From the NCBI RefSeq assembly GCF_000733855.1, contig NZ_JPOJ01000004.1, positions 1 through 64,000 on the forward strand: a DNA stretch of 64,000 bases. The letters run 5' to 3'. This DNA comes from Methylomicrobium agile. GTDB taxonomy: Bacteria; Pseudomonadota; Gammaproteobacteria; Methylococcales; Methylomonadaceae. Below the pieces are notes generated by a model. The model saw nothing but the letters and a program-made list of their open reading frames with translations. It searched no databases and was not told the origin of the DNA. Every line of letters begins with the position of its first letter. The stretch's first letter is position 1. Position numbers and translations under genes: made by a program. This document shows positions 1-64,000 of this stretch, piece by piece.

Positions 1-370
1 GGGTAAAGGATTTGGAACGCAAAGCTATTGCAGCTTATAGAGCGGCCTATCCCGGACGGTCCGCTGGCAGGATTTGCACAAAGATACGCGTCTTGAATGG
101 GTTGCTTATCTTGAAAAGATGACGCCTGGCAGACAGATCAATAAGTGATTGTCTTATTGCCACAAATTGCTGATTTCCCCCCAAACATATTTATTCCATG
201 ATTTCATCATTCGCCGCAGCCTCGGAAACCGCGCATCGGCACCGATGGCCAGCGGTTAAAGAATTCTCTTCGAGGATCGCTTCGGTACTGTTGATCGGTG
301 AAAAAGTAATACTTTAATAGTAATACTTTGCCGTGGGAAAAGTAAATAGGGATGAGATTGCTGGGTTGTG

Positions 371-547
371 ATGGAGAGGGAGGCCCTGGTGGTCGACCTG
401 GTAGCCGAAATCCGGAAGGGCAAGTATGCGATCCTGTCCGGCCCGGTCGGCATCGGGAAAGCGGCGGAGCTGAAAGTGGCGCTGGAAAAAGAAATCGCTG
501 TATTTCGCGTGTATTTCGTGCGGAATACTGGTCAGGAAACGCGTTAA
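371..547 (+). CDS. Small ORF, 58 aa, P-loop-like fragment
   Basis: ATG ORF of 58 codons, repeated intact at 56956-57132. Around residue 24 it contains GPVGIGK, which resembles a Walker A loop, but the usual K-T/S pair reads K-A and no Walker B follows. It looks like a remnant of an AAA or TraG-like ATPase rather than a complete protein. Its last 20 or so codons lie in a stretch that also occurs, inverted, beside the oriT at 52 kb. No clear ribosome-binding site is seen. Function unknown; it may not be expressed. Confidence 0.3.
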   Translation: MEREALVVDLVAEIRKGKYAILSGPVGIGKAAELKVALEKEIAVFRVYFVRNTGQETR

Positions 548-640
548 ATTCCTGGATTTCGCTGTTTTTTCTATTGTCTGCGTGGGTCTCATAGGTATGC
601 CATCGGATTGCAAAGCTGCACCCCCACAGAAAACCATGCT

Positions 641-750
641 GAAAGGCGGGCAGGATATGTGAAGTGCTAGCACCGGCAAAGCCGGAGCAATCACTTCACT
701 TCCTTGATTCGCACCTGCCGGTACTCAACGGGCATCCTGCTCTGCGAGGT
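641..750 (-). other. oriT: RP4-like oriT, second copy on plasmid (inverted)
   Basis: Read on the minus strand this matches the layout of the RP4/IncP oriT: a CTCGCAGAGCAGGAT block, an inverted repeat with CACTTCAC arms (659-666 and 692-699) around a CCGGC/GCCGG stem, then the nic motif TATCCTGC. No traJ follows here. Repeated at 57226-57335. The orientation is opposite to the oriT at 52004-52110. Confidence 0.75.
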
Positions 751-985
751 TCCGCTGCCACTGGAATTAAAAACGACTCAGGCGTGTTTTGCTTTATTGG
801 TCGACGCCAAGAGTGAGCAAGCCGTGTTTTTTTACCAGTACCACAGATTCAGGGCTTAACGGTTTCCCGAAACTTTGTTTTACCCTTGCTATGGCTGAAA
901 AACTCTTATGAAGGATTTCTAAAGTTCAGAGAGAACATCTTCTTTTTGATTGCTCTCCTTCGAAGGCGACAATGTGCTTGTAAAA

Positions 986-1002
986 TGTAGCAACTTGCTA
1001 CA
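986..1002. promoter_or_regulatory. parS: Candidate parS palindrome upstream of parA (first copy)
   Basis: TGTAGCAACTTGCTACA has two 8-bp arms around a single C. The identical 17-mer occurs again at the end of parB (2938-2954), so the pair brackets parAB. It is repeated at 57573-57589. Confidence 0.55.
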
Positions 1003-1174
1003 CATCAATAGCTGTAGAAAGTGTATCTATGCCGACAAAATACAAACGACTTTGATGGTCATAGATTACAAACGGGTCTGAAAAATAGATATATCCCAAC
1101 CAAGATTAACGAATGATCTGAGAAAATACTTCATATTACTAAGAAGATAAGCTCTTTTTTACAGAATAAATGTG

Positions 1175-1203
1175 TTTTCATTGTCGTATGTGTTAGTTAT
1201 ACT
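1175..1203 (+). promoter_or_regulatory. parAB promoter (first copy)
   Basis: -35 TTTTCA (1175-1180), 17-bp spacer, -10 TATACT (1198-1203), about 30 bp before the parA start. The same promoter is at 57764-57792. Confidence 0.5.
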
Positions 1204-1232
1204 GATCACGAAAAACTAAACATCGTGCACAA

Positions 1233-2009
1233 ATGGCAAAAAAAACATCTGTCATCGCCGTTGCCAATCATAAGGGTGGCTGCGGGAAAACAACCACGGT
1301 CGTCAATCTTTCGGCCGAGTTGGCCCGAATGGGGCTCTCTGTCCTGATAATCGATCTCGATCCGCAAGCCAACGCGAGCCTTCACATCGGCAAAAAGCAC
1401 CCGAGCGAAGTCCCTATCACCTGCGCAGAGCTGTTGCTGTCAGAAATCGAGAAGCTGCCGCAATCCATCCACGACGATACCAATATCGACGGCGTTTCAC
1501 TGATATACGGGTCACTGGCTCTCGGCAAAACCGAAGACGAATTGAAGGACGATGTGCCGCGTCCTTCGGAAGAGCTCCGCGACAAGATCAAGCCCCTGCA
1601 TGGCATTTATGACGTCATCCTGATCGATTGTCCGCCAAGCCTCAAGCTGCTGACCAGTAATGCTTTAGCTGCGGCCACGCACTTGATCATCCCGATCGAA
1701 TCGGGTTCGCAGTACGGTATGTATGGAGTCACCGATTTGATGAAACTCGTCGAGAAAATCAAACGCATTAATCCCGAACTCGAATTGATCGGCGCTCTTC
1801 TGGTTCGACACGACGAGAGGCAGACGGTCTGCAAACTGATCGAGGCCTCTGCCAAAGATCAGATCGGCAAATTGATCGATGTTCGTATACCGACCAGCAC
1901 TAAGGTCAATCAGTCGGCGATCGCTCAAATGAGCCTGCACGCCTTGGATCGGACGGCCAAATTTCACGTGAATTTCGGAGCTTGGCAGAAATTATCGCCA
2001 AGCAATTGA
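1233..2009 (+). pseudogene. parA: ParA partition ATPase, 3' frameshift (first copy)
   Basis: The first 244 or so codons are identical to the intact gene at 57823-58629. Loss of one A near 1961 shifts the frame, and the last residues are wrong with an early stop at 2009. The second pass has the A, so this is most likely a sequencing error and not a real pseudogene. Confidence 0.9.
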
Positions 2010-2034
2010 ATCTAGCTGCAGGAGCTGATCAAGC

Positions 2035-2942
2035 ATGAGCAAAGACTTGAAAAAAATGTTGGAGCAGAAGCTGCAACAAAACACCCAGCGGCATGCTTTG
2101 GCGGCTCAAGACGCGAATTTCGAAGAAGGCAAGGAGCACATCCTCATTCCTGTCGATAAAATCGATCCAAATCCCTATCAGCCGCGTCGCATCTTTCCCC
2201 AGCAGGAGCTCGACCAACTCGCGCAATCGATTTCCGAGCTTGGCTTGTTGGAGCCTATCCTGGTACGCAAGATTGATGACCGCTACCAAATCGCCGCTGG
2301 CGAGCGGCGTTGGCGTGCTCATAAGCAGCTGCATAAACACACTATCGAAGCTTTGGTAACCAGCATATCTGACAGCGACATGGCCGTCTTCGCGCTGGCG
2401 GAGAATGTCGACCGGGAGGATCTGAGCGATTACGAAATCGGCCTGGCGTTGAAGCAGATCGAGAATGCCTTCCCGACCAAAAAGAACTGGCCGAGTCGTT
2501 GGGTATGAACCGTGAGGATATGTACCGATATTATGCCTACGACGACCTGCCGCAATTTATCATTTCCGACCTAAACACAAATCCCAGATTGCTTTCAAGA
2601 TCGGCTGCGAGCGACATCAAGCGACTTTTGAAGCAATGCGGCCATTTGCCATCATTCAATGCCTACTTAGCCGAGGCCTGGGCGTTGTTGCTGGAGAATG
2701 AGCTGGATCAAACTAAAATTGCTGCTTTCGCCACACGTAAGCTGAAAGGCCATGAGGAAAAGGATAGCCATATTCAAAATTCGCGTAATCTGATCCGGGA
2801 TGGCAAAAAGGTGGGCAACATTGCCTGGACCGAAAAGCACATCACTGTTAAATTGAACGCGAAGACGCTGAACTCCGAACAGGAACAGAAACTGAAGGAT
2901 TTTCTGGAAAAATTGATCGAGGGAGAACTGGCCGAAGTGTAG
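2035..2942 (+). pseudogene. parB: ParB partition protein, split by frameshift (first copy)
   Basis: The reading frame is cut at about 2485, where an A is missing from the AAAGAAACTGG context, giving fragments 2035-2508 and 2499-2942. The second pass (58626-59534) is intact with 302 codons. Most likely a homopolymer sequencing error. Confidence 0.9.
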
Positions 2943-2954
2943 CAACTTGCTACA
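2938..2954. promoter_or_regulatory. parS: Candidate parS palindrome at parB end (first copy)
   Basis: Identical 17-bp palindrome to 986-1002. The TAG stop codon of parB lies inside it. Confidence 0.55.
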
Positions 2955-3049
2955 CATTTGTTGCCGTTAATATTGACAGCAAGGGAAGTTTGATCGGACT
3001 CTGACCTCCGATATACCGCAAATTTTAGGATTCTGTTTTTTGTTTTCTG

Positions 3050-3076
3050 TGGTGCATATATGGTGTAATATTGGTG
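3050..3076. promoter_or_regulatory. Direct-repeat operator of the parDE-type operon (first copy)
   Basis: TGGTG occurs at 3050, 3061 and 3072, exactly 11 bp apart, so the repeats lie on one face of the helix just before the antitoxin gene. This spacing suits cooperative ribbon-helix-helix binding and autoregulation. Repeated at 59642-59668. Confidence 0.45.
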
Positions 3077-3104
3077 TATCGTAGATTTTTTGAGAGGTCG
3101 CGCC

Positions 3105-3356
3105 ATGGTGAGACAAAGCATATCCGTATCAGAGCCAAATGACGAATGGCTGAAGGCTCAAGTCGCAAGTGCAGAATACAGCAGTAAGAGCGAAGTGATT
3201 AATGACTTAATCCGGCGGGCGCGGAGGCAGCAGCTTGAGCTCGAACATGTTCGCGCTGAACTGATTAAGGCTGAGCAAAGCGGGTTCACCGACGAGAAAC
3301 CGGAAGATTTATTAGCCAACTTCAAGGAAGAAGCACGGCAAGATGGGCTCTTATAA
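3105..3356 (+). CDS. parD: ParD-type antitoxin (first copy)
   Basis: Identical to 59697-59948; see that entry. The ATG at 3105 is preferred over the upstream TTG at 3090 because GAGAGG lies 8 bp before it. Confidence 0.8.
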   Translation: MVRQSISVSEPNDEWLKAQVASAEYSSKSEVINDLIRRARRQQLELEHVRAELIKAEQSGFTDEKPEDLLANFKEEARQDGLL

Positions 3357-3630
3357 ACTCACCCGAAAAGCCCGCGCTGATTTGAAGAGAATCTGGCTGT
3401 ACGGCGTTAAAATGCACGGAAGTCAGAGAGCCGATCAATATCATAGGGGCATTCTTGAACGCTTAGATCAAATTGCTGATCACCCCTATTTATTTCAGGC
3501 TGTTGACCATATTCGAGAAGGATATAGGCGTAGTGTGTATGGAACCGATAGCATTTATTACCGGATCAATGACGATATGGTTGAGATTATGGCTATATTA
3601 GGGCGTCAGGATACAGAAGATTGGCTGTAA
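3343..3630 (+). CDS. parE: ParE-type toxin (first copy)
   Basis: Identical to 59935-60222; see that entry. Confidence 0.8.
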   Translation: MGSYKLTRKARADLKRIWLYGVKMHGSQRADQYHRGILERLDQIADHPYLFQAVDHIREGYRRSVYGTDSIYYRINDDMVEIMAILGRQDTEDWL

Positions 3631-3669
3631 GCACCACTCGCTATATTTTGTCTCCCTTCCCTCTTCTCC

Positions 3670-3687
3670 CAAAAACGGCCGTTTTTG
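3670..3687. terminator. Bidirectional terminator-like palindrome (first copy)
   Basis: Perfect 18-bp palindrome (CAAAAACGG followed by its complement) between the convergent parE and helicase genes. It gives a short stem with runs of A and T on both sides. Repeated at 60262-60279. Confidence 0.45.
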
Positions 3688-3800
3688 ATAGATAAAACAC
3701 CTGGCAAAATAAGCATCCGAGCTATCTGAAAAGTATTCGGCCCAATCTGCCGCGCGTTCTTGACTTTCACTTCTACTCGAATTTGTGCAGATCTGATGAT

Positions 3801-6800
3801 TTAAGAATTAAGCGGTTGGTCGATAGATAGGCTCACTCCCAGATCATCGAACGATATTTTCAGTTTAGCACCAGAATGGGAAAGCCGGATTTTCCAATCC
3901 TCGCAGCCCCATTCAATAGGAGATATTACTTGCCATGTCTTTTCACCTCCAGGTTGACCTTCACGGATATTAAAGAATGCCGTCTGCATTGTTTGCTCAT
4001 TTTTGAAGTTGCAGCGACCAATCTGTCGAGACAATTCTATATTAAAATCGCCGACTTTTACGGCAACACGGCCAGCTAGTTCGATTTGCTTCACTGCGGC
4101 AACACCGAACATTGTGTCTGCCTCCAGAACCTCTGAAGGAAGATGAAGCGGCGTTTCAGGTTTGGATTCTGGTATTTGAACTAATGAGTTGGTTGGTTTT
4201 TCAATTTCTGCGAGCTCTGGGTATTTAGGGAGGTCAGTAACCCGCTCAATTCCGAGGCGCTTCATTGCTTCGGAAAGTTCACGCTGGATCTCGGAAGCCC
4301 GACGGCTTTGCCCGCCTGCTCGCGCTCATATTCAAGCTGTCTATTCTTGCAGATGATCCACCTGAGGCGGGCAAACTGTTTCTGTTCCTCAGAGAAGAGG
4401 GATTCCTTGGTGACAGCTTCATAGAATGGAAGAGCGTCGGTGAACTTGCCGCCGCGCTCGATGGCGGCGCCTGCTTCCTCTGCCGAGACAAAAGGACGCC
4501 ATCGCCCTTCTTTGACGCGCAAAAAACGCCGCAAGAATTCGCTAAGTTGTCGCTGAAGGTGTCCAGGCAATTCAGGAAACGCATCTGATCGGGCTAAGGC
4601 AGACACAAGTGTGCATTGAAGTTCGTCTGCATGGCTCTCGACCAGTTCGCGGACCGCATCTTCGGACCAGTTGGAATCAGGAGAGAAATCCAGAGTTGAC
4701 GCGAACTTGGCCAATGGTTCCCACTCTCCGTTTCCAACCATCGCGATCACTGTGCCATGCAGTGCTCGAATCGCTGTTTGGGCTTCGCCTTCCGATATCG
4801 CCTTGAGTGCAATTCGTCTTATTACAGTGGCATTCTGCGATTTCCACGCAGCATCAAGCGCATCGTTTAAGCGATTGCACTGGAGATACGCCAACGAGAT
4901 GTTACTCCATTGCGCAGAATCAAGGTCTGTATTGGTGCGAGCTTCAAACTCCTGGATGATTTCGACAAACGCCCCGACCTTCATCAAAGCTGCAAGCTTT
5001 CCCGGATATGGCTCGATAGCCGCTTTCGCTTTTAAATATTCATCCGATTTAGTTTCTCCGGCTTTTTCCCATCGTTGCACTGCTTTTTGCAGGCTTCCCG
5101 CACGGAAGTGGACTTCCGCCATTTTCCGGTCAAGCTGAGCAATGCCGCACGCTTCAATCTTTTCGAGCACGTGCTCCAGTGTTCCGGCCATCGTAAGGGA
5201 AGCGTCATTCCGGACATTGTCGATGATGGTATTGATCCCGTCGCGCCATGCGTTTTCGGAAGACACATACGCCGCAAAGGAAGTTTCCGAAAGGCGGGCT
5301 GCCAACTCTTCAAGAAGCTCGATTCCCCGGCTTGACGACACACTCGTGTCTAGGATCGCCAGCGCATATTTAAATTCTGTCTCCCTAGCCACGCTCGCAT
5401 TCAGTTTTCCTAATTCGGTGAGTCGCTGCCAGCCCGTCTTTCCCACTTTCCAGAAGCACTGCACAGCTTCGGGAACTACGAACCCAGCATCTAAATAGGC
5501 CTCAGCTGCGGCGAGGTGATCGCCCTCCAATTCCAGCGCACGTGCACGACACTCAGTGGCTTTGGTGGAATCACCGGCGCTCCGATAGGCAAGGGCCGCT
5601 TGCCGTAGAAGAAACGCATCCTTCCTTGCCCTACCGTCTTCCTCAAAAGTCTTAGCGTTGTCTATCGGATCACCCGCACTCTCGCGGGTTAGATCCTCCA
5701 CTTTGCCCATCGTCATGCCCTCGACAGCGGGGGCATTTTCGTCTTCTGGATCAGCATTCCACACAGTGCGGCCACGATTTGCCGCATCAATGACCCGCCT
5801 GGTGACCTCTTCTCGGTTCGCAAACTCCCAGAGAGCATTTATCCCGGACTCGTCGTCTACAATGATCAAACGCTGTTTGGGACGACTGACCGCCACGTAG
5901 AGGCGATTGATGAAATATTGAAACGGCAGCGAGTGATCCTTTGTTGCCTCATCACCGCCATGGGTGGAATCCATTAATTCCATTAAATTCCTTGGCGCCA
6001 CTCCTCCGAAGCCGTAAACAACCACGACCTGATACTCTCGGCCTTTTGCTCGGGCTGCGCTCAATACGTTTTGTGGAATTTCATCCTCCATGCGAATGTG
6101 TTGTCTGAGGATAGGATCGTCCCGAACAAACTGAGCCTCTTCTCCTTCGTTGCAGGGAACAATGACGACGAACGAGTCTGCCTCTTTGAACCTCTTCCAG
6201 AAGGAGGAATCTCCCGAGTTGAACCAAACCACGGGAAATACGCCCTGCGGCAAAGCCCACGGGGTTTGTGGGCGTAATTCCGGCATTTTAAAAAGCGCCG
6301 ACCGCAGCGCCTGAACCCCGTTGCTGAAGCGGACAATGGGAGGAGTGGAGCGGTAATTGTAGTGAAGTTCCCGATAGTTGAGTTCCGTCCTACCAGAGAG
6401 TCCACTTGGATCGAGCGCCCGAATGAACTTCTCGACGAAGGAAGCCTTGATAGCGTCCCAGCGAAAACCGGTTGGATTCAAAGTTTGAAATTGGTCACCT
6501 GCAAAGGCGAAAGGCACTCGGCTCAGATCGTGGGGTGGCACTGCTCGGTTCGAGAACAAGTTGAGACGCAAAAGCAGTTCTAGTTCAATCCGGGTAAAAT
6601 CTTGCGCTTCGTCACAAAGAACCGCAGGACTTGCCGGTTTTGCCAAATCGTTGTCGAGGATAAACCGAGCCAGATCTTGGTCGTCCCACAGCCCTTTGGC
6701 TTCGGCTATTTTTGAGTACCGCCCTTCCCAGACCCGCTCGAAAACTGTTTGGAATGTCTGCCGAGTCACCGTGATCTGGTTCTCCGGTAATTGCTCATAG

Positions 6801-8167
6801 TCGTCGGGATCCATCACGGTCTCTGAAAGCATACCTTTGATGTAGCTGCGGATGATGTGCCAAGAAATATCTGGCCCAAATTCCCGCGCAGCAGTACGAT
6901 CCATTCCAAACCATTCCGTCCATAGTTTACGGAACTGTGAATAGTCCACCCGGCGGGATAGTGCGAATTGTTCCTGCCTAGTTCGCGCATCAACCATTGA
7001 GAGCAGGTGGGGTTGAAATTCCCGGAATGCCTCGTCGAGAATCTCTCGATTATCATCGACCAAACTAGCCGATCCACTTCCTCGAAAGGTGGCCTCGTTA
7101 CGCAGGATACGCTCGATAAAACTCCGCGCGACGCGCAGTAGTTCTCCGTTTGCTGTCAAGTACACGGGAGGTGCAATCAATTGGGCCGCCGGTGTGCTCA
7201 AGTAATAGAAAAGCAGATCCGCAAAAAGATATTGCAAGATGGTGGACTTGCCGCTTCCAGCACGACCGTTTACGAACAGAGGAAACGCCCCCTCTGTCCG
7301 ACGCACACTAAGCAAGACATCGGACTCCTCAGGTGAAAGTGCCATGTTGGCAACGGGTTCCTTCTCAATCTCCACCCACGTTTCCTCATCCGCGAGCATG
7401 TAAGCCGGATAGGCTCGTCGGCTAGAACGGATGATGTGTGTTAAATGCCCGCTTTCGAGTTGCCCGCGGTATTTTTCCACGATCTTCTCTGCTTTCGCGC
7501 TCGTGGTATCTGTGACGGGGGTGATTAACAGCACCCGGCCTTGACTCCGATGAAACCATAAACCCCAGCCGGATTTATCCGGGATTTTCAGAAAATGAAC
7601 GCCTGACTCTTGCGATAACGCATTGAGACAGGGTTGGGCAAAACGGACAAGCTGGTTTGCGACTCTCTCTTCCGCCACAGCATCTTTCCATTCGATTGTC
7701 TCGTAAACCATGTCCTCCTCAGCAGAGCTTTGGCGGTGGGCAAACGCCTCATAAAGAAATCCATATTCCACCGTAGTCGGCTCGGGTTTGGTTGGGGGGG
7801 ACTCTACTCTCGTTCGTTCGTTAATGTATTCGGCCAACTGCTCATCGGAGACCCGGCAGCTAAAATGCTGTTTCCCGTAACCGACTGGATCTACTGCGAA
7901 ATAGTCCTCATAATCTCGGTCTCCACGGATCATGATCGCTAGAAATACAATCACTGCGTGGTCGCCCTGGATACGAAGATCAGCAATCAAACGACCTTGT
8001 CGCCCTCCAAACTTCTTTTTGACTAGATAAGGTGGTGGAAACGGATCGAATTGGCTGGTACTCTGAGATTTCTCAACTCGCTCCTTAAAACGCTCGAGCT
8101 CATCTGATAACGCATATCGGAGAGCGTCTTCTGTGCATTCCTGAGTGGTATAAACGAACAATGCCAT
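3801..8167 (-). CDS. Large UvrD/RecD-like SF1 helicase with repeat-rich C-terminus
   Basis: After correcting a missing C near 4313 (present at 60904-60907), this is one protein of about 1455 residues. The first 256 or so form an unrecognised N-terminal domain. SF1 helicase motifs follow: Walker A GRAGSGKS (about 301-308), DEAQDF (about 519), AFAGDQFQTLNPTGF, YNYRSTPPIVRF, a UvrD-type C-terminal motor with SAARAKGREYQ, and motif VI LYVAVSRPKQRL. From about residue 850 on there are many alanine-rich helical pairs resembling TPR repeats, then a beta-rich tail. Domain layout suggests a nucleic-acid translocase with a protein-binding platform. Gabija and other defence systems use UvrD-like helicases, but no partner nuclease gene is adjacent, so a defence role is only a guess. 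The gene is transcribed towards parDE. Confidence 0.8.
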
Positions 8168-8436
8168 AAAATAAACCTAATTGTCTTCCTTTAAGATCGA
8201 TGTAGTCGAACACGAGGGTTCACTCGACCACTGCGGTGCCCTTTCGGGTCAAAGTCACGGGGCTATCGTTTTGTTGGTCGGTGCTGAAAATACTTGTGAG
8301 GAAGCACACCGTACTTCTTCTGGGAGTAGCGATCAGCTATAAATGGGAAAGGTGTTTATCCCTCTAGTCATTGCCGTTCCATACGAGATAATGATAGATG
8401 GAAAAGCACTACTAAGGAAGCAGTGATTAATTCAAT

Positions 8437-8504
8437 GTTGTCGCTCCTGCGAAAGCGGGGATCTAAAAACATAAGGTGCTGGATTCCCAAGTTCGGGGAA
8501 TCAT
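8437..8504. repeat. REP-like palindromic remnant
   Basis: A GCTCCTGCGAAAGCGGGGATC block and a GGATTCCCAAGTTCGGGGAATC block resemble the common intergenic palindromes built on CCCGCGAAAGCGGG. The arms are imperfect, so this is a decayed copy. It directly abuts the left end of the Tn402-like element. The stretch 8168-8436 before it holds the upstream region of the helicase gene and no gene I can support. Confidence 0.35.
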
Positions 8505-8575
8505 GATGTTGTCATTATCAGAAGTCGACTGCACCATGAACCGCCCCGGGTTTGTCGGAGGCTGATTGTTGTGAG

Positions 8576-9804
<1,229 letters not shown>

Positions 9805-9879
9805 TGCTCTATCTTCTCATAAAGTTAGAGCCTCCTGAAAACCCGGGGCGGTTCACCATTTCATTGGCTTAGAACCGCA

Positions 9880-9928
9880 TTGTGCAGAGGACTACTGAGC
9901 ACTCACAAATCAGTAGTCCTCTGCACAA
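9880..9928. repeat. Perfect 19-bp inverted repeat in the Tn402-like element
   Basis: TTGTGCAGAGGACTACTGA and its exact complement are separated by 11 bases. The arms contain GTGCAG, also part of the terminal repeats. It could be a transposase-binding pair, a recombination site or a strong hairpin. There is no T-run, so a terminator is unlikely. Confidence 0.7.
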
Positions 9929-10240
9929 GAATGAGGCTTAGACATGGAACCAGATTCACTCCTGCCGTTAAACGGGGTTTGCTTGCTCTGGCCGATGACA
10001 ATCACTCTTGTGCAGTTGGCTCTAAGCCGAATAACTGTTTTTAGGCAGGCAGCCCAACCTCATCATGGCACTGCCGAATGAGGCCATCTTAAGTAGTGCA
10101 ATCGACTTTTGACATTTTGTGCAGTCGACTTCTGAAAATGACACAAACGCTAACTTTCGGTTATCCCTCCAATTCTTATAAATATCTCTTGAAACTTATC
10201 TCTAAATAACTCATAGTGCGGCTGAGTTTTCGGAGGTGCT

Positions 10241-10819
10241 ATGCTTGTCGGTTATGCCCGCGTTTCCACACAAGACCAGAATCCCGCCCTGCAGCTGGAT
10301 GCGCTGAAGGCGGCGGGCTGTGAGAAGCTGTTTGTCGAAAAGGCTTCCGGTGCCCAGCGTGATCGGCCGGAGCTGTTGGCGGCGCTGGACACTCTCAGGG
10401 CAGGGGACAGCCTGGTGGTCTGGAAACTGGACCGTTTGGCCCGTTCCCTGAAGCAACTGATCGAAACGGTAGAGCTATTGGAAAGCCGGAGTATTGGCCT
10501 CCGCTCGCTGACTGAAGCGATCGACACTACGACCGCCGGCGGGAAATTGGTGTTTCATGTGTTCGGCGCCCTAGCCGAGTTCGAGCGTTCGATTATCCGC
10601 GAGCGTACGAAAGCCGGCCTGGAGGCTGCCCGTGCCCGCGGTAAAAAAGGCGGACGCCCCCCGGTCTTAGTCGCCAAGGACCTCGCCGCGGCCAAAGCGA
10701 TGCTGTCCGATCCGGACATTACGATGGAAGAGGTCGCCAAGCGGCTCAAGGTCGCTCCTTCCACTCTGTATCGGCATATGCCAGGGGGCAGAGGAGGGAT
10801 GATGGAGAACAGCCAATGA
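10241..10819 (+). CDS. Serine recombinase (resolvase/invertase family)
   Basis: 192 residues. The N-terminal catalytic domain has the active serine in YARVSTQDQNP, then LDRLARSLKQL and FGALAEFERSIIRERT, and ends in a C-terminal HTH (TMEEVAKRLKVAPSTLYRHM). The length matches Tn3-type resolvases. Start ATG with GGAGG 6 bp upstream. It lies 98 bp outside the Tn402-like right end, with no transposase partner, so it may be a remnant of a lost transposon or serve the plasmid itself. It overlaps the following WGR gene by 4 bp. Confidence 0.92.
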   Translation: MLVGYARVSTQDQNPALQLDALKAAGCEKLFVEKASGAQRDRPELLAALDTLRAGDSLVVWKLDRLARSLKQLIETVELLESRSIGLRSLTEAIDTTTAGGKLVFHVFGALAEFERSIIRERTKAGLEAARARGKKGGRPPVLVAKDLAAAKAMLSDPDITMEEVAKRLKVAPSTLYRHMPGGRGGMMENSQ

Positions 10820-11091
10820 TTACACCTGTTGCCTATCTTGAAGCCCGGGATCCTACCCACAACGTCCACCGCGCCTATTCGATCGCCTATGGCCAAGATC
10901 TCTTCGGCAACTGGGTCGTCGAAACCACTTACGGGCGGATTGGGAGTAAAGGACGAACGATCGTCACGGTCGTCAATAACGAAGATGAAGCACTTAAGCA
11001 TGTGCAAAAAGCGCTTAAGCGCCGACAATCCGCTCCAAAACGCATCGGCGTAGCCTATCAGATCCGTACCCTAGGGGATTTAGATCAATGA
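10816..11091 (+). CDS. WGR-domain protein
   Basis: 91-residue stand-alone WGR domain. The signature reads LFGNWVVETTYGRIGSKGR, followed by the usual EDEALKHVQKALKRR helix. WGR domains occur in PARPs, MolR-type regulators and several defence-linked proteins and are thought to bind nucleic acid ends. Coupled to the upstream recombinase (ATGA overlap) and 40 bp ahead of the YhcG-type nuclease gene, so the three may be co-transcribed. The substrate is unknown. Confidence 0.8.
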   Translation: MITPVAYLEARDPTHNVHRAYSIAYGQDLFGNWVVETTYGRIGSKGRTIVTVVNNEDEALKHVQKALKRRQSAPKRIGVAYQIRTLGDLDQ

Positions 11092-11131
11092 CCGAGCCCT
11101 CTCGGCGCTGCACAGGCAGGATTCCCAGACC

Positions 11132-12217
11132 ATGAGCTCCTCAAACACCCCTCCAGCGGTTGCCCAGGGCCTGGCTCCGCTTTTTAACGATATCGCCGCC
11201 ATTATCCAGCAATCCCGGCAGCAGGTGCAGCTGGCCGTGAACAGTGCGATGGTACAGTGTTACTGGCACATCGGCCGGCTCATTGTCGAACATGAACAGC
11301 AGGGGCAAGCCCGTGCGGCCTATGGCAAACACCAACTGGAGGCTCTGTCGGAACAATTGACAACGGAATTCGGCAAGGGGTTTGATGCCAGCAATCTGCG
11401 CAATATGCGCCGCTTTTACTTGATGTTTCCGATTCGGGAGACGGTGTCTCTCAAATTGAGTTGGTCGCATTACAATGTCTTGGCGCGCGTCGAAAACGCC
11501 AACGCCAGAAATTGGTATCAACAGGAAGCGATTCAACAGCACTGGAGTGTACGCGCACTGGATCGGCAAATCAGCAAGCTCTATTACGAACGCCTGCTGT
11601 CCAGCCAGGACAAAGCGGCGGTTCAGGCCGAAGCGGAACAAAAAATCACCGAGACGGAACCACTGGCGTTATCCGCCAAGGATTATCTCCGCGATCCTTA
11701 TATCCTCGACTTCCTGAACCTGCCCAGCCAGCGGCTTTTGGAATCCGATCTGGAACAAGGCCTACTCGACAACCTGCAGGCGTTTTTGCTGGAACTGGGT
11801 AAAGGCTTCGCGTTGGTGGGCCGGCAGCAGCGTATACGGACCGAAGACCAGGACTTTTATATCGACCTGGTGTTCTATCACTTCAAACTGAAATGTTTTT
11901 TACTGATCGATCTGAAGCTCGGCAAACTGACCCACCAGGATGTCGGCCAGATGGACAGCTATGTACGCATTTACGACCAACAGCAACGGGCGGCTGACGA
12001 TAATCCCACGATCGGCCTGATTCTGTGCAGCCAGAAAAGCGAAGCGGTGGTGAAATATTCGGTGCTGACCGATAGCGAGCAGCTGTTTGCGGCCAAATAT
12101 TTGCCTTACCTGCCGAGCGAAGCAGAGCTGAAACGTGAACTGGAACTGGAACGGCTTAAAGTGCAAGCGCAATTGCTGAGTAGAGCGGATGAGGCAAAAC
12201 AAGGCCATATGGAATAG
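11132..12217 (+). CDS. YhcG-type PD-(D/E)XK nuclease family protein (DUF1016)
   Basis: 361 residues with the two-part DUF1016 layout: an N-terminal helical domain (VNSAMVQCYWHIGRLIVEHEQQG...FSASNLRNMRRFY-like region) and a C-terminal PD-(D/E)XK fold (EDQDFYIDLVFYHFKLKCFLLIDLKLGKL; D and DLK are the likely catalytic D and D-x-K). Such genes are frequent on plasmids and next to restriction systems. A nuclease role follows from the fold and is not shown. The gene ends 47 bp before an IS4-family insertion. Confidence 0.9.
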   Translation: MSSSNTPPAVAQGLAPLFNDIAAIIQQSRQQVQLAVNSAMVQCYWHIGRLIVEHEQQGQARAAYGKHQLEALSEQLTTEFGKGFDASNLRNMRRFYLMFPIRETVSLKLSWSHYNVLARVENANARNWYQQEAIQQHWSVRALDRQISKLYYERLLSSQDKAAVQAEAEQKITETEPLALSAKDYLRDPYILDFLNLPSQRLLESDLEQGLLDNLQAFLLELGKGFALVGRQQRIRTEDQDFYIDLVFYHFKLKCFLLIDLKLGKLTHQDVGQMDSYVRIYDQQQRAADDNPTIGLILCSQKSEAVVKYSVLTDSEQLFAAKYLPYLPSEAELKRELELERLKVQAQLLSRADEAKQGHME

Positions 12218-12264
12218 TTCAGAAAGAGTATCTTGATAAAAGGGAAGAGGCGCCGGCCAAAGGC

Positions 12265-13644
12265 CAATGCCGTTAAGTTAAGCAACTTGTGGTATAATGT
12301 TTCTATTAACTTACTGAAATTACAGGACAAATAATGAAGCCGACTTAGCAGTATCCATGCCAGCATTCTCGCCCATCTTTCAAAACTTCTGCATTCGCCC
12401 GATTTTATCGCTGCCCATCGTACACACGATAAAGCTTTCATCCGGCAACGCGTTCTTACTTTTCCGGTTCTCGTTTCTTTTTTATTGTGCGCCTTCAAGG
12501 GCAGCTTGCAAAGCTTGCTGGACGACCTATTCGCCACCCTGGACAGAGGCTCGCTACGCGCCGTGAGCAAAAGCGCCGTTTCCCAAGCCCGGCAAAAACT
12601 CAAAGCCACGGCCTTCGAAGCGCTCAACGATAGCCTGGTCGGCTTGCTCAATGAGCTTCTGCCCGAACCGCGTTGGCGTGGCTTGCGTTTGATCGCCACC
12701 GATTCGACCACCTTACGCCTGCCGCCATGGCTGGAAAATCAGGCCGAATTCGGCGTTCAGACCGATAGCGCCGGTCAACCTTATGTCTTGGCGCGCACCT
12801 TGGGGCTGTTCGCCTGCGCTTCAAAGCTCATGCTCAAAACCGCGATTGGCCGTTTCGAGGATGCCGAGCGGGCATTATTGGTTTCCCTGCTGCCGCACCT
12901 GGGTCGCGACGATCTTTTGATCATGGACCGCGGCTTTCCGGCGGTGTGGCTGTTCACTTTGTTGCAACAACGCGGTTTGCCCTTTCTGGCCCGCATGGAC
13001 GGCAATCAATGGCCTGCCGTTGAACGCTTCCTGCGCTCCGATCTTGCCGAAACGGTGATCAAACAAACCGTATCCGCTCATGCCCGCCGGCAAGCCCAAG
13101 CCGTCGGTATGACGCTGGTCGATAACACGGTCTCCTTGCGGCTGATCAAAGTGGTCTTGTCCACCGGTCAAATTGAAGTCCTCGCCACCTCGCTCCTCGA
13201 CGCCCAAGCCTATCCGGCTGAAGCCTTCGCCGAGCTGTATCATGCCCGCTGGCATATCGAAGAAGCTTTCAAGGTTCTCAAACATCGGCTTTACCTGGAA
13301 CAATTCACCGGCGAATTGCCCGAATCCATACGCCAGGACATTCATGCCAAAATCTTCACCGTCAATCTGGCCGAAGCCCTGGCGCGGGAAGCTTACGACT
13401 CCTTGCCGGAAGATAAAGCCGCGCGCTATTTCCCCAACGTCAGCTATATCCTCCAGTCCCTGAAAACGCGTCTCTTCGCTTGGCTGATACAACGCGTGCC
13501 GCACGATCAGGTGCTAGAATTGATCGCCCTCTATGCCCGAACACTGGAGCGGAAACGTCCCGATCGGAAAGCGCCCAGACCCAAAAACCGTATCACTCCA
13601 AAGCCCAGAAGGCAGTACCGGTGAAGCTTAACTTAACGGCATTG
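12265..13644 (+). mobile_element. IS4-family insertion sequence, copy 1
   Basis: 1380-bp element with inverted ends CAATGCCGTTAAGTTAAGC / GCTTAACTTAACGGCATTG and a 10-bp target duplication GGCCAAAGGC (12255-12264, 13645-13654). A second copy of the same length, and identical wherever compared by eye, is at 40516-41895, so it has transposed recently. Here it lands just after the YhcG-type gene without hitting a recognisable ORF. Confidence 0.95.
12485..13624 (+). CDS. IS4-family transposase, copy 1
   Basis: 379 codons counted from a TTG. DDE residues are visible in ATDSTTLRLP, LLIMDRGFPAVW and the IS4 signature Y-x2-R-x3-E-x6-K (YHARWHIEEAFKVLKHRL). The same frame is open upstream to 12338 and encodes a typical IS4 N-terminal helix region (HASILAHLSKLLHS...RQRVLTFPVLVSFLL), so the true protein is probably about 425 residues. 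No ATG or GTG is available there. The ATG at 12334 is one base out of frame, so translation may need a rare start or frameshifting. Confidence 0.9.
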   Translation: MCAFKGSLQSLLDDLFATLDRGSLRAVSKSAVSQARQKLKATAFEALNDSLVGLLNELLPEPRWRGLRLIATDSTTLRLPPWLENQAEFGVQTDSAGQPYVLARTLGLFACASKLMLKTAIGRFEDAERALLVSLLPHLGRDDLLIMDRGFPAVWLFTLLQQRGLPFLARMDGNQWPAVERFLRSDLAETVIKQTVSAHARRQAQAVGMTLVDNTVSLRLIKVVLSTGQIEVLATSLLDAQAYPAEAFAELYHARWHIEEAFKVLKHRLYLEQFTGELPESIRQDIHAKIFTVNLAEALAREAYDSLPEDKAARYFPNVSYILQSLKTRLFAWLIQRVPHDQVLELIALYARTLERKRPDRKAPRPKNRITPKPRRQYR

Positions 13645-13906
13645 GGCCAAAGGCTACGCGACGTCAAACAGGAAAAAGGATATGAGCTCAAAATCCATAG
13701 TCCGAAAAATCAGCCATTAGTAATGGATAGATTTTATTGGCGTTGACAGGCAAAAGTCGACCCATTGCGGTCTATCGTCCAATCTGATTCAATAGTGTCG
13801 ATTTGATCCTTAGCAGCCATTGTTGCAATCACAGATGATATACAGAAACCCTTTATTACTAGACGCCCCAAGAACCGCGCGTATTGACTGAAGAAAGGAT
13901 CGAATT

Positions 13907-16099
13907 TTGCCAGTCTTCCTGAACGTATTCCCTCTAAAAATCCCCGAAGTAGAGCTTGAAGCTCGTCAAGTCCCCTATGACAAGGAGACGCTGGACGGCT
14001 TTCGCGAGAAGCACGGATCGACGCACTCATTCCGCCGGCAGGGCGACAACATTCTGATCTTCTCGGGGGACGGCACATTCCCCACATCTGGCACACCGCA
14101 CACAATCGCGCTCAAGGATAACTTAGGCATCTTCTGCTCGCTGGTCAAGGACGGATTGACACGGCATCTTGCTGGACTGGGCCGTAACCCGTCCGGCTTC
14201 AATCCCATCGAGCTGGTGAGCACCAAGCCGGAAGACAATCTTCTGGTCCCGATTCTTGGAGATGCGTACCCGTTTAAGGTCTGCGCTAAATACTCAATCG
14301 ACACCCGCACTGTTCAAGGTCATCCATGCCTCGTCATTGACTGCACAACGCGCCGGGTAATCAAAGAGAACGGCCTATTCTTCCTTAACGCCGGCTTCGA
14401 TCTTGTAGGCCGATACGTCGTTACCGAGCAGGACGACGGATACAAAAAGCTTCTGGGATCAGTGAGCGCCAGTAAGGGTGAAACGCTCTATGTCACGCGG
14501 CCTGACGGGCAGGCCGTGCAGGTCGATGCGAAAGACGTTTATCTTGAGGCTAGCCGGACGAATTTCGATGATTACATTCTGTATACTCACGGCGCGAAGA
14601 AGGATGCAATCGTCGAACGCATCGGGCAATCCGTTTCCATATTCAATGGCGGCGAGATCAAGAAGGACCGAATTGATACGCTTAAGAAGTACATACAGTC
14701 GAAGACCATTCCGCTAATCGACGGAGGGCGCATCGAGATCGAGGACTCACCAGACATCCAGAAGATCTGCGGACAGATGCAGAAGCCGGTGTTTATCTTC
14801 AACGACAACGGTGAGAAGGATTGGGCCGAGAAGGGCCTGACTCAGTACGGCCCCTATACGAAGCGTACCTTCGACAGGAACGATCCGTCGATCTGCGTGA
14901 TCTGCGCCCAGCACGACAAGGGGCGCGTCGAGCAGTTCGTCCGAAAGCTTCTGAAAGGCATTTCGAACAGCAAGTATTTCAGCAGCGGCCTTGAAGGAAA
15001 GTTCGTGCTCGGAACCAGCCACGTCGAAGTGTTCGCGACGGCCACCGACAGCGTGGACGCATACAAGAATGCCATCCAGGCCGCTATCCGGAAGAAGGCG
15101 GATGACGGCGGGCGCTGGGACTTGGCACTCGTTCAGGTCCGACAGTCCTTCAAGAAGCTCCAGGTCACGGAGAATCCATACTATCTCGGCAAGAGCCTTT
15201 TCTTCCTGCATCAGATTCCGGTGCAAGATTTCACGATAGAGCTTCTTGCGCAATCCGATTATTCGCTCGGGTATTCGCTCAACAATATGGCGCTGGCCTG
15301 CTACGCGAAGATGGGCGGCGTCCCTTGGCTTCTCAAATCCTCGCCGACTCTCTCGCACGAACTCGTGATTGGCATCGGCAGCGCGAATATCGGGCAGGAA
15401 CGCGGTGCCGACAATCAGCGGATTATGGGCATCACCACCGTCTTCTCCGGAGACGGCAGCTACATTGTTTCGAATACCTCGAAGGCGGTCGTGCCGGAAG
15501 CCTACTGCGAAGCGTTGACCGCTGTGCTCGGAGAGACGATAGAAAAGATTCAGAAGCGGATGAACTGGCAGAAAGGCGACACGATCCGCCTGATCTTTCA
15601 TGCGCAGGTCAAGAAGTTCAACAAGGAAGAGATCGAAGGCGTCCGCGCCGTGATCGACAAGTACCGTGAATATCAGATCGAGTTCGCCTTCCTGAAAATC
15701 TCAGAGGATCATGGCCTGCATATGTTCGATTGCGCGACGGCCGGCGTACAGAAGGGACGGCTGGCTCCACTACGAGGGAAGACGTTCAAGCTTTCCAAGC
15801 ACGAAATGCTTGTCTACCTGATCGGCCAGCGCGAATTGCGGCAAGACACAGACGGACATCCGCGCGGCGTGATCCTTGATGTTCACAAGGACTCGACCTT
15901 CAAGGACATCACGTACCTGAGCGCCCAGCTTTACAGCTTCGCTTCGCATTCCTGGCGCAGCTACTTTCCCAATCCGATGCCGGTGACTATCAGCTATTCC
16001 GATCTAATCGCCCGGAATCTCGGATGGCTGAACCAGCTTCCGGGCTGGAACGACTCGGTGATGATCGGGAAGATCGGGCAATCCCAATGGTTCCTGTAG
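13907..16099 (+). CDS. ago: Long prokaryotic Argonaute, catalytically inactive (long-B type)
   Basis: 730 residues with PAZ-like, MID and PIWI regions. The MID domain shows NPYYLGKSLFFLHQIPVQ (about 422-439). The PIWI domain begins at ELVIGIGSANIGQ (485-497) and ends with VTISYSDLIARNLGWL and a C-terminal WFL. The DEDX tetrad is broken: the first Asp is G491 (IGIGS) and the third position reads Q567 (IFHAQ). Only D699 near the end fits. It should therefore bind guide and target but not cut. Long-B Argonautes use guide-directed recognition of invading DNA to switch on a partner effector. TTG start at 13907 with AAAGGA about 10 bp upstream. The next gene overlaps by 13 bp. Confidence 0.92.
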   Translation: MPVFLNVFPLKIPEVELEARQVPYDKETLDGFREKHGSTHSFRRQGDNILIFSGDGTFPTSGTPHTIALKDNLGIFCSLVKDGLTRHLAGLGRNPSGFNPIELVSTKPEDNLLVPILGDAYPFKVCAKYSIDTRTVQGHPCLVIDCTTRRVIKENGLFFLNAGFDLVGRYVVTEQDDGYKKLLGSVSASKGETLYVTRPDGQAVQVDAKDVYLEASRTNFDDYILYTHGAKKDAIVERIGQSVSIFNGGEIKKDRIDTLKKYIQSKTIPLIDGGRIEIEDSPDIQKICGQMQKPVFIFNDNGEKDWAEKGLTQYGPYTKRTFDRNDPSICVICAQHDKGRVEQFVRKLLKGISNSKYFSSGLEGKFVLGTSHVEVFATATDSVDAYKNAIQAAIRKKADDGGRWDLALVQVRQSFKKLQVTENPYYLGKSLFFLHQIPVQDFTIELLAQSDYSLGYSLNNMALACYAKMGGVPWLLKSSPTLSHELVIGIGSANIGQERGADNQRIMGITTVFSGDGSYIVSNTSKAVVPEAYCEALTAVLGETIEKIQKRMNWQKGDTIRLIFHAQVKKFNKEEIEGVRAVIDKYREYQIEFAFLKISEDHGLHMFDCATAGVQKGRLAPLRGKTFKLSKHEMLVYLIGQRELRQDTDGHPRGVILDVHKDSTFKDITYLSAQLYSFASHSWRSYFPNPMPVTISYSDLIARNLGWLNQLPGWNDSVMIGKIGQSQWFL

Positions 16100-17241
16100 A
16101 AAAGGAAAACGCGTACCAGTTGCGCGAGTATCTGCACCGAAAGATGAGCGAGCGCGCACACGCCGACCCTTTCAAATCCTCCTTTCTGCATTTTCTGGGG
16201 CTGTCGAAGGACGGGACACCGTCCTTCGATTTTGCGACGATCTCCTTGTATCAGCGGTGCGCGATTGCGGGCCTCGGCGTACTGGACGAAGCCGTTTCAA
16301 GTTTGGATGTCTCTCGCCTACTCGGCCAGGCCGCCAAGATCGACTCCACGCCGCGCCCGTGGGTCTCCGACATGTTCGGCGTCATGGCTGTGAAATGGCT
16401 GACCGAGCAGATGAACGACGCACGCATCGCCCAGGAGTTCGAGAACTGGATTTCAGGGTTTCTAGCTCAGCAGGTCAGCGGTGACCATCTCAATCTCTTA
16501 GAGAAAGATATAGCTGCGTATGTCCGCAGCAGCGACTCCGCCGTCTATACCAGTGCTTGCGTGCCTCTCTTTCTTCACTATCGAAAGATACAGCGAATCG
16601 ACGATCATCAGATTCGCCTTTCCCTGATCAGCCGCTTCATGGCTGAGTTCCGGGCGCAGGCGCAAGAAAACGCTTCGACGGCGCTGTTGAGCCTGATGGT
16701 TTACGTCTTCGATCAGGTCAATCAGGACGTGGCCGTGGTGCCGCCAAAAGGCTGGAGCCTCGACGACCTTCTGGGATTTCTGGAGCATATCACCGTCGGC
16801 CTCAAGCGGTGGACATGGGAAGACGCGGGGCGCACGCGAGGTGCGGAACCTGTCAAGTGGCTGATAGAAAACGAATACCACGTTCAGAACATTCTCTATG
16901 TCCTACTCGCGCCGATCTTCAACGACATCGCGGACGAAGTTAACCTACAGCCCGTCGGGCAGAAGAATCCACGCATTGATCTCTACCTGCCGTCGCTGCA
17001 TACGATCATTGAGGTCAAATACCGGAAAGACGTGAAGAAGTCCTTCCCGACGCTCATTGGCGAGATCGCCGAAGATGCGTCTCTCTATCGCGCCGACACG
17101 AAATACAAGGACGCGCAGATCGTCAGCTTCCTGTGGGATTGCACGCGTTCGACGCAGGAGCACGCGAAGTTCAAGGAAGGCGTCTTGAAGATTAACGGGA
17201 TCAACGGATGTGTCGTGATCAGCGCGCCATCGACAATATAG
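16087..17241 (+). CDS. Argonaute-associated PD-(D/E)XK nuclease effector
   Basis: 384 residues from the ATG at 16087, which overlaps the Argonaute stop by 13 bp and so is translationally coupled. The first 280 or so residues are helical with no domain I recognise. The C-terminal PD-(D/E)XK core has D298 (NPRIDLYLP), E309 and K311 (IIEVKYRK). This matches the nuclease partners described for long-B pAgo systems, where Argonaute activation releases indiscriminate DNA degradation and abortive infection. The pairing and motif are seen. The activation mechanism is inferred from those systems. An upstream in-frame start at 16024 is possible but lies deeper inside ago. Confidence 0.88.
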   Translation: MVPVEKENAYQLREYLHRKMSERAHADPFKSSFLHFLGLSKDGTPSFDFATISLYQRCAIAGLGVLDEAVSSLDVSRLLGQAAKIDSTPRPWVSDMFGVMAVKWLTEQMNDARIAQEFENWISGFLAQQVSGDHLNLLEKDIAAYVRSSDSAVYTSACVPLFLHYRKIQRIDDHQIRLSLISRFMAEFRAQAQENASTALLSLMVYVFDQVNQDVAVVPPKGWSLDDLLGFLEHITVGLKRWTWEDAGRTRGAEPVKWLIENEYHVQNILYVLLAPIFNDIADEVNLQPVGQKNPRIDLYLPSLHTIIEVKYRKDVKKSFPTLIGEIAEDASLYRADTKYKDAQIVSFLWDCTRSTQEHAKFKEGVLKINGINGCVVISAPSTI

Positions 17242-17253
17242 CCAGATAAAGCT

Positions 17254-17856
17254 TCAAAACTGATTTTCGCAAGGTATCCCATCCCTATCGCCATCCATCT
17301 TCGTGCCGGGGCAGTTATCCAAGTAGAATTCGGCTTCTTCCAAGGAGGTCATCTGTGAACAATAGACTTTGCCTTGGCATTGGAAGTGTGGTTCGGCTAT
17401 CTCCGGTTCCACTACTGACTGGGCCGTTGATTTGTCGACGATTTGAGCATGGCGATGTCCATACGTGTCGTAAACGTAAACCCCGCCACCGATCAGCAAC
17501 ACAAACAGAAACGGTAGGCTGCCCCATCGCTTTTGTGACCGAACAATTCTTTGTTTCGTTTCTTGATGTCGCCTACCGTATGGGGCGGGTCCTGATGGCG
17601 ATGGACGTCTTCTCACTAAAGGTTCCAGCATCAGCTGTTTGGGTACCCCTTCGATGCGGGCGTGAATAGCGCGGAGTTTGCCGCTGGCATCGGCTTCTGT
17701 CTGATAATGGAGAATATCACCCACCACCGGAGGGCGGCTCATCCCTTGCAAGGCGGAAATATGGATGAAGATGTCGTTGCCGCCGGTGTTGGGTTGGATG
17801 AATCCGAAACCTTTGTCGTCGATCCATCGAACCAGTTTGCCAGTTTCTGTTTGCAT
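17254..17856 (-). CDS. Cold-shock domain, membrane and Excalibur domain protein
   Basis: 200 residues from the ATG at 17856. Residues 1-65 or so are a cold-shock domain (GKLVRWIDDKGFGFIQP, then DIFIHISAL) of the RNP1/RNP2 type. A basic linker follows, then one membrane segment (LPFLFVLLIGGGVYVYDTY) and a C-terminal Excalibur calcium-binding motif (AEFYLDNCPG...MDGDRDGIPCENQ). This layout predicts a cytoplasmic nucleic-acid-binding domain tethered to the membrane with an outer calcium-binding tail. Convergent with the Argonaute operon, 12 bp between stops. Role unknown. Confidence 0.85.
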   Translation of the reverse strand: MQTETGKLVRWIDDKGFGFIQPNTGGNDIFIHISALQGMSRPPVVGDILHYQTEADASGKLRAIHARIEGVPKQLMLEPLVRRRPSPSGPAPYGRRHQETKQRIVRSQKRWGSLPFLFVLLIGGGVYVYDTYGHRHAQIVDKSTAQSVVEPEIAEPHFQCQGKVYCSQMTSLEEAEFYLDNCPGTKMDGDRDGIPCENQF

Positions 17857-18291
17857 AAGGGGGCGTTGCCGAGGTTGGTATTGATCCGTAAGTATAGGCG
17901 GTATCGACTGGATGAAAAGCTCCGTCAAGAGCCGACTCGAATGCCTATTTCTTGGTCAACTTAAGCCTGCGCCCCGAAAACCTGGATTTAAGAGACCCGG
18001 CAGGCATGATAGCCGAACGGGATCTACATTCTGAGGTCAAGAAAACCTTGAGCGAATAATACGCCCAAGAAGCTCACGCGGCCGGCGGCATTGTGGCCTG
18101 ACCGACATAGGAAGGTTTTGAATACCAAGGCTTTTGAAGATTGTGCCAAAAACAATTTCCACTATTTTAGAAATAAGCACTACCAATCAATATTGATTAG
18201 TAATGATTTAAGCTGCTCTATTCTGGTTTAGTACTATAATAGTGCTCGCATAGCATAAATCCCATTTAAATTCAGCACCGAGTGAAAAACG
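17857..18291. other. Intergenic region upstream of the DISARM operon
   Basis: Holds the divergent control regions of the cold-shock protein gene and the HTH gene. The left half has no gene I can support. The right half (from about 18150) turns AT-rich and carries two palindromes listed separately. Confidence 0.5.
18181..18202. promoter_or_regulatory. Palindromic operator candidate before the DISARM HTH gene
   Basis: A perfect 14-bp palindrome AATCAATATTGATT (18185-18198) extends to 22 bp with one mismatched pair. A second palindrome, ACTATAATAGT, is at 18233-18243 and contains TATAAT. Both lie 50-110 bp before the HTH gene that heads the operon, so they are likely operators and a promoter for it. 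Confidence 0.45.
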
Positions 18292-18507
18292 ATGGAAGAC
18301 AGATGGTTATCCGTGGAAGAAATTTGTGATTACCTCGGTGTAAAACGGGACGCGGTTTACAAGTGGATCAACGACAAATCGATGCCCGCTCATCGCGTGG
18401 GACGTTTGTGGAAATTCAAGAAAGAAGCGGTCGATGCCTGGATCGAAGGAGGCGGTGCGTCCGGTGACACTCCCAAAGAAAACGTAGGTAGGGATTCGAA
18501 AAAATGA
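18292..18507 (+). CDS. Small HTH (excisionase/MerR-like) protein heading the DISARM operon
   Basis: 71 residues with a winged-helix excisionase-type motif: WLSVEEICDYLGVKRDAVYKWI, then MPAHRVGRLWKFKKEAVDAWI. Such proteins (helix_turn_helix 17 type) are common next to restriction-modification genes and act as DNA-binding regulators. The stop overlaps the methyltransferase start (ATGA), so it is the first gene of the operon. It probably sets the methylation-before-restriction order through the palindromes just upstream. Confidence 0.85.
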   Translation: MEDRWLSVEEICDYLGVKRDAVYKWINDKSMPAHRVGRLWKFKKEAVDAWIEGGGASGDTPKENVGRDSKK

Positions 18508-19619
18508 AAAAGGAGTCATTATCGAAAATCGCAACGACGCAAGGAAGGAAAGTCTATGCCATCGATTTGTTCTGCGGCGCTGGTGGATTGACGCATGGTC
18601 TCGCGAAGTCTGGCATAGAAGTTCGGCTTGGTGTGGACATCGATCCGGCTTGTGAATACCCCTATGTCGCCAACAACAACGCCAGGTTCCTGCTAAAATC
18701 GGTGGAAGAGCTGGAAGCCAGCGAATTGGTGTGTCACTACCGAAAGAACGGCATCAAACTACTGGCTGGTTGCGCTCCGTGCCAGACCTTTTCCACCTAC
18801 AATCAGAAAGCGACGGAATTCGATAAACGTTGGTGGCTTCTGCTTCAGTTTTCGAGACTCGTAAATGAGCTCTCTCCGGATCTGGTGACTATGGAGAACG
18901 TTCCACGATTGATCGAACAGAACGTTTTCGACGAATTCGTAGCCAACCTTGAAGACAACGGATACTCGGTTGCGTATCAGGTCGTTAATTGCGCCGAATA
19001 CGGTGTTCCTCAACAGCGCAACCGTTTGGTTCTACTGGCATCCAAGCTCGGACCTATCACGCTTCTATCCCCGCAGAAATTTGGCAAGAGGCCGAAAACC
19101 GTCAAAGAGGCAATTGGAAATCTACCTCCTATAGAAGCAGGAACGAGTCATCCGAAAGATCCTTTACATCAGTGTGCGACTCTTTCGGAAATAAATATGC
19201 GCAGAATCAAAGTTTCTAAGCCAGGGGGAACTTGGAGAGATTGGCCAGAAGATTTAGTGGCCGACTGCCATAAGAAAATATCGGGGAAAACATACCCAAG
19301 CGTTTATGGTCGTATGACATGGAATGATCCCGCACCCACGATGACGACCCAGTTCTTCGGGTTCGGCAATGGCCGCTTTGGGCACCCGGAGCAAAACAGG
19401 GCGATTTCACTTAGAGAAGGCGCGATCCTGCAAAGTTTTCCAAAGAGTTACAAGTTTGTTCGACCTGGTGAACAGGTATGTTACAAATCCATAGGAAGAT
19501 TGATCGGAAATGCCGTTCCTGTCACGCTCGGAGAGGTCATCGGAGCCAGCTTGTTGTCGCATGTTTCCGCAGTAACCAAAAGAGCGTATCGGTCAAGACT
19601 GAAGAGTTGGTCACAATGA
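18504..19619 (+). CDS. DNA (cytosine-5) methyltransferase, DrmMII-like
   Basis: 371 residues with the C5-methyltransferase motifs in order: I (AIDLFCGAGGLTHGL, about 19-33), IV with the catalytic Cys (GCAPCQTFSTYNQ, about 89-101), VI (MENVPRLIE), VIII (PQQRNRLVLLAS), target-recognition region about 190-250, IX (SVYGRMTWNDPAPTMTT) and X (IGNAVPVTLGEVIGASL). It would methylate host DNA so that the DISARM machinery spares it. The sequence recognised is not deducible. In class 2 DISARM the modification enzyme is a C5 enzyme, so its presence beside an adenine enzyme here is unusual. Vsr at the operon end fits a C5 enzyme. Confidence 0.93.
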   Translation: MKKESLSKIATTQGRKVYAIDLFCGAGGLTHGLAKSGIEVRLGVDIDPACEYPYVANNNARFLLKSVEELEASELVCHYRKNGIKLLAGCAPCQTFSTYNQKATEFDKRWWLLLQFSRLVNELSPDLVTMENVPRLIEQNVFDEFVANLEDNGYSVAYQVVNCAEYGVPQQRNRLVLLASKLGPITLLSPQKFGKRPKTVKEAIGNLPPIEAGTSHPKDPLHQCATLSEINMRRIKVSKPGGTWRDWPEDLVADCHKKISGKTYPSVYGRMTWNDPAPTMTTQFFGFGNGRFGHPEQNRAISLREGAILQSFPKSYKFVRPGEQVCYKSIGRLIGNAVPVTLGEVIGASLLSHVSAVTKRAYRSRLKSWSQ

Positions 19620-21616
19620 CAACAACCAACGCATATTCGACGGACGGTACCCTTCGATTCGGTGCCGTTCCAGAGCCAGGTCAACTCGTCGAAGTCAGGC
19701 GTCGTCAATGGGTGGTGACCGATGTATCCAGCGGAGCCTTGTCTCCATCGGGTAACGGCGACCAACACCTCGTTGGTCTGTCATCGCTGGACGAAGATTC
19801 CATGGGTGAAGAGATACAGGTCGTCTGGCAGATGGAGGCCGGAGCCCATGTTCTGGAAAAGGCGGGCTTGCCGTCGATCACAGGCTGGGACAATAACGAT
19901 CGACTGGAAGCCTTTCTCGACGCCGTTCGCTGGGGAGCCGTAACTAACGCGGATCGCTCCTTTCTGCAATCCCCTTTCCGGAGCGGGATAACCATCGAGG
20001 ACTACCAGCTCGATCCGTTGGTTCGAGCGGTCGAGATGGCCCGCGTCAATCTCCTCATTGCGGACGACGTCGGTTTGGGTAAGACGATTGAGGCTGGACT
20101 GGTCATCCAAGAGCTACTCGTGCGTCATCGTGCCAGGACCGTGTTCGTCGTTTGCCCCGCCAGCCTGCAGGTCAAATGGCAGACCGAGATGCAGGAAAAA
20201 TTCGGCCTCGAGTTTCGGATCGTCGACACCGACTACGTCAAGCGCCTCCGTCGTGAGCGTGGTATCCACGTAAATCCCTGGACGTCTTATCCACGACTCG
20301 TCACCTCGATGGACTGGATGAAGAGCGGAGAGGGGTTACGCTTGTTGAAGGACGTCCTCCCTCATCACATAACTTACCCACGCAAATTCGACATCCTGGT
20401 CGTCGACGAGGCACACAACGTAGCACCGGCGTCGGCGTCCATGTATGCGCTTGAAAGCCAAAGAACGCGATTGATTCGATCGCTCGCCCCTCATTTTACC
20501 CATCGGCTGTTTCTGAGCGCCACGCCCCACAACGGATATCAGGAATCGTTCACCTCGTTGCTGGAGTTGCTGGACGATCAGCGGTTCGCCAGGACGGTGA
20601 TGCCAGACGAAAAACAACTTCATCGAGTCATGGTTCGTCGTCTGAAGAGCGATATCGTCGACGCGAACGGCAAACCGGTGTTTCCGGTGCGTAAGCTCGA
20701 AGGTCTCGAAATCGACTACTCCGAGGATGAGCGCCAGATTCACACCTTGCTCGGAGAATACACGGCCGACCGTTCGAAGAGCGTAAAAGGCACGCGCTTC
20801 GAATATGGAACCGATTTCGTTCACATGCTTCTCAAGAAACGTCTCTTTTCCTCGCCGATGGCTTTCGCGCTTACACTGGCGAAACATCGGGAAACTCTCG
20901 AGCGCGGCAAGCCAAAAGGCGATCACGACGCCATGGACGATCGCATTCTGCGCAAGGCGATCCTGAAAACAGAAGAGGAGTATTCGGACGATTCGCTGGT
21001 CGAAGAAGCCCAGCACGAAGCGGTCGAGGTGGTGGGTGAACTCGCGCCACCGTTGTCACGCGAGCAGAGAGACATGCTCGACCGTCTCTCCGCATGGGCG
21101 GAGAAAGCACGCAACCGTGTCGACTCGAAAGCCAAGGCCATTCTCGACTGGCTCGAGAACCATCTGAAGACGGATGGATTCTGGAATGGAAAGCGCGTGA
21201 TTCTGTTCACCGAATACCGGGCCACCCATTCGTGGCTCCACCAGATTCTCACAGCCAACGGCTACGGCGGCGATCGATTGATGTACCTGCACGGAAGCAT
21301 GCTGCCGGAGGAGCGCGAGTCGGTTAAAGCTGCGTTCCAGGCGCATCCGGACATTTCACCGGTCCGCATTCTGCTCGCTACCGACGCGGCCTCTGAAGGC
21401 ATCGACCTTCAGAACCATTGCAACTACCTCATCCACGTCGAGATTCCGTGGAATCCAAATGTCATGGAACAGCGCAACGGTCGTATCGACCGCCACGGGC
21501 AGAAGCAAGACGCGGTTTTCATCTGGCATCCGGTGGGGAAAGGCTTCTCCGCGAGAGCCGTCGACAGATCGTAAGCGGCCAGCGGAACCACATAGCCAGG
21601 ACTAAAACGTTATGAT

Positions 21617-23251
21617 TTAATCCGCGAAGCGAAGAGGCAGAAGCTCGTCGATGCGACTGTTGGGCCAAGTTGGGAGCTTTTCCAGGGTTTCTTTTAGCCA
21701 TACCGCTGGATCGAACCCGTTGAGCTTGGCGGTGCCGAGCAAGGTTTGAATGATGGCGGCACGCTGGCCGGCGCGTTCGGAGCCTACGAACAACCAGTTT
21801 TTTTTGCCCAATGCAATCGGACGAATGCTGTTTTCGATCGGGTTATTGTCGATCGGCAGATCACCAGTCTCGGCGTAGCGCGTGAGCGCAGCCCATCGCT
21901 TCAAACTGTAGTCGATCGCTTTGGCGGTGGCACTGCCGGGCGCGGTGCGCAAACGGGTTTGCTGAAGCCAGTCGTGGAAGGCTGCCAAGGTCGGCAGCGT
22001 TTTTTCGACACGCAGGGCTTGGCGCCCATCGGGCGTTAGGTCACTCCCTTCGGCTTCAATCGCATACAGCACCGCGATGCGGTTCAAGGCTTCGTGCGCG
22101 ATCGGGCTCTGGCTGGCCTGGAACAAGTCGAAGAATTTCCGCCGTGCATGCGCCCAACAGGCGAGCTCGATGCACGGTTCAAGCAGGCGTTGATCCTCGG
22201 GATGCGCGCGGGCGGCCGCAAACAGGGCTTTGTAGCCGGCATAGTCGTCGACGACGAGGTGGCCTTGCCAGTCTTGCAGAAACTGCTGCGCATGCCGGCC
22301 GCTGCGGCCGGCTTGATAGTCGAAGACGAGGATCTTCGGTCCCGGCTGCAAGTCGTTGCTGCGATACGCCCACAAATAGGCCTTTTTCGTTTTGCCGTTG
22401 CCGGGATCCAATTGCGGCACCGGCGTCTCATCCGCATGCAGGCAATCGCGTTGCAAGAGGTGCCAGGCCAGACGGTCTGCCAAAGGCTCTAAGGCGACGC
22501 CGAGGCGTCCGACCCAGTCGGCCAGGGTGGAGCGGGACAAGGTTACGCCGTCGCGGGCAGCGATCTGTTCCAACCGGTACAGCGGCAGGTGATCCAGAAA
22601 TTTACTGATCATCACCCAACTCAACAAACCGACCGCCGCCATGCCGCCATCGATCACCGCCGGCGGAATCGGCGCCGCGGTCACGGTTTCACAGCGCCGG
22701 CAGGCATATTGCGGGCGGATGTGCCGATGCACGAAGAACTTGGCCGGCTCGACGTCCAGTTGCTCGGTCACATCCTCGCCGATCTTGACCAAGTCCCGGC
22801 CGCAGTGCCCGCAGGTGCAGGACTCGGGTTCATGCCGGTGCTCGACGCGGGGCAAGTGAGCGGGCAACAGCTGACGACCGGCACGCAGGCGTTTCGGACG
22901 AGCCACCGTTGCACAAGGGCTGTCATCCTGCAGTTGCTCGACTTCGGCTTCAATCGCCGAAATATCCGTGTTCCAGGTTTCCTCGAAGACATCCCGCTGC
23001 AGCGGAGCCAAGGCTTCGCTCTTGGTACTGAAACGGATGCGCTTGTAATAGGCCAACTCGTGCGTCAGCGCGGCGATTTTGACCTCTTTGGCTTGCAGGC
23101 TGGCGTCCTTCGTTTGCAGGAGTTGCTGCTGATTCGCAATGGTTTGAGCATCCTGCGCCGCTTGCTCGACAAGCGTCTGAAGCATTGCCGCGACTTGGGC
23201 TTTAGCGGCCGGTTCCAGGTTGAGTTGATCGAGTTCAGCGAGCAAATTCAT
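21617..23251 (-). CDS. tnpC: IS66 transposase TnpC
   Basis: 544 residues. An N-terminal leucine-rich helix region is followed by the zinc-finger IS66 segment (ESCTCGHCGRDLVKIGEDVTEQLD...YACRRCE). The DDE core has DETPVPQ, VDDYAGYK and ENSIRPIALGKKNWLF, and the C-terminal IS66 tail ends in RIDELLPLRF. Catalytic enzyme of the element. It is oriented against drmD, so no read-through fusion of drmD is expected. Confidence 0.95.
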   Translation of the reverse strand: MNLLAELDQLNLEPAAKAQVAAMLQTLVEQAAQDAQTIANQQQLLQTKDASLQAKEVKIAALTHELAYYKRIRFSTKSEALAPLQRDVFEETWNTDISAIEAEVEQLQDDSPCATVARPKRLRAGRQLLPAHLPRVEHRHEPESCTCGHCGRDLVKIGEDVTEQLDVEPAKFFVHRHIRPQYACRRCETVTAAPIPPAVIDGGMAAVGLLSWVMISKFLDHLPLYRLEQIAARDGVTLSRSTLADWVGRLGVALEPLADRLAWHLLQRDCLHADETPVPQLDPGNGKTKKAYLWAYRSNDLQPGPKILVFDYQAGRSGRHAQQFLQDWQGHLVVDDYAGYKALFAAARAHPEDQRLLEPCIELACWAHARRKFFDLFQASQSPIAHEALNRIAVLYAIEAEGSDLTPDGRQALRVEKTLPTLAAFHDWLQQTRLRTAPGSATAKAIDYSLKRWAALTRYAETGDLPIDNNPIENSIRPIALGKKNWLFVGSERAGQRAAIIQTLLGTAKLNGFDPAVWLKETLEKLPTWPNSRIDELLPLRFAD

Positions 23252-23325
23252 GGGGGATATTATACCGCACTCATCCCCTGAAAGCCTTGATATGACTGAT
23301 GTTCAAGAGGATTTTATCGTTAACA

Positions 23326-23676
23326 TCAGACTCGCCATTCCGCCGAGGGTTGAGCCGATAACCGTTGCCAATCGACACCGGCGGCCAACCACTGCCACTG
23401 GGCCGGACTGATCGCAAACACCGGATCAGAGGCCTGGGGCCAGACAAAACTGCCTCGATGCAAGCGCCGCTGACAGAGCCACACGCCATTGCCGTCCCAC
23501 AGCAACAGGCGCAAGCGGTTGCCGGCACGGTTGCGGAAGATGAAGGCCGACCCAGCACACGGCGAATGACCCAGGCTCTGCTGCACGATCGTGGTTAAGC
23601 CATCCAGGCCGCGCCGCATGTCGACCGGCGCCACCGCCAGCCAAATCTGTGCCGGGCTCGCGATCAGGCCAGGCAT
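23326..23676 (-). CDS. tnpB: IS66 accessory protein TnpB
   Basis: 116 residues of the IS66 Orf2 family, with the family core VDMRRGLDGL...GSAFIFRNRAGNRLRLLLWDGNGVWL. Required for IS66 transposition along with TnpA and TnpC in characterised members. Start taken at the ATG at 23676, which overlaps tnpA by 13 bp. Confidence 0.93.
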   Translation of the reverse strand: MPGLIASPAQIWLAVAPVDMRRGLDGLTTIVQQSLGHSPCAGSAFIFRNRAGNRLRLLLWDGNGVWLCQRRLHRGSFVWPQASDPVFAISPAQWQWLAAGVDWQRLSAQPSAEWRV

Positions 23677-23951
23677 CGCAACAGCTCCGCGAGCCAACTC
23701 GCCGGCATCGAAGCCGGCAGTTCCAGGCGATGGCCCTGAGCATGGGTAAAGACAATGACCTCAGTGACAGCCGGTTGAATCTGCACCGGTATCAAGGCCG
23801 TCGAATCCTGCTTGGGTAATTTGCGATAATCGCTCAGCCGTGCTGTGAACGTACGGACATTGAGTTGCTGTGCTGCGCAATACGCGGCTTGCGACAAACC
23901 ACTGCGTTGCCACGCTTCGATATGCTGACGCCATTTCGCTGTGATGGCCAT
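23664..23951 (-). CDS. tnpA: IS66 accessory protein TnpA
   Basis: 95 residues from the ATG at 23951. The N-terminal HTH-like segment WRQHIEAWQRSGLSQAAYCAAQQLNVRTF is typical of IS66 TnpA. First gene of the tnpABC operon. Overlaps tnpB. Confidence 0.9.
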   Translation of the reverse strand: MAITAKWRQHIEAWQRSGLSQAAYCAAQQLNVRTFTARLSDYRKLPKQDSTALIPVQIQPAVTEVIVFTHAQGHRLELPASMPASWLAELLRCLA

Positions 23952-25252
23952 GCTAAAACTCCTGATCAAAAAAATCACAGGATGCCGCAGACGAAAACTA
24001 TTTTATAGGTGGCTCGGATGGACGCTTACGACAGATCCGTCAAGACTGGCGATGTCGCGGGCGATCACGAGTATCTGATACGTGCCGCCCTCAAGATCGA
24101 CACGATTCGTGAAGACCTCGGCAGCGTCGGGCCGGTCATCGCCAGGCAGATCGAGGAGGCCATGCTCGGCAGGCGCAGCGACTTAGATACCGTATCGGCA
24201 GAGGCTAAAGCCGCCAAGGCGAGGAAGTTCGTAGCGGCGGAAAAACGTCTTCAGGAACGCATCGCCCGCCTGCACGAGAGGCTCATGGAAGCTAAGAACG
24301 ATTTCCATCTGTCTCCAGAACACATTTCGCGTGCCGTCGAGGTCGCGTTGGATCTAGCCGAAAAGCCACCGCTTAAGCCCATCGCGGCCAATGATGGCGA
24401 AAACGGAAGCATTTTCGAAGTGCCCGTCCTGCCCGGCTCCTGGGGCAGAGCCACCGTTGGACTGGATCATCCGCATACCGGCGTTCGTCGACCGATTACC
24501 TTCGATCACGAAGTCGCCAAAGGAAGGGACGATGTCGTCCTGGCCCATCTCAATCACAGGCTGGTGCAGATGTGTCTGCGCTTGCTTCGCGAGCAGATAT
24601 GGAAGCTCGACGACGTCAAGCGACTTCACCGCGTGGTGGTCCGCACCGTGCCCGACAGCGAGTTGAGTGTCCCGGCAGTGGCCGTCTGGTCGCGTTTGGT
24701 AATCACCGGTGGAGACCACCACCGTCTTCACGAAGAGCTGACCCTCGCCGGTGGCGAATTAGAACACAAACGGTTCGCTCGTATTACCCAAGTCGGCAAA
24801 CTGGAAGCCCTAATAACCAAAGGCTCTCCAACCGAACCCGATAGGGCGCTGTTCGACGTGCTGAAAGACAGGTTCGAGCGCCACGAAGACACTCTCATGG
24901 CCGCCATCGAAGCAAGGTCCAGAGACCGCTTGAAATATCTCGAGAACACGCTCGACAGGCGTATGAAAAGCGAAATCGCCGACGTTCGAACCGTTTTGGA
25001 CGAACTCGAAGCGAGTATACGAAAGGAACTGAAAGAAGATGGCAAAGCCATTCAGCTCGATATCTTCAGTGACGAAGAATTGGGACAAATAAAGAAAGAC
25101 ACGCAAGCGCTCGGATCTCGTTTGGCGCGTATTCCGGAAGAACGTGAAGAGGAAAAGGCCGCCATCGAGAAACACTATGCCAACCCCGTGGATCGCACCT
25201 TCCCCGTCGCTGTCGTGTTCTTGGTACCGGCTTCTCAATCAAGGATAAAGCA

Positions 25253-25888
25253 ATGAAATGGCAGGAGTACCAAGAAGCTGCCGCCGTACTTTACGAGCAG
25301 TTGGACGGATTCGGGACGATCCATCGCAACGTCTACTTGCCGGATCTTGTGACGGGACAACGCAGGCAAGTCGACGTAATGATCGAGATGACCGAGCGAG
25401 GACACTCGCTGCGCATGCTTATCGACGCCAAATTCCATTCAACACCTCTCGACGTTAAGGATATCGAAGAAGTCGCGGCACTTTCACAGGCTGTCGGAGC
25501 GCATAAAACAATTATCGTAGCGGCGAACGGCTTCACTTCTCCAGCCGAAGCCAAAGCTCGGTTCATTCAGTGCGATTTGATGACTCTGTCCATAGAAGAG
25601 GCTCTGGATCTCATCGTCCCTGACAAATGGAAAATGTGCCCGGTTTGCAACACCGACTGCATTGTCCTCGACCAAGACGGTATGACGCAGTTCGATAATG
25701 GCTTGATTTTCTGGTGGTTAGCCGGGCAGTGTCGTGGATGCAAGTGTGCTCGGGTTAATTGCCAAGATTGCGGACAAAAAATGTACATAGAAATCGGCAA
25801 ATCCCTGGTGTGTGGTTGTGGTCATGAGTGGCATTGCACCGATGAAGGAGTTGGCATCGAACTCTTCAAGGAAGAGCCCCAATGGTGA
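25253..25888 (+). CDS. Restriction-endonuclease-like protein with zinc ribbon, in DISARM operon
   Basis: 211 residues. The N-terminal half has an Mrr-like PD-(D/E)XK arrangement: D in RRQVDVMIEM and the D-x-K pair in RMLIDAKFHS, followed by IEEVAALSQAVGAHKTIIVAANGF. The C-terminal half is cysteine-rich (CPVCNTDC, CRGCKC, CQDCG, CGCGHEWHC) and should form zinc ribbons. Coupled to drmD by an ATGA overlap and to drmMI by a 7-bp overlap, so it is part of the operon. It is not among the standard five class 1 DISARM genes, and I infer an added DNA-cutting or sensing role. Confidence 0.8.
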   Translation: MKWQEYQEAAAVLYEQLDGFGTIHRNVYLPDLVTGQRRQVDVMIEMTERGHSLRMLIDAKFHSTPLDVKDIEEVAALSQAVGAHKTIIVAANGFTSPAEAKARFIQCDLMTLSIEEALDLIVPDKWKMCPVCNTDCIVLDQDGMTQFDNGLIFWWLAGQCRGCKCARVNCQDCGQKMYIEIGKSLVCGCGHEWHCTDEGVGIELFKEEPQW

Positions 25889-28800
25889 AGAATCTATCTA
25901 AACACGCCGAATGGCTCTCCCTGATCGAGATATCCGGCCCTTTCCTGACCGTATCCATGCTGGACAAAGCGTTCCCGCAAGGGCTGGAAGCGGTGGAAAC
26001 TCCGCGACGCCAGAAACTCAGGGCTGCCTACGAGGAATGGCGCGAGGCGGTGGACCAGGAAGACAAATTGCTACCGGAATTGCACCGGGAATGGGTCCGT
26101 CTGGTACTGACGGAAATGCTCGAATACGACCAAGAATCCCTCGTCTGCGCTGGCGACTGGCCGGACGAACTCCCGAGCGTTTCATCGCAGGAACATGCCG
26201 GAACGTTCAAACCCGACTGGATCGTCCGCTCTCCCGCAGACGGAAAGCCGCGCCTGTTCATCGCCGTTCTGCCGTCGGACACCGATCTCGAATCGGTCCA
26301 GCGAGGTGACGGCTGGCCCGTTTCTTTCCAGGAGCGCATGACTCTGCTCTGCCGCGCCCATGGCGTGCGCGTGGGACTTTTGACCGATGGCGAACGTTGG
26401 ATGCTGGTCAACGCGCCGGTCGGCTCTACCTCCAGCCAGGCGTCGTGGTACGCCCGCCTTTGGTTCCAGGAGCCGATCACGCTGAAGGCCTTCCAGTCTT
26501 TGCTCGGTGTCCGGCGCTGTTTTGGCCCGGCGGAAGACACCTTGGAATCGCTTCTGGACGAATCCCTCAAGCATCACGAGGAGGTCACGGACACCCTCGG
26601 CGAGCAGGTCCGTCGTGCGGTCGAGGTGCTCGTACAGTGCCTCGACAAGGCCGACGAGGACCGCAATCGGGAACTCCTCCGCGACGTGAAACCCGCCGAG
26701 CTCTACGAGGCCGGGCTGACGGTGATGATGCGGCTGGTGTTCGTCCTCTGCGCCGAGGAGCGCGGGCTGCTCCTTCTCGGCGATTCGGTATACGACCGGT
26801 GTTACGCCGTTTCCACCCTGCGCGGACAACTGGCAGAAGAAGCCGATCGTCACGGGCCGGAAGTGCTCGACAGCCGTCACGATGCCTGGGCTAGATTGCT
26901 CGCCGTGTTCCGGGCCGTCTATGGCGGCATCGAGCATGAAAGCCTGCGGATGTCCGCCTTGGGCGGCTCGCTGTTCGATCCCGACCGTTTTCCGTTCCTG
27001 GAGGGACGGGCCAAGGGCACCCATTGGCGGGACACCTCGGCCGCTCCGCTGCCCATCGACAACCGCACCGTGCTGCTGCTCTTGAATTCGTTGCAGATTT
27101 TGGAACAGTCGGGCGGAGCGCTGCTGCTGTCCTATCGTGCGCTCGATGTCGAGCAGATCGGACATGTTTACGAAGGCCTGCTCGAACACACCGTGGCTCG
27201 CGTTCCCCGCGTAACCCTAGGTCTACAAGGGTCACAGAAGGCGAAGAATCCTAACATGGCGCTCGCGGAACTGGAATCGGCGCGGCTGGACGGCGAGGCG
27301 GCGCTCGTCAAATTGGTTCTGGACGTAACCGGGCGGAGCGAATCGGCCATCAGGAACGGCCTTTCGAAACCCTCCGACGATACGGTCTTCGGCCGGGTGT
27401 TGGGTGTCTGCGGTGGAGACACCGAATTGGCCGAACGTATCCGCCCCTTCACGAACCTGCTCCGCACCAACGCCTGGGACGATCCGATCGTCTATCGCGA
27501 CAATTCGTTCATGGTCACTCTCGGGGCCAACAGGCGTGAGACCGGCACCCACTACACCCCGAAATCCCTCACCGAGAGTATCGTCACCACCACGCTCGAA
27601 CCGGTGGTGTACGTCGGCCCGGCCGAGGGCAAGCCCCGCGAGGAATGGACGCTCAAGTCGTCTCGGGAGATTCTAGACCTCAAAGTCTGCGACCCCGCCA
27701 TGGGTTCGGGGGCTTTCCTCGTTCAGGCCTGCCGCTATCTCGGCGAGAAGCTGGTGGAGGCTTGGTTGCACGAAGAGTCAGCCGGAAAGGCCATCACCGT
27801 CGACGGCGAGGCGCTCGTCCAGCTCGGCGCGGAGGAACCTCTGCCGTCCCATCTCGACGAACGACTGACCATCGCCCGCCGCCTGGTGGCCGAGCGCTGC
27901 CTGTACGGGGTGGACGTCAATCCGCTGGCCGTGGAGCTGGCCAAGCTCTCCATCTGGTTGGTGACCCTCGCCAAGGGCAGGCCGTTCGGCTTTCTCGATC
28001 ACAACCTCCGCTCTGGCGACAGTCTGCTGGGCATCCACCGGCTGGAACAGCTCACGCAGTTGCGGATGGATATGAGTTCTGGGCGGCCGTACCAGCTTCG
28101 AATCTTCGGGCAGAACATCGAGGCGGCGGTCAACGAGGCCATCGAACTGCGCAAACGACTCCGCGCCACGACCATCCGGGACATAAAGGATGTCGAGGCG
28201 ATGGCCCGGCTGGATCGCGAGGCGCGGCGGAAACTCGAATCCGTCGAACTGATCGCCGACGCCATGATAGGCGAGGCGCTCCGATGTGGAGGCAATTCCC
28301 GGGCTCTCGATGCCGCGCTGGACACGCTTGCGACCATGGCGGGAGATTTCCTGAGCGGCATCGAGAAAATGGGGGAGCAGATTGCCCAGCATGCTCGAGC
28401 AATTATTGGAGCCGAGCTATTAGATGAAACACTTCAAAGAAGACCATTTCACTGGATTATTGAGTTTCCTGAAGTTTTCCTTCGAGATGAACCTGGCTTT
28501 GATGGGGTGGTTGCAAATCCGCCATGGGGCGCAGCGGTTTCAGCAAATACTCAGCGAATTTGGAAAGAGCAACATGCAGGCAGTTTGGACCGACTAGTTG
28601 ATTCTTTTCATCTATTCATCTTGCGAGCTTATGAAATCTCACGAAATGACAGCCAAGGGGTTGTTGGCTACCTTGTCCCAGATGTTCTACTCTACCAAGG
28701 CTACTCTCAACATCTTCGCACCTTAATTCTTTCGAAAGCAAAAATCGTCAAGGTCTGCAACGTTGGCGGCGGTGTGTTTGTCAGAGTGACACGACCGTGT

Positions 28801-29778
28801 TGTTACATAGTCTTTTCCAAGAACTTTCAAGGAGACTCGCAGATTTCTATAGTTAAATGGCGAGTCTCCCATTCGCCAGAAGAAAAAAATGGCGATTCTG
28901 ACTTTTTTATTAAGCAAACATCACTCCTCTCTTTTCCTGGGTGTGTAATTCCAACAGGAAATATGGAGGATTTTATTATGGCCGCAGAATATGTGGCGGC
29001 TCTGCCGTGCAAAATTTCAGACCTTGTTGATGAACATGGGATTCAAAGAGGCGTAAGTGCAGACAACAAAGATGTATTCGTGGTGACAAAAGAAAAAAGT
29101 GAAACCGAAAAAATTGAGCAAGAGTTTTTGAAGCCAGTTGTCACTGGTGGCATTCACATAAAACCATTTAACATTGAAACAGAGTTGCCGCTAGTAATAT
29201 ATACGACCAAAGACGTTACTGCTGAAGAAATCCCAAATATTTTGAAATGGGTAGAGAGCAATTCAGAGAAAATTACATGCAAAGAAGTAAAGCAAGGCAA
29301 GCATCCAATCTATGCGCTTCACAGACCGCGTGATTTTAGAATTTTTGAGAAGAAAGCCAAAATCCTCGGTGTAATTACCTCGGACCGACCAAAAGTCGCG
29401 GTTGATGAAAATAGTCTATACGCAATGGATGGAATTTACGTCTTTGCCCTCCGAAACAACATTGACCCGTATTTTCTTGCGGGAGTGCTTAATTCAAGCT
29501 TAATGGCGAAGATTTATCGGGTTTTCTCTCAGGAAGAAGGCCGGGTTATGGCTCAAGTTAAGCCGACGATAATCGCCCAACTTCCCATCGTTGATCCAAA
29601 TCAACAAGAAAAAGATCTGATAGATATGGTGTCAGAAATATCGAAAACGTCGAAGAGACTTCACGCGTCTCACTCAAATGACGATTCAAGAGCGGCAGCA
29701 TTAAATCATTTGGACAACCTCGTCGTTGCACTGTTTGAATTAGCAAGGGGCAGATATGAGCGCAGACAACTTTCATAA
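25882..29778 (+). CDS. drmMI: DrmMI adenine-N6 DNA methyltransferase
   Basis: 1298 residues. The N-terminal 560 or so resemble the nuclease-like/helical part of type IIG enzymes. The N6-adenine methyltransferase core has motif I CDPAMGSGAFLVQA (about 596-609), YGVDVNPLAVELAK and motif IV VVANPPWGAAV (about 877-887). The C-terminal 400 or so residues would hold target recognition. Base composition drops sharply from about 28390 (codon 836) to the gene end, while DrmA and the first two thirds of this gene are GC-rich, suggesting that the catalytic NPPW segment onward was replaced by recombination. It marks host DNA in class 1 DISARM. Overlaps drmA by 23 bp. Confidence 0.9.
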   Translation: MVKNLSKHAEWLSLIEISGPFLTVSMLDKAFPQGLEAVETPRRQKLRAAYEEWREAVDQEDKLLPELHREWVRLVLTEMLEYDQESLVCAGDWPDELPSVSSQEHAGTFKPDWIVRSPADGKPRLFIAVLPSDTDLESVQRGDGWPVSFQERMTLLCRAHGVRVGLLTDGERWMLVNAPVGSTSSQASWYARLWFQEPITLKAFQSLLGVRRCFGPAEDTLESLLDESLKHHEEVTDTLGEQVRRAVEVLVQCLDKADEDRNRELLRDVKPAELYEAGLTVMMRLVFVLCAEERGLLLLGDSVYDRCYAVSTLRGQLAEEADRHGPEVLDSRHDAWARLLAVFRAVYGGIEHESLRMSALGGSLFDPDRFPFLEGRAKGTHWRDTSAAPLPIDNRTVLLLLNSLQILEQSGGALLLSYRALDVEQIGHVYEGLLEHTVARVPRVTLGLQGSQKAKNPNMALAELESARLDGEAALVKLVLDVTGRSESAIRNGLSKPSDDTVFGRVLGVCGGDTELAERIRPFTNLLRTNAWDDPIVYRDNSFMVTLGANRRETGTHYTPKSLTESIVTTTLEPVVYVGPAEGKPREEWTLKSSREILDLKVCDPAMGSGAFLVQACRYLGEKLVEAWLHEESAGKAITVDGEALVQLGAEEPLPSHLDERLTIARRLVAERCLYGVDVNPLAVELAKLSIWLVTLAKGRPFGFLDHNLRSGDSLLGIHRLEQLTQLRMDMSSGRPYQLRIFGQNIEAAVNEAIELRKRLRATTIRDIKDVEAMARLDREARRKLESVELIADAMIGEALRCGGNSRALDAALDTLATMAGDFLSGIEKMGEQIAQHARAIIGAELLDETLQRRPFHWIIEFPEVFLRDEPGFDGVVANPPWGAAVSANTQRIWKEQHAGSLDRLVDSFHLFILRAYEISRNDSQGVVGYLVPDVLLYQGYSQHLRTLILSKAKIVKVCNVGGGVFVRVTRPCCYIVFSKNFQGDSQISIVKWRVSHSPEEKNGDSDFFIKQTSLLSFPGCVIPTGNMEDFIMAAEYVAALPCKISDLVDEHGIQRGVSADNKDVFVVTKEKSETEKIEQEFLKPVVTGGIHIKPFNIETELPLVIYTTKDVTAEEIPNILKWVESNSEKITCKEVKQGKHPIYALHRPRDFRIFEKKAKILGVITSDRPKVAVDENSLYAMDGIYVFALRNNIDPYFLAGVLNSSLMAKIYRVFSQEEGRVMAQVKPTIIAQLPIVDPNQQEKDLIDMVSEISKTSKRLHASHSNDDSRAAALNHLDNLVVALFELARGRYERRQLS

Positions 29779-32700
29779 TAACTCCTGGCTCATGCGCATT
29801 GGAGCCGAGGCCCGCTGCAGGCGCTTCTCGGTGACCGTCGATCACGGCTCTTCGCTCTTCCGGGGTGTCGAGGAAGGTGACGGCGTGCTGATCACCGGGG
29901 GCGATCCGCTGGCTGCCGTTTCGTTCGCCCGTATCTACCGCATCCGCGCCAAGCTCGACGAAACGACATTCTTCTTCGATGGCGTCCTTTCCGTAAATGG
30001 CGGAAAGACTTTGACCGACCTCGAGGTGACCGCACCCGAATCAAAGGCGGCCATGGTGCGACTGGAGTGGCCGGTATTCGAGGCGGCGCTGAAAGCGGCC
30101 TGTGGTATCACGTTCGATGCCCTGCCCATACTGGAAGGCGGTTCCGCCGAGGAACAGGACTACGTGCGGGAACTTCTCCAGTTGGCCGTCATAGACGACC
30201 TGCTCGGTCCGGCGGACGGGCCGGTCGAGGAGATCGTGGGCATGAGCGTTCGCGATCGCTACCTGGTGGGCAAGCTGGCTCCGATGGATACGGCACCGGA
30301 TGCGGCGGAGACGGACACCTTCGGCGAATCGGGCCGCCCGGATGCCGAGGAACGAGACGAGGAAGTCGATACGTCCACAAATCAATCCCTGGTCCCTTCG
30401 TCCATGGGGTTCACCTTCTGCGTCGACGGAAACCTGGAAAACGTCAAACTGTCCGCCAACTGGGGGCGCTACGAAAGGACGCAGAGCGAACGGGAAAACG
30501 AAGAGACGGGCAATCCTCGGCGTTGCTGGAAGCGCATACCTTCGGGCGGTTCCGCCGTGGTCTCCCTGAAGAAGCGGACCATCGAACCGATCCAGATCGA
30601 CGCCGACTGCCCTTCGGTCGTGGTGCAGGGTTCGGTCAGCGCCCCTCTGGAAAACGGCGACAGGCTGGTGACGCTCTTTCTAGTCAACACTCAGACCATG
30701 CCCGAACAGAACCAGGATCAGTCCTGGATCTTCCAGCCCGAACTGATCGTGCGGGACACGGAGGGGCGCGCGGTTTTCCGGCGTCGCCCGATCCTGCGGG
30801 CCGACGAATTCGACGAGGAGCGTGAAGCCCTCGAAATGATCTATCGGGACCGGGTCGAGTTCGCCGTCGGACATGGCGTCTCGGTCAACGCGACTGTCTC
30901 GGAAGAGGATCGCGAGCGTGCCACGGAGGTCAGGACCGCCGTGCTTCCCGAGTACGAGATCCAGATGACCGAAACACCCGGTCTCGAACCGGAAGACCGC
31001 CCGGCCATGCGCCGAATGATCGAGGACGGCCTGCTCGACATGGAGCGGCTCGCCGAGCTCGCCACACCAGAAATGCGCGACGAATTGGTCGCCGGGCTGA
31101 AAGTGTTGACGGACGACTACGCTGAGTGGATCGCCGAAAACCGGAATGCCATCGGCAGCGAGGTCGTGGGATACGACATCCCGGCTACCGAGGCGATAGA
31201 TCGTTGCAATCTGATACTGGAAAGGCTCAGGGAAGGCATCGACGTCCTGGCGGCGAACGACCGGGCGCTGGCCGCTTTCCGGTTCGCCAACCGGGCCATG
31301 GCCTCGCAGCGCATTCATAGTGAATATGCCCGTAAAAAACGCCAAGGGAAAGAGGTGACACTTGAAGGATTGAACGTCAGAAAAAATCGTTCTTGGCGCG
31401 CTTTCCAGTTGGCGTTCATGCTGCTTTCCATTCCGGCGCTCGCCGACCCGACTCACCGGGACCGCACCGAACCCTTGGAGGCTTTCGCCGACTTGCTCTG
31501 GTTCCCAACCGGCGGCGGCAAAACCGAGGCCTATCTCGGTGTCGCGGCTTTCACCATGGGCATCCGTCGCCTCCAGGGCAACATGGGCGGCCTCGACGGC
31601 GGGCGCGGCCTGGCCGTGATCATGCGCTACACCTTGCGGTTGCTGACCCTGCAACAGTTTCAACGGGCAACGGCCCTGATCTGCGCCATGGAGGTACTGC
31701 GCCGGGCCGAACCGGTGGTCTGGGGCGATGCGCCGTTCACCATCGGCCTCTGGGTCGGCCAGCGGGTCACGCCGAACACCACCGACGAGAGCCACGCGGC
31801 GATCGAAAAGGAACGGGATGGCAAGTACGGTACGGGGTCGACTCCAGCTCAGTTGACCAGTTGTCCGTGGTGTGGTTCCGAGATAGCACCTGGTCGGGAT
31901 ATCCACGTCGATCGGGAAATCGGCCGCACCTTTATCTACTGCGGTGACAAATACGGACGCTGCGATTTCGGACGGACGAAGTCGAAGAATCTGGGGCTAC
32001 CGGTCTTGGTGGTGGACGACGAAATCTACCGACACCCGCCCTCGATGTTGATCGCCACCGTGGACAAGTTTGCCATGATGGCCTGGCGCGGGCAGGTCCG
32101 CACGCTCTTTGGCAAGGCGAACCGCGAATGTCCGCGCCACGGGCTGCTCTGGCCCGAGGCCGACTGCAACGGCAATCACACCAAGAAAGGGTCACTGGAA
32201 GCGGTCAAGGTCAAAGAGATCATGCCCATCCGTCCCCCGGATCTGATCATCCAGGACGAATTCCATCTGATCAGCGGACCGCTGGGAACCATGGTCGGCC
32301 TGTACGAAACCGCCGTGGACGAACTTTCGACCTGGATGGTCGACGGCAAGGCGATCCGGCCCAAGATCGTCGCCTCCACGGCGACGGTACGCAAGGCCGA
32401 AGAGCAGGTAAACAACGTCTTCCTCCGCAGGGTTTCGGTATTCCCGCCCCATGGCCTCGATGTCGAGGACAACTTCTTCGCGGTGCAGCGTTCGGTGGAG
32501 GACAAGCCCGGGCGTCTCTACATGGGGATCTGTTCGCCGGGCAGCTCCCGTCCCGCCGTTCTGATCCGTGTCTACGTCGCCCTGCTGACCGCCGCCCAGT
32601 CGCTGTTCCAGCGCTTCGGCGCGGCGGCCGACCCGTACATGACCGTGGTCGGATATTTCAACTCCCTGCGCGAGTTGGGGGGCATGCGGCGGCTGGCCGA

Positions 32701-33607
32701 GGACGACGTGCAGACCCGTGCCTATCGCGTCCAGATGAGCGACGTGATGCGACCGGGGCTGAGTCAGCGCTCGGTACGCATCGTGGACGAACTAACCTCG
32801 CGGGTTTCGAACAAGGAGATTCCCAAGAAGCTCGACCAACTGGAGGTCAAGTTCAAGCCCACCTGGGAAAAAGGCGAGACGCGGGCTATCGACATCGTCC
32901 TGGCCACCAACATGCTGTCGGTGGGCGTCGACGTCAATCGTATCGGACTGATGGTCGTCAACGGCCAACCGAAGAACACGGCGGAATACATTCAGGCCAC
33001 GAGCCGCGTCGGCCGATCCTTCCCGGGGCTCGTCTGCACCGTGCTCACCTGGTCGCGGCCTCGCGATCTGTCCCATTACGAAACATTCGAGCACTATCAC
33101 GCGACGTTTTACAAACATGTCGAGGCCCAATCCGTCACGCCGTTTGCGGCGAGAGCGCTGGATCGTGGTCTGACCGGTGCGATGGTGAGCTTACTCCGGC
33201 TCGAAAACACTTCCATGAACCCGAATCCTGGAGCGCAATCCCTTGACAGTTCCGGCAAAGCGGAAGCTCTGAGAGCTCGGAATGTGCTATCAGAACGAGC
33301 CTGGAAGGTGAAAGACAAGGCGGCCAGAACCACCGCCGACAATATGACCGCCGATCGGATCGACAGGTGGGTAAAGGAATCCGTGAAGGCTGGGCGCAGA
33401 TTGGGTTACGAAACGGAGCGTGGGCAGGGAGATCTCGTCGCCCTTCTGAAAAAGCCCGGAGCTTCGGCGTGGGACGAATTCACGGTTCCCATGTCGATGC
33501 GTGAAGTGGAACCTGGCGTTCAATTGATCATGGATGCTTCGAAGCACTCTACCGAACCTCCATCCTGGAAACCGAAAATCAGGAATGTGGACGGAGGTGA
33601 GGCATGA
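29756..33607 (+). CDS. drmA: DrmA SF2 helicase of DISARM
   Basis: 1283 residues, the usual DrmA size. Helicase motifs: I WFPTGGGKTEAYLG (about 582-595), II IQDEFHLISGP (about 831), III ASTATVRKA, V IVLATNMLSVGVDVN and VI YIQATSRVGRS. A zinc-binding cluster is seen near CPWCGSE...YCGDKYGRC. With DrmB it forms the DNA-binding core shared by all DISARM classes, which senses unmethylated DNA and free 5' ends. The start is inside the end of drmMI and the stop overlaps drmB (ATGA), so expression is coupled. No lesions seen. Confidence 0.95.
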   Translation: MSADNFHNNSWLMRIGAEARCRRFSVTVDHGSSLFRGVEEGDGVLITGGDPLAAVSFARIYRIRAKLDETTFFFDGVLSVNGGKTLTDLEVTAPESKAAMVRLEWPVFEAALKAACGITFDALPILEGGSAEEQDYVRELLQLAVIDDLLGPADGPVEEIVGMSVRDRYLVGKLAPMDTAPDAAETDTFGESGRPDAEERDEEVDTSTNQSLVPSSMGFTFCVDGNLENVKLSANWGRYERTQSERENEETGNPRRCWKRIPSGGSAVVSLKKRTIEPIQIDADCPSVVVQGSVSAPLENGDRLVTLFLVNTQTMPEQNQDQSWIFQPELIVRDTEGRAVFRRRPILRADEFDEEREALEMIYRDRVEFAVGHGVSVNATVSEEDRERATEVRTAVLPEYEIQMTETPGLEPEDRPAMRRMIEDGLLDMERLAELATPEMRDELVAGLKVLTDDYAEWIAENRNAIGSEVVGYDIPATEAIDRCNLILERLREGIDVLAANDRALAAFRFANRAMASQRIHSEYARKKRQGKEVTLEGLNVRKNRSWRAFQLAFMLLSIPALADPTHRDRTEPLEAFADLLWFPTGGGKTEAYLGVAAFTMGIRRLQGNMGGLDGGRGLAVIMRYTLRLLTLQQFQRATALICAMEVLRRAEPVVWGDAPFTIGLWVGQRVTPNTTDESHAAIEKERDGKYGTGSTPAQLTSCPWCGSEIAPGRDIHVDREIGRTFIYCGDKYGRCDFGRTKSKNLGLPVLVVDDEIYRHPPSMLIATVDKFAMMAWRGQVRTLFGKANRECPRHGLLWPEADCNGNHTKKGSLEAVKVKEIMPIRPPDLIIQDEFHLISGPLGTMVGLYETAVDELSTWMVDGKAIRPKIVASTATVRKAEEQVNNVFLRRVSVFPPHGLDVEDNFFAVQRSVEDKPGRLYMGICSPGSSRPAVLIRVYVALLTAAQSLFQRFGAAADPYMTVVGYFNSLRELGGMRRLAEDDVQTRAYRVQMSDVMRPGLSQRSVRIVDELTSRVSNKEIPKKLDQLEVKFKPTWEKGETRAIDIVLATNMLSVGVDVNRIGLMVVNGQPKNTAEYIQATSRVGRSFPGLVCTVLTWSRPRDLSHYETFEHYHATFYKHVEAQSVTPFAARALDRGLTGAMVSLLRLENTSMNPNPGAQSLDSSGKAEALRARNVLSERAWKVKDKAARTTADNMTADRIDRWVKESVKAGRRLGYETERGQGDLVALLKKPGASAWDEFTVPMSMREVEPGVQLIMDASKHSTEPPSWKPKIRNVDGGEA

Positions 33608-35451
33608 GTTTTTATCTCGTCGGGCAAGTTCGTCCCAGTCAATTGCTCTGGACATACGGTCCAGGCGCCCTGATCGACCTGCCGAATCTTTCGGTATTGA
33701 CCATGGGGCTGGATCGATGGAATCCGGACAGATGCCCACCGATAGATGAGGCGCGACTTCTCGCCGCCGTTCGCCGGGTACTAGGCCCACAAGTGGAACG
33801 GTTACGGATGCCTCCCTTTCTGAAGGAAGAAGGTGTCGATCCCATGTCTGCGGAAGGCAAGATTGGCGTGCCGGTTCGCCCCTTCCCACGTTGGTTGAGA
33901 TGTGTGAAATGCGGTTTGCTGGCTGAATACGATACGGGCCTGTTCGACATCAAGGCCAATCCTTACCGCCCGGAGCAGACCCATTTCGTGCATTCCAACT
34001 GCGAGAAAGGCAAGAACGCCGATGCTGTGCCCGCTCGCTTTCTGCTCGCGTGTAGAAACGGCCACCTTGACGATTTTCCGTGGCATTGGTTCGTGCATGG
34101 CGGTCCGTCCGAGTGCAAAGGGACGCTGCGCTTCTTCGAGCGAGGCGCTTCCCTGCAGACCGAAAACCTTTGGGTCAAATGCGACACCTGCGACGCGGCA
34201 CGCTCTCTTGTTCATGCCTTCGGGCGGGAGGCGCAGGATAATCTTCCCGCCTGCCGAGGGCGGCATCCCCACCTCAGCCATTACGAGGAATGCGCCGAAG
34301 ACCCTAGAACCATCCTCCTGGGTGCAACCAACGGATGGTTTCCGATCACCCTGTCCGTTTTGGCGATTCCAATGGAAAAGGATCAACTCGGACAGTTGAT
34401 ACTCGATGGGTGGGAATATTTCTCCGACGCGGAATCGGCTGACGAAATCAAGGTGATCGTGAAAACTCTGGTCAAGAGCGGCAGCCTCCCGGGAATAGAC
34501 AAATGGGATCATAGGGATATTTGGAAGGCCGTCGAAGACCGAAAGGAAGGCCGGTCGAGCACGACGGTCATATCCGAAGGTGACATCAAGGATCCCGAGT
34601 GGGACGTCCTGACCGCAGACAATCCTCCGACAGACTGGCCACATTTTCTGAGCAGCAAGACCGAAACACCGGAAGGTTATCGAGACCGTCTGGCCAGTGT
34701 GCTGCTCCTGGAACGGCTCCGCGAGGTGAACGCCCTGATCGGCTATACCCGGGTAGAGGCTCCCGAAGAATCGACCGATACGGACGAGCGACCGCCGATG
34801 GCGGATCTCAGTCGGAACAAACCCGATTGGATCCCCGCCAGTGAGGTTCATGGCGAAGGGATATTCATCCGATTCGACGAGAATGCCGTGGCAGAGTGGG
34901 AAAAGCGGTCAGCCGTTCAAGCCAGAAGCCAAAAACTGGAAGCAGGTCATCGGGGCTGGCGGAATGCGCGTGGGCTGGCTCCCGACGAGGGATATCCAGG
35001 CATTAGATACGCCATGCTGCATACGTTCGCCCATCTTCTCATTCGGGAGCTGGCTCTCGAATGTGGCTACAACGCGGCGAGCATCCGGGAACGTATTTAC
35101 GCGAAGAATGACAACGAATCACCCATGGCGGGTGTGTTGCTCTACACGGCGGCGGCCGATTCCGACGGGACTCTCGGTGGTCTCGTGGAGCTCGGAAAAC
35201 CCGAGAATCTTGGGCGTTTGATCGAGCAGGCTCTGGATCGCTCCACCGTCTGCTCTTCCGACCCTCTCTGCTCGGAACACAATCCTAGTGTCGATCGTTC
35301 CTTGCATTCCGCCGCTTGTCATGCCTGTACCTTCGTCGCCGAAACGTCCTGTGAACGTGGGAACCGTTATCTCGACAGAGCACTGCTCGTCAAAACCTTC
35401 GAAGCCTCCGACACCGCTTTCTTCGCCGGAAACGGAGATTTGAATGGATGA
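33604..35451 (+). CDS. drmB: DrmB (DUF1998) protein of DISARM
   Basis: 615 residues. N-terminus VGQVRPSQLLWTYGPGALIDLP, typical of DrmB. Several CxxC pairs (CVKCGLL, CDTCDAA) are followed by a C-terminal DUF1998 region with HTFAHLLIRELALECGYNA and a Cys cluster (CHACTFVAETSCERGNRYLDR). Forms the DrmAB complex. Overlaps drmA by 4 bp and drmC by 8 bp. Confidence 0.95.
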   Translation: MSFYLVGQVRPSQLLWTYGPGALIDLPNLSVLTMGLDRWNPDRCPPIDEARLLAAVRRVLGPQVERLRMPPFLKEEGVDPMSAEGKIGVPVRPFPRWLRCVKCGLLAEYDTGLFDIKANPYRPEQTHFVHSNCEKGKNADAVPARFLLACRNGHLDDFPWHWFVHGGPSECKGTLRFFERGASLQTENLWVKCDTCDAARSLVHAFGREAQDNLPACRGRHPHLSHYEECAEDPRTILLGATNGWFPITLSVLAIPMEKDQLGQLILDGWEYFSDAESADEIKVIVKTLVKSGSLPGIDKWDHRDIWKAVEDRKEGRSSTTVISEGDIKDPEWDVLTADNPPTDWPHFLSSKTETPEGYRDRLASVLLLERLREVNALIGYTRVEAPEESTDTDERPPMADLSRNKPDWIPASEVHGEGIFIRFDENAVAEWEKRSAVQARSQKLEAGHRGWRNARGLAPDEGYPGIRYAMLHTFAHLLIRELALECGYNAASIRERIYAKNDNESPMAGVLLYTAAADSDGTLGGLVELGKPENLGRLIEQALDRSTVCSSDPLCSEHNPSVDRSLHSAACHACTFVAETSCERGNRYLDRALLVKTFEASDTAFFAGNGDLNG

Positions 35452-36229
35452 TCTTCTGGCAGTGATCGCCGAACTCGGCCTTGAGCTGCATCCGGATCGT
35501 ATCTCCACCGTCGCGTCGAAGATCGAGACGCTGGGCTCCGTCGAGCAGTTCGCTTTGACCCGTTCGAGCTTCGGCCCCAACGCTGACAAGGAATTGGTTG
35601 GACGTCTGGATCGGGCGTGGCGTAATAGCAAGGATACCTCTCCACGTGACGTGGCATCCGCTCTCCGAGGAGCTTCTGCAGCGGCAGTTCTGAGAGAGAA
35701 CCGTGGGGCCGTGGAATTGGTATGGACAGGCCCCTTGACGGGTCAGGTTCCGGTCAGGCACACCGAGCAGGTGCTCTGTGAAGTCATCGAAGCCGCGAAG
35801 AGACGGCTGTTTATCGTTAGCTTCGTCGCCTACGAAGTCGATTCGATCATCCGGGCACTCCGTGGAGCGATAGGACGCCAGGTTCAGATAGACGTATTGC
35901 TGGAGTCGTCCGACAAGCATGGCGGGCGGGTGACATACGATTCCGTCAAGGCCATGAAAGGCATTCTCCCCTCGATCGACGTTTATGTCTGGCCATCGGA
36001 CAGGAAGTCGCTGCCCGTACAGTTGTCGGGAGCCGTTCATGCCAAATGTGCCGTCGCCGACGGCGAACTGGCTTTCATCACCAGTGCGAATCTAACCTCC
36101 GCCGCGATGGAACGCAACATGGAGCTCGGCGTTCTTGTCAGAAAAGGGAATTTACCTTTCGAACTTCACCGGCATTTAGAATTACTGATTTCAACCAAAA
36201 TCATAGAAAAATATAACGATAATGGATAA
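35444..36229 (+). CDS. drmC: DrmC phospholipase D-like nuclease of DISARM
   Basis: 261 residues with a single PLD/HKD motif HAKCAVADGELAFITSANLT (about 196-215). Related PLD nucleases work as dimers, each giving one HKD motif. DrmC is the third conserved DISARM gene and is known to be dispensable in some systems. Overlaps vsr by 8 bp. Base composition turns AT-rich in its last 20 codons, where the vsr segment starts. Confidence 0.93.
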   Translation: MDDLLAVIAELGLELHPDRISTVASKIETLGSVEQFALTRSSFGPNADKELVGRLDRAWRNSKDTSPRDVASALRGASAAAVLRENRGAVELVWTGPLTGQVPVRHTEQVLCEVIEAAKRRLFIVSFVAYEVDSIIRALRGAIGRQVQIDVLLESSDKHGGRVTYDSVKAMKGILPSIDVYVWPSDRKSLPVQLSGAVHAKCAVADGELAFITSANLTSAAMERNMELGVLVRKGNLPFELHRHLELLISTKIIEKYNDNG

Positions 36230-36680
36230 CGTTGACAAAGCGACACGATCAAAAATCATGTCCAAAGTCAGCCAGAAAAACACTAAGCCGGAAATGAAAC
36301 TTCGGCAATCGTTACATCGCCTTGGTTTAAGATACAGACTCCACGTAAAGAAGTTACCTGGATCACCCGATATGGTTTTCCCACGCTTCAAAGCGGTCTT
36401 GTTTGTTCATGGTTGCTTTTGGCACAGACATGGCTGTAAAGCGACGACTACGCCGAAATCAAGCAAGGAATTTTGGCTGAAAAAATTCAATGACAATGTT
36501 ACCAGGGATAAACGACACATTGAAGAACTTGCCAATCAAGGTTGGCGTATTGCCATCGTTTGGGAATGCGCTCTTAAAGGAAATAATGAACAAATTGACT
36601 CGGTTGCGATAATTTTAAGAGAATGGCTAAAATCCGAAGCAAAATTCATTTGTCTTCCTACCACCGAATTTGTCAATTAA
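36222..36680 (+). CDS. vsr: Vsr very-short-patch mismatch endonuclease
   Basis: 152 residues, full length for Vsr. Family landmarks: VDKATRSKIMSKVSQKNTKPEM, the catalytic region LPGSPDMVFPRFKAVLFVHGCFWHRHGC with zinc-binding His/Cys, and the KFNDNVTRDKRHIEELANQGWRIAIVWECAL tail. It nicks beside the T of T:G mismatches produced by deamination of 5-methylcytosine, so it belongs with the C5 methyltransferase at the operon head. The gene is AT-rich compared with drmA-drmC, suggesting separate acquisition. Last gene of the coupled operon. Confidence 0.93.
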   Translation: MDNVDKATRSKIMSKVSQKNTKPEMKLRQSLHRLGLRYRLHVKKLPGSPDMVFPRFKAVLFVHGCFWHRHGCKATTTPKSSKEFWLKKFNDNVTRDKRHIEELANQGWRIAIVWECALKGNNEQIDSVAIILREWLKSEAKFICLPTTEFVN

Positions 36681-36735
36681 GGTTACGTTTAAACAAACGA
36701 CGGTTTGTATTTTCAAGCCAGTGATACTGGCCATT

Positions 36736-36762
36736 TTACTCATTTACGAAGGAATACTTACG
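36736..36762. repeat. 27-bp inverted repeat, left copy
   Basis: Matches the complement of 44837-44863 at 26 of 27 positions (TTACTCATTTACGAAGGAAT followed by one mismatch and CTTACG). The pair brackets the tyrosine recombinase, the umuD fragment and the mer transposon. Confidence 0.75.
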
Positions 36763-36768
36763 GTTGGC

Positions 36769-37734
36769 CTAATAGCTCACTTTGAATGTTGGGCTGTCCT
36801 CCGGTCGGGTCTTCCGGTGATCGTAAATTCGGGTGGTCGCGATGTTCGCATGCCCGAGCCATTCCTGCACCTTGGCGATGTCGGCCTGGTGATCCAGCGC
36901 ATTGGTCGCGGCGGTGGCCCGTAGCGAATGTGCCCCGATTTCGAATCCGAGCTTGCCGGAATACGCTCGCACGAGCTTATAGACGCCATCGGGCGTGATG
37001 CCTTTGCCGCCGTTGCTTTTCGTGTTATGACTGACCGGCCGGAACAGCGCCCCGGTGTCGTCACTGCAGTGGCCGGCCCGTTCCAGATAGTCATGAATCA
37101 AGCCGCCGGCGGCCGGATGCAGCGGCACATAGCGGGTCTTGCCGCCTTTGCCGGCGATTTTCAAATGTGGTACGCCGCGCCGTTCGTGTTTGAAATCCTT
37201 CACTTTCAGTTTACAGAGCTCCTCGCGCCGCAGCGCATGATAGAGCAGGGTGGCCAGGATCGCCTTGTCCCGGAGCGTCCGGAGTGAATCGCCGTCCGGC
37301 GCCTCGAGCAATTTCCGGGCTTGATGATCGCCCAAGGCCGGGGTCCGGCCTTCCAGACTGTCGTGCTTCGGCCGCTTGACGCCCTTGACCGGGTTATGGA
37401 TCACCGCGTTTTTCTCGCACAGATAATCGAACAGCGACGACAACGCGGAGAGCCGGTGCCGTGTTGTGGTGCCGTTAAGACCTCTTTGGGTCAAATCATC
37501 CCGCCAGGCGATCACATGCGCCCGGGTCACCGTCCGGAATTCGTCCGGTTTCTGGATCCCGGTAAAGGCCATAAAATCCCGGATCGCGTTTTCGTAGGCA
37601 CGGCGGGTGCAACGATTGGTCAGGTTCGCGAACCATTCGACTTCGGGCGGCACCTCGGATAGCCGCAAAAAATCGACAGCTGTTAGCAGTCGATTTTGAG
37701 AGACGGTTGGGAGGGTCTTTTCAGTGTCGTTCAT
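36769..37734 (-). CDS. Tyrosine recombinase (XerC/D-like)
   Basis: 321 residues. An N-terminal SAM-like domain (FANLTNRCTRRAYENAIRDFMAF) is followed by the catalytic domain with Arg in LYHALRREEL, Lys in IAGKGGKTRYVPL, H-x-x-R in GAHSLRATAATNAL, His in VQEWLGHANI and the nucleophile Tyr in TTRIYDHR. Size and motifs match plasmid-type Xer resolvases rather than phage integrases. Directly upstream lies a 28-bp dif-like core site (37746-37773), so the likely job is to resolve plasmid dimers, though integrase activity cannot be excluded. Confidence 0.92.
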   Translation of the reverse strand: MNDTEKTLPTVSQNRLLTAVDFLRLSEVPPEVEWFANLTNRCTRRAYENAIRDFMAFTGIQKPDEFRTVTRAHVIAWRDDLTQRGLNGTTTRHRLSALSSLFDYLCEKNAVIHNPVKGVKRPKHDSLEGRTPALGDHQARKLLEAPDGDSLRTLRDKAILATLLYHALRREELCKLKVKDFKHERRGVPHLKIAGKGGKTRYVPLHPAAGGLIHDYLERAGHCSDDTGALFRPVSHNTKSNGGKGITPDGVYKLVRAYSGKLGFEIGAHSLRATAATNALDHQADIAKVQEWLGHANIATTRIYDHRKTRPEDSPTFKVSY

Positions 37735-37745
37735 CGGGCTATCTT

Positions 37746-37773
37746 ACTCTTGATAAAATCCATTATCAAGAGT
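37746..37773. other. dif/cer-like recombination core site
   Basis: An 11-bp arm ACTCTTGATAA, a 6-bp centre AATCCA and the exactly complementary arm TTATCAAGAGT. The 11-6-11 layout is that of XerCD core sites, and it sits 11 bp before the tyrosine recombinase start codon. Could also act as the gene's operator. Confidence 0.65.
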
Positions 37774-37849
37774 TAATGGCGGGGAAGGGGGCCGGATTAG
37801 CATGACTCGAACAACCTTCTATGACTGCACCAAAATCAAGAAAGTCGAA

Positions 37850-37906
37850 TCCTGAGACGCCAAATAATGCCAAAAAATCTACGCCAAATAATTTAGAAAG
37901 TTAAAG
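37850..37906 (+). repeat. ACGCCAAATAAT repeat, copy D
   Basis: A unit of about 55 bp with two ACGCCAAATAAT boxes and a TAATTTAGAAA tail. Three related units are at 48256-48434. Lies in the region between the recombinase and the umuD fragment (37774-38036), where no gene is visible. Confidence 0.7.
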
Positions 37907-38036
37907 GAAGAAGGAAGCAGAAAAGGCGAGGGCAGCGTGAAAGTCATTCTCATTCTCGTGAATTATTTTTGGCAGTTTGAGCAAGGCCGATTACAATGAC
38001 TACAAAGAGAACAAATAGAGAACAGGATTTCTGCTG

Positions 38037-38330
38037 ATGATACCTTCTTCGCCCCACCATACCGTCTTAACCGATCCTCAGCGGGCCGTCCGCTTAAAAC
38101 GGCGGCTGCTGCCGTTATTCACCAGCAAGGTCGCGGCGGGTTTTCCGTCGCCGGCCGACGATTATATCGAGCGAAGCTTGGATTTGAACGAGTTGTTGAT
38201 TCAACATCCGGCCGCCACGTTTTTTGCCCTCGCTCAAGGTGTTTCCATGATCGCCGCCGGGATTTACCCGAACGATATTCTGGTGATAGACCGCTCGATT
38301 GAGCCGGTAGCTGTAGTAGCTCGCGTTTGA
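38037..38330 (+). pseudogene. umuD: umuD-like gene cut by the mer transposon
   Basis: The first 90 or so codons match UmuD/LexA-like S24 peptidases: VAAGFPSPADDYIERSLDLNELLIQHPAATFF, then the region of the catalytic serine reads AQGVSMIAAGI (family G-D/x-S-M). Homology stops at about 38311, exactly where the mer transposon end begins. The catalytic lysine part is missing and is not found on the far side, so the gene is dead. No umuC is present. The RBS context at 38025-38036 is weak. Confidence 0.85.
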
Positions 38331-38483
38331 AAATAGACGGGCTCGCAATTATCCCGTTTTTCGGCTCGAATTAGCTGCGACTGAAAATCCGACTCGGCTC
38401 AGAATAAATGCCACTGAGCTTGCATTTATCCGCACGGGCTTGCATTCCATTTTCGCAGGCTCATTCTAATTGCAAATGAAATT
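38312..38483. repeat. Left end of mer transposon, seven subterminal repeats
   Basis: Seven motifs of the type GGCTCGNATT, GGCTCA or GGCTTGCATT occur at spacings of about 20-30 bp (for example GGGCTCGCAATTATCCCG, GGCTCGAATTAGCTGCGACT, GAGCTTGCATTTATCCGC). They match the right end in order and orientation. Likely transposase-binding sites. Confidence 0.8.
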
Positions 38484-38579
38484 CAGGCTTCAGATCAATC
38501 CATCATTGATGCGAAGCGGTAAACTGACAGGCGATCAAACCATTAAACAGCCTGTCCCGTTTAGCCTGAGGTTTCTATC

Positions 38580-38795
38580 CTATCCGGCGCAACAAGAGTT
38601 ATGTTGCTGGATGGGCGGACATTTAACCGAACCGTAAGAGCAAAACACGCAGCAATCCCCCGGCTTTGGCTTTAGCAGTGTACCGCAGGACTTGCATTCA
38701 TAGAAAAACTGGCAGGCATCAGTCGGCATGGTTTCCGTTTCGGCGTGTCCGCAGTGTGGGCAGGTGATCGTCGATTCGAGAATGAGGGTGTTCAT
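38580..38795 (-). CDS. GDCCVxC-domain metal protein
   Basis: 71 residues. Contains the diagnostic GDCCVFCSYGSVKCPPIQ segment plus two more Cys pairs (CPHCGH, CKSCG), nine or more cysteines in all. Proteins of this family sit next to mercury-resistance genes and are presumed to bind metal. Last gene of the merTP operon, overlapping the merP stop. Confidence 0.88.
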   Translation of the reverse strand: MNTLILESTITCPHCGHAETETMPTDACQFFYECKSCGTLLKPKPGDCCVFCSYGSVKCPPIQQHNSCCAG

Positions 38796-39082
38796 TTATT
38801 TTCCTTCTTGATAGAGGATGGATAACCGGCGGCCTTGGTTGCTTCCGTCAGTTTGTCCGCTGTGGTCAGCGTATCGTCGAATTGTACCGTCGCAGTTTTA
38901 CTGGCGTAATCGATCGAAACCTGTTGCACACCGGAAACATGTTCAAGCGCTTTCTTGACCGTAATCGGGCAGACGGCGCAGGTCATGTTTTGTACATCGA
39001 GCGTGACCGCACGAGAGGCAGCCAGTGCCGATCCGCAGGTAACGGCAAACGCCAAAGTAGACATAAAGGTTCTAGTTGTCAT
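38792..39082 (-). CDS. merP: MerP periplasmic mercury-binding protein
   Basis: 96 residues from the ATG at 39082, which has GAGGAAA 7 bp upstream. A Sec signal peptide (MSTLAFAVTCGSALA) is followed by an HMA domain with the mercury-binding motif MTCAVC. It takes Hg(II) in the periplasm and passes it to MerT. Follows merT by 10 bp. No merA reductase follows. Confidence 0.93.
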   Translation of the reverse strand: MTTRTFMSTLAFAVTCGSALAASRAVTLDVQNMTCAVCPITVKKALEHVSGVQQVSIDYASKTATVQFDDTLTTADKLTEATKAAGYPSSIKKENK

Positions 39083-39092
39083 CGATTTTTCC

Positions 39093-39431
39093 TCAATAGA
39101 ACAGTGGAGCAAACCATGGAAATGCCAACAAACCCAATAAAGGAAGGGTCACGCCCCAAAAAATGAAGCGTTGCTTGCGGATAACTTCATCATCGGCGCA
39201 GGGCTTGCCGGATTCACAGGTTTGAGGCGTCAAATACAGCTTACGAAACGTCAGGCCGATAAAAAGCAATGCCAAGCCCATGAACACCGGGCGCACTGAT
39301 TCGAAAGCCGTCAGCGTTGCTACCCAAGCCCCGCCAATGCCAAGGCTCAGCAATACCAAAGGAGCAACACAACATAAGCTAGCGCCTATCCCGGCCAGAA
39401 CGCTCGCAATCAGGGTTTGTCTGGAGTTCAT
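39093..39431 (-). CDS. merT: MerT mercuric ion transporter
   Basis: 112 residues from the ATG at 39431. Three membrane segments, with the Cys pair of helix 1 in GASLCCVAPLVLLSL and the cytoplasmic loop pair CESGKPCADDE, both typical of MerT. It imports Hg(II) from MerP. Transcribed from the MerR-controlled promoter at 39462-39493, divergent from merR. Without MerA in the window, uptake alone would raise mercury sensitivity unless a reductase is elsewhere in the cell. Confidence 0.93.
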   Translation of the reverse strand: MNSRQTLIASVLAGIGASLCCVAPLVLLSLGIGGAWVATLTAFESVRPVFMGLALLFIGLTFRKLYLTPQTCESGKPCADDEVIRKQRFIFWGVTLPLLGLLAFPWFAPLFY

Positions 39432-39461
39432 GATGAATACCTCTTTTCTAGCGATTCCTGT

Positions 39462-39493
39462 AGTATAGGCACCGTACTTATGTACGGAGTCAA
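39462..39493 (-). promoter_or_regulatory. mer operator-promoter
   Basis: On the minus strand, -35 TTGACT (39488-39493) and -10 TATACT (39462-39467) are separated by 20 bp (19 if the -10 is read CTATAC). The spacer carries the MerR dyad CCGTAC-N4-GTACGG (39472-39487). The overlong spacer with this dyad is the classic MerR-controlled promoter layout. Confidence 0.9.
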
Positions 39494-39497
39494 GCTT

Positions 39498-39905
39498 ATG
39501 ATACAAAAAAGTTTTACGATTGGTGCTCTGGCGAAACAAGCCGGAGTCAATGTCGAAACGATCCGTTTTTATCAACGACGCGGCCTGCTGGTGGAGCCTG
39601 CCAAGCCACTCAAGGGCATCCGGCATTACGCTGAACAAGACGTGCAGCGAGTGCGGTTTATTAAGGAAGGTCAGAAGCTGGGCTTTTCGCTCGATGAGGT
39701 TGCAGAATTATTGAGTCTTGAGGAAGGGCGACATTGCCAGGAAGCCAGAGAAATTGCGCTCAGAAAGCTTGTTCTAATTCATGAACGCATCGAAGGTTTG
39801 CGCACGATGGAAGCGGCTTTGTCTAATTTGGTCGAGAGCTGCGCTAGCAATACCGATTCAGTATCATGCCCGCTTATTCAGAGCTTGTTGAAAACATCAG
39901 TCTAA
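39498..39905 (+). CDS. merR: MerR mercury-responsive regulator
   Basis: 135 residues from the ATG at 39498. The N-terminal winged HTH reads FTIGALAKQAGVNVETIRFYQRRGLL. Hg(II)-binding cysteines are seen in EEGRHCQEA and in the C-terminal pair ESCASNTDSVSC, the spacing of true MerR proteins. It represses and, with mercury, activates merTP by twisting the long-spacer promoter. Divergent from merT. Confidence 0.95.
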   Translation: MIQKSFTIGALAKQAGVNVETIRFYQRRGLLVEPAKPLKGIRHYAEQDVQRVRFIKEGQKLGFSLDEVAELLSLEEGRHCQEAREIALRKLVLIHERIEGLRTMEAALSNLVESCASNTDSVSCPLIQSLLKTSV

Positions 39906-40034
39906 GACGTTGCCGTTCCATTGGCCATCAACGCCGATCTGAGACAAAACGGTATGGCCGGCAGCAATGAGCTGATAGTTACCAATGTAACATGGGTATA
40001 CTCAAACGGAACAGTGGCATGAAACACAAAAAGT

Positions 40035-40100
40035 GTCTCATTAGGGTTGTTTTGGCACATTTTAGCTGTTATTGTGCCAGGGTCTAAACCCTAGCGAGAC
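40035..40100. other. res: Resolvase res site candidate
   Basis: Between merR and the resolvase gene lie two nested inverted repeats: GTCTCATTAGGGTT (40035-40048) with AACCCTAGCGAGAC (40087-40100), two mismatches, and TGGCACA (40053-40059) with TGTGCCA (40073-40079). Position and subsite layout suit a serine-resolvase res site. Confidence 0.6.
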
Positions 40101-40515
40101 AAATCAGGACTCATGGCTATTTACGGTTACGCCCGCGTTTCCAGCGCGGATCAAGATTATTCTCTTCAAGAACAGGCGCTGCGCACGGCGGGCTGCGAAG
40201 TGATTCGGGCCGAGAAAGCGTCGGGTACTGCCCGCACCGGCCGCACCGAGCTGGAATTGCTGCTGGAATTTCTGCGCAAGGGCGACACGTTGGTCGTTAC
40301 CCGCGTGGATCGACTGGCCCGCAGCATCAAGGACCTGCAGGACATCGTGTACGCGCTCAAGGAGCGCGGCGTCACGTTACGGGCCACGGAACAGCCGATC
40401 GATACGCAGAGCGCGGCAGGTAAGGCCTTCCTGGATATGCTGGGGGTATTCGCCGAGTTCGAAACGAATCTGCGCCGCGAACGGCAGCTGGAAGGGATTG
40501 CGGCGGCCAAAGCCC

Positions 40516-41895
40516 CAATGCCGTTAAGTTAAGCAACTTGTGGTATAATGTTTCTATTAACTTACTGAAATTACAGGACAAATAATGAAGCCGACTTAGC
40601 AGTATCCATGCCAGCATTCTCGCCCATCTTTCAAAACTTCTGCATTCGCCCGATTTTATCGCTGCCCATCGTACACACGATAAAGCTTTCATCCGGCAAC
40701 GCGTTCTTACTTTTCCGGTTCTCGTTTCTTTTTTATTGTGCGCCTTCAAGGGCAGCTTGCAAAGCTTGCTGGACGACCTATTCGCCACCCTGGACAGAGG
40801 CTCGCTACGCGCCGTGAGCAAAAGCGCCGTTTCCCAAGCCCGGCAAAAACTCAAAGCCACGGCCTTCGAAGCGCTCAACGATAGCCTGGTCGGCTTGCTC
40901 AATGAGCTTCTGCCCGAACCGCGTTGGCGTGGCTTGCGTTTGATCGCCACCGATTCGACCACCTTACGCCTGCCGCCATGGCTGGAAAATCAGGCCGAAT
41001 TCGGCGTTCAGACCGATAGCGCCGGTCAACCTTATGTCTTGGCGCGCACCTTGGGGCTGTTCGCCTGCGCTTCAAAGCTCATGCTCAAAACCGCGATTGG
41101 CCGTTTCGAGGATGCCGAGCGGGCATTATTGGTTTCCCTGCTGCCGCACCTGGGTCGCGACGATCTTTTGATCATGGACCGCGGCTTTCCGGCGGTGTGG
41201 CTGTTCACTTTGTTGCAACAACGCGGTTTGCCCTTTCTGGCCCGCATGGACGGCAATCAATGGCCTGCCGTTGAACGCTTCCTGCGCTCCGATCTTGCCG
41301 AAACGGTGATCAAACAAACCGTATCCGCTCATGCCCGCCGGCAAGCCCAAGCCGTCGGTATGACGCTGGTCGATAACACGGTCTCCTTGCGGCTGATCAA
41401 AGTGGTCTTGTCCACCGGTCAAATTGAAGTCCTCGCCACCTCGCTCCTCGACGCCCAAGCCTATCCGGCTGAAGCCTTCGCCGAGCTGTATCATGCCCGC
41501 TGGCATATCGAAGAAGCTTTCAAGGTTCTCAAACATCGGCTTTACCTGGAACAATTCACCGGCGAATTGCCCGAATCCATACGCCAGGACATTCATGCCA
41601 AAATCTTCACCGTCAATCTGGCCGAAGCCCTGGCGCGGGAAGCTTACGACTCCTTGCCGGAAGATAAAGCCGCGCGCTATTTCCCCAACGTCAGCTATAT
41701 CCTCCAGTCCCTGAAAACGCGTCTCTTCGCTTGGCTGATACAACGCGTGCCGCACGATCAGGTGCTAGAATTGATCGCCCTCTATGCCCGAACACTGGAG
41801 CGGAAACGTCCCGATCGGAAAGCGCCCAGACCCAAAAACCGTATCACTCCAAAGCCCAGAAGGCAGTACCGGTGAAGCTTAACTTAACGGCATTG
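40516..41895 (+). mobile_element. IS4-family insertion sequence, copy 2
   Basis: 1380 bp, same length and ends as 12265-13644 and identical wherever compared. Target duplication GCCAAAGCCC at 40506-40515 and 41896-41905. It sits inside the resolvase gene of the mer transposon. Confidence 0.95.
40736..41875 (+). CDS. IS4-family transposase, copy 2
   Basis: Same protein as copy 1 at 12485-13624 (379 codons from TTG, frame open further upstream to 40589). Identical copies at two sites mean recent movement within this replicon or its host. Confidence 0.9.
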   Translation: MCAFKGSLQSLLDDLFATLDRGSLRAVSKSAVSQARQKLKATAFEALNDSLVGLLNELLPEPRWRGLRLIATDSTTLRLPPWLENQAEFGVQTDSAGQPYVLARTLGLFACASKLMLKTAIGRFEDAERALLVSLLPHLGRDDLLIMDRGFPAVWLFTLLQQRGLPFLARMDGNQWPAVERFLRSDLAETVIKQTVSAHARRQAQAVGMTLVDNTVSLRLIKVVLSTGQIEVLATSLLDAQAYPAEAFAELYHARWHIEEAFKVLKHRLYLEQFTGELPESIRQDIHAKIFTVNLAEALAREAYDSLPEDKAARYFPNVSYILQSLKTRLFAWLIQRVPHDQVLELIALYARTLERKRPDRKAPRPKNRITPKPRRQYR

Positions 41896-42064
41896 GCCAA
41901 AGCCCGGGGCGTTTACCAGGGCCGGAAGCCTTCCGTTGACGGCCAGATGATCAAGGCGCTACGCGATCAACAACAGCTCGGAGCCACCGAAATTGCCCGG
42001 CAGCTCGGCATCAGTCGGGCCTCGGTTTACCGGGCACTCGCCAAGCCTCACGCCGAGACCTGAC

Positions 42065-43699
42065 TTGATCCCGGCCGATTCGCTGTTACGGCTGCGGCAA
42101 CGGCTGGACCAATTGCCGCCGAAAAGTCCGGAGCGGGCCGCCCAGGTGGCGGCGGTCGCCAGCCTCTACGGTATCTCGTCCAGCACCGTCTACCGGGCGC
42201 TGAACCACATCAATAAACCGCGCTCCGCGCACCGGGCCGATTACGGCAAACCGCGCAAGCTACCGCGCTTTGAGCTGGAACGCTATTGCGAACTGATTGC
42301 CGCCCTCAAACTCAGGACCACCAACAAGAACGGGCGCCACCTGTCCACCCGGCGGGCCATCGAGCTGTTGGAGGACTATGGCGTGGAGACGGCCGAAGGC
42401 CTGGTGCAGGTTCCGAAAGGCTTGCTGACGCGTCCCACCGTGAACCGCTATCTGACGCTCTGGCATCTTGATCAGCCTCGCCTGACCCGCGAGCCGGTGG
42501 CCGTCCGCTTCCAGGCCGAACACAGCAACGACTGCTGGCAGTTCGACATTTCGCCGTCGGACCTCAAACATATCGACAAACCCGACTGGATCGACCCGGC
42601 CAAAGGCCAGCCCACCTTGGCGCTGTTCAGCGTGGTCGACGACCGCAGCGGCGCCGCTTATCAGGAATACCGCTGCATCTACGGCGAAGACGCGGAGTCG
42701 GCGCTGCGCTTTCTGTTCAACGCCATGGCGCCCAAGGCCGACGCCGCCTATCCCTTCCAGGGACGACCTCAAATGCTCTATCTGGATAACGGGCCGGTGG
42801 CGAAAAGCCGGGTGTTCCAGAACGTGATGCAGGCGCTTGGCATCGACTGGCAGACGCACCTGCCGGCCGGCAAGGACGGCACACGCACCACGGCCCGCTC
42901 CAAAGGCAAGGTCGAGCGTCCGTTCCGGACGGTCAAGGAAGCCCACGAAACCCTCTATCACTTTCATAAGCCGGAAACCGAGCAACAGGCCAACGAATGG
43001 CTGCTGCGCTACCTGCTGAACTACAACGCCCAGCGGCATCGTTCCGAAGCGCACTCACGGATTGATGACTGGCTGACCCATCTGCCCGCCGAAGGGCTGC
43101 GCGAAATGTGCACTTGGGAGCAGTTCTGCCGCTTCGCCCGCGAACCGGAACGGCGTAAGGTCGGCATCGATGCCCGTCTCAGTATTGATGGCACCCAGTA
43201 TGAGGTAGAATCCGCCATGGCCGGCGAATCGGTCATCTTGCTCTGGGGCCTGTTCGACGACGAGCTGTTTGTCGAATTTGACGGCGAACGCTTCGGACCG
43301 TACCGACCGGTCTCAGGACCGATTCCGCTGCATCGCTACCGGGCCTTCAAACGCAGTCAGGCCGATCAGCGTGCTGCCCGCATCCGCTCATTGGCGGCTC
43401 AGCTCGGCTTGCCGATTGCGGCGCTGTCCGGCAACGATGTACGCCTGGCGGAGCCAGAGCTCCCGGCAACTATGCCCCGGCAACCGTTCGATGCCGAAGC
43501 GCACGAGTACCACTATCCAACGGTTGTTGCCGCCAAGCTGGCCATCGCCGACGAGCTGGCGACACCGCTGGCCAAACTGCCGCCCGAGGATAAAGCCTTC
43601 ATCGACCAGGTTCTGGCCGAAACGCTGACACGCCGGATCGTGCTGGCGAAAGTCAGGGACTATTTCCGAGATAAAACAGGAGCACAGCATGCGGGTTGA
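42065..43699 (+). CDS. DDE transposase of the mer transposon
   Basis: About 544 residues from the TTG at 42065, directly after the resolvase stop. An in-frame TTG at 41993 would add 24. An N-terminal HTH (AQVAAVASLYGISSSTVYRALNHI) and an HTH-like second region precede an rve core with D in CWQFDISPSD, D in MLYLDNGPVAK and E in GKVERPFRTVKEAHE, then a beta-barrel tail (RLSIDGTQYEVESAMAGESV). Size and layout match Tn552 p480/TniA-type transposases. It works with the ATPase gene that overlaps its end by 11 bp. Confidence 0.88.
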   Translation: MIPADSLLRLRQRLDQLPPKSPERAAQVAAVASLYGISSSTVYRALNHINKPRSAHRADYGKPRKLPRFELERYCELIAALKLRTTNKNGRHLSTRRAIELLEDYGVETAEGLVQVPKGLLTRPTVNRYLTLWHLDQPRLTREPVAVRFQAEHSNDCWQFDISPSDLKHIDKPDWIDPAKGQPTLALFSVVDDRSGAAYQEYRCIYGEDAESALRFLFNAMAPKADAAYPFQGRPQMLYLDNGPVAKSRVFQNVMQALGIDWQTHLPAGKDGTRTTARSKGKVERPFRTVKEAHETLYHFHKPETEQQANEWLLRYLLNYNAQRHRSEAHSRIDDWLTHLPAEGLREMCTWEQFCRFAREPERRKVGIDARLSIDGTQYEVESAMAGESVILLWGLFDDELFVEFDGERFGPYRPVSGPIPLHRYRAFKRSQADQRAARIRSLAAQLGLPIAALSGNDVRLAEPELPATMPRQPFDAEAHEYHYPTVVAAKLAIADELATPLAKLPPEDKAFIDQVLAETLTRRIVLAKVRDYFRDKTGAQHAG

Positions 43700-44660
43700 A
43701 GTGATGCAGTATTACGGGCTGACGATGCCATTTAACCAGGCGGGCTATTATGAAACCGCCCACCACCAGGCGCTGATGAAGGACATCCGCGGGGCGATCC
43801 ATGAAGGGCGGCTCATTGCGCTCTGCGGTGTGGTCGGCAGCGGCAAAACGGTGATGCTGCGCCGCCTTCAGCGGCTACTGGAAGAGGAGAAGAAAATAAC
43901 CGTTTCCAGGTCATTGGCCGTCGACAAACACCGCATCAAGTTGGCCACTTTCATTGCGGCCCTGTTTTACGACCTGTCTACCGAAAAAAACGTGCGCATC
44001 CCCAGCCAGGGCGAAAAACGCGAGCGTGACCTGCGAGAGCTGGTGCGCAAGAACAAACGGCCGGTGGCGCTGTTCGTGGACGAAGCCCATGATCTCAATG
44101 GCCATACCCTGACCGGCTTGAAGCGTCTGATGGAATTGGTCGAGGATGGCGATGGCCGGCTGTCGATCGTGCTGGCAGGACACCCCAAATTGCGCAATGA
44201 TCTGCGCAAACCCACCATGGAGGAGATTGGCTACCGCACTGATGTGTTTTCTCTGGACGGCATCGCTGGCCATCAGCGCGAATATATCCAGTGGCTGCTC
44301 ACAACCTGCACCGACGGCCAGTCCGAAGCCGATCCCATGCTGACTGACGATGCTTTGGAGCTGTTAGCCGCCAAACTGCGCACGCCGCTGCAAATCCAAC
44401 TGCACCTGACCTTGGCGCTCGAAGCCGGCTATCAGGCGGGCGAGAAACCTGTTCCGGTTGAAGTCGTCGAATCCATTCTGTCCCGCCATATTGATGATCT
44501 GGAACCCACGCTGACCCGGCACGGCTACCGTATCAAGGACCTGATGGAGCAATTGGATACGAAGTCCGCCGACATCAAAGCATTGTTCAACAACACGCTG
44601 GATCCGGTGCGGGCAACAGAGTTGCGAGAGAAAATGCTGCGGGCCGGGCTGCCCATTTGA
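43689..44660 (+). CDS. AAA ATPase transposition protein (TniB/ExeA-like)
   Basis: 323 residues. Walker A GVVGSGKT (about 45-52), Walker B VALFVDEAHDLN (about 121-132), sensor region LSIVLAGHPKLRNDL. Belongs to the AAA family shared by ExeA, TniB and MuB-like target-selection proteins. Paired with the DDE transposase it should choose target DNA. The start may be the ATG at 43704, after the transposase stop. The gene ends where the transposon right end begins. Confidence 0.88.
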   Translation: MRVEVMQYYGLTMPFNQAGYYETAHHQALMKDIRGAIHEGRLIALCGVVGSGKTVMLRRLQRLLEEEKKITVSRSLAVDKHRIKLATFIAALFYDLSTEKNVRIPSQGEKRERDLRELVRKNKRPVALFVDEAHDLNGHTLTGLKRLMELVEDGDGRLSIVLAGHPKLRNDLRKPTMEEIGYRTDVFSLDGIAGHQREYIQWLLTTCTDGQSEADPMLTDDALELLAAKLRTPLQIQLHLTLALEAGYQAGEKPVPVEVVESILSRHIDDLEPTLTRHGYRIKDLMEQLDTKSADIKALFNNTLDPVRATELREKMLRAGLPI

Positions 44661-44836
44661 CGCCTGCGATAGTTGCAGATAATTTGAGCCCGAGAAAATC
44701 GATTGCAAGCCCGTGCGGGTAAATGCAAGCTCAGTGGCATTTAATGTGAGCCGGGCCGGATTTTCAGTCGCAGCTAATTCGAGCCGAAAAACGGGATAAT
44801 TGCGAGCCCGGTCTTTTTTAAACGCGAGCCCTTACA
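44661..44836. repeat. Right end of mer transposon, seven subterminal repeats
   Basis: Inverted counterpart of 38312-38483. Read inward from 44836 it gives TGTA, GGGCTCGCGTTT, GGGCTCGCAATTATCCCG, GGCTCGAATTAGCTGCGACT, GGCTCACATTAAATGCCACT, GAGCTTGCATTTACCCGC, GGGCTTGCAATCG and GGGCTCAAATTATCTGC. Confidence 0.8.
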
Positions 44837-44863
44837 CGTAAGGATTCCTTCGTAAATGAGTAA
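44837..44863. repeat. 27-bp inverted repeat, right copy
   Basis: Complement of 36736-36762 with one mismatch, starting exactly at the proposed right end of the mer transposon. Confidence 0.75.
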
Positions 44864-44877
44864 CATCCCTGATTTTG

Positions 44878-44985
44878 TTACATCTGGACTGTCACGCCTT
44901 TGGTTCCAACTAAGAACGCTGTAATCAATTGAATCAATAAAAACAGCAAACCCAGCACCAGTAATATTTTTTTAACGTCTTTCAT
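44878..44985 (-). CDS. Small membrane peptide, 35 aa
   Basis: ATG at 44985 with GAGGGGTGTAAG just upstream. The sequence is a short basic head (MKDVKK) followed by one hydrophobic helix (ILLVLGLLFLLIQLI) and a short tail. The good ribosome-binding site and membrane profile support expression. Function unknown. Confidence 0.5.
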   Translation of the reverse strand: MKDVKKILLVLGLLFLLIQLITAFLVGTKGVTVQM

Positions 44986-45097
44986 AACCTTACACCCCTC
45001 TGATCTTAACGAAGACCGATATAAAATGTTATCCGTCTGCTCATTCTAAAAGCATCAATCGAAGAAATCCCGATAAAAGTGAAGGAGTTGATTTCGT

Positions 45098-46207
45098 CTA
45101 GTCAGTTTTCACGGCTTTGAAAAACTCGATCATCGCTTTGTTTCTTCCTGGCCATTCGGGATGCGGGCCGCTGCCTTCGCAATACCAGGTTTGCACGCCA
45201 TTTTTACAATCGCTGTAAGCCACGCAACCTTCTACGCCTTGGACGGGGGCGGTATGGGGTAAAGGTTGGCCGATTTTCAGATCTTTGGCTTTTTGTTCAA
45301 GTTCGTGCCGGTAATAGCTTTCCCAGCGCATGGGCTTGCCGGATAAGGATTTACGGTCCTCCAGGTTGTACTTTTTGGTGGTGCATTGATTGCAGTTCGC
45401 CCACCATTCAATCGCCTCTTTTCCATAATTCGGGAACAGCTTGTCGCGGCGGCTGTGCATCATCATGACCGGTATGGGCTTCACGCAATTGCGGTCTGCC
45501 AGATCATCCCCACGGATGCCCACCGCGCTGGGGGCGATGGCGGCAGGGATATGCTTGGTGCCGTTGAAAAAGGCGATAGCCATCGTGGTTGTGCCGCCGT
45601 CGGAGTGTCCGGTCAGAAAAACCCTCTTGCTGTTGATGCACCATTTTGCTGCAACCGCTTTGGGTATTTGGGCCAGACGCACCGCCTCTTCAGGCGATAA
45701 CCGGCGGTGATCCGCATACGCGATGATAAAACCTGCCGCCGTAGCTTCCCGGGTCAAATGGGTAAATTCTTCGGCTTCTTCCCGATCCCGGCCGGCCGGC
45801 GCATACACCACCAGTAAAGGATGGGCGACGGTCTCTTGATAATTGGTGGGTGTCCTGACCGAAAAACGAATGCCGTCATCCGTTTCTTCATCGTTGCTGG
45901 CACCGGCCGGGCCCGGTTTCGAGCCAGGTTGACAGCCCGCCACAAAAGTAGCATCGGCATAGTCTGCCGCCGCAGGGATGACGTCTTCCTTAGCCGCTCC
46001 AACAGCCCCTTCATCGACGGAAAAGTAGGTCTTACTCGCCCCGGTAAAACCCGCCATGAACAGGCCTGCAGCCAACACGAAAGTCATCAGGGGGTCCGGT
46101 TGTTTTCCGCGCCACCTAAGCCATTCGGGTTTGAACAAACCCACCAACAAAACCGCAGGCGCTGAAATAATTAATAATCTGAAAAAAAACAGGAGAAGTG
46201 TGCTCAT
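45098..46207 (-). CDS. Membrane-anchored alpha/beta hydrolase (LpqC/PHB-depolymerase-like)
   Basis: 369 residues from the ATG at 46207 (GAGGTG 8 bp upstream). Two membrane segments at the N-terminus (about 1-27 and 40-58) are followed by a secreted or periplasmic hydrolase domain with the nucleophile elbow FLTGHSDGGTTT (family G-x-S-x-G), a likely Asp in SRRDKLFP and a C-terminal His in GSGPHPEWPG. Resembles LpqC-type esterases. Substrate unknown. Downstream of the AhpD-like and EthD genes on the same strand, so probably part of the LysR-controlled cluster. Confidence 0.82.
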   Translation of the reverse strand: MSTLLLFFFRLLIISAPAVLLVGLFKPEWLRWRGKQPDPLMTFVLAAGLFMAGFTGASKTYFSVDEGAVGAAKEDVIPAAADYADATFVAGCQPGSKPGPAGASNDEETDDGIRFSVRTPTNYQETVAHPLLVVYAPAGRDREEAEEFTHLTREATAAGFIIAYADHRRLSPEEAVRLAQIPKAVAAKWCINSKRVFLTGHSDGGTTTMAIAFFNGTKHIPAAIAPSAVGIRGDDLADRNCVKPIPVMMMHSRRDKLFPNYGKEAIEWWANCNQCTTKKYNLEDRKSLSGKPMRWESYYRHELEQKAKDLKIGQPLPHTAPVQGVEGCVAYSDCKNGVQTWYCEGSGPHPEWPGRNKAMIEFFKAVKTD

Positions 46208-46247
46208 CGTCTTCACCTCGTCGGTTGATCTCAATCAAAGGAAACAA

Positions 46248-46796
46248 TTAATGAAGGAGGCCGACCTGTACCGGCCCGGTCACAGACAACAGCGTTGGCG
46301 AGTCGGATAATTCTTTATCGATGCCAATCCCTATTGCCAGCCGATTCATGCCGTTGACGACCGCACACAGGCAAATCGCGTCAAGAAAGCGGCGTTCGTC
46401 CCACCCGGCCTCAAAAATGGCCTTAACATCCGCCTGAGAGATCCGTTGCGGGGTTAATGTCAGTTTTTTTACCAAATGCAGGATCGGCTTTAATTTCGCC
46501 TCCCCATTCGCCCGGTCGATGTCGGCTTTTAATGGGCCGAAGACGACCGCTTCACCCCCTAATGGCATGGCTGAACGCTTATGCGTCTGATAGCAGAACG
46601 CCGACTGGTTGAGTTCCGAGATGTAGGTGATCAGAAGTTCACCCATCCCGCTGTCTTGCGGCGAAAAACTCGCCTTGACGTTTTCCAACAGCTTCCACCA
46701 CAGGATGCCGCTTCGGGGATATTGGGCCAGTAAATCGGCCAGTGTGGCCATCTCCGGACTTGAAGGCAGGTAAGACATAAGAATCCTGGGAACCAT
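46248..46796 (-). CDS. AhpD/carboxymuconolactone-decarboxylase-like protein
   Basis: 182 residues. AhpD-type core with E-x(6)-C-x3-H in SELNQSAFCYQTHKRSA, where family members have the redox CxxC/H motif. Only one of the two usual Cys is present, so classic peroxidase activity is uncertain. Lies 14 bp after the EthD gene. Start could instead be the ATG at 46778. Confidence 0.75.
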   Translation of the reverse strand: MVPRILMSYLPSSPEMATLADLLAQYPRSGILWWKLLENVKASFSPQDSGMGELLITYISELNQSAFCYQTHKRSAMPLGGEAVVFGPLKADIDRANGEAKLKPILHLVKKLTLTPQRISQADVKAIFEAGWDERRFLDAICLCAVVNGMNRLAIGIGIDKELSDSPTLLSVTGPVQVGLLH

Positions 46797-46810
46797 TCGC
46801 GGTAGTCCGC

Positions 46811-47137
46811 TTAAAAAATGAAGGTTTCGACTTCCGCAATCAGGAATAAAGGAGGACCCCCGCTCGAGATTTCGATCGCATGCGCTGCCGTTTCCTGGCC
46901 TCCGGGTGAACTCAGGCAGTCTTCCAGCGCCTTCATGGAGGGAAAATACACTTCCGCGATCCGGTGATAAGGCGCCTGCTCCCGTCCCGGTGCCGAGGTA
47001 ATCAAGTTGGCGTCAAAACGGATTTTTCCGGCCAGTTTTTCGACCGCCATCGGCACATGTTCCTCAGCGTAGCGGTGTTCGAACACGGTCACATCGGCAG
47101 GTGTGGGATACATGACTATTAATTTTGCAGCGTTCAT
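46811..47137 (-). CDS. EthD-domain protein
   Basis: 108 residues from the ATG at 47137 (AAAGGAG 7 bp upstream). EthD ferredoxin-like fold signatures: LIVMYPTPADVTVFEHRYAEEHVPMA at the start and YHRIAEVYFPSMKALEDCL. EthD proteins accompany oxidative degradation genes, with unclear chemistry. First gene of the cluster divergent from the LysR gene. Confidence 0.85.
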   Translation of the reverse strand: MNAAKLIVMYPTPADVTVFEHRYAEEHVPMAVEKLAGKIRFDANLITSAPGREQAPYHRIAEVYFPSMKALEDCLSSPGGQETAAHAIEISSGGPPLFLIAEVETFIF

Positions 47138-47189
47138 CGCTTCTCCTTTCATAGCATTTGTTTATGATGGCGGCCATAATAGGTTAGAA

Positions 47190-47204
47190 ATACAAGGCTT
47201 GTAT
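47190..47204. promoter_or_regulatory. LysR-type binding site
   Basis: ATACAAGGCTTGTAT is a perfect palindrome around one base and fits the T-N11-A pattern of LysR boxes. It lies between the divergent EthD and LysR genes. Confidence 0.65.
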
Positions 47205-47260
47205 AATACAAACTTTCTATGAAAGAATAGGTTTTAGCTATACTGATCTGAGCGAGGCTT

Positions 47261-48133
47261 ATGGAATTGCACCAAATCCGTTATTTCTTGGCGGTCTGCG
47301 ACCACGGCAGTTTTACCCGCGCCGCCCAATTCAGCTATATTTCGCAGCCGTCGTTGACCCAGGCCATCAAAAAGCTGGAAGATGAATTAGGCGGTGAATT
47401 GTTCACCCGGGACCGTTCAGGGTGTTTATTGACGCCGCTCGGCCGTATGGTCGAGCCTAATTTACGGAAAATATACAAAGAAACCTTGGCCACCAAGGCC
47501 GAGGCGATCCGCTTTACCCGGTTGAACAGTGTTCCGCTGCGGATAGGCATGATGGAAACCGTCGGCGCCCAACGGTTAGGTCCTGTCTTTGCCCATTACC
47601 GACAAGAATTTCCCCATATCGAATTTGAACTGATTATCGGCATGGAGGCCGATTTGCTGAAGCAACTGGAAGCGGATTTGCTGGATTTGGTGATCAGCGC
47701 CCCGACTCAACTCTTGGCATCGCCGTTTGAGTCAACGCTGCTGTATACGGAACGCTACGTCGTGGCTTTTCACAGCAGCCACCGTTTTAATCGCCTGTCC
47801 CGGATCGACTTGAAAGACATACAAGCGGAAGCGTATCTGGATCGGCTCAACTGCGAATTAAGGGAAAAACTCAAAGCAGTCTGCCAGGATCATGAGATCA
47901 ACCTCTACGCTTCTTATCGAAGCAACAGCGAAGACTGGATCATCAACCTGATTCGCGCCGACCTTGGCGTCGCCTTGATGCCGGAGTATACGCTGCCTTT
48001 GAACGCTCAGGACGTGCAGTGCCGCTATTTAGCCAATCCTGAAATCAGCCGCCAGATTTATGCCATCTGCTTGCCGCAAAGCCGCAAAAAAGCCGACATT
48101 AAGGCGTTGCTTGCAAGCTTATCCTATCTTTAA
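47261..48133 (+). CDS. LysR-family transcriptional regulator
   Basis: 290 residues. The N-terminal winged HTH (MELHQIRYFLAVCDHGSFTRAAQFSYISQPSLTQAIKKLEDELG) is followed by a periplasmic-binding-like effector domain (PLRIGMMETVGAQRLGPVFAHYRQEFP...DLVISAP). Divergent from the EthD/AhpD/hydrolase cluster with a palindromic T-N11-A box between them, so it most likely controls that cluster in response to an unknown small molecule, possibly oxidised or aromatic. Confidence 0.92.
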   Translation: MELHQIRYFLAVCDHGSFTRAAQFSYISQPSLTQAIKKLEDELGGELFTRDRSGCLLTPLGRMVEPNLRKIYKETLATKAEAIRFTRLNSVPLRIGMMETVGAQRLGPVFAHYRQEFPHIEFELIIGMEADLLKQLEADLLDLVISAPTQLLASPFESTLLYTERYVVAFHSSHRFNRLSRIDLKDIQAEAYLDRLNCELREKLKAVCQDHEINLYASYRSNSEDWIINLIRADLGVALMPEYTLPLNAQDVQCRYLANPEISRQIYAICLPQSRKKADIKALLASLSYL

Positions 48134-48255
48134 CTGATTTCTTGAACTCGGTCTCCAGTCAAAGTTTGGCGACAGCTTTCCAGAACTCTAATGCTCCGCC
48201 TCCGACAGCCGATAGAGGTCTTTTCTATCGCGACATCCCAGGCAAGCAGATCGAA

Positions 48256-48434
48256 TCCTGATACGCCACATAATGCCAAAAAATCTACGCTAACTCATGC
48301 AAAACATTACACTGATGCGCCAAATAATTCCTAAATCTCTACGCCAAATAATGTAGAAAATTACAGGGGAAGGGGACGTCCTGATGCGCCAAATAATGCC
48401 AAAAAATCTACGCCAAATAATTTAGAAAATTACA
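48256..48434 (+). repeat. ACGCCAAATAAT repeats, copies A to C
   Basis: Three tandem-like units of about 55 bp (48256-48311, 48312-48366, 48380-48434). Each has CTGATRCGCCAAATAAT-type and ACGCCAAATAAT boxes, then an AT-rich tail with the inverted repeat TAATTTAGAAAATTA. The fourth copy at 37850-37906 is on the other side of the mer island. No gene is present in 48134-48492. Confidence 0.75.
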
Positions 48435-48492
48435 TCCGGCTCTAGGCGTGCCCTTGTTCCATAAACTCCCTTTTTTGAAAGGGGCGTCAGCC

Positions 48493-48879
48493 TCAGGGAT
48501 GGGCGTTGGGAGAGGGCGTGGCGTTTTTATCGAGGGTAACATCTGGCAAAACATCCATCTCCATTGAGGCCAGTCCTTTCAAAAGGATCGGCGGTCTGTC
48601 AGGAAACTCGGCTACCAGTCGCAATTCACCGCCCATCGCCTTCACATAACTGCGCAAAGTCGAGAGCAGTAAGTCACTTCTTTTTTCCAGGCGAGAAACG
48701 CTTTCCTGCCGGACACCCAGCACTTCGGCCAGATGTTCCTGCGTCAAGGCCAAAGCCTGCCGTAAATCGCGCAGGGATTTTTCTTCGGCCACCAGTTCTG
48801 CTGTCATCGCCGCGATTTTTTCCCGGCGTTCGAGGCTTAAAGACGCCATTTTGTCTTTTAAGGTTGTTGTCATTGTCAT
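48493..48879 (-). CDS. higA: XRE-type antitoxin (HigA-like)
   Basis: 128 residues with an HTH_XRE domain (LRDLRQALALTQEHLAEVLGVRQESVSRLEKR) and a C-terminal region LLSTLRSYVKAMGGELRLVAEF, typical of antitoxins paired with HigB/Gp49-like toxins. It follows its toxin gene with a 4-bp overlap, the toxin-first order of higBA loci. Confidence 0.88.
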   Translation of the reverse strand: MTMTTTLKDKMASLSLERREKIAAMTAELVAEEKSLRDLRQALALTQEHLAEVLGVRQESVSRLEKRSDLLLSTLRSYVKAMGGELRLVAEFPDRPPILLKGLASMEMDVLPDVTLDKNATPSPNAHP

Positions 48880-49238
48880 CTCTTTTCCCGCTCAAGATGG
48901 GCTATGTGATCATCAAACCGGGCATCTGCCTTCTGAATCAGCTGCCGATAAAACCGTTTCTCGCTGCCGCCGGATTTATCGCCGCCCACCAACATAATTG
49001 CCTCACGTTTGGGATCGAAAGCGAAAGCAAACCGCCACACGCCGCCGTCGGCATCGAACCGGAGTTCTTTCATGTTGGCGTGCTTCGAACCTTTGAGGGT
49101 ATCCACGCGCGGGCGATTGAGCTGAGGTCCAAATTGCTCCAGCAACCCGGCATGCGCCAATAAGCTGTCCTGCACTTCCTCCGGAAGTTCACCGAACTCG
49201 GCATCGAAGGCTTCATGAAATTTAACGCTCCAAGTCAT
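48876..49238 (-). CDS. higB: HigB/Gp49-like RelE-fold toxin
   Basis: 120 residues of the phage Gp49/HigB family. Core MKELRFDADGGVWRFAFAFDPKREAIMLVGGDKSG is the family hallmark (strand with R followed by F-x-P...D). Members are ribosome-dependent mRNA interferases. Toxin first, antitoxin second, ATGA overlap. Confidence 0.88.
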   Translation of the reverse strand: MTWSVKFHEAFDAEFGELPEEVQDSLLAHAGLLEQFGPQLNRPRVDTLKGSKHANMKELRFDADGGVWRFAFAFDPKREAIMLVGGDKSGGSEKRFYRQLIQKADARFDDHIAHLEREKR

Positions 49239-49301
49239 AGATTGATTATGCCTAGCAAAAAATATGCAGTCAAGGGCATATTATGTGAATGATAATGACT
49301 T

Positions 49302-49613
49302 TCATCTGGGTAATTTTTCTACATTATCTGCCGTAGCTTTTTTGGGATTATTTGGCGCCTTAGGATTCGGTTTTCTTGCTTTGGGTATAGCGCGCTCAAA
49401 CTCCGCCAGGGCCGCGAAGAGATGGAAGACCAACTTCCCTCCGCTCGTGGTTGTATCGATGGCTTCGGTAACGCTCTGAAGTCCATCGCCCATGCCTTCA
49501 AGCGGCTCAATCTTTTCAATCAGGTGCTTGAGCGAGTGGCCAAGCCAGTCCAACCGCCAAACCATGAGGTTTTTTTTAAAAAGATATATTATGTATTTAC
49601 AATGTATGCACAT
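49302..49613 (-). pseudogene. Serine recombinase fragment
   Basis: Only the middle of a resolvase catalytic domain remains (LMVWRLDWLGHSLKHLIEKIEPLE...SVTEAIDTTTSGGKLVFHLFAALAEFERA), clearly related to the gene at 10241. The active serine region and the HTH are absent and the flanks are unrelated. Dead remnant. Confidence 0.8.
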
Positions 49614-49656
49614 ATCGGCTATATAAAGAATATAATTTTTAATTATGGAGGCCTCG

Positions 49657-49956
49657 ATGCCATCATTCGAGACAAACGAAAGCAGCGGTCAAACACGCGA
49701 CGTCAATATCAATATCCGCGCGAAGCGCAGGCAACGTGACCTGATTGATCAGGCCGCCGCGCTGCTCGGAAAGTCGCGCTCGGACTTTATGTTGGAAAGC
49801 GCCTGCCGGGAGGCCGAAGACGTGTTGCTGGATCAGCGCGTGTTTACGCTTGATGCGGAAGCGTACGAGAAATTTATCGCTCTGCGGGATGCGCCCCCCA
49901 GCGACAATCCCAGGCTGCGCAAATTAATGACAACCCCAGCTCCGTGGGAGCTGTAA
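49657..49956 (+). CDS. tacA: DUF1778 (TacA-type) antitoxin
   Basis: 99 residues from the ATG at 49657, which has GGAGG 6 bp upstream. An N-terminal ribbon-helix-helix (INIRAKRRQRDLIDQAAALLGKSRSDFMLESACREAEDVLLDQ) is followed by the toxin-binding tail (FTLDAEAYEKFIALRDAPPSDNPRLRKLM). Neutralises and represses together with the GNAT toxin that starts 1 bp after its stop. Confidence 0.9.
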   Translation: MPSFETNESSGQTRDVNINIRAKRRQRDLIDQAAALLGKSRSDFMLESACREAEDVLLDQRVFTLDAEAYEKFIALRDAPPSDNPRLRKLMTTPAPWEL

Positions 49957-49957
49957 T

Positions 49958-50461
49958 TTGCCTGATTCACAAAAATGGCGTGCGCCGGAAGCGTTGACGG
50001 CCGATCACGATGTTTCCGGTTTCGACTGTGGCGAGGCAGTACTTGATCTGTGGTTGAAACACACGGTGCTACGTAACGAAAGGCGCAATGCTTCGCGTAC
50101 CTATGTGCTTTGTGTCGAGCAGCGGGTGGTTGCCTACTACTGTCTCTCGACAGGATCGATTACCAGCGAACTGACGCCAAGCCGTATGCGCCGCAACATG
50201 CCGGACCCTATTCCGGTGATGGTGTTGGGGCGACTGGCAATTGCCCTGGCTTGGCAGCGCCAAGGCTTCGGTAAAGCCCTGTTGCACGATGCGATTTTAC
50301 GCGCGCTGCACGTTTCCGAAATGATCGGCGTCACGGCGCTGATGGTTCACGCTCTCTCCGATCAGGCTGTGCAGTTTTATCAAGCCCAGGGCTTTCAGCC
50401 ATCGCCGATGAGTCCCCGCACTCTCTTTCTGTTGCTTCAAGACATCCGCAAAGCCATATGA
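49958..50461 (+). CDS. tacT: GNAT acetyltransferase toxin (TacT-type)
   Basis: 167 residues, TTG start. GNAT fold with the acetyl-CoA loop VMVLGRLAIALAWQRQGFGKALLHDAI and the C-terminal ALSDQAVQFYQAQGFQPSP. TacT-type toxins acetylate aminoacyl-tRNA and stop translation. Overlaps the next gene by 4 bp, which is unusual as these operons normally end with the toxin. Confidence 0.9.
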   Translation: MPDSQKWRAPEALTADHDVSGFDCGEAVLDLWLKHTVLRNERRNASRTYVLCVEQRVVAYYCLSTGSITSELTPSRMRRNMPDPIPVMVLGRLAIALAWQRQGFGKALLHDAILRALHVSEMIGVTALMVHALSDQAVQFYQAQGFQPSPMSPRTLFLLLQDIRKAI

Positions 50462-50988
50462 CAGATCAAAACGACCCGCAAAGCATACTTTCGCTTGTTG
50501 ACGCCGAAATGGCCGCCATCGAGGCACTGGACGAGGCGCTGATAATGGAAGTCGTCGGGGTGACGATGGCTTTAGATGAACTCCGGAAAGCCTTGGATGT
50601 GCTGGAAGCCCATCTGGATGAACGGGCGTTTGAAGAAGCCTCCCAGGTCGGCTATCAGGACGTGGCGCATCATTTTGTGTATCTGCAAAGAACCTTAGCC
50701 GGGCTCCAGACGGCCGCGCAGCAAAAGGCAGCGCTGATCAGTACGCTCGCGCAAGAGGCGAACGCGGCCTATGAAAACGTGGCGCCTTATGTCGAGGAGA
50801 AGATGCAGTCGGCCCTTAAAAAGACTGAAACTATTACACTTTCGGCGGAGGATCAGCGCCTCTTCGTCGAAACGTTGCTCAACCCACCCGAGCTATCCGA
50901 AGCGCTTCAGCGTGCTGTCCAGAAACATCGGGAGTTGTTTGGCGATAATAAACCCTCACCTTACCCACGTGGTCATCAAAAGCCCTAA
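50458..50988 (+). CDS. Third gene of the tacAT operon with DUF1778-like tail
   Basis: 176 residues, not recognised as a whole. Mostly helical and acidic. The C-terminal segment TITLSAEDQRLFVETLLNPPE, then SEALQRAVQKHRELF, strongly resembles the toxin-wrapping tail of DUF1778 antitoxins, but the N-terminus is not a ribbon-helix-helix. It may bind the GNAT toxin as an extra inhibitor or link it to another partner. Starts inside the toxin stop (ATGA). Confidence 0.7.
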   Translation: MTDQNDPQSILSLVDAEMAAIEALDEALIMEVVGVTMALDELRKALDVLEAHLDERAFEEASQVGYQDVAHHFVYLQRTLAGLQTAAQQKAALISTLAQEANAAYENVAPYVEEKMQSALKKTETITLSAEDQRLFVETLLNPPELSEALQRAVQKHRELFGDNKPSPYPRGHQKP

Positions 50989-51120
50989 TTTCTAATTCTG
51001 TAAAATCCGCGCTCCTCTTTGTCTGTTAGCTTGATTGGAAGCGCGGCAAAAATTCGTCGAATGGTCGGAGGGTTCTTCGGCCCCATCTGAAAAGCTCAAG
51101 GTCATGGCGAGCATGATTTT

Positions 51121-51609
51121 TCAGCCTAACGGCTCTCCAATCCATACTGTAATCCTGGACCATTGATCCAGTATTAATGCAGGTTTTGCGGTTTCAAGAA
51201 GGCGCCATAGGCGCACCTGCCCATCAGGTTCCGGTAGCCAATCGTCGAGGATGATCGAATGCTCGAACGACTGACGGGCAACAATGGCCGTCAGAACCAT
51301 ATCGGCGATTGCCCGGTAATGATCGGCGGCGTAGATCGGCCCGGGCGGCAGCTCCAAGCGATAGGGTTCCAAGCGTGCCCGCGCATCGAAAATACCTGCA
51401 TCGCCCAATAAGGGCTTGGTATTCAGCAAGTCGTCGCCAACGAGCTGGTACGGCCCTGGCGGACGACCGGCAGTCCCTTCGAAGGTCTCGGAAAAATGCC
51501 AGTCGCCCGTCCCCTCGGGCGCCGGGATGTTCAGTGCAGTTAAGCCGGTCAGATAGTGGTCTTTTGTGGTTTGAGGGAATGAGGATATTTTAGGAGTTAA
51601 AAAAATCAC
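51121..51609 (-). CDS. Hypothetical protein downstream of traJ
   Basis: 162 residues, no family recognised. Contains PAPEGTGDWHFSETFEG and a central region PGPIYAADHYRAIADMVLTAIV, with no membrane segment. The start overlaps the traJ stop by 4 bp, so it is co-expressed with traJ in the place where RP4 has traI. It does not look like a relaxase: no His-triad motif is visible. A type of plasmid-borne conserved protein is plausible. Confidence 0.6.
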   Translation of the reverse strand: MIFLTPKISSFPQTTKDHYLTGLTALNIPAPEGTGDWHFSETFEGTAGRPPGPYQLVGDDLLNTKPLLGDAGIFDARARLEPYRLELPPGPIYAADHYRAIADMVLTAIVARQSFEHSIILDDWLPEPDGQVRLWRLLETAKPALILDQWSRITVWIGEPLG

Positions 51610-51983
51610 GACTCAGCCCTCGGCCGCACCACGCTCTTGATGGCATCCCGCATCACTGCCTGGGTCCCTTCAATTTTCCAGAGCAGCGCTCGAATAGTCG
51701 ACTCCCCAAACTGCGCGGTTTTGACATCGTTGGTAAGCCACAATTTGAGCAAGCCGCCCAGCCGGCCTAAATCGCCGTTGATTCGCATCAGGTCGTCAAT
51801 TTTCTCGCCATCGACGACGCCCTTGGGTTCGTAACCGAACCCAAGGGTCAACAGGTACGACGACAGTGGCAGTCCAACGCGAGCAGCGTTGGACTCGATC
51901 GGTTGCCGCTCTTCGGGCAGGCAATAGACCTTGATCGGTGGACTGTCTTTTCTTGTGGTTGGTTTTTCTCTTCCATAGGTCAA
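51606..51983 (-). CDS. traJ: TraJ-like oriT-binding protein
   Basis: About 125 residues. The stretch PPIKVYCLPEERQPIESNA, then GLPLSSYLL and RINGDLGRLGGLLKLWLTND, then RALLWKIEGTQ, closely follows IncP TraJ, a ribbon-helix-helix-like protein that binds oriT and recruits the TraI relaxase. It lies next to the RP4-like oriT in the RP4 orientation. The start is unclear: a TTG at 51983 is in frame, while a better ATG (51973-51975) is one A short of being in frame, so a homopolymer error is likely. Confidence 0.88.
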   Translation of the reverse strand: MTYGREKPTTRKDSPPIKVYCLPEERQPIESNAARVGLPLSSYLLTLGFGYEPKGVVDGEKIDDLMRINGDLGRLGGLLKLWLTNDVKTAQFGESTIRALLWKIEGTQAVMRDAIKSVVRPRAES

Positions 51984-52003
51984 TCGCTTTTTCCGGCGGT
52001 AGC

Positions 52004-52110
52004 CGGTGCCTCGCAGAGCAGGATTCCCGTTGAGCACCCAGTGCGAATAAGGGAAGTGAAGTAGGAGCTCCGGTTTACCGGTGGGCCTACTTCACATATC
52101 CTGCCCGCCT
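52004..52110 (+). other. oriT: RP4-like oriT next to traJ
   Basis: Upstream of traJ: CTCGCAGAGCAGGATTCCCG, GTGCGAATAAGGGA, the inverted repeat GTGAAGTAGG (52056-52065) with CCTACTTCAC (52086-52095), then the nic motif TATCCTG/C with the predicted nick between 52103 and 52104. Spacing and sequence follow the RP4 oriT. About 180 bp beyond nic also occurs inverted at about 480-660. Confidence 0.88.
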
Positions 52111-52389
52111 TTCAGCATGGTTTTCTGTGGGGATACAGGTCTGTAATCCGATGATAAACCTATGCCAGTCCAATGGAAAATAAAAAAAACCGCGGAATCC
52201 AGGAATTTAACGCGCTTCCTGACCAGTTTCCGCACGAAATACACGCGAAATACAGCGGTTTACTTATGCTTTCCACATACCCAAAGTCATCATATTTCAA
52301 ACGACATCAAGGGGTCAGAAATAGCCAGTCATTAGGATCAGTACTTTAGTACCGCGCCCATCAGGCCTCAGCTAAATCATCTTGACGCT
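52111..52389. repeat. oriT-flanking duplication and gene-free stretch
   Basis: Up to about 52270 this is a diverged inverted copy of the flank of the other oriT (about 480-640 and 57065-57225): shared blocks include TTTCAGCATGGTTTTCTGTG, AATCCAGGAATTTAACGCG and CGAAATACACGCGAAATACAG. Nothing recognisable from there to 52389. Confidence 0.7.
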
Positions 52390-52719
52390 TTGCCTGATGA
52401 GGTCCGCCAAATGCTGGTGATCGGCGGCGTGATCTGGGGCAACAATACAGCGGACGATTTCTTTTTGCAAAGCCACGGCGTGGCGACTCCGAACGCCTTC
52501 TGGAAGGTGATCGTGCGCGGATCCGGCCAGGACGAGCGCGCGATCGCCTGGATCGTGCCGAATTCGGCGCAGGCGACGAAAAAGAACCTGGACCGCTATC
52601 TGGTCACCGTCGACGAGATCGAGCGGCTGACCGGCGAGAAGATACCGGTCGCGGATTACGCCAAGCATGACAAGCCCTCGGCTTCCTGGATGATTCCAGC
52701 CGGATGCGATAAAGGCTAA
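52390..52719 (+). pseudogene. C-terminal fragment of a DNA/RNA non-specific endonuclease
   Basis: 109 codons. VATPNAFWKVIVRG...AIAWIVPNSAQATKKNLDRYLVTVDEIERLTGEKIPV matches the C-terminal third of NUC1/EndA-type nucleases. The catalytic DRGH region is missing and upstream frames are closed, so this is a remnant. It ends 10 bp before the KfrA operator. Confidence 0.8.
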
Positions 52720-52728
52720 AAAATTACG

Positions 52729-52762
52729 GTAATTATGATAATTACATAATTATCATAATTAC
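52729..52762. promoter_or_regulatory. KfrA operator palindrome
   Basis: GTAATTATGATAATTA and its exact complement are separated by two bases, giving a 34-bp symmetric site. A further half-site GTGTAATT follows at 52773-52780 and a possible -10 TATACT at 52788-52793. It sits about 70 bp before kfrA, as expected for an autoregulated KfrA promoter. Confidence 0.75.
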
Positions 52763-52830
52763 ACTTTAATCAGTGTAATTTACCTGCTATACTTAACCTA
52801 TCCCCCCCACCACATGCTAGGAGTAACGCC

Positions 52831-53772
52831 ATGGCCGCACCTAAACTGACCGAAGATGAAGTCCACGCCGCATGCGTCGATATCGTGGCGCAAGGCGAGC
52901 GCCCCACCGCCTTGACTTTATTGGAAAAGCTAGGCCGCGGCAGCCTCACCACCATCACTAAATACCTGAATACCTGGCAGGCCACGGATGAGGCCCAGGC
53001 GTTGAAAAGCGAAGCGCTACCGGCAGTCGTCAAGGTTCCGGCGGAATTGTCGAGAGAAGGCGAGGATTTGCTGAAAAAGATGTGGAACACGGCCAAGGGG
53101 ATTGCCGACGAGGAACTGGAAATCCAGCGGGAAGCGTTGAAGCAGGCCGAGCAGGCCAACCAGGCTAAAGTCGAGGAGGCCTTCAAGTTTTCCGAAGTCC
53201 AGAACATGAAGATCGAGCGCCTGGAAGATGACTTTAATACCATCAGGAAGCAATTTGATGCCGAATATAAAGCCCATAAGGAAACTCGTGGTCATCTGGC
53301 AGAGGCCGAAAAAATCAATGTTGGGATTCTGAAGGACAACGACCGACTGCAGCACGAGATCGCCGAGCTGAAAAAGCAGCAGGCCGCGCTGGAGGAGGCG
53401 AACAAGACCGCTGTGCAGGAGAAACAGGCACTGCAAAAACAGCACGAGGAAGCGCTTAAAAAGAAAGACGCGGAAATAAAGACGCTCGACATGCAGGTGC
53501 ATAAGCTCCAGATGTCGCTGGACTCGGCCGTCAGCTCCAACGAGCAATTGAAAACCGATATCAAGGCCAAGGCCTCCGAGTTATCTAAACGGACCGTCGA
53601 AGTCGAGACGCTGAGCGTCCGTTATGAGTCTTCTACCGCTGAATTAAAGACGGCCAAAGCCGAGCTGAAAGCCGCGAACAAAGCGGTTTCCGATGCCGAA
53701 AAAATGGTCGCCAAGCTGGAAGGGCAGCTGGAGGTCTACGTGAGCCTTGAAGAGAAAGGGAAGCCGGAATAA
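52831..53772 (+). CDS. kfrA: KfrA-like coiled-coil DNA-binding protein
   Basis: 313 residues. The N-terminal KfrA_N domain (LTEDEVHAACVDIVAQGERPTALTLLEKLGRGSLTTITKYLNTWQ) binds DNA. From about residue 95 on there is one long charged coiled coil (repeated EELK/EALKKK heptads) to the end. KfrA proteins of IncP and related plasmids repress their own gene and help plasmid stability, perhaps as a filament. The palindromic operator lies just upstream. Confidence 0.92.
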   Translation: MAAPKLTEDEVHAACVDIVAQGERPTALTLLEKLGRGSLTTITKYLNTWQATDEAQALKSEALPAVVKVPAELSREGEDLLKKMWNTAKGIADEELEIQREALKQAEQANQAKVEEAFKFSEVQNMKIERLEDDFNTIRKQFDAEYKAHKETRGHLAEAEKINVGILKDNDRLQHEIAELKKQQAALEEANKTAVQEKQALQKQHEEALKKKDAEIKTLDMQVHKLQMSLDSAVSSNEQLKTDIKAKASELSKRTVEVETLSVRYESSTAELKTAKAELKAANKAVSDAEKMVAKLEGQLEVYVSLEEKGKPE

Positions 53773-53804
53773 AGTAAACGCGGCGTATTTAAACAGGGGG
53801 TAAG

Positions 53805-54361
53805 GTGCCAAGACTCTTTTTGTTTCCTTGGTTGGTTGCCATATTGATCTTTGTCGTCGGGTGCAGCATTACTGTCCAGCAGAAGCCGAATATCAACTTC
53901 CCTAAGCCGAGCGGTGCGCACGTGCTGATCCTTGGCGAATTCACGTCAGATCAGCCTGGATGGAAACCGCTAGAACCTTACTTTCGTAAAGAAATAGTGG
54001 AGTATCTCGTCGACCATAACGCTTTCGAAAGCGTTCTTGACGGCTCCGAGCATAAAAGCGATGCCCTGATGTTGACCGAAACTGTTAAGGGAAGTTGCCG
54101 AGGGGAGCGCCGCCGCGCGCGTTAATCGGCTTCGGAGCAGGAAAGGCAATGCTTAAAGGACAGTTCGAACTTCGGGACGCCTCTGGGAATACCCTGCTTC
54201 GGTTCGAGAGCCACGGCGCCGAATATGGAGGCGGGGGATTACTTTTCGGTGTTGCGGGGATGGCCGGCGCTATCGGGGGCAAGGAGCGCTTGATAAAGGG
54301 TTTTGCCGTTAATGTTGCAAATACCGTAATGCGCCGGTCAAAAGGGAAAAATCTCTATTGA
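53805..54361 (+). pseudogene. DUF4410-like lipoprotein, frameshifted
   Basis: GTG start after CAGGGGG. The first frame (53805-54125) has a signal peptide with lipobox (LIFVVGC|S) and the beginning of a DUF4410-type domain. The second frame (to 54361) continues the family pattern with LIGFGAGKAMLKGQFELRD and a glycine-rich stretch. The shift falls between about 54080 and 54125 in a GC-rich run (GGGGAGCGCCGCCGCGCGCG), so a sequencing error is as likely as true decay. An outer-membrane-type lipoprotein of unknown role. Confidence 0.7.
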
Positions 54362-54405
54362 GAGAGGAGAGGGGGCTAAAGAGAGTTCTTTCACTCGTTT
54401 CTCGA

Positions 54406-54437
54406 AAAACAACAACAAGCTCTTTTGTTGTTGTTTT
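54406..54437. terminator. Hairpin terminator between lipoprotein gene and origin
   Basis: A 13-bp perfect stem (AAAACAACAACAA with its complement) and a 6-base loop GCTCTT, ending in TTTT. The stem is AU-rich but long. Likely insulates the origin from upstream transcription. Confidence 0.5.
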
Positions 54438-54505
54438 AATAAACAACATATTTAAATATATTTAGCTTTCTGGAACCATTGCACGGCGCGGCCTGCAGCG
54501 ATTTT

Positions 54506-54702
54506 ATGTCACTGTTTAGGGGATGAAATGTCACTGTTTAGGGGATAAATCCGGTTTTTAATGTCACTGTTTAGGGGATCAATCGATTATTGCTGGTTAT
54601 AGTTTTTAAGCTATTGATTAATAATGCATTTGTTTTTGTTTATAATCGGTTTATTCCGTTAATGTCACTGTTTAGGGGATGAAATGTCACTGTTTAGGGG
54701 AT
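54506..54702 (+). other. oriV: Iteron origin of replication (oriV)
   Basis: Five identical 19-bp iterons ATGTCACTGTTTAGGGGAT at 54506, 54528, 54561, 54662 and 54684. Two pairs are spaced 22 bp, two helical turns. An AT-rich stretch (54582-54655) between iterons 3 and 4 could be the unwinding region. Directly upstream of the Rep gene. Confidence 0.93.
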
Positions 54703-54751
54703 GACTATCAAGCCAAAGGTGAGGGTCTTACGATGGGTAACGGCATCACCT

Positions 54752-54798
54752 ATTGTCACTTAAAAAACTCTTGTGTTGGGGTGACAATTTAATATAAT
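54752..54798 (+). promoter_or_regulatory. rep promoter and autorepression operator
   Basis: -35 TTGTGT (54771-54776), 16-bp spacer, -10 TATAAT (54793-54798). An inverted repeat ATTGTCAC (54752-54759) and GTGACAAT (54781-54788) straddles the -35 and shares TGTCAC with the iterons. Rep_3 dimers usually repress at such inverted half-iterons. Confidence 0.75.
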
Positions 54799-54804
54799 GC
54801 CTTC

Positions 54805-56106
54805 ATGGCAAAGAAAGAGCTTCAGGTAGCTTTAACCCCGCAAAAAGAGCAAGTTCGCAAGCATGTTGCCGCTATTCATACGAGCGGCGAACTGTCGCTA
54901 TTGGAGCGCAAGATGGCGAATGTGCTGCTTTTGAATGCCTATGATTCCTTGGTGACAAGACGGACACATATGCTACCGGTAAAGCATTTATGCGCGATGC
55001 TCGGCTGGGATGAGAGCAACAACATCGAGCGACTGCAGGACGTACTGCGCAAGCTGGCATCGACCACCATCGAATTCAACATGATGGAGGACGGAAAGGA
55101 TGTCTGGCGGGTCATGTCGATGCTGTCCTATGGCGAGATCAGGGAAGGCACCTGCACCTACCGTTACGACGAATACCTGGCCGAGCGCCTTTACGATCCG
55201 GAGATATACGCGACGATCAATATCGGCGTGCAGCGACGCTTCGAGGGAGGGTATGCTTTGACGCTGTATGAGAACTGTCTCAGGTATAAGGCGATCGGCT
55301 CCACCGGGTGGTGGGAATTAAGCAGGTTTCGCCGGATCATGGGCGCCGAGGCGGGGCTTTATGACGACTTTCGGCGGCTGAACGAGCGCGTTATCCGTCC
55401 GTCCATCAAAGAAATAAACCGTGTATCGGATATTCAATTAGAACCCGAGTTTCAAAGGCAAGGCCGCAAAGTCTCAGCTGTCCGCTTTTTGGTGACCGAG
55501 AACCCCCAGCAAACCCTGTTGAAGCCGATGATCAAGGACGACCATGCGGCGGTTCGTGAATCCCAAATATTCAAACGCCTGGTGGACCATGGCATAGGGG
55601 AACGCCTTGCCATTCTGTGGATACTGCAGGACGAGGAGCGGGCCAGGCAGGTGGTCGAGTACGTGGAAGCAAAGGCGAAGAAAAAGCAGGTCAAGGGCAC
55701 GACCGCCGGCTATATCCGGACGCTCTACGAGAGCGACGCCGTGGTCGGCAAGACCCCTTTCGAAGCCAAGAAGGAGCAAGAGATTCAGGCCAAAATCGAG
55801 GCAGAGCAGCGCGAGGCCCAGGAAAAACGGCGCGCCGAGATCGAAGCCGAGTATGTGCGCGAGCGCATCAATAAAGCCGTGACCGGCTTATCGCTGGATG
55901 ACAAGCGCGCCTGGATCCAGCGCTATATCGACGAGCTGGGAGCCGAAAAGGCGAAATCCTACCAGGCCGAAACCGTGGAGTTTCGCGATAGACTGGAACG
56001 CCTGCATTTTTCAGCCTGGCTGCGGAAGCAGCTTGCATCGAAGATCAAGCCGGCGGAGTTTAAGGCGTGGCTGAAGGAAAAAGGGTATGCTGCGATGAAG
56101 GATTAG
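54805..56106 (+). CDS. repB: Rep_3-family replication initiator
   Basis: 433 residues with the two winged-helix domains of Rep_3/RepB/pi initiators: SLLERKMANVLLLNAYDSL, EFNMMEDGKDVWRVMSMLSYGEI, YALTLYENCLRYK and WELSRFRRIMGAE. The C-terminal 150 or so residues are charged and helical, longer than in the smallest family members. It binds the iterons upstream to open the origin as monomer and represses its own promoter as dimer (family knowledge). Confidence 0.95.
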   Translation: MAKKELQVALTPQKEQVRKHVAAIHTSGELSLLERKMANVLLLNAYDSLVTRRTHMLPVKHLCAMLGWDESNNIERLQDVLRKLASTTIEFNMMEDGKDVWRVMSMLSYGEIREGTCTYRYDEYLAERLYDPEIYATINIGVQRRFEGGYALTLYENCLRYKAIGSTGWWELSRFRRIMGAEAGLYDDFRRLNERVIRPSIKEINRVSDIQLEPEFQRQGRKVSAVRFLVTENPQQTLLKPMIKDDHAAVRESQIFKRLVDHGIGERLAILWILQDEERARQVVEYVEAKAKKKQVKGTTAGYIRTLYESDAVVGKTPFEAKKEQEIQAKIEAEQREAQEKRRAEIEAEYVRERINKAVTGLSLDDKRAWIQRYIDELGAEKAKSYQAETVEFRDRLERLHFSAWLRKQLASKIKPAEFKAWLKEKGYAAMKD

Positions 56107-56318
56107 CCGGATTGTTTCACGCGGAACTCTTGATATATTACTTTACTTAGCTTTAACATGACTGCACAATTAATTGTATTAATTAGCTATTTATGTAATT
56201 TTCCGCGTCTGGCGGCGCGACCAGGAAGCGGCCTTACTGGGCTCAAATTGCCGGTGCTGAAGCCTTTAGCCAATCCCGTAAAAATGGATGATGCGAGAAA
56301 ACTGGATAGCTGTACTGA

Positions 56319-56465
56319 ATGAAATACCACCTCATAACTGCTGTGATTCTGCTGGTTGCCTTGGTATTTTATGGGCTTGGCTATTCGTCTTTAGGCGGAA
56401 TAGCGATTGTGATCGGCGGCGTCTTTGAGCTTTGGTTTTGGGTGAGGCTTTTTCGTGGTACTTAA
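56319..56465 (+). CDS. Small membrane protein, 48 aa
   Basis: ATG ORF with two hydrophobic segments (LITAVILLVALVFYGLGY and GGIAIVIGGVFELWFWV) and a short basic end. No strong RBS is visible. Sits 213 bp after rep, in the otherwise gene-free stretch 56107-56584. Function unknown. Confidence 0.45.
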   Translation: MKYHLITAVILLVALVFYGLGYSSLGGIAIVIGGVFELWFWVRLFRGT

Positions 56466-56523
56466 AGGATTTATCGGTTATGGAGGATCGCTAAATTCAA
56501 ATTGCTGATAATAGTCTGGCTAG

Positions 56524-56679
56524 ATGCTGATGGAAGGAAATGAAACGATAAATCAGGATACACCGCTGATGGTTGCCGAAAACAGGGTAAAGGATTTGGA
56601 ACGCAAAGCTATTGCAGCTTATAGAGCGGCCTATCCCGACGGTCCGCTGGCAGGATTTGCACAAAGATACGCGTCTTGA
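56524..56679 (+). CDS. Possible small ORF at the overlap junction, frame uncertain
   Basis: 51 codons (MLMEGNETINQ...). The sequence after the stop continues in another frame as KDTRLEWVAYLEKMTPGRQ, which looks more protein-like. The two passes differ by one G here (copy 1 near 58). The real gene may therefore run to about 56731 with an indel inside. Unrecognised. Confidence 0.3.
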   Translation: MLMEGNETINQDTPLMVAENRVKDLERKAIAAYRAAYPDGPLAGFAQRYAS

Positions 56680-57225
56680 ATGGGTTGCTTATCTTGAAAA
56701 GATGACGCCTGGCAGACAGATCAATAAGTGATTGTCTTATTGCCACAAATTGCTGATTTCCCCCCAAACATATTTATTCCATGATTTCATCATTCGCCGC
56801 AGCCTCGGAAACCGCGCATCGGCACCGATGGCCAGCGGTTAAAAGAATTCTCTTCGAGGATCGCTTCGGTACTGTTGATCCGGTGAAAAAGTAATACTTT
56901 AATAGTAATACTTTGCCGTGGGAAAAGTAAATAGGGATGAGATTGCTGGGTTGTGATGGAGAGGGAGGCCCTGGTGGTCGACCTGGTAGCCGAAATCCGG
57001 AAGGGCAAGTATGCGATCCTGTCCGGCCCGGTCGGCATCGGGAAAGCGGCGGAGCTGAAAGTGGCGCTGGAAAAAGAAATCGCTGTATTTCGCGTGTATT
57101 TCGTGCGGAATACTGGTCAGGAAACGCGTTAAATTCCTGGATTTCGCTGTTTTTTCTATTGTCTGCGTGGGTCTCATAGGTATGCCATCGGATTGCAAAG
57201 CTGCACCCCCACAGAAAACCATGCT

Positions 57226-57335
57226 GAAAGGCGGGCAGGATATGTGAAGTGCTAGCACCGGCAAAGCCGGAGCAATCACTTCACTTCCTTGATTCGCACC
57301 TGCCGGTACTCAACGGGCATCCTGCTCTGCGAGGT
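57226..57335 (-). other. oriT: RP4-like oriT (second-pass copy of 641-750)
   Basis: Same site as 641-750, read again in the terminal overlap. The nic motif TATCCTGC is on the minus strand. On the circle this oriT and the one at 52 kb face each other about 5 kb apart, separated by the replication region. Confidence 0.75.
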
Positions 57336-57572
57336 TCCGCTGCCACTGGAATTAAAAACGACTCAGGCGTGTTTTGCTTTATTGGTCGACGCCAAGAGTG
57401 AGCAAGCCGTGTTTTTTTTACCAGTACCACAGATTCAGGGCTTAACGGTTTCCCGAAACTTTGTTTTACCCCTTGCTATGGCTGAAAAACTCTTATGAAG
57501 GATTTCTAAAGTTCAGAGAGAACATCTTCTTTTTGATTGCTCTCCTTCGAAGGCGACAATGTGCTTGTAAAA

Positions 57573-57589
57573 TGTAGCAACTTGCTACA
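57573..57589. promoter_or_regulatory. parS: Candidate parS palindrome upstream of parA
   Basis: 17-bp palindrome TGTAGCAACTTGCTACA, about 230 bp before parA. It is identical to the one that overlaps the parB stop codon. Two identical palindromes bracketing a partition operon are the expected kind of ParB-binding site. Assignment rests on position and symmetry only. Confidence 0.55.
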
Positions 57590-57763
57590 CATCAATAGCT
57601 GTAGAAAGTGTATCTATGCCGACAAAATACAAACGACTTTGATGGTCATAGATTACAAACGGGTCTGAAAAATAGATATATCCCAACCAAGAATTAACGA
57701 ATGATCTGAGAAAATACTTCATATTACTAAAGAAGATAAGCTCTTTTTTACAGAATAAATGTG

Positions 57764-57792
57764 TTTTCATTGTCGTATGTGTTAGTTATACT
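57764..57792 (+). promoter_or_regulatory. parAB promoter
   Basis: -35 TTTTCA and -10 TATACT with a 17-bp spacer, 30 bp upstream of the parA ATG at 57823. Confidence 0.5.
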
Positions 57793-57822
57793 GATCACGA
57801 AAAAACTAAACATCGTGCACAA

Positions 57823-58629
57823 ATGGCAAAAAAAACATCTGTCATCGCCGTTGCCAATCATAAGGGTGGCTGCGGGAAAACAACCACGGTCGTCAATCTT
57901 TCGGCCGAGTTGGCCCGAATGGGGCTCTCTGTCCTGATAATCGATCTCGATCCGCAAGCCAACGCGAGCCTTCACATCGGCAAAAAGCACCCGAGCGAAG
58001 TCCCTATCACCTGCGCAGAGCTGTTGCTGTCAGAAATCGAGAAGCTGCCGCAATCCATCCACGACGATACCAATATCGACGGCGTTTCACTGATATACGG
58101 GTCACTGGCTCTCGGCAAAACCGAAGACGAATTGAAGGACGATGTGCCGCGTCCTTCGGAAGAGCTCCGCGACAAGATCAAGCCCCTGCATGGCATTTAT
58201 GACGTCATCCTGATCGATTGTCCGCCAAGCCTCAAGCTGCTGACCAGTAATGCTTTAGCTGCGGCCACGCACTTGATCATCCCGATCGAATCGGGTTCGC
58301 AGTACGGTATGTATGGAGTCACCGATTTGATGAAACTCGTCGAGAAAATCAAACGCATTAATCCCGAACTCGAATTGATCGGCGCTCTTCTGGTTCGACA
58401 CGACGAGAGGCAGACGGTCTGCAAACTGATCGAGGCCTCTGCCAAAGATCAGATCGGCAAATTGATCGATGTTCGTATACCGACCAGCACTAAGGTCAAT
58501 CAGTCGGCGATCGCTCAAATGAGCCTGCACGCCTTGGATCGGACGGCCAAAATTTCACGTGAATTTCGGAGCTTGGCAGAAATTATCGCCAAGCAATTGA
58601 ATCTAGCTGCAGGAGCTGATCAAGCATGA
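57823..58629 (+). CDS. parA: ParA-family plasmid partition ATPase
   Basis: 268-residue ParA/Soj-type Walker ATPase that moves plasmid copies apart at cell division together with ParB and parS. The deviant Walker A motif KGGCGKTT is at residues 14-21. The Walker A' region IDLDPQAN is at about 41-48 and the Walker B-like stretch ILIDCPPSL at about 128-136. There is no N-terminal HTH extension, so it belongs to the short ParA class and regulation probably falls to ParB or another protein. It overlaps parB by 4 bp (ATGA), so the two are translated together. The promoter lies just upstream. Confidence 0.95.
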   Translation: MAKKTSVIAVANHKGGCGKTTTVVNLSAELARMGLSVLIIDLDPQANASLHIGKKHPSEVPITCAELLLSEIEKLPQSIHDDTNIDGVSLIYGSLALGKTEDELKDDVPRPSEELRDKIKPLHGIYDVILIDCPPSLKLLTSNALAAATHLIIPIESGSQYGMYGVTDLMKLVEKIKRINPELELIGALLVRHDERQTVCKLIEASAKDQIGKLIDVRIPTSTKVNQSAIAQMSLHALDRTAKISREFRSLAEIIAKQLNLAAGADQA

Positions 58630-59534
58630 GCAAAGACTTGAAAAAAATGTTGGAGCAGAAGCTGCAACAAAACACCCAGCGGCATGCTTTGGCGGCTCAA
58701 GACGCGAATTTCGAAGAAGGCAAGGAGCACATCCTCATTCCTGTCGATAAAATCGATCCAAATCCCTATCAGCCGCGTCGCATCTTTCCCCAGCAGGAGC
58801 TCGACCAACTCGCGCAATCGATTTCCGAGCTTGGCTTGTTGGAGCCTATCCTGGTACGCAAGATTGATGACCGCTACCAAATCGCCGCTGGCGAGCGGCG
58901 TTGGCGTGCTCATAAGCAGCTGCATAAACACACTATCGAAGCTTTGGTAACCAGCATATCTGACAGCGACATGGCCGTCTTCGCGCTGGCGGAGAATGTC
59001 GACCGGGAGGATCTGAGCGATTACGAAATCGGCCTGGCGTTGAAGCAGATCGAGAATGCCTTCCCGACCAAAAAGAAACTGGCCGAGTCGTTGGGTATGA
59101 ACCGTGAGGATATGTACCGATATTATGCCTACGACGACCTGCCGCAATTTATCATTTCCGACCTAAACACAAATCCCAGATTGCTTTCAAGATCGGCTGC
59201 GAGCGACATCAAGCGACTTTTGAAGCAATGCGGCCATTTGCCATCATTCAATGCCTACTTAGCCGAGGCCTGGGCGTTGTTGCTGGAGAATGAGCTGGAT
59301 CAAACTAAAATTGCTGCTTTCGCCACACGTAAGCTGAAAGGCCATGAGGAAAAGGATAGCCATATTCAAAATTCGCGTAATCTGATCCGGGATGGCAAAA
59401 AGGTGGGCAACATTGCCTGGACCGAAAAGCACATCACTGTTAAATTGAACGCGAAGACGCTGAACTCCGAACAGGAACAGAAACTGAAGGATTTTCTGGA
59501 AAAATTGATCGAGGGAGAACTGGCCGAAGTGTAG
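58626..59534 (+). CDS. parB: ParB-family partition protein
   Basis: 302-residue ParB/Spo0J-type DNA-binding CTPase family protein. The ParB N-terminal domain runs from about residue 38 (IPVDKIDPNPYQPR) with the catalytic-box motif AAGERRWRAH at about 87-96 and ALAENVDREDLSDYE at about 118-132. An HTH follows (KKLAESLGMNREDMYRYY, about 150-167) for parS recognition. The C-terminus is a basic/acidic helical stretch likely used for dimerisation. It overlaps parA by 4 bp and ends inside one of the candidate parS palindromes. Confidence 0.95.
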   Translation: MSKDLKKMLEQKLQQNTQRHALAAQDANFEEGKEHILIPVDKIDPNPYQPRRIFPQQELDQLAQSISELGLLEPILVRKIDDRYQIAAGERRWRAHKQLHKHTIEALVTSISDSDMAVFALAENVDREDLSDYEIGLALKQIENAFPTKKKLAESLGMNREDMYRYYAYDDLPQFIISDLNTNPRLLSRSAASDIKRLLKQCGHLPSFNAYLAEAWALLLENELDQTKIAAFATRKLKGHEEKDSHIQNSRNLIRDGKKVGNIAWTEKHITVKLNAKTLNSEQEQKLKDFLEKLIEGELAEV

Positions 59535-59546
59535 CAACTTGCTACA
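59530..59546. promoter_or_regulatory. parS: Candidate parS palindrome at parB end
   Basis: Same 17-bp palindrome as 57573-57589. It contains the parB stop codon, so site and gene end have been kept together. Confidence 0.55.
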
Positions 59547-59641
59547 CATTTGTTGCCGTTAATATTGACAGCAAGGGAAGTTTGATCGGACTCTGACCTC
59601 CGATATACCGCAAATTTTAGGATTCTGTTTTTTGTTTTCTG

Positions 59642-59668
59642 TGGTGCATATATGGTGTAATATTGGTG
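59642..59668. promoter_or_regulatory. Direct-repeat operator of the parDE-type operon
   Basis: Three TGGTG direct repeats with 11-bp period (59642, 59653, 59664) ahead of the antitoxin. Likely the autoregulatory site of the ribbon-helix-helix antitoxin. Confidence 0.45.
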
Positions 59669-59696
59669 TATCGTAGATTTTTTGAGAGGTCGCGCC

Positions 59697-59948
59697 ATGG
59701 TGAGACAAAGCATATCCGTATCAGAGCCAAATGACGAATGGCTGAAGGCTCAAGTCGCAAGTGCAGAATACAGCAGTAAGAGCGAAGTGATTAATGACTT
59801 AATCCGGCGGGCGCGGAGGCAGCAGCTTGAGCTCGAACATGTTCGCGCTGAACTGATTAAGGCTGAGCAAAGCGGGTTCACCGACGAGAAACCGGAAGAT
59901 TTATTAGCCAACTTCAAGGAAGAAGCACGGCAAGATGGGCTCTTATAA
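59697..59948 (+). CDS. parD: ParD/CopG-type ribbon-helix-helix antitoxin
   Basis: 83-residue antitoxin with an N-terminal ribbon-helix-helix DNA-binding domain (QSISVSEPNDEWLKAQV, then the SKSEVINDLIRRA helix) and a charged, probably disordered C-terminal tail that would wrap the toxin. Start chosen at the ATG with GAGAGG upstream. It overlaps the toxin gene by 14 bp. The pair should stabilise the plasmid by post-segregational killing and repress its own promoter through the 11-bp-spaced repeats upstream. Confidence 0.85.
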   Translation: MVRQSISVSEPNDEWLKAQVASAEYSSKSEVINDLIRRARRQQLELEHVRAELIKAEQSGFTDEKPEDLLANFKEEARQDGLL

Positions 59949-60222
59949 ACTCACCCGAAAAGCCCGCGCTGATTTGAAGAGAATCTGGCTGTACGGCGTT
60001 AAAATGCACGGAAGTCAGAGAGCCGATCAATATCATAGGGGCATTCTTGAACGCTTAGATCAAATTGCTGATCACCCCTATTTATTTCAGGCTGTTGACC
60101 ATATTCGAGAAGGATATAGGCGTAGTGTGTATGGAACCGATAGCATTTATTACCGGATCAATGACGATATGGTTGAGATTATGGCTATATTAGGGCGTCA
60201 GGATACAGAAGATTGGCTGTAA
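59935..60222 (+). CDS. parE: ParE/RelE-superfamily toxin
   Basis: 95-residue toxin of the ParE branch of the RelE/ParE fold. It opens with YKLTRKARADLKRIW and ends with the family-type strand pair (RRSVYGTDSIYYRIND, then VEIMAILGRQD). The ParE branch poisons DNA gyrase. That target is known for the family and is not shown here. Translationally coupled to the upstream antitoxin, with a 14-bp overlap. Confidence 0.85.
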   Translation: MGSYKLTRKARADLKRIWLYGVKMHGSQRADQYHRGILERLDQIADHPYLFQAVDHIREGYRRSVYGTDSIYYRINDDMVEIMAILGRQDTEDWL

Positions 60223-60261
60223 GCACCACTCGCTATATTTTGTCTCCCTTCCCTCTTCTCC

Positions 60262-60279
60262 CAAAAACGGCCGTTTTTG
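60262..60279. terminator. Bidirectional terminator-like palindrome
   Basis: Same 18-bp palindrome, 40 bp after the parE stop and 114 bp after the end of the convergent helicase gene. Confidence 0.45.
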
Positions 60280-60392
60280 ATAGATAAAACACCTGGCAAA
60301 ATAAGCATCCGAGCTATCTGAAAAGTATTCGGCCCAATCTGCCGCGCGTTCTTGACTTTCACTTCTACTCGAATTTGTGCAGATCTGATGAT

Positions 60393-63300
60393 TTAAGAAT
60401 TAAGCGGTTGGTCGATAGATAGGCTCACTCCCAGATCATCGAACGATATTTTCAGTTTAGCACCAGAATGGGAAAGCCGGATTTTCCAATCCTCGCAGCC
60501 CCATTCAATAGGAGATATTACTTGCCATGTCTTTTCACCTCCAGGTTGACCTTCACGGATATTAAAGAATGCCGTCTGCATTGTTTGCTCATTTTTGAAG
60601 TTGCAGCGACCAATCTGTCGAGACAATTCTATATTAAAATCGCCGACTTTTACGGCAACACGGCCAGCTAGTTCGATTTGCTTCACTGCGGCAACACCGA
60701 ACATTGTGTCTGCCTCCAGAACCTCTGAAGGAAGATGAAGCGGCGTTTCAGGTTTGGATTCTGGTATTTGAACTAATGAGTTGGTTGGTTTTTCAATTTC
60801 TGCGAGCTCTGGGTATTTAGGGAGGTCAGTAACCCGCTCAATTCCGAGGCGCTTCATTGCTTCGGAAAGTTCACGCTGGATCTCGGAAGCCCGACGGCTT
60901 TGCCCCGCCTGCTCGCGCTCATATTCAAGCTGTCTATTCTTGCAGATGATCCACCTGAGGCGGGCAAACTGTTTCTGTTCCTCAGAGAAGAGGGATTCCT
61001 TGGTGACAGCTTCATAGAATGGAAGAGCGTCGGTGAACTTGCCGCCGCGCTCGATGGCGGCGCCTGCTTCCTCTGCCGAGACAAAAGGACGCCATCGCCC
61101 TTCTTTGACGCGCAAAAAACGCCGCAAGAATTCGCTAAGTTGTCGCTGAAGGTGTCCAGGCAATTCAGGAAACGCATCTGATCGGGCTAAGGCAGACACA
61201 AGTGTGCATTGAAGTTCGTCTGCATGGCTCTCGACCAGTTCGCGGACCGCATCTTCGGACCAGTTGGAATCAGGAGAGAAATCCAGAGTTGACGCGAACT
61301 TGGCCAATGGTTCCCACTCTCCGTTTCCAACCATCGCGATCACTGTGCCATGCAGTGCTCGAATCGCTGTTTGGGCTTCGCCTTCCGATATCGCCTTGAG
61401 TGCAATTCGTCTTATTACAGTGGCATTCTGCGATTTCCACGCAGCATCAAGCGCATCGTTTAAGCGATTGCACTGGAGATACGCCAACGAGATGTTACTC
61501 CATTGCGCAGAATCAAGGTCTGTATTGGTGCGAGCTTCAAACTCCTGGATGATTTCGACAAACGCCCCGACCTTCATCAAAGCTGCAAGCTTTCCCGGAT
61601 ATGGCTCGATAGCCGCTTTCGCTTTTAAATATTCATCCGATTTAGTTTCTCCGGCTTTTTCCCATCGTTGCACTGCTTTTTGCAGGCTTCCCGCACGGAA
61701 GTGGACTTCCGCCATTTTCCGGTCAAGCTGAGCAATGCCGCACGCTTCAATCTTTTCGAGCACGTGCTCCAGTGTTCCGGCCATCGTAAGGGAAGCGTCA
61801 TTCCGGACATTGTCGATGATGGTATTGATCCCGTCGCGCCATGCGTTTTCGGAAGACACATACGCCGCAAAGGAAGTTTCCGAAAGGCGGGCTGCCAACT
61901 CTTCAAGAAGCTCGATTCCCCGGCTTGACGACACACTCGTGTCTAGGATCGCCAGCGCATATTTAAATTCTGTCTCCCTAGCCACGCTCGCATTCAGTTT
62001 TCCTAATTCGGTGAGTCGCTGCCAGCCCGTCTTTCCCACTTTCCAGAAGCACTGCACAGCTTCGGGAACTACGAACCCAGCATCTAAATAGGCCTCAGCT
62101 GCGGCGAGGTGATCGCCCTCCAATTCCAGCGCACGTGCACGACACTCAGTGGCTTTGGTGGAATCACCGGCGCTCCGATAGGCAAGGGCCGCTTGCCGTA
62201 GAAGAAACGCATCCTTCCTTGCCCTACCGTCTTCCTCAAAAGTCTTAGCGTTGTCTATCGGATCACCCGCACTCTCGCGGGTTAGATCCTCCACTTTGCC
62301 CATCGTCATGCCCTCGACAGCGGGGGCATTTTCGTCTTCTGGATCAGCATTCCACACAGTGCGGCCACGATTTGCCGCATCAATGACCCGCCTGGTGACC
62401 TCTTCTCGGTTCGCAAACTCCCAGAGAGCATTTATCCCGGACTCGTCGTCTACAATGATCAAACGCTGTTTGGGACGACTGACCGCCACGTAGAGGCGAT
62501 TGATGAAATATTGAAACGGCAGCGAGTGATCCTTTGTTGCCTCATCACCGCCATGGGTGGAATCCATTAATTCCATTAAATTCCTTGGCGCCACTCCTCC
62601 GAAGCCGTAAACAACCACGACCTGATACTCTCGGCCTTTTGCTCGGGCTGCGCTCAATACGTTTTGTGGAATTTCATCCTCCATGCGAATGTGTTGTCTG
62701 AGGATAGGATCGTCCCGAACAAACTGAGCCTCTTCTCCTTCGTTGCAGGGAACAATGACGACGAACGAGTCTGCCTCTTTGAACCTCTTCCAGAAGGAGG
62801 AATCTCCCGAGTTGAACCAAACCACGGGAAATACGCCCTGCGGCAAAGCCCACGGGGTTTGTGGGCGTAATTCCGGCATTTTAAAAAGCGCCGACCGCAG
62901 CGCCTGAACCCCGTTGCTGAAGCGGACAATGGGAGGAGTGGAGCGGTAATTGTAGTGAAGTTCCCGATAGTTGAGTTCCGTCCTACCAGAGAGTCCACTT
63001 GGATCGAGCGCCCGAATGAACTTCTCGACGAAGGAAGCCTTGATAGCGTCCCAGCGAAAACCGGTTGGATTCAAAGTTTGAAATTGGTCACCTGCAAAGG
63101 CGAAAGGCACTCGGCTCAGATCGTGGGGTGGCACTGCTCGGTTCGAGAACAAGTTGAGACGCAAAAGCAGTTCTAGTTCAATCCGGGTAAAATCTTGCGC
63201 TTCGTCACAAAGAACCGCAGGACTTGCCGGTTTTGCCAAATCGTTGTCGAGGATAAACCGAGCCAGATCTTGGTCGTCCCACAGCCCTTTGGCTTCGGCT

Positions 63301-64000
63301 ATTTTTGAGTACCGCCCTTCCCAGACCCGCTCGAAAACTGTTTGGAATGTCTGCCGAGTCACCGTGATCTGGTTCTCCGGTAATTGCTCATAGTCGTCGG
63401 GATCCATCACGGTCTCTGAAAGCATACCTTTGATGTAGCTGCGGATGATGTGCCAAGAAATATCTGGCCCAAATTCCCGCGCAGCAGTACGATCCATTCC
63501 AAACCATTCCGTCCATAGTTTACGGAACTGTGAATAGTCCACCCGGCGGGATAGTGCGAATTGTTCCTGCCTAGTTCGCGCATCAACCATTGAGAGCAGG
63601 TGGGGTTGAAATTCCCGGAATGCCTCGTCGAGAATCTCTCGATTATCATCGACCAAACTAGCCGATCCACTTCCTCGAAAGGTGGCCTCGTTACGCAGGA
63701 TACGCTCGATAAAACTCCGCGCGACGCGCAGTAGTTCTCCGTTTGCTGTCAAGTACACGGGAGGTGCAATCAATTGGGCCGCCGGTGTGCTCAAGTAATA
63801 GAAAAGCAGATCCGCAAAAAGATATTGCAAGATGGTGGACTTGCCGCTTCCAGCACGACCGTTTACGAACAGAGGAAACGCCCCCTCTGTCCGACGCACA
63901 CTAAGCAAGACATCGGACTCCTCAGGTGAAAGTGCCATGTTGGCAACGGGTTCCTTCTCAATCTCCACCCACGTTTCCTCATCCGCGAGCATGTAAGCCG
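60393..64000 (-). CDS. SF1 helicase, second copy, cut by window end
   Basis: Open frame for about the last 1200 codons of the helicase described at 3801-8167. It shows that the break seen there at 4262-4265 is not real. The N-terminal 255 or so codons lie beyond the window end and are found only at 7400-8167. Confidence 0.85.
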   Translation of the reverse strand, partial: AYMLADEETWVEIEKEPVANMALSPEESDVLLSVRRTEGAFPLFVNGRAGSGKSTILQYLFADLLFYYLSTPAAQLIAPPVYLTANGELLRVARSFIERILRNEATFRGSGSASLVDDNREILDEAFREFQPHLLSMVDARTRQEQFALSRRVDYSQFRKLWTEWFGMDRTAAREFGPDISWHIIRSYIKGMLSETVMDPDDYEQLPENQITVTRQTFQTVFERVWEGRYSKIAEAKGLWDDQDLARFILDNDLAKPASPAVLCDEAQDFTRIELELLLRLNLFSNRAVPPHDLSRVPFAFAGDQFQTLNPTGFRWDAIKASFVEKFIRALDPSGLSGRTELNYRELHYNYRSTPPIVRFSNGVQALRSALFKMPELRPQTPWALPQGVFPVVWFNSGDSSFWKRFKEADSFVVIVPCNEGEEAQFVRDDPILRQHIRMEDEIPQNVLSAARAKGREYQVVVVYGFGGVAPRNLMELMDSTHGGDEATKDHSLPFQYFINRLYVAVSRPKQRLIIVDDESGINALWEFANREEVTRRVIDAANRGRTVWNADPEDENAPAVEGMTMGKVEDLTRESAGDPIDNAKTFEEDGRARKDAFLLRQAALAYRSAGDSTKATECRARALELEGDHLAAAEAYLDAGFVVPEAVQCFWKVGKTGWQRLTELGKLNASVARETEFKYALAILDTSVSSSRGIELLEELAARLSETSFAAYVSSENAWRDGINTIIDNVRNDASLTMAGTLEHVLEKIEACGIAQLDRKMAEVHFRAGSLQKAVQRWEKAGETKSDEYLKAKAAIEPYPGKLAALMKVGAFVEIIQEFEARTNTDLDSAQWSNISLAYLQCNRLNDALDAAWKSQNATVIRRIALKAISEGEAQTAIRALHGTVIAMVGNGEWEPLAKFASTLDFSPDSNWSEDAVRELVESHADELQCTLVSALARSDAFPELPGHLQRQLSEFLRRFLRVKEGRWRPFVSAEEAGAAIERGGKFTDALPFYEAVTKESLFSEEQKQFARLRWIICKNRQLEYEREQAGQSRRASEIQRELSEAMKRLGIERVTDLPKYPELAEIEKPTNSLVQIPESKPETPLHLPSEVLEADTMFGVAAVKQIELAGRVAVKVGDFNIELSRQIGRCNFKNEQTMQTAFFNIREGQPGGEKTWQVISPIEWGCEDWKIRLSHSGAKLKISFDDLGVSLSIDQPLNS

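Follow-up and report, generated by a model that had tools for sequence, protein, structure and literature searches.

The plasmid of Methylomicrobium agile considered here raises a question that is easily put. Why should a replicon that encodes no relaxase carry two origins of transfer (oriTs) of the RP4 type, pointing in opposite directions?

The window, by which is meant the whole stretch of DNA analysed, covers bases 1-64,000 of a contig 66,990 bp long (G000:C4). When the contig is compared with itself, bases 1-10399 match bases 56585-66990 (10,406 bases) with no mismatches and single-base indels only. Terminal redundancy of this kind is, of course, what one usually sees when a circular contig from long reads has been left untrimmed. 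The 10.4-kb self-overlap therefore makes the replicon a circular plasmid of about 56.6 kb. The redundancy and its single-base indels also point to an unpolished circular long-read assembly, and frameshifts elsewhere in the M. agile genome are therefore suspect.

A preliminary description of the locus had listed a further site at 641-750. Because contig positions 1-10399 repeat 56585-66990, this is the site at 57226-57335 met again through the overlap. The duplicate (648..751, plus strand) is an artefact of assembly, and a count of three oriTs is rejected.

Two sites and no relaxase

The two remaining oriTs are real, and they lie in opposite orientation as first described. Copy 1 (52007-52106, minus strand by Rfam) matches RF01760 (traJ-II) with 99.9 bits (E 1.5e-18), and copy 2 (57233-57336, plus strand by Rfam) with 79.4 bits (E 1.5e-13), where the gathering score is 40 bits. 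Their nic sites, predicted from sequence position, fall at 52103|52104 and 57235|57236, with the nicked strand plus in copy 1 and minus in copy 2. Beside the inverted repeat, each site has a nic core of the form YATCCTG|Y, with TATCCTG|C in both and the fuller reading CATATCCTG|CCC. The dyad, counted by eye, pairs at 15 of 18 positions in both copies, as it does in RP4.

Both sites had been thought to keep the nic and the inverted repeat of RP4. The nic is indeed kept in both, the inverted repeat in copy 1 only. The right arm of copy 1 is the RP4/RK2 arm GGTGGGCCTACTTCAC, which arm comparison places in class A; that of copy 2 is GGTGCTAGCACTTCAC, class B. Likewise, the RP4 TraJ-binding right arm GGGCCTACTTCAC is present in copy 1 and absent from copy 2, which there reads GTGCTAGCACTTCAC. 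At 79.4 bits, copy 2 nevertheless outscores class B oriTs that stand beside relaxase genes (66-78.1 bits), and therefore shows no sign of decay.

The plasmid thus has oriTs on a replicon where, as the preliminary description had it, no gene for a relaxase or type IV secretion system is found among the 40 open reading frames scanned. Missing are traI, traK together with its partner sequence, and all of the trb genes. The absence of traK and its partner means, in turn, that the TraK of a helper may not act here.

The TraI homologue that was to be sought in the host did not appear. Profile searches of the whole host genome with PF03432, TraI, PF03135 and PF02534, which cover MOBP relaxases and the P/T-type machinery, gave no match. 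The genome does hold a relaxase of another family. At about 2.15-2.17 Mb on the chromosome (G000:C1, loci L087/L089), a MobH relaxase scores 414 bits and an SXT-type TraD 687 bits, alongside a weak match to TraG; these are parts of an SXT/R391-like element. One would not expect a MOBH relaxase to work at an RP4-type oriT. The genome of the strain yielded no class B TraJ or helper either.

Helpers may be sought, however, in the wider family, the Methylomonadaceae. Three plasmids there (in G028, G011 and G037) have TraI beside a class A oriT and VirB4 on the same contig, and G039:C64 combines TraI and VirB4 with an oriT of class B in a single contig. The family thus offers candidate helpers of both classes.

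TraJ and its arm

Only copy 1 adjoins a traJ gene, as had been noticed before. The gene (51606..51974, minus strand) encodes a NikA-like ribbon-helix-helix relaxosome accessory protein, recognized by Pfam (NikA-like, 60.2 bits) and by NCBIfam (TraJ, 162.7 bits against a cut-off of 134). After it, at the place of traI in conjugative relatives, comes orf162 (51121..51609, minus strand), a protein without an assigned function. Its homologue on the conjugative plasmid G028:C2 is 78% identical in amino acids, and more distant homologues occur on 13 PLSDB plasmids.

G028:C2 (63,965 bp, from another genus of the family) is informative in another way. It shares with the M. agile plasmid a segment of 538 bp (51586..52123, corresponding to 38290-38828 of G028:C2) that is 92.8% identical and, with the whole of traJ in it, reaches from the traJ/traI junction through the oriT to a point 20 nt beyond nic. 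As it has TraI, TraG, TraK, TraL and VirB4, this relative encodes key parts of a conjugation system. The pairwise dN/dS of traJ against G028 is about 0.15 (0.038/0.262), which means that, across the pair taken together, constraint has acted on the protein. When amino acid changes are polarised, 7 of 8 fall on the branch of the M. agile plasmid and one on the other (p 0.35, not significant), an excess that could reflect relaxed constraint.

In RP4, as reported in a later paper (PMC6206304, citing Ziegelin 1989 and Pansegrau 1990), TraJ binds the right arm of the inverted repeat, and the relaxosome owes its specificity to this binding. Pairs of TraJ and arm were therefore gathered from related genomes and plasmids, 48 in all, a few of the genomes being the same strains as PLSDB records. 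Across these pairs, the N-terminal strand of TraJ tracks the nic-side arm. By homology, this would be the strand that contacts DNA in a ribbon-helix-helix protein. A search of solved structures with the TraJ profile gave NikA (2BA3) as its sole match, a weak one (E 0.08), and a fold predicted from the single sequence was poor at the N-terminus, where the predicted strand was modelled without confidence.

The strand IKVYCL goes with the arm GGCCTA in RP4, 20Z, G028 and the M. agile plasmid, and defines class A. Elsewhere, IVVRVT goes with CTAGCA, LRVPVF/L with AGCTAA (IncP-beta-like plasmids and others), IYVWVT with CATGTA, IRVWVT with GGTACA, and IKVCCT with GGCCAA. The rule was first seen on an initial set, and loci added later also fit. 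There is one clear exception, L035, where a strand of the LRVPVL class stands with a different arm.

Pairwise comparison puts numbers on this association. Where two TraJ proteins agree at positions 2 and 4 of the strand, the arm core is shared in 190 of 216 comparisons; where they differ there, it is shared in 12 of 912. Dereplication at 60%, which leaves 14 TraJ proteins, gives 12/17 and 3/74, respectively. None of 20,000 shuffles reached the observed association, the shuffles being of a kind that ignores phylogeny. Phylogeny enters through individual pairs. The TraJs of L068 and L051 are 90% identical, and differ in both strand and arm; those of L033 and L059 are only 44% identical, and share both. 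Descent alone therefore does not explain the association. No description of a TraJ-arm code was found in the literature searched. An equivalent code has been published for SmpO of staphylococcal plasmids (PMC8136818).

By the predicted code, the plasmid combines two specificity subtypes, A and B. Copy 1 is predicted to be the cognate site of the TraJ that the plasmid itself encodes, and of RP4-like helpers. For copy 2, a TraJ of class B should be required, and the arm of copy 2 is accompanied elsewhere by a different TraJ, on conjugative plasmids of the same family. This divides the earlier proposal that the plasmid could ride on IncP-type relaxases. It is supported for copy 1, which has the RP4/RK2 arm and whose traJ-oriT segment matches that of a conjugative plasmid in the family at 92.8% identity. 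It does not extend to copy 2, which lacks the RP4-specific arm and for which helpers with the other class of TraJ are predicted. That a natural traJ stands in cis makes sense, because traJ added in cis lifts RK2-driven transfer of oriT plasmids to Streptomyces 10-100 fold (PMC12696120).

A change of partner at nic

To the left of nic, copy 1 agrees with G028 at 98 of 100 nt, and this similarity fades within about 20 nt to the right. There, copy 1 agrees with copy 2, at 29 of the first 30 nt and in 143 of 168 aligned columns; the best match that any other locus offers to those first 30 nt is 22/30. The right flank of copy 1 (52104..52265, aligned with 57235-57074) is shared with copy 2 only, its first 29 nt being identical and the whole about 85% so. 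An exact 22-nt pattern for this flank had no match in 84,980 genomes, and at the DNA level PLSDB contained no further carrier, while 237 genomes of the family gave only short fragments.

The switch lies inside a core of 25 nt, ACTTCACATATCCTG|CCCGCCTTTC, that is common to copy 1, copy 2 and G028 and that contains nic. Judged by these alignments, copy 1 is a hybrid, with a class A traJ-oriT side joined at nic to a side that is like copy 2. Relaxase joining of nic to nic, or homologous recombination in the core, would either of them give this pattern.

The right flanks of both copies face inward, toward broken backbone genes. Next to copy 2 is an N-terminal fragment of an ATPase (56962..57075, plus strand; by homology, residues 10-47 of 307), which breaks off at 57075, precisely at the boundary of the copy 2 homology (57074). 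On the side of copy 1 is a C-terminal fragment of a DNA/RNA non-specific endonuclease (52390..52719, plus strand; by homology, residues 186-291 of 291 in YRD-M1 numbering), a remnant whose start lies 133 bp beyond the point where the copy 1 homology stops. Both genes are intact on a plasmid of Methylobacter YRD-M1, where the kfrA-rep order is identical, and their missing parts are absent from the M. agile plasmid. On the plus strand there follow a gene for a KfrA-like DNA-binding protein (52831..53772), five iterons ATGTCACTGTTTAGGGGAT that lie upstream of rep as two groups and form a probable replication origin (54506..54704), a Rep_3 family replication initiator (54805..56106), and the partition genes parA and parB (57823-58629 and 58626-59534, together 57823..59534).

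Hitchhiking, its rivals and its relatives

What, then, are the two sites for? The reading that we favor, with a probability of roughly 0.7, is that the plasmid is a relaxase-less, oriT-only hitchhiker, with two RP4-type oriTs of different helper specificity and a class A TraJ of its own. Here, a conjugative plasmid with an RP4-like TraI and a type IV secretion system would share the cell. TraJ, whether the plasmid's or the helper's, would bind the right arm of copy 1, and TraI would nick at TATCCTG|C to send a strand that leads rightward through kfrA-rep. If the helper's TraJ were of class B, the nick would fall in copy 2 instead, and on the opposite strand. Together, the two classes would widen the range of helpers. 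The hybrid at copy 1 would have arisen when a class A traJ-oriT recombined with a resident oriT inside the nic core.

The sites might, of course, be for nothing. A conjugative IncP-like ancestor may have lost its tra genes, leaving oriTs and traJ as functionless relics. This is what one might suppose from the absence of traI, traK and every trb gene, from the broken backbone genes that adjoin both oriTs, and from the concentration of TraJ changes on the plasmid's own branch. We nevertheless regard decay as unlikely. Both nic cores and both dyads are intact, copy 1 has a core nearly identical to the oriT of a plasmid that keeps its tra genes, and the dN/dS of traJ is low. Further, two oriT classes and a hybrid ancestry suggest repeated acquisition rather than a single deletion, and the replication backbone is one held in common with a plasmid typed as non-mobilizable, not with an IncP plasmid.

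It is very improbable that the conserved hairpins are only cis-regulatory RNAs (traJ-II leaders). RF01760 was originally filed as a regulatory RNA, and Rfam lists it as such upstream of traJ (PMC2864571). The family coincides, however, with the experimentally defined oriT of RP4 (PMC6206304), neither traJ nor any other gene stands in leader position at copy 2, and the nic core, which is outside the stem, is also conserved. This reading is rejected.

Scarcely credible, and likewise rejected, is the earlier suggestion that a relaxase or recombinase acting on the facing oriTs inverts or excises the 5.1-kb replication segment between them, for which the inverse orientation and a 44-nt identical block spanning both nic sites might speak: with the nicked sequences on opposite strands, a round of transfer begun at one site cannot terminate at the other, documented relaxase events are deletions between same-strand oriTs (PMC4652767), excision would remove rep, which the plasmid cannot lose, and the arrangement is identical at the two ends of the redundant contig. 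Thus, relaxase inversion or excision is not expected, and RecA-mediated inversion through the 44-nt block would be rare.

Those documented events bear on the orientation in another way. As relaxases join same-strand oriTs and delete the DNA between them, opposite strands are the arrangement that survives. Two-oriT plasmids of S. aureus include no same-strand pairs, and 58 of 67 staphylococcal multi-oriT plasmids combine different oriT subfamilies (PMC4652767). The M. agile pair, nicked on plus and minus, fits the staphylococcal pattern. Inverse pairs of RP4-type oriTs were also seen on G589:C207 (1844-1922, plus, and 3344-3429, minus, 1.5 kb apart) and on G141:C13 (1895981, minus, and 1912866, plus, 17 kb apart).

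The hitchhiker reading has precedents. Copy 1 is like RP4/RK2 (IncP-1 alpha) in its nic core, its right arm, the position and orientation of traJ, and a NikA-like TraJ with IKVYCL; unlike RP4/RK2, the M. agile plasmid lacks the transfer genes named above, has a second arm that differs, and has an unrelated flank to the right of nic. The oriT-mimic plasmids of the S. aureus pWBG749 family are also relaxase-less, with several oriT subtypes on opposite strands, specificity from a ribbon-helix-helix accessory protein and an inverted repeat, and recombination at the oriT core (PMC4652767, PMC8136818). They are, however, Gram-positive, with an unrelated oriT, and their smpO was added in cis experimentally, whereas the traJ of M. 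agile is natural.

Among plasmids described by Moran and Hall, in the accounts that two later papers give of them (PMC8136818, PMC11389934), pBuzz has two inversely oriented oriTs and pCERC7 has an oriT and a NikA accessory gene without a relaxase; both are mobilised in trans, but they are small plasmids with oriTs of the R64 or B/O type, not of the RP4 class. R6K (Avila 1996), as presented in PMC5587640, has two functional oriTs on one plasmid, but is self-transmissible with its own relaxase. The Pasteurellaceae plasmids pB1001 and pTetHS016 have an RF01760-type oriT without a relaxase; unlike the M. agile plasmid, they have a single oriT whose arm is not RP4-like, are not mobilised by RP4, and have no known mob genes (PMC6206304).

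The oriT-only hitchhiker with multiple subtypes is thus a known kind, to which assignment of this plasmid is well supported by sequence; it appears to be new in the RP4 class within the literature searched. It would extend to that class, and to methanotrophs, a strategy described mainly for staphylococcal plasmids. The TraJ-arm code, in turn, predicts which helper mobilises which RP4-type oriT. A broader hypothesis, which we advance tentatively and at slightly under even odds, is that strand residues 2, 4 and 6 (KYL, VRT, RPF/L, YWT, RWT, KCT), matched with six variable arm bases, set at least six compatibility classes of RP4-type oriT. The plasmid would combine two of these, its class A site being a nic-junction hybrid made by a relaxase, and the exchange of half-oriTs at nic would be how the helper range of hitchhikers evolves.

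A 25.9-kb GIM-1 plasmid of Enterobacter cloacae (L092, NC_021087.1) was also noted. It has an RP4-type oriT of class C, a 42-residue stretch of traJ, and trbJ/trbL; no relaxase is annotated, and MOB-suite types it as non-mobilizable. Relaxase-based typing misses oriT hitchhikers of this kind.

The cargo gives mobility a further interest, as it shows how a plasmid that carries defence systems (DISARM, Argonaute) could move without transfer genes. A complete-looking DISARM locus (18504-36680) has drmMII, drmD, an Mrr-like gene, drmMI, drmA, drmB, a PLD-domain protein at the place of drmC, and Vsr, with drmD split by an IS66 element (21617-23251). A class II prokaryotic Argonaute lies at 13907-17241 with an adjoining helical restriction-nuclease partner (PADLOC Aga_Helical-REase). 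A protein of 1301 amino acids (4262-8167), weakly similar to the Schlafen group and UvrD-like helicases, may be a defence protein not yet described; the frame of its copy at 60393-63992 is shorter, probably through a single-base indel in the contig overlap. Two direct copies of a DDE transposase element (12250-13652 and 40500-41902), 99.7% identical, flank the defence region, and homologous recombination between them could delete it.
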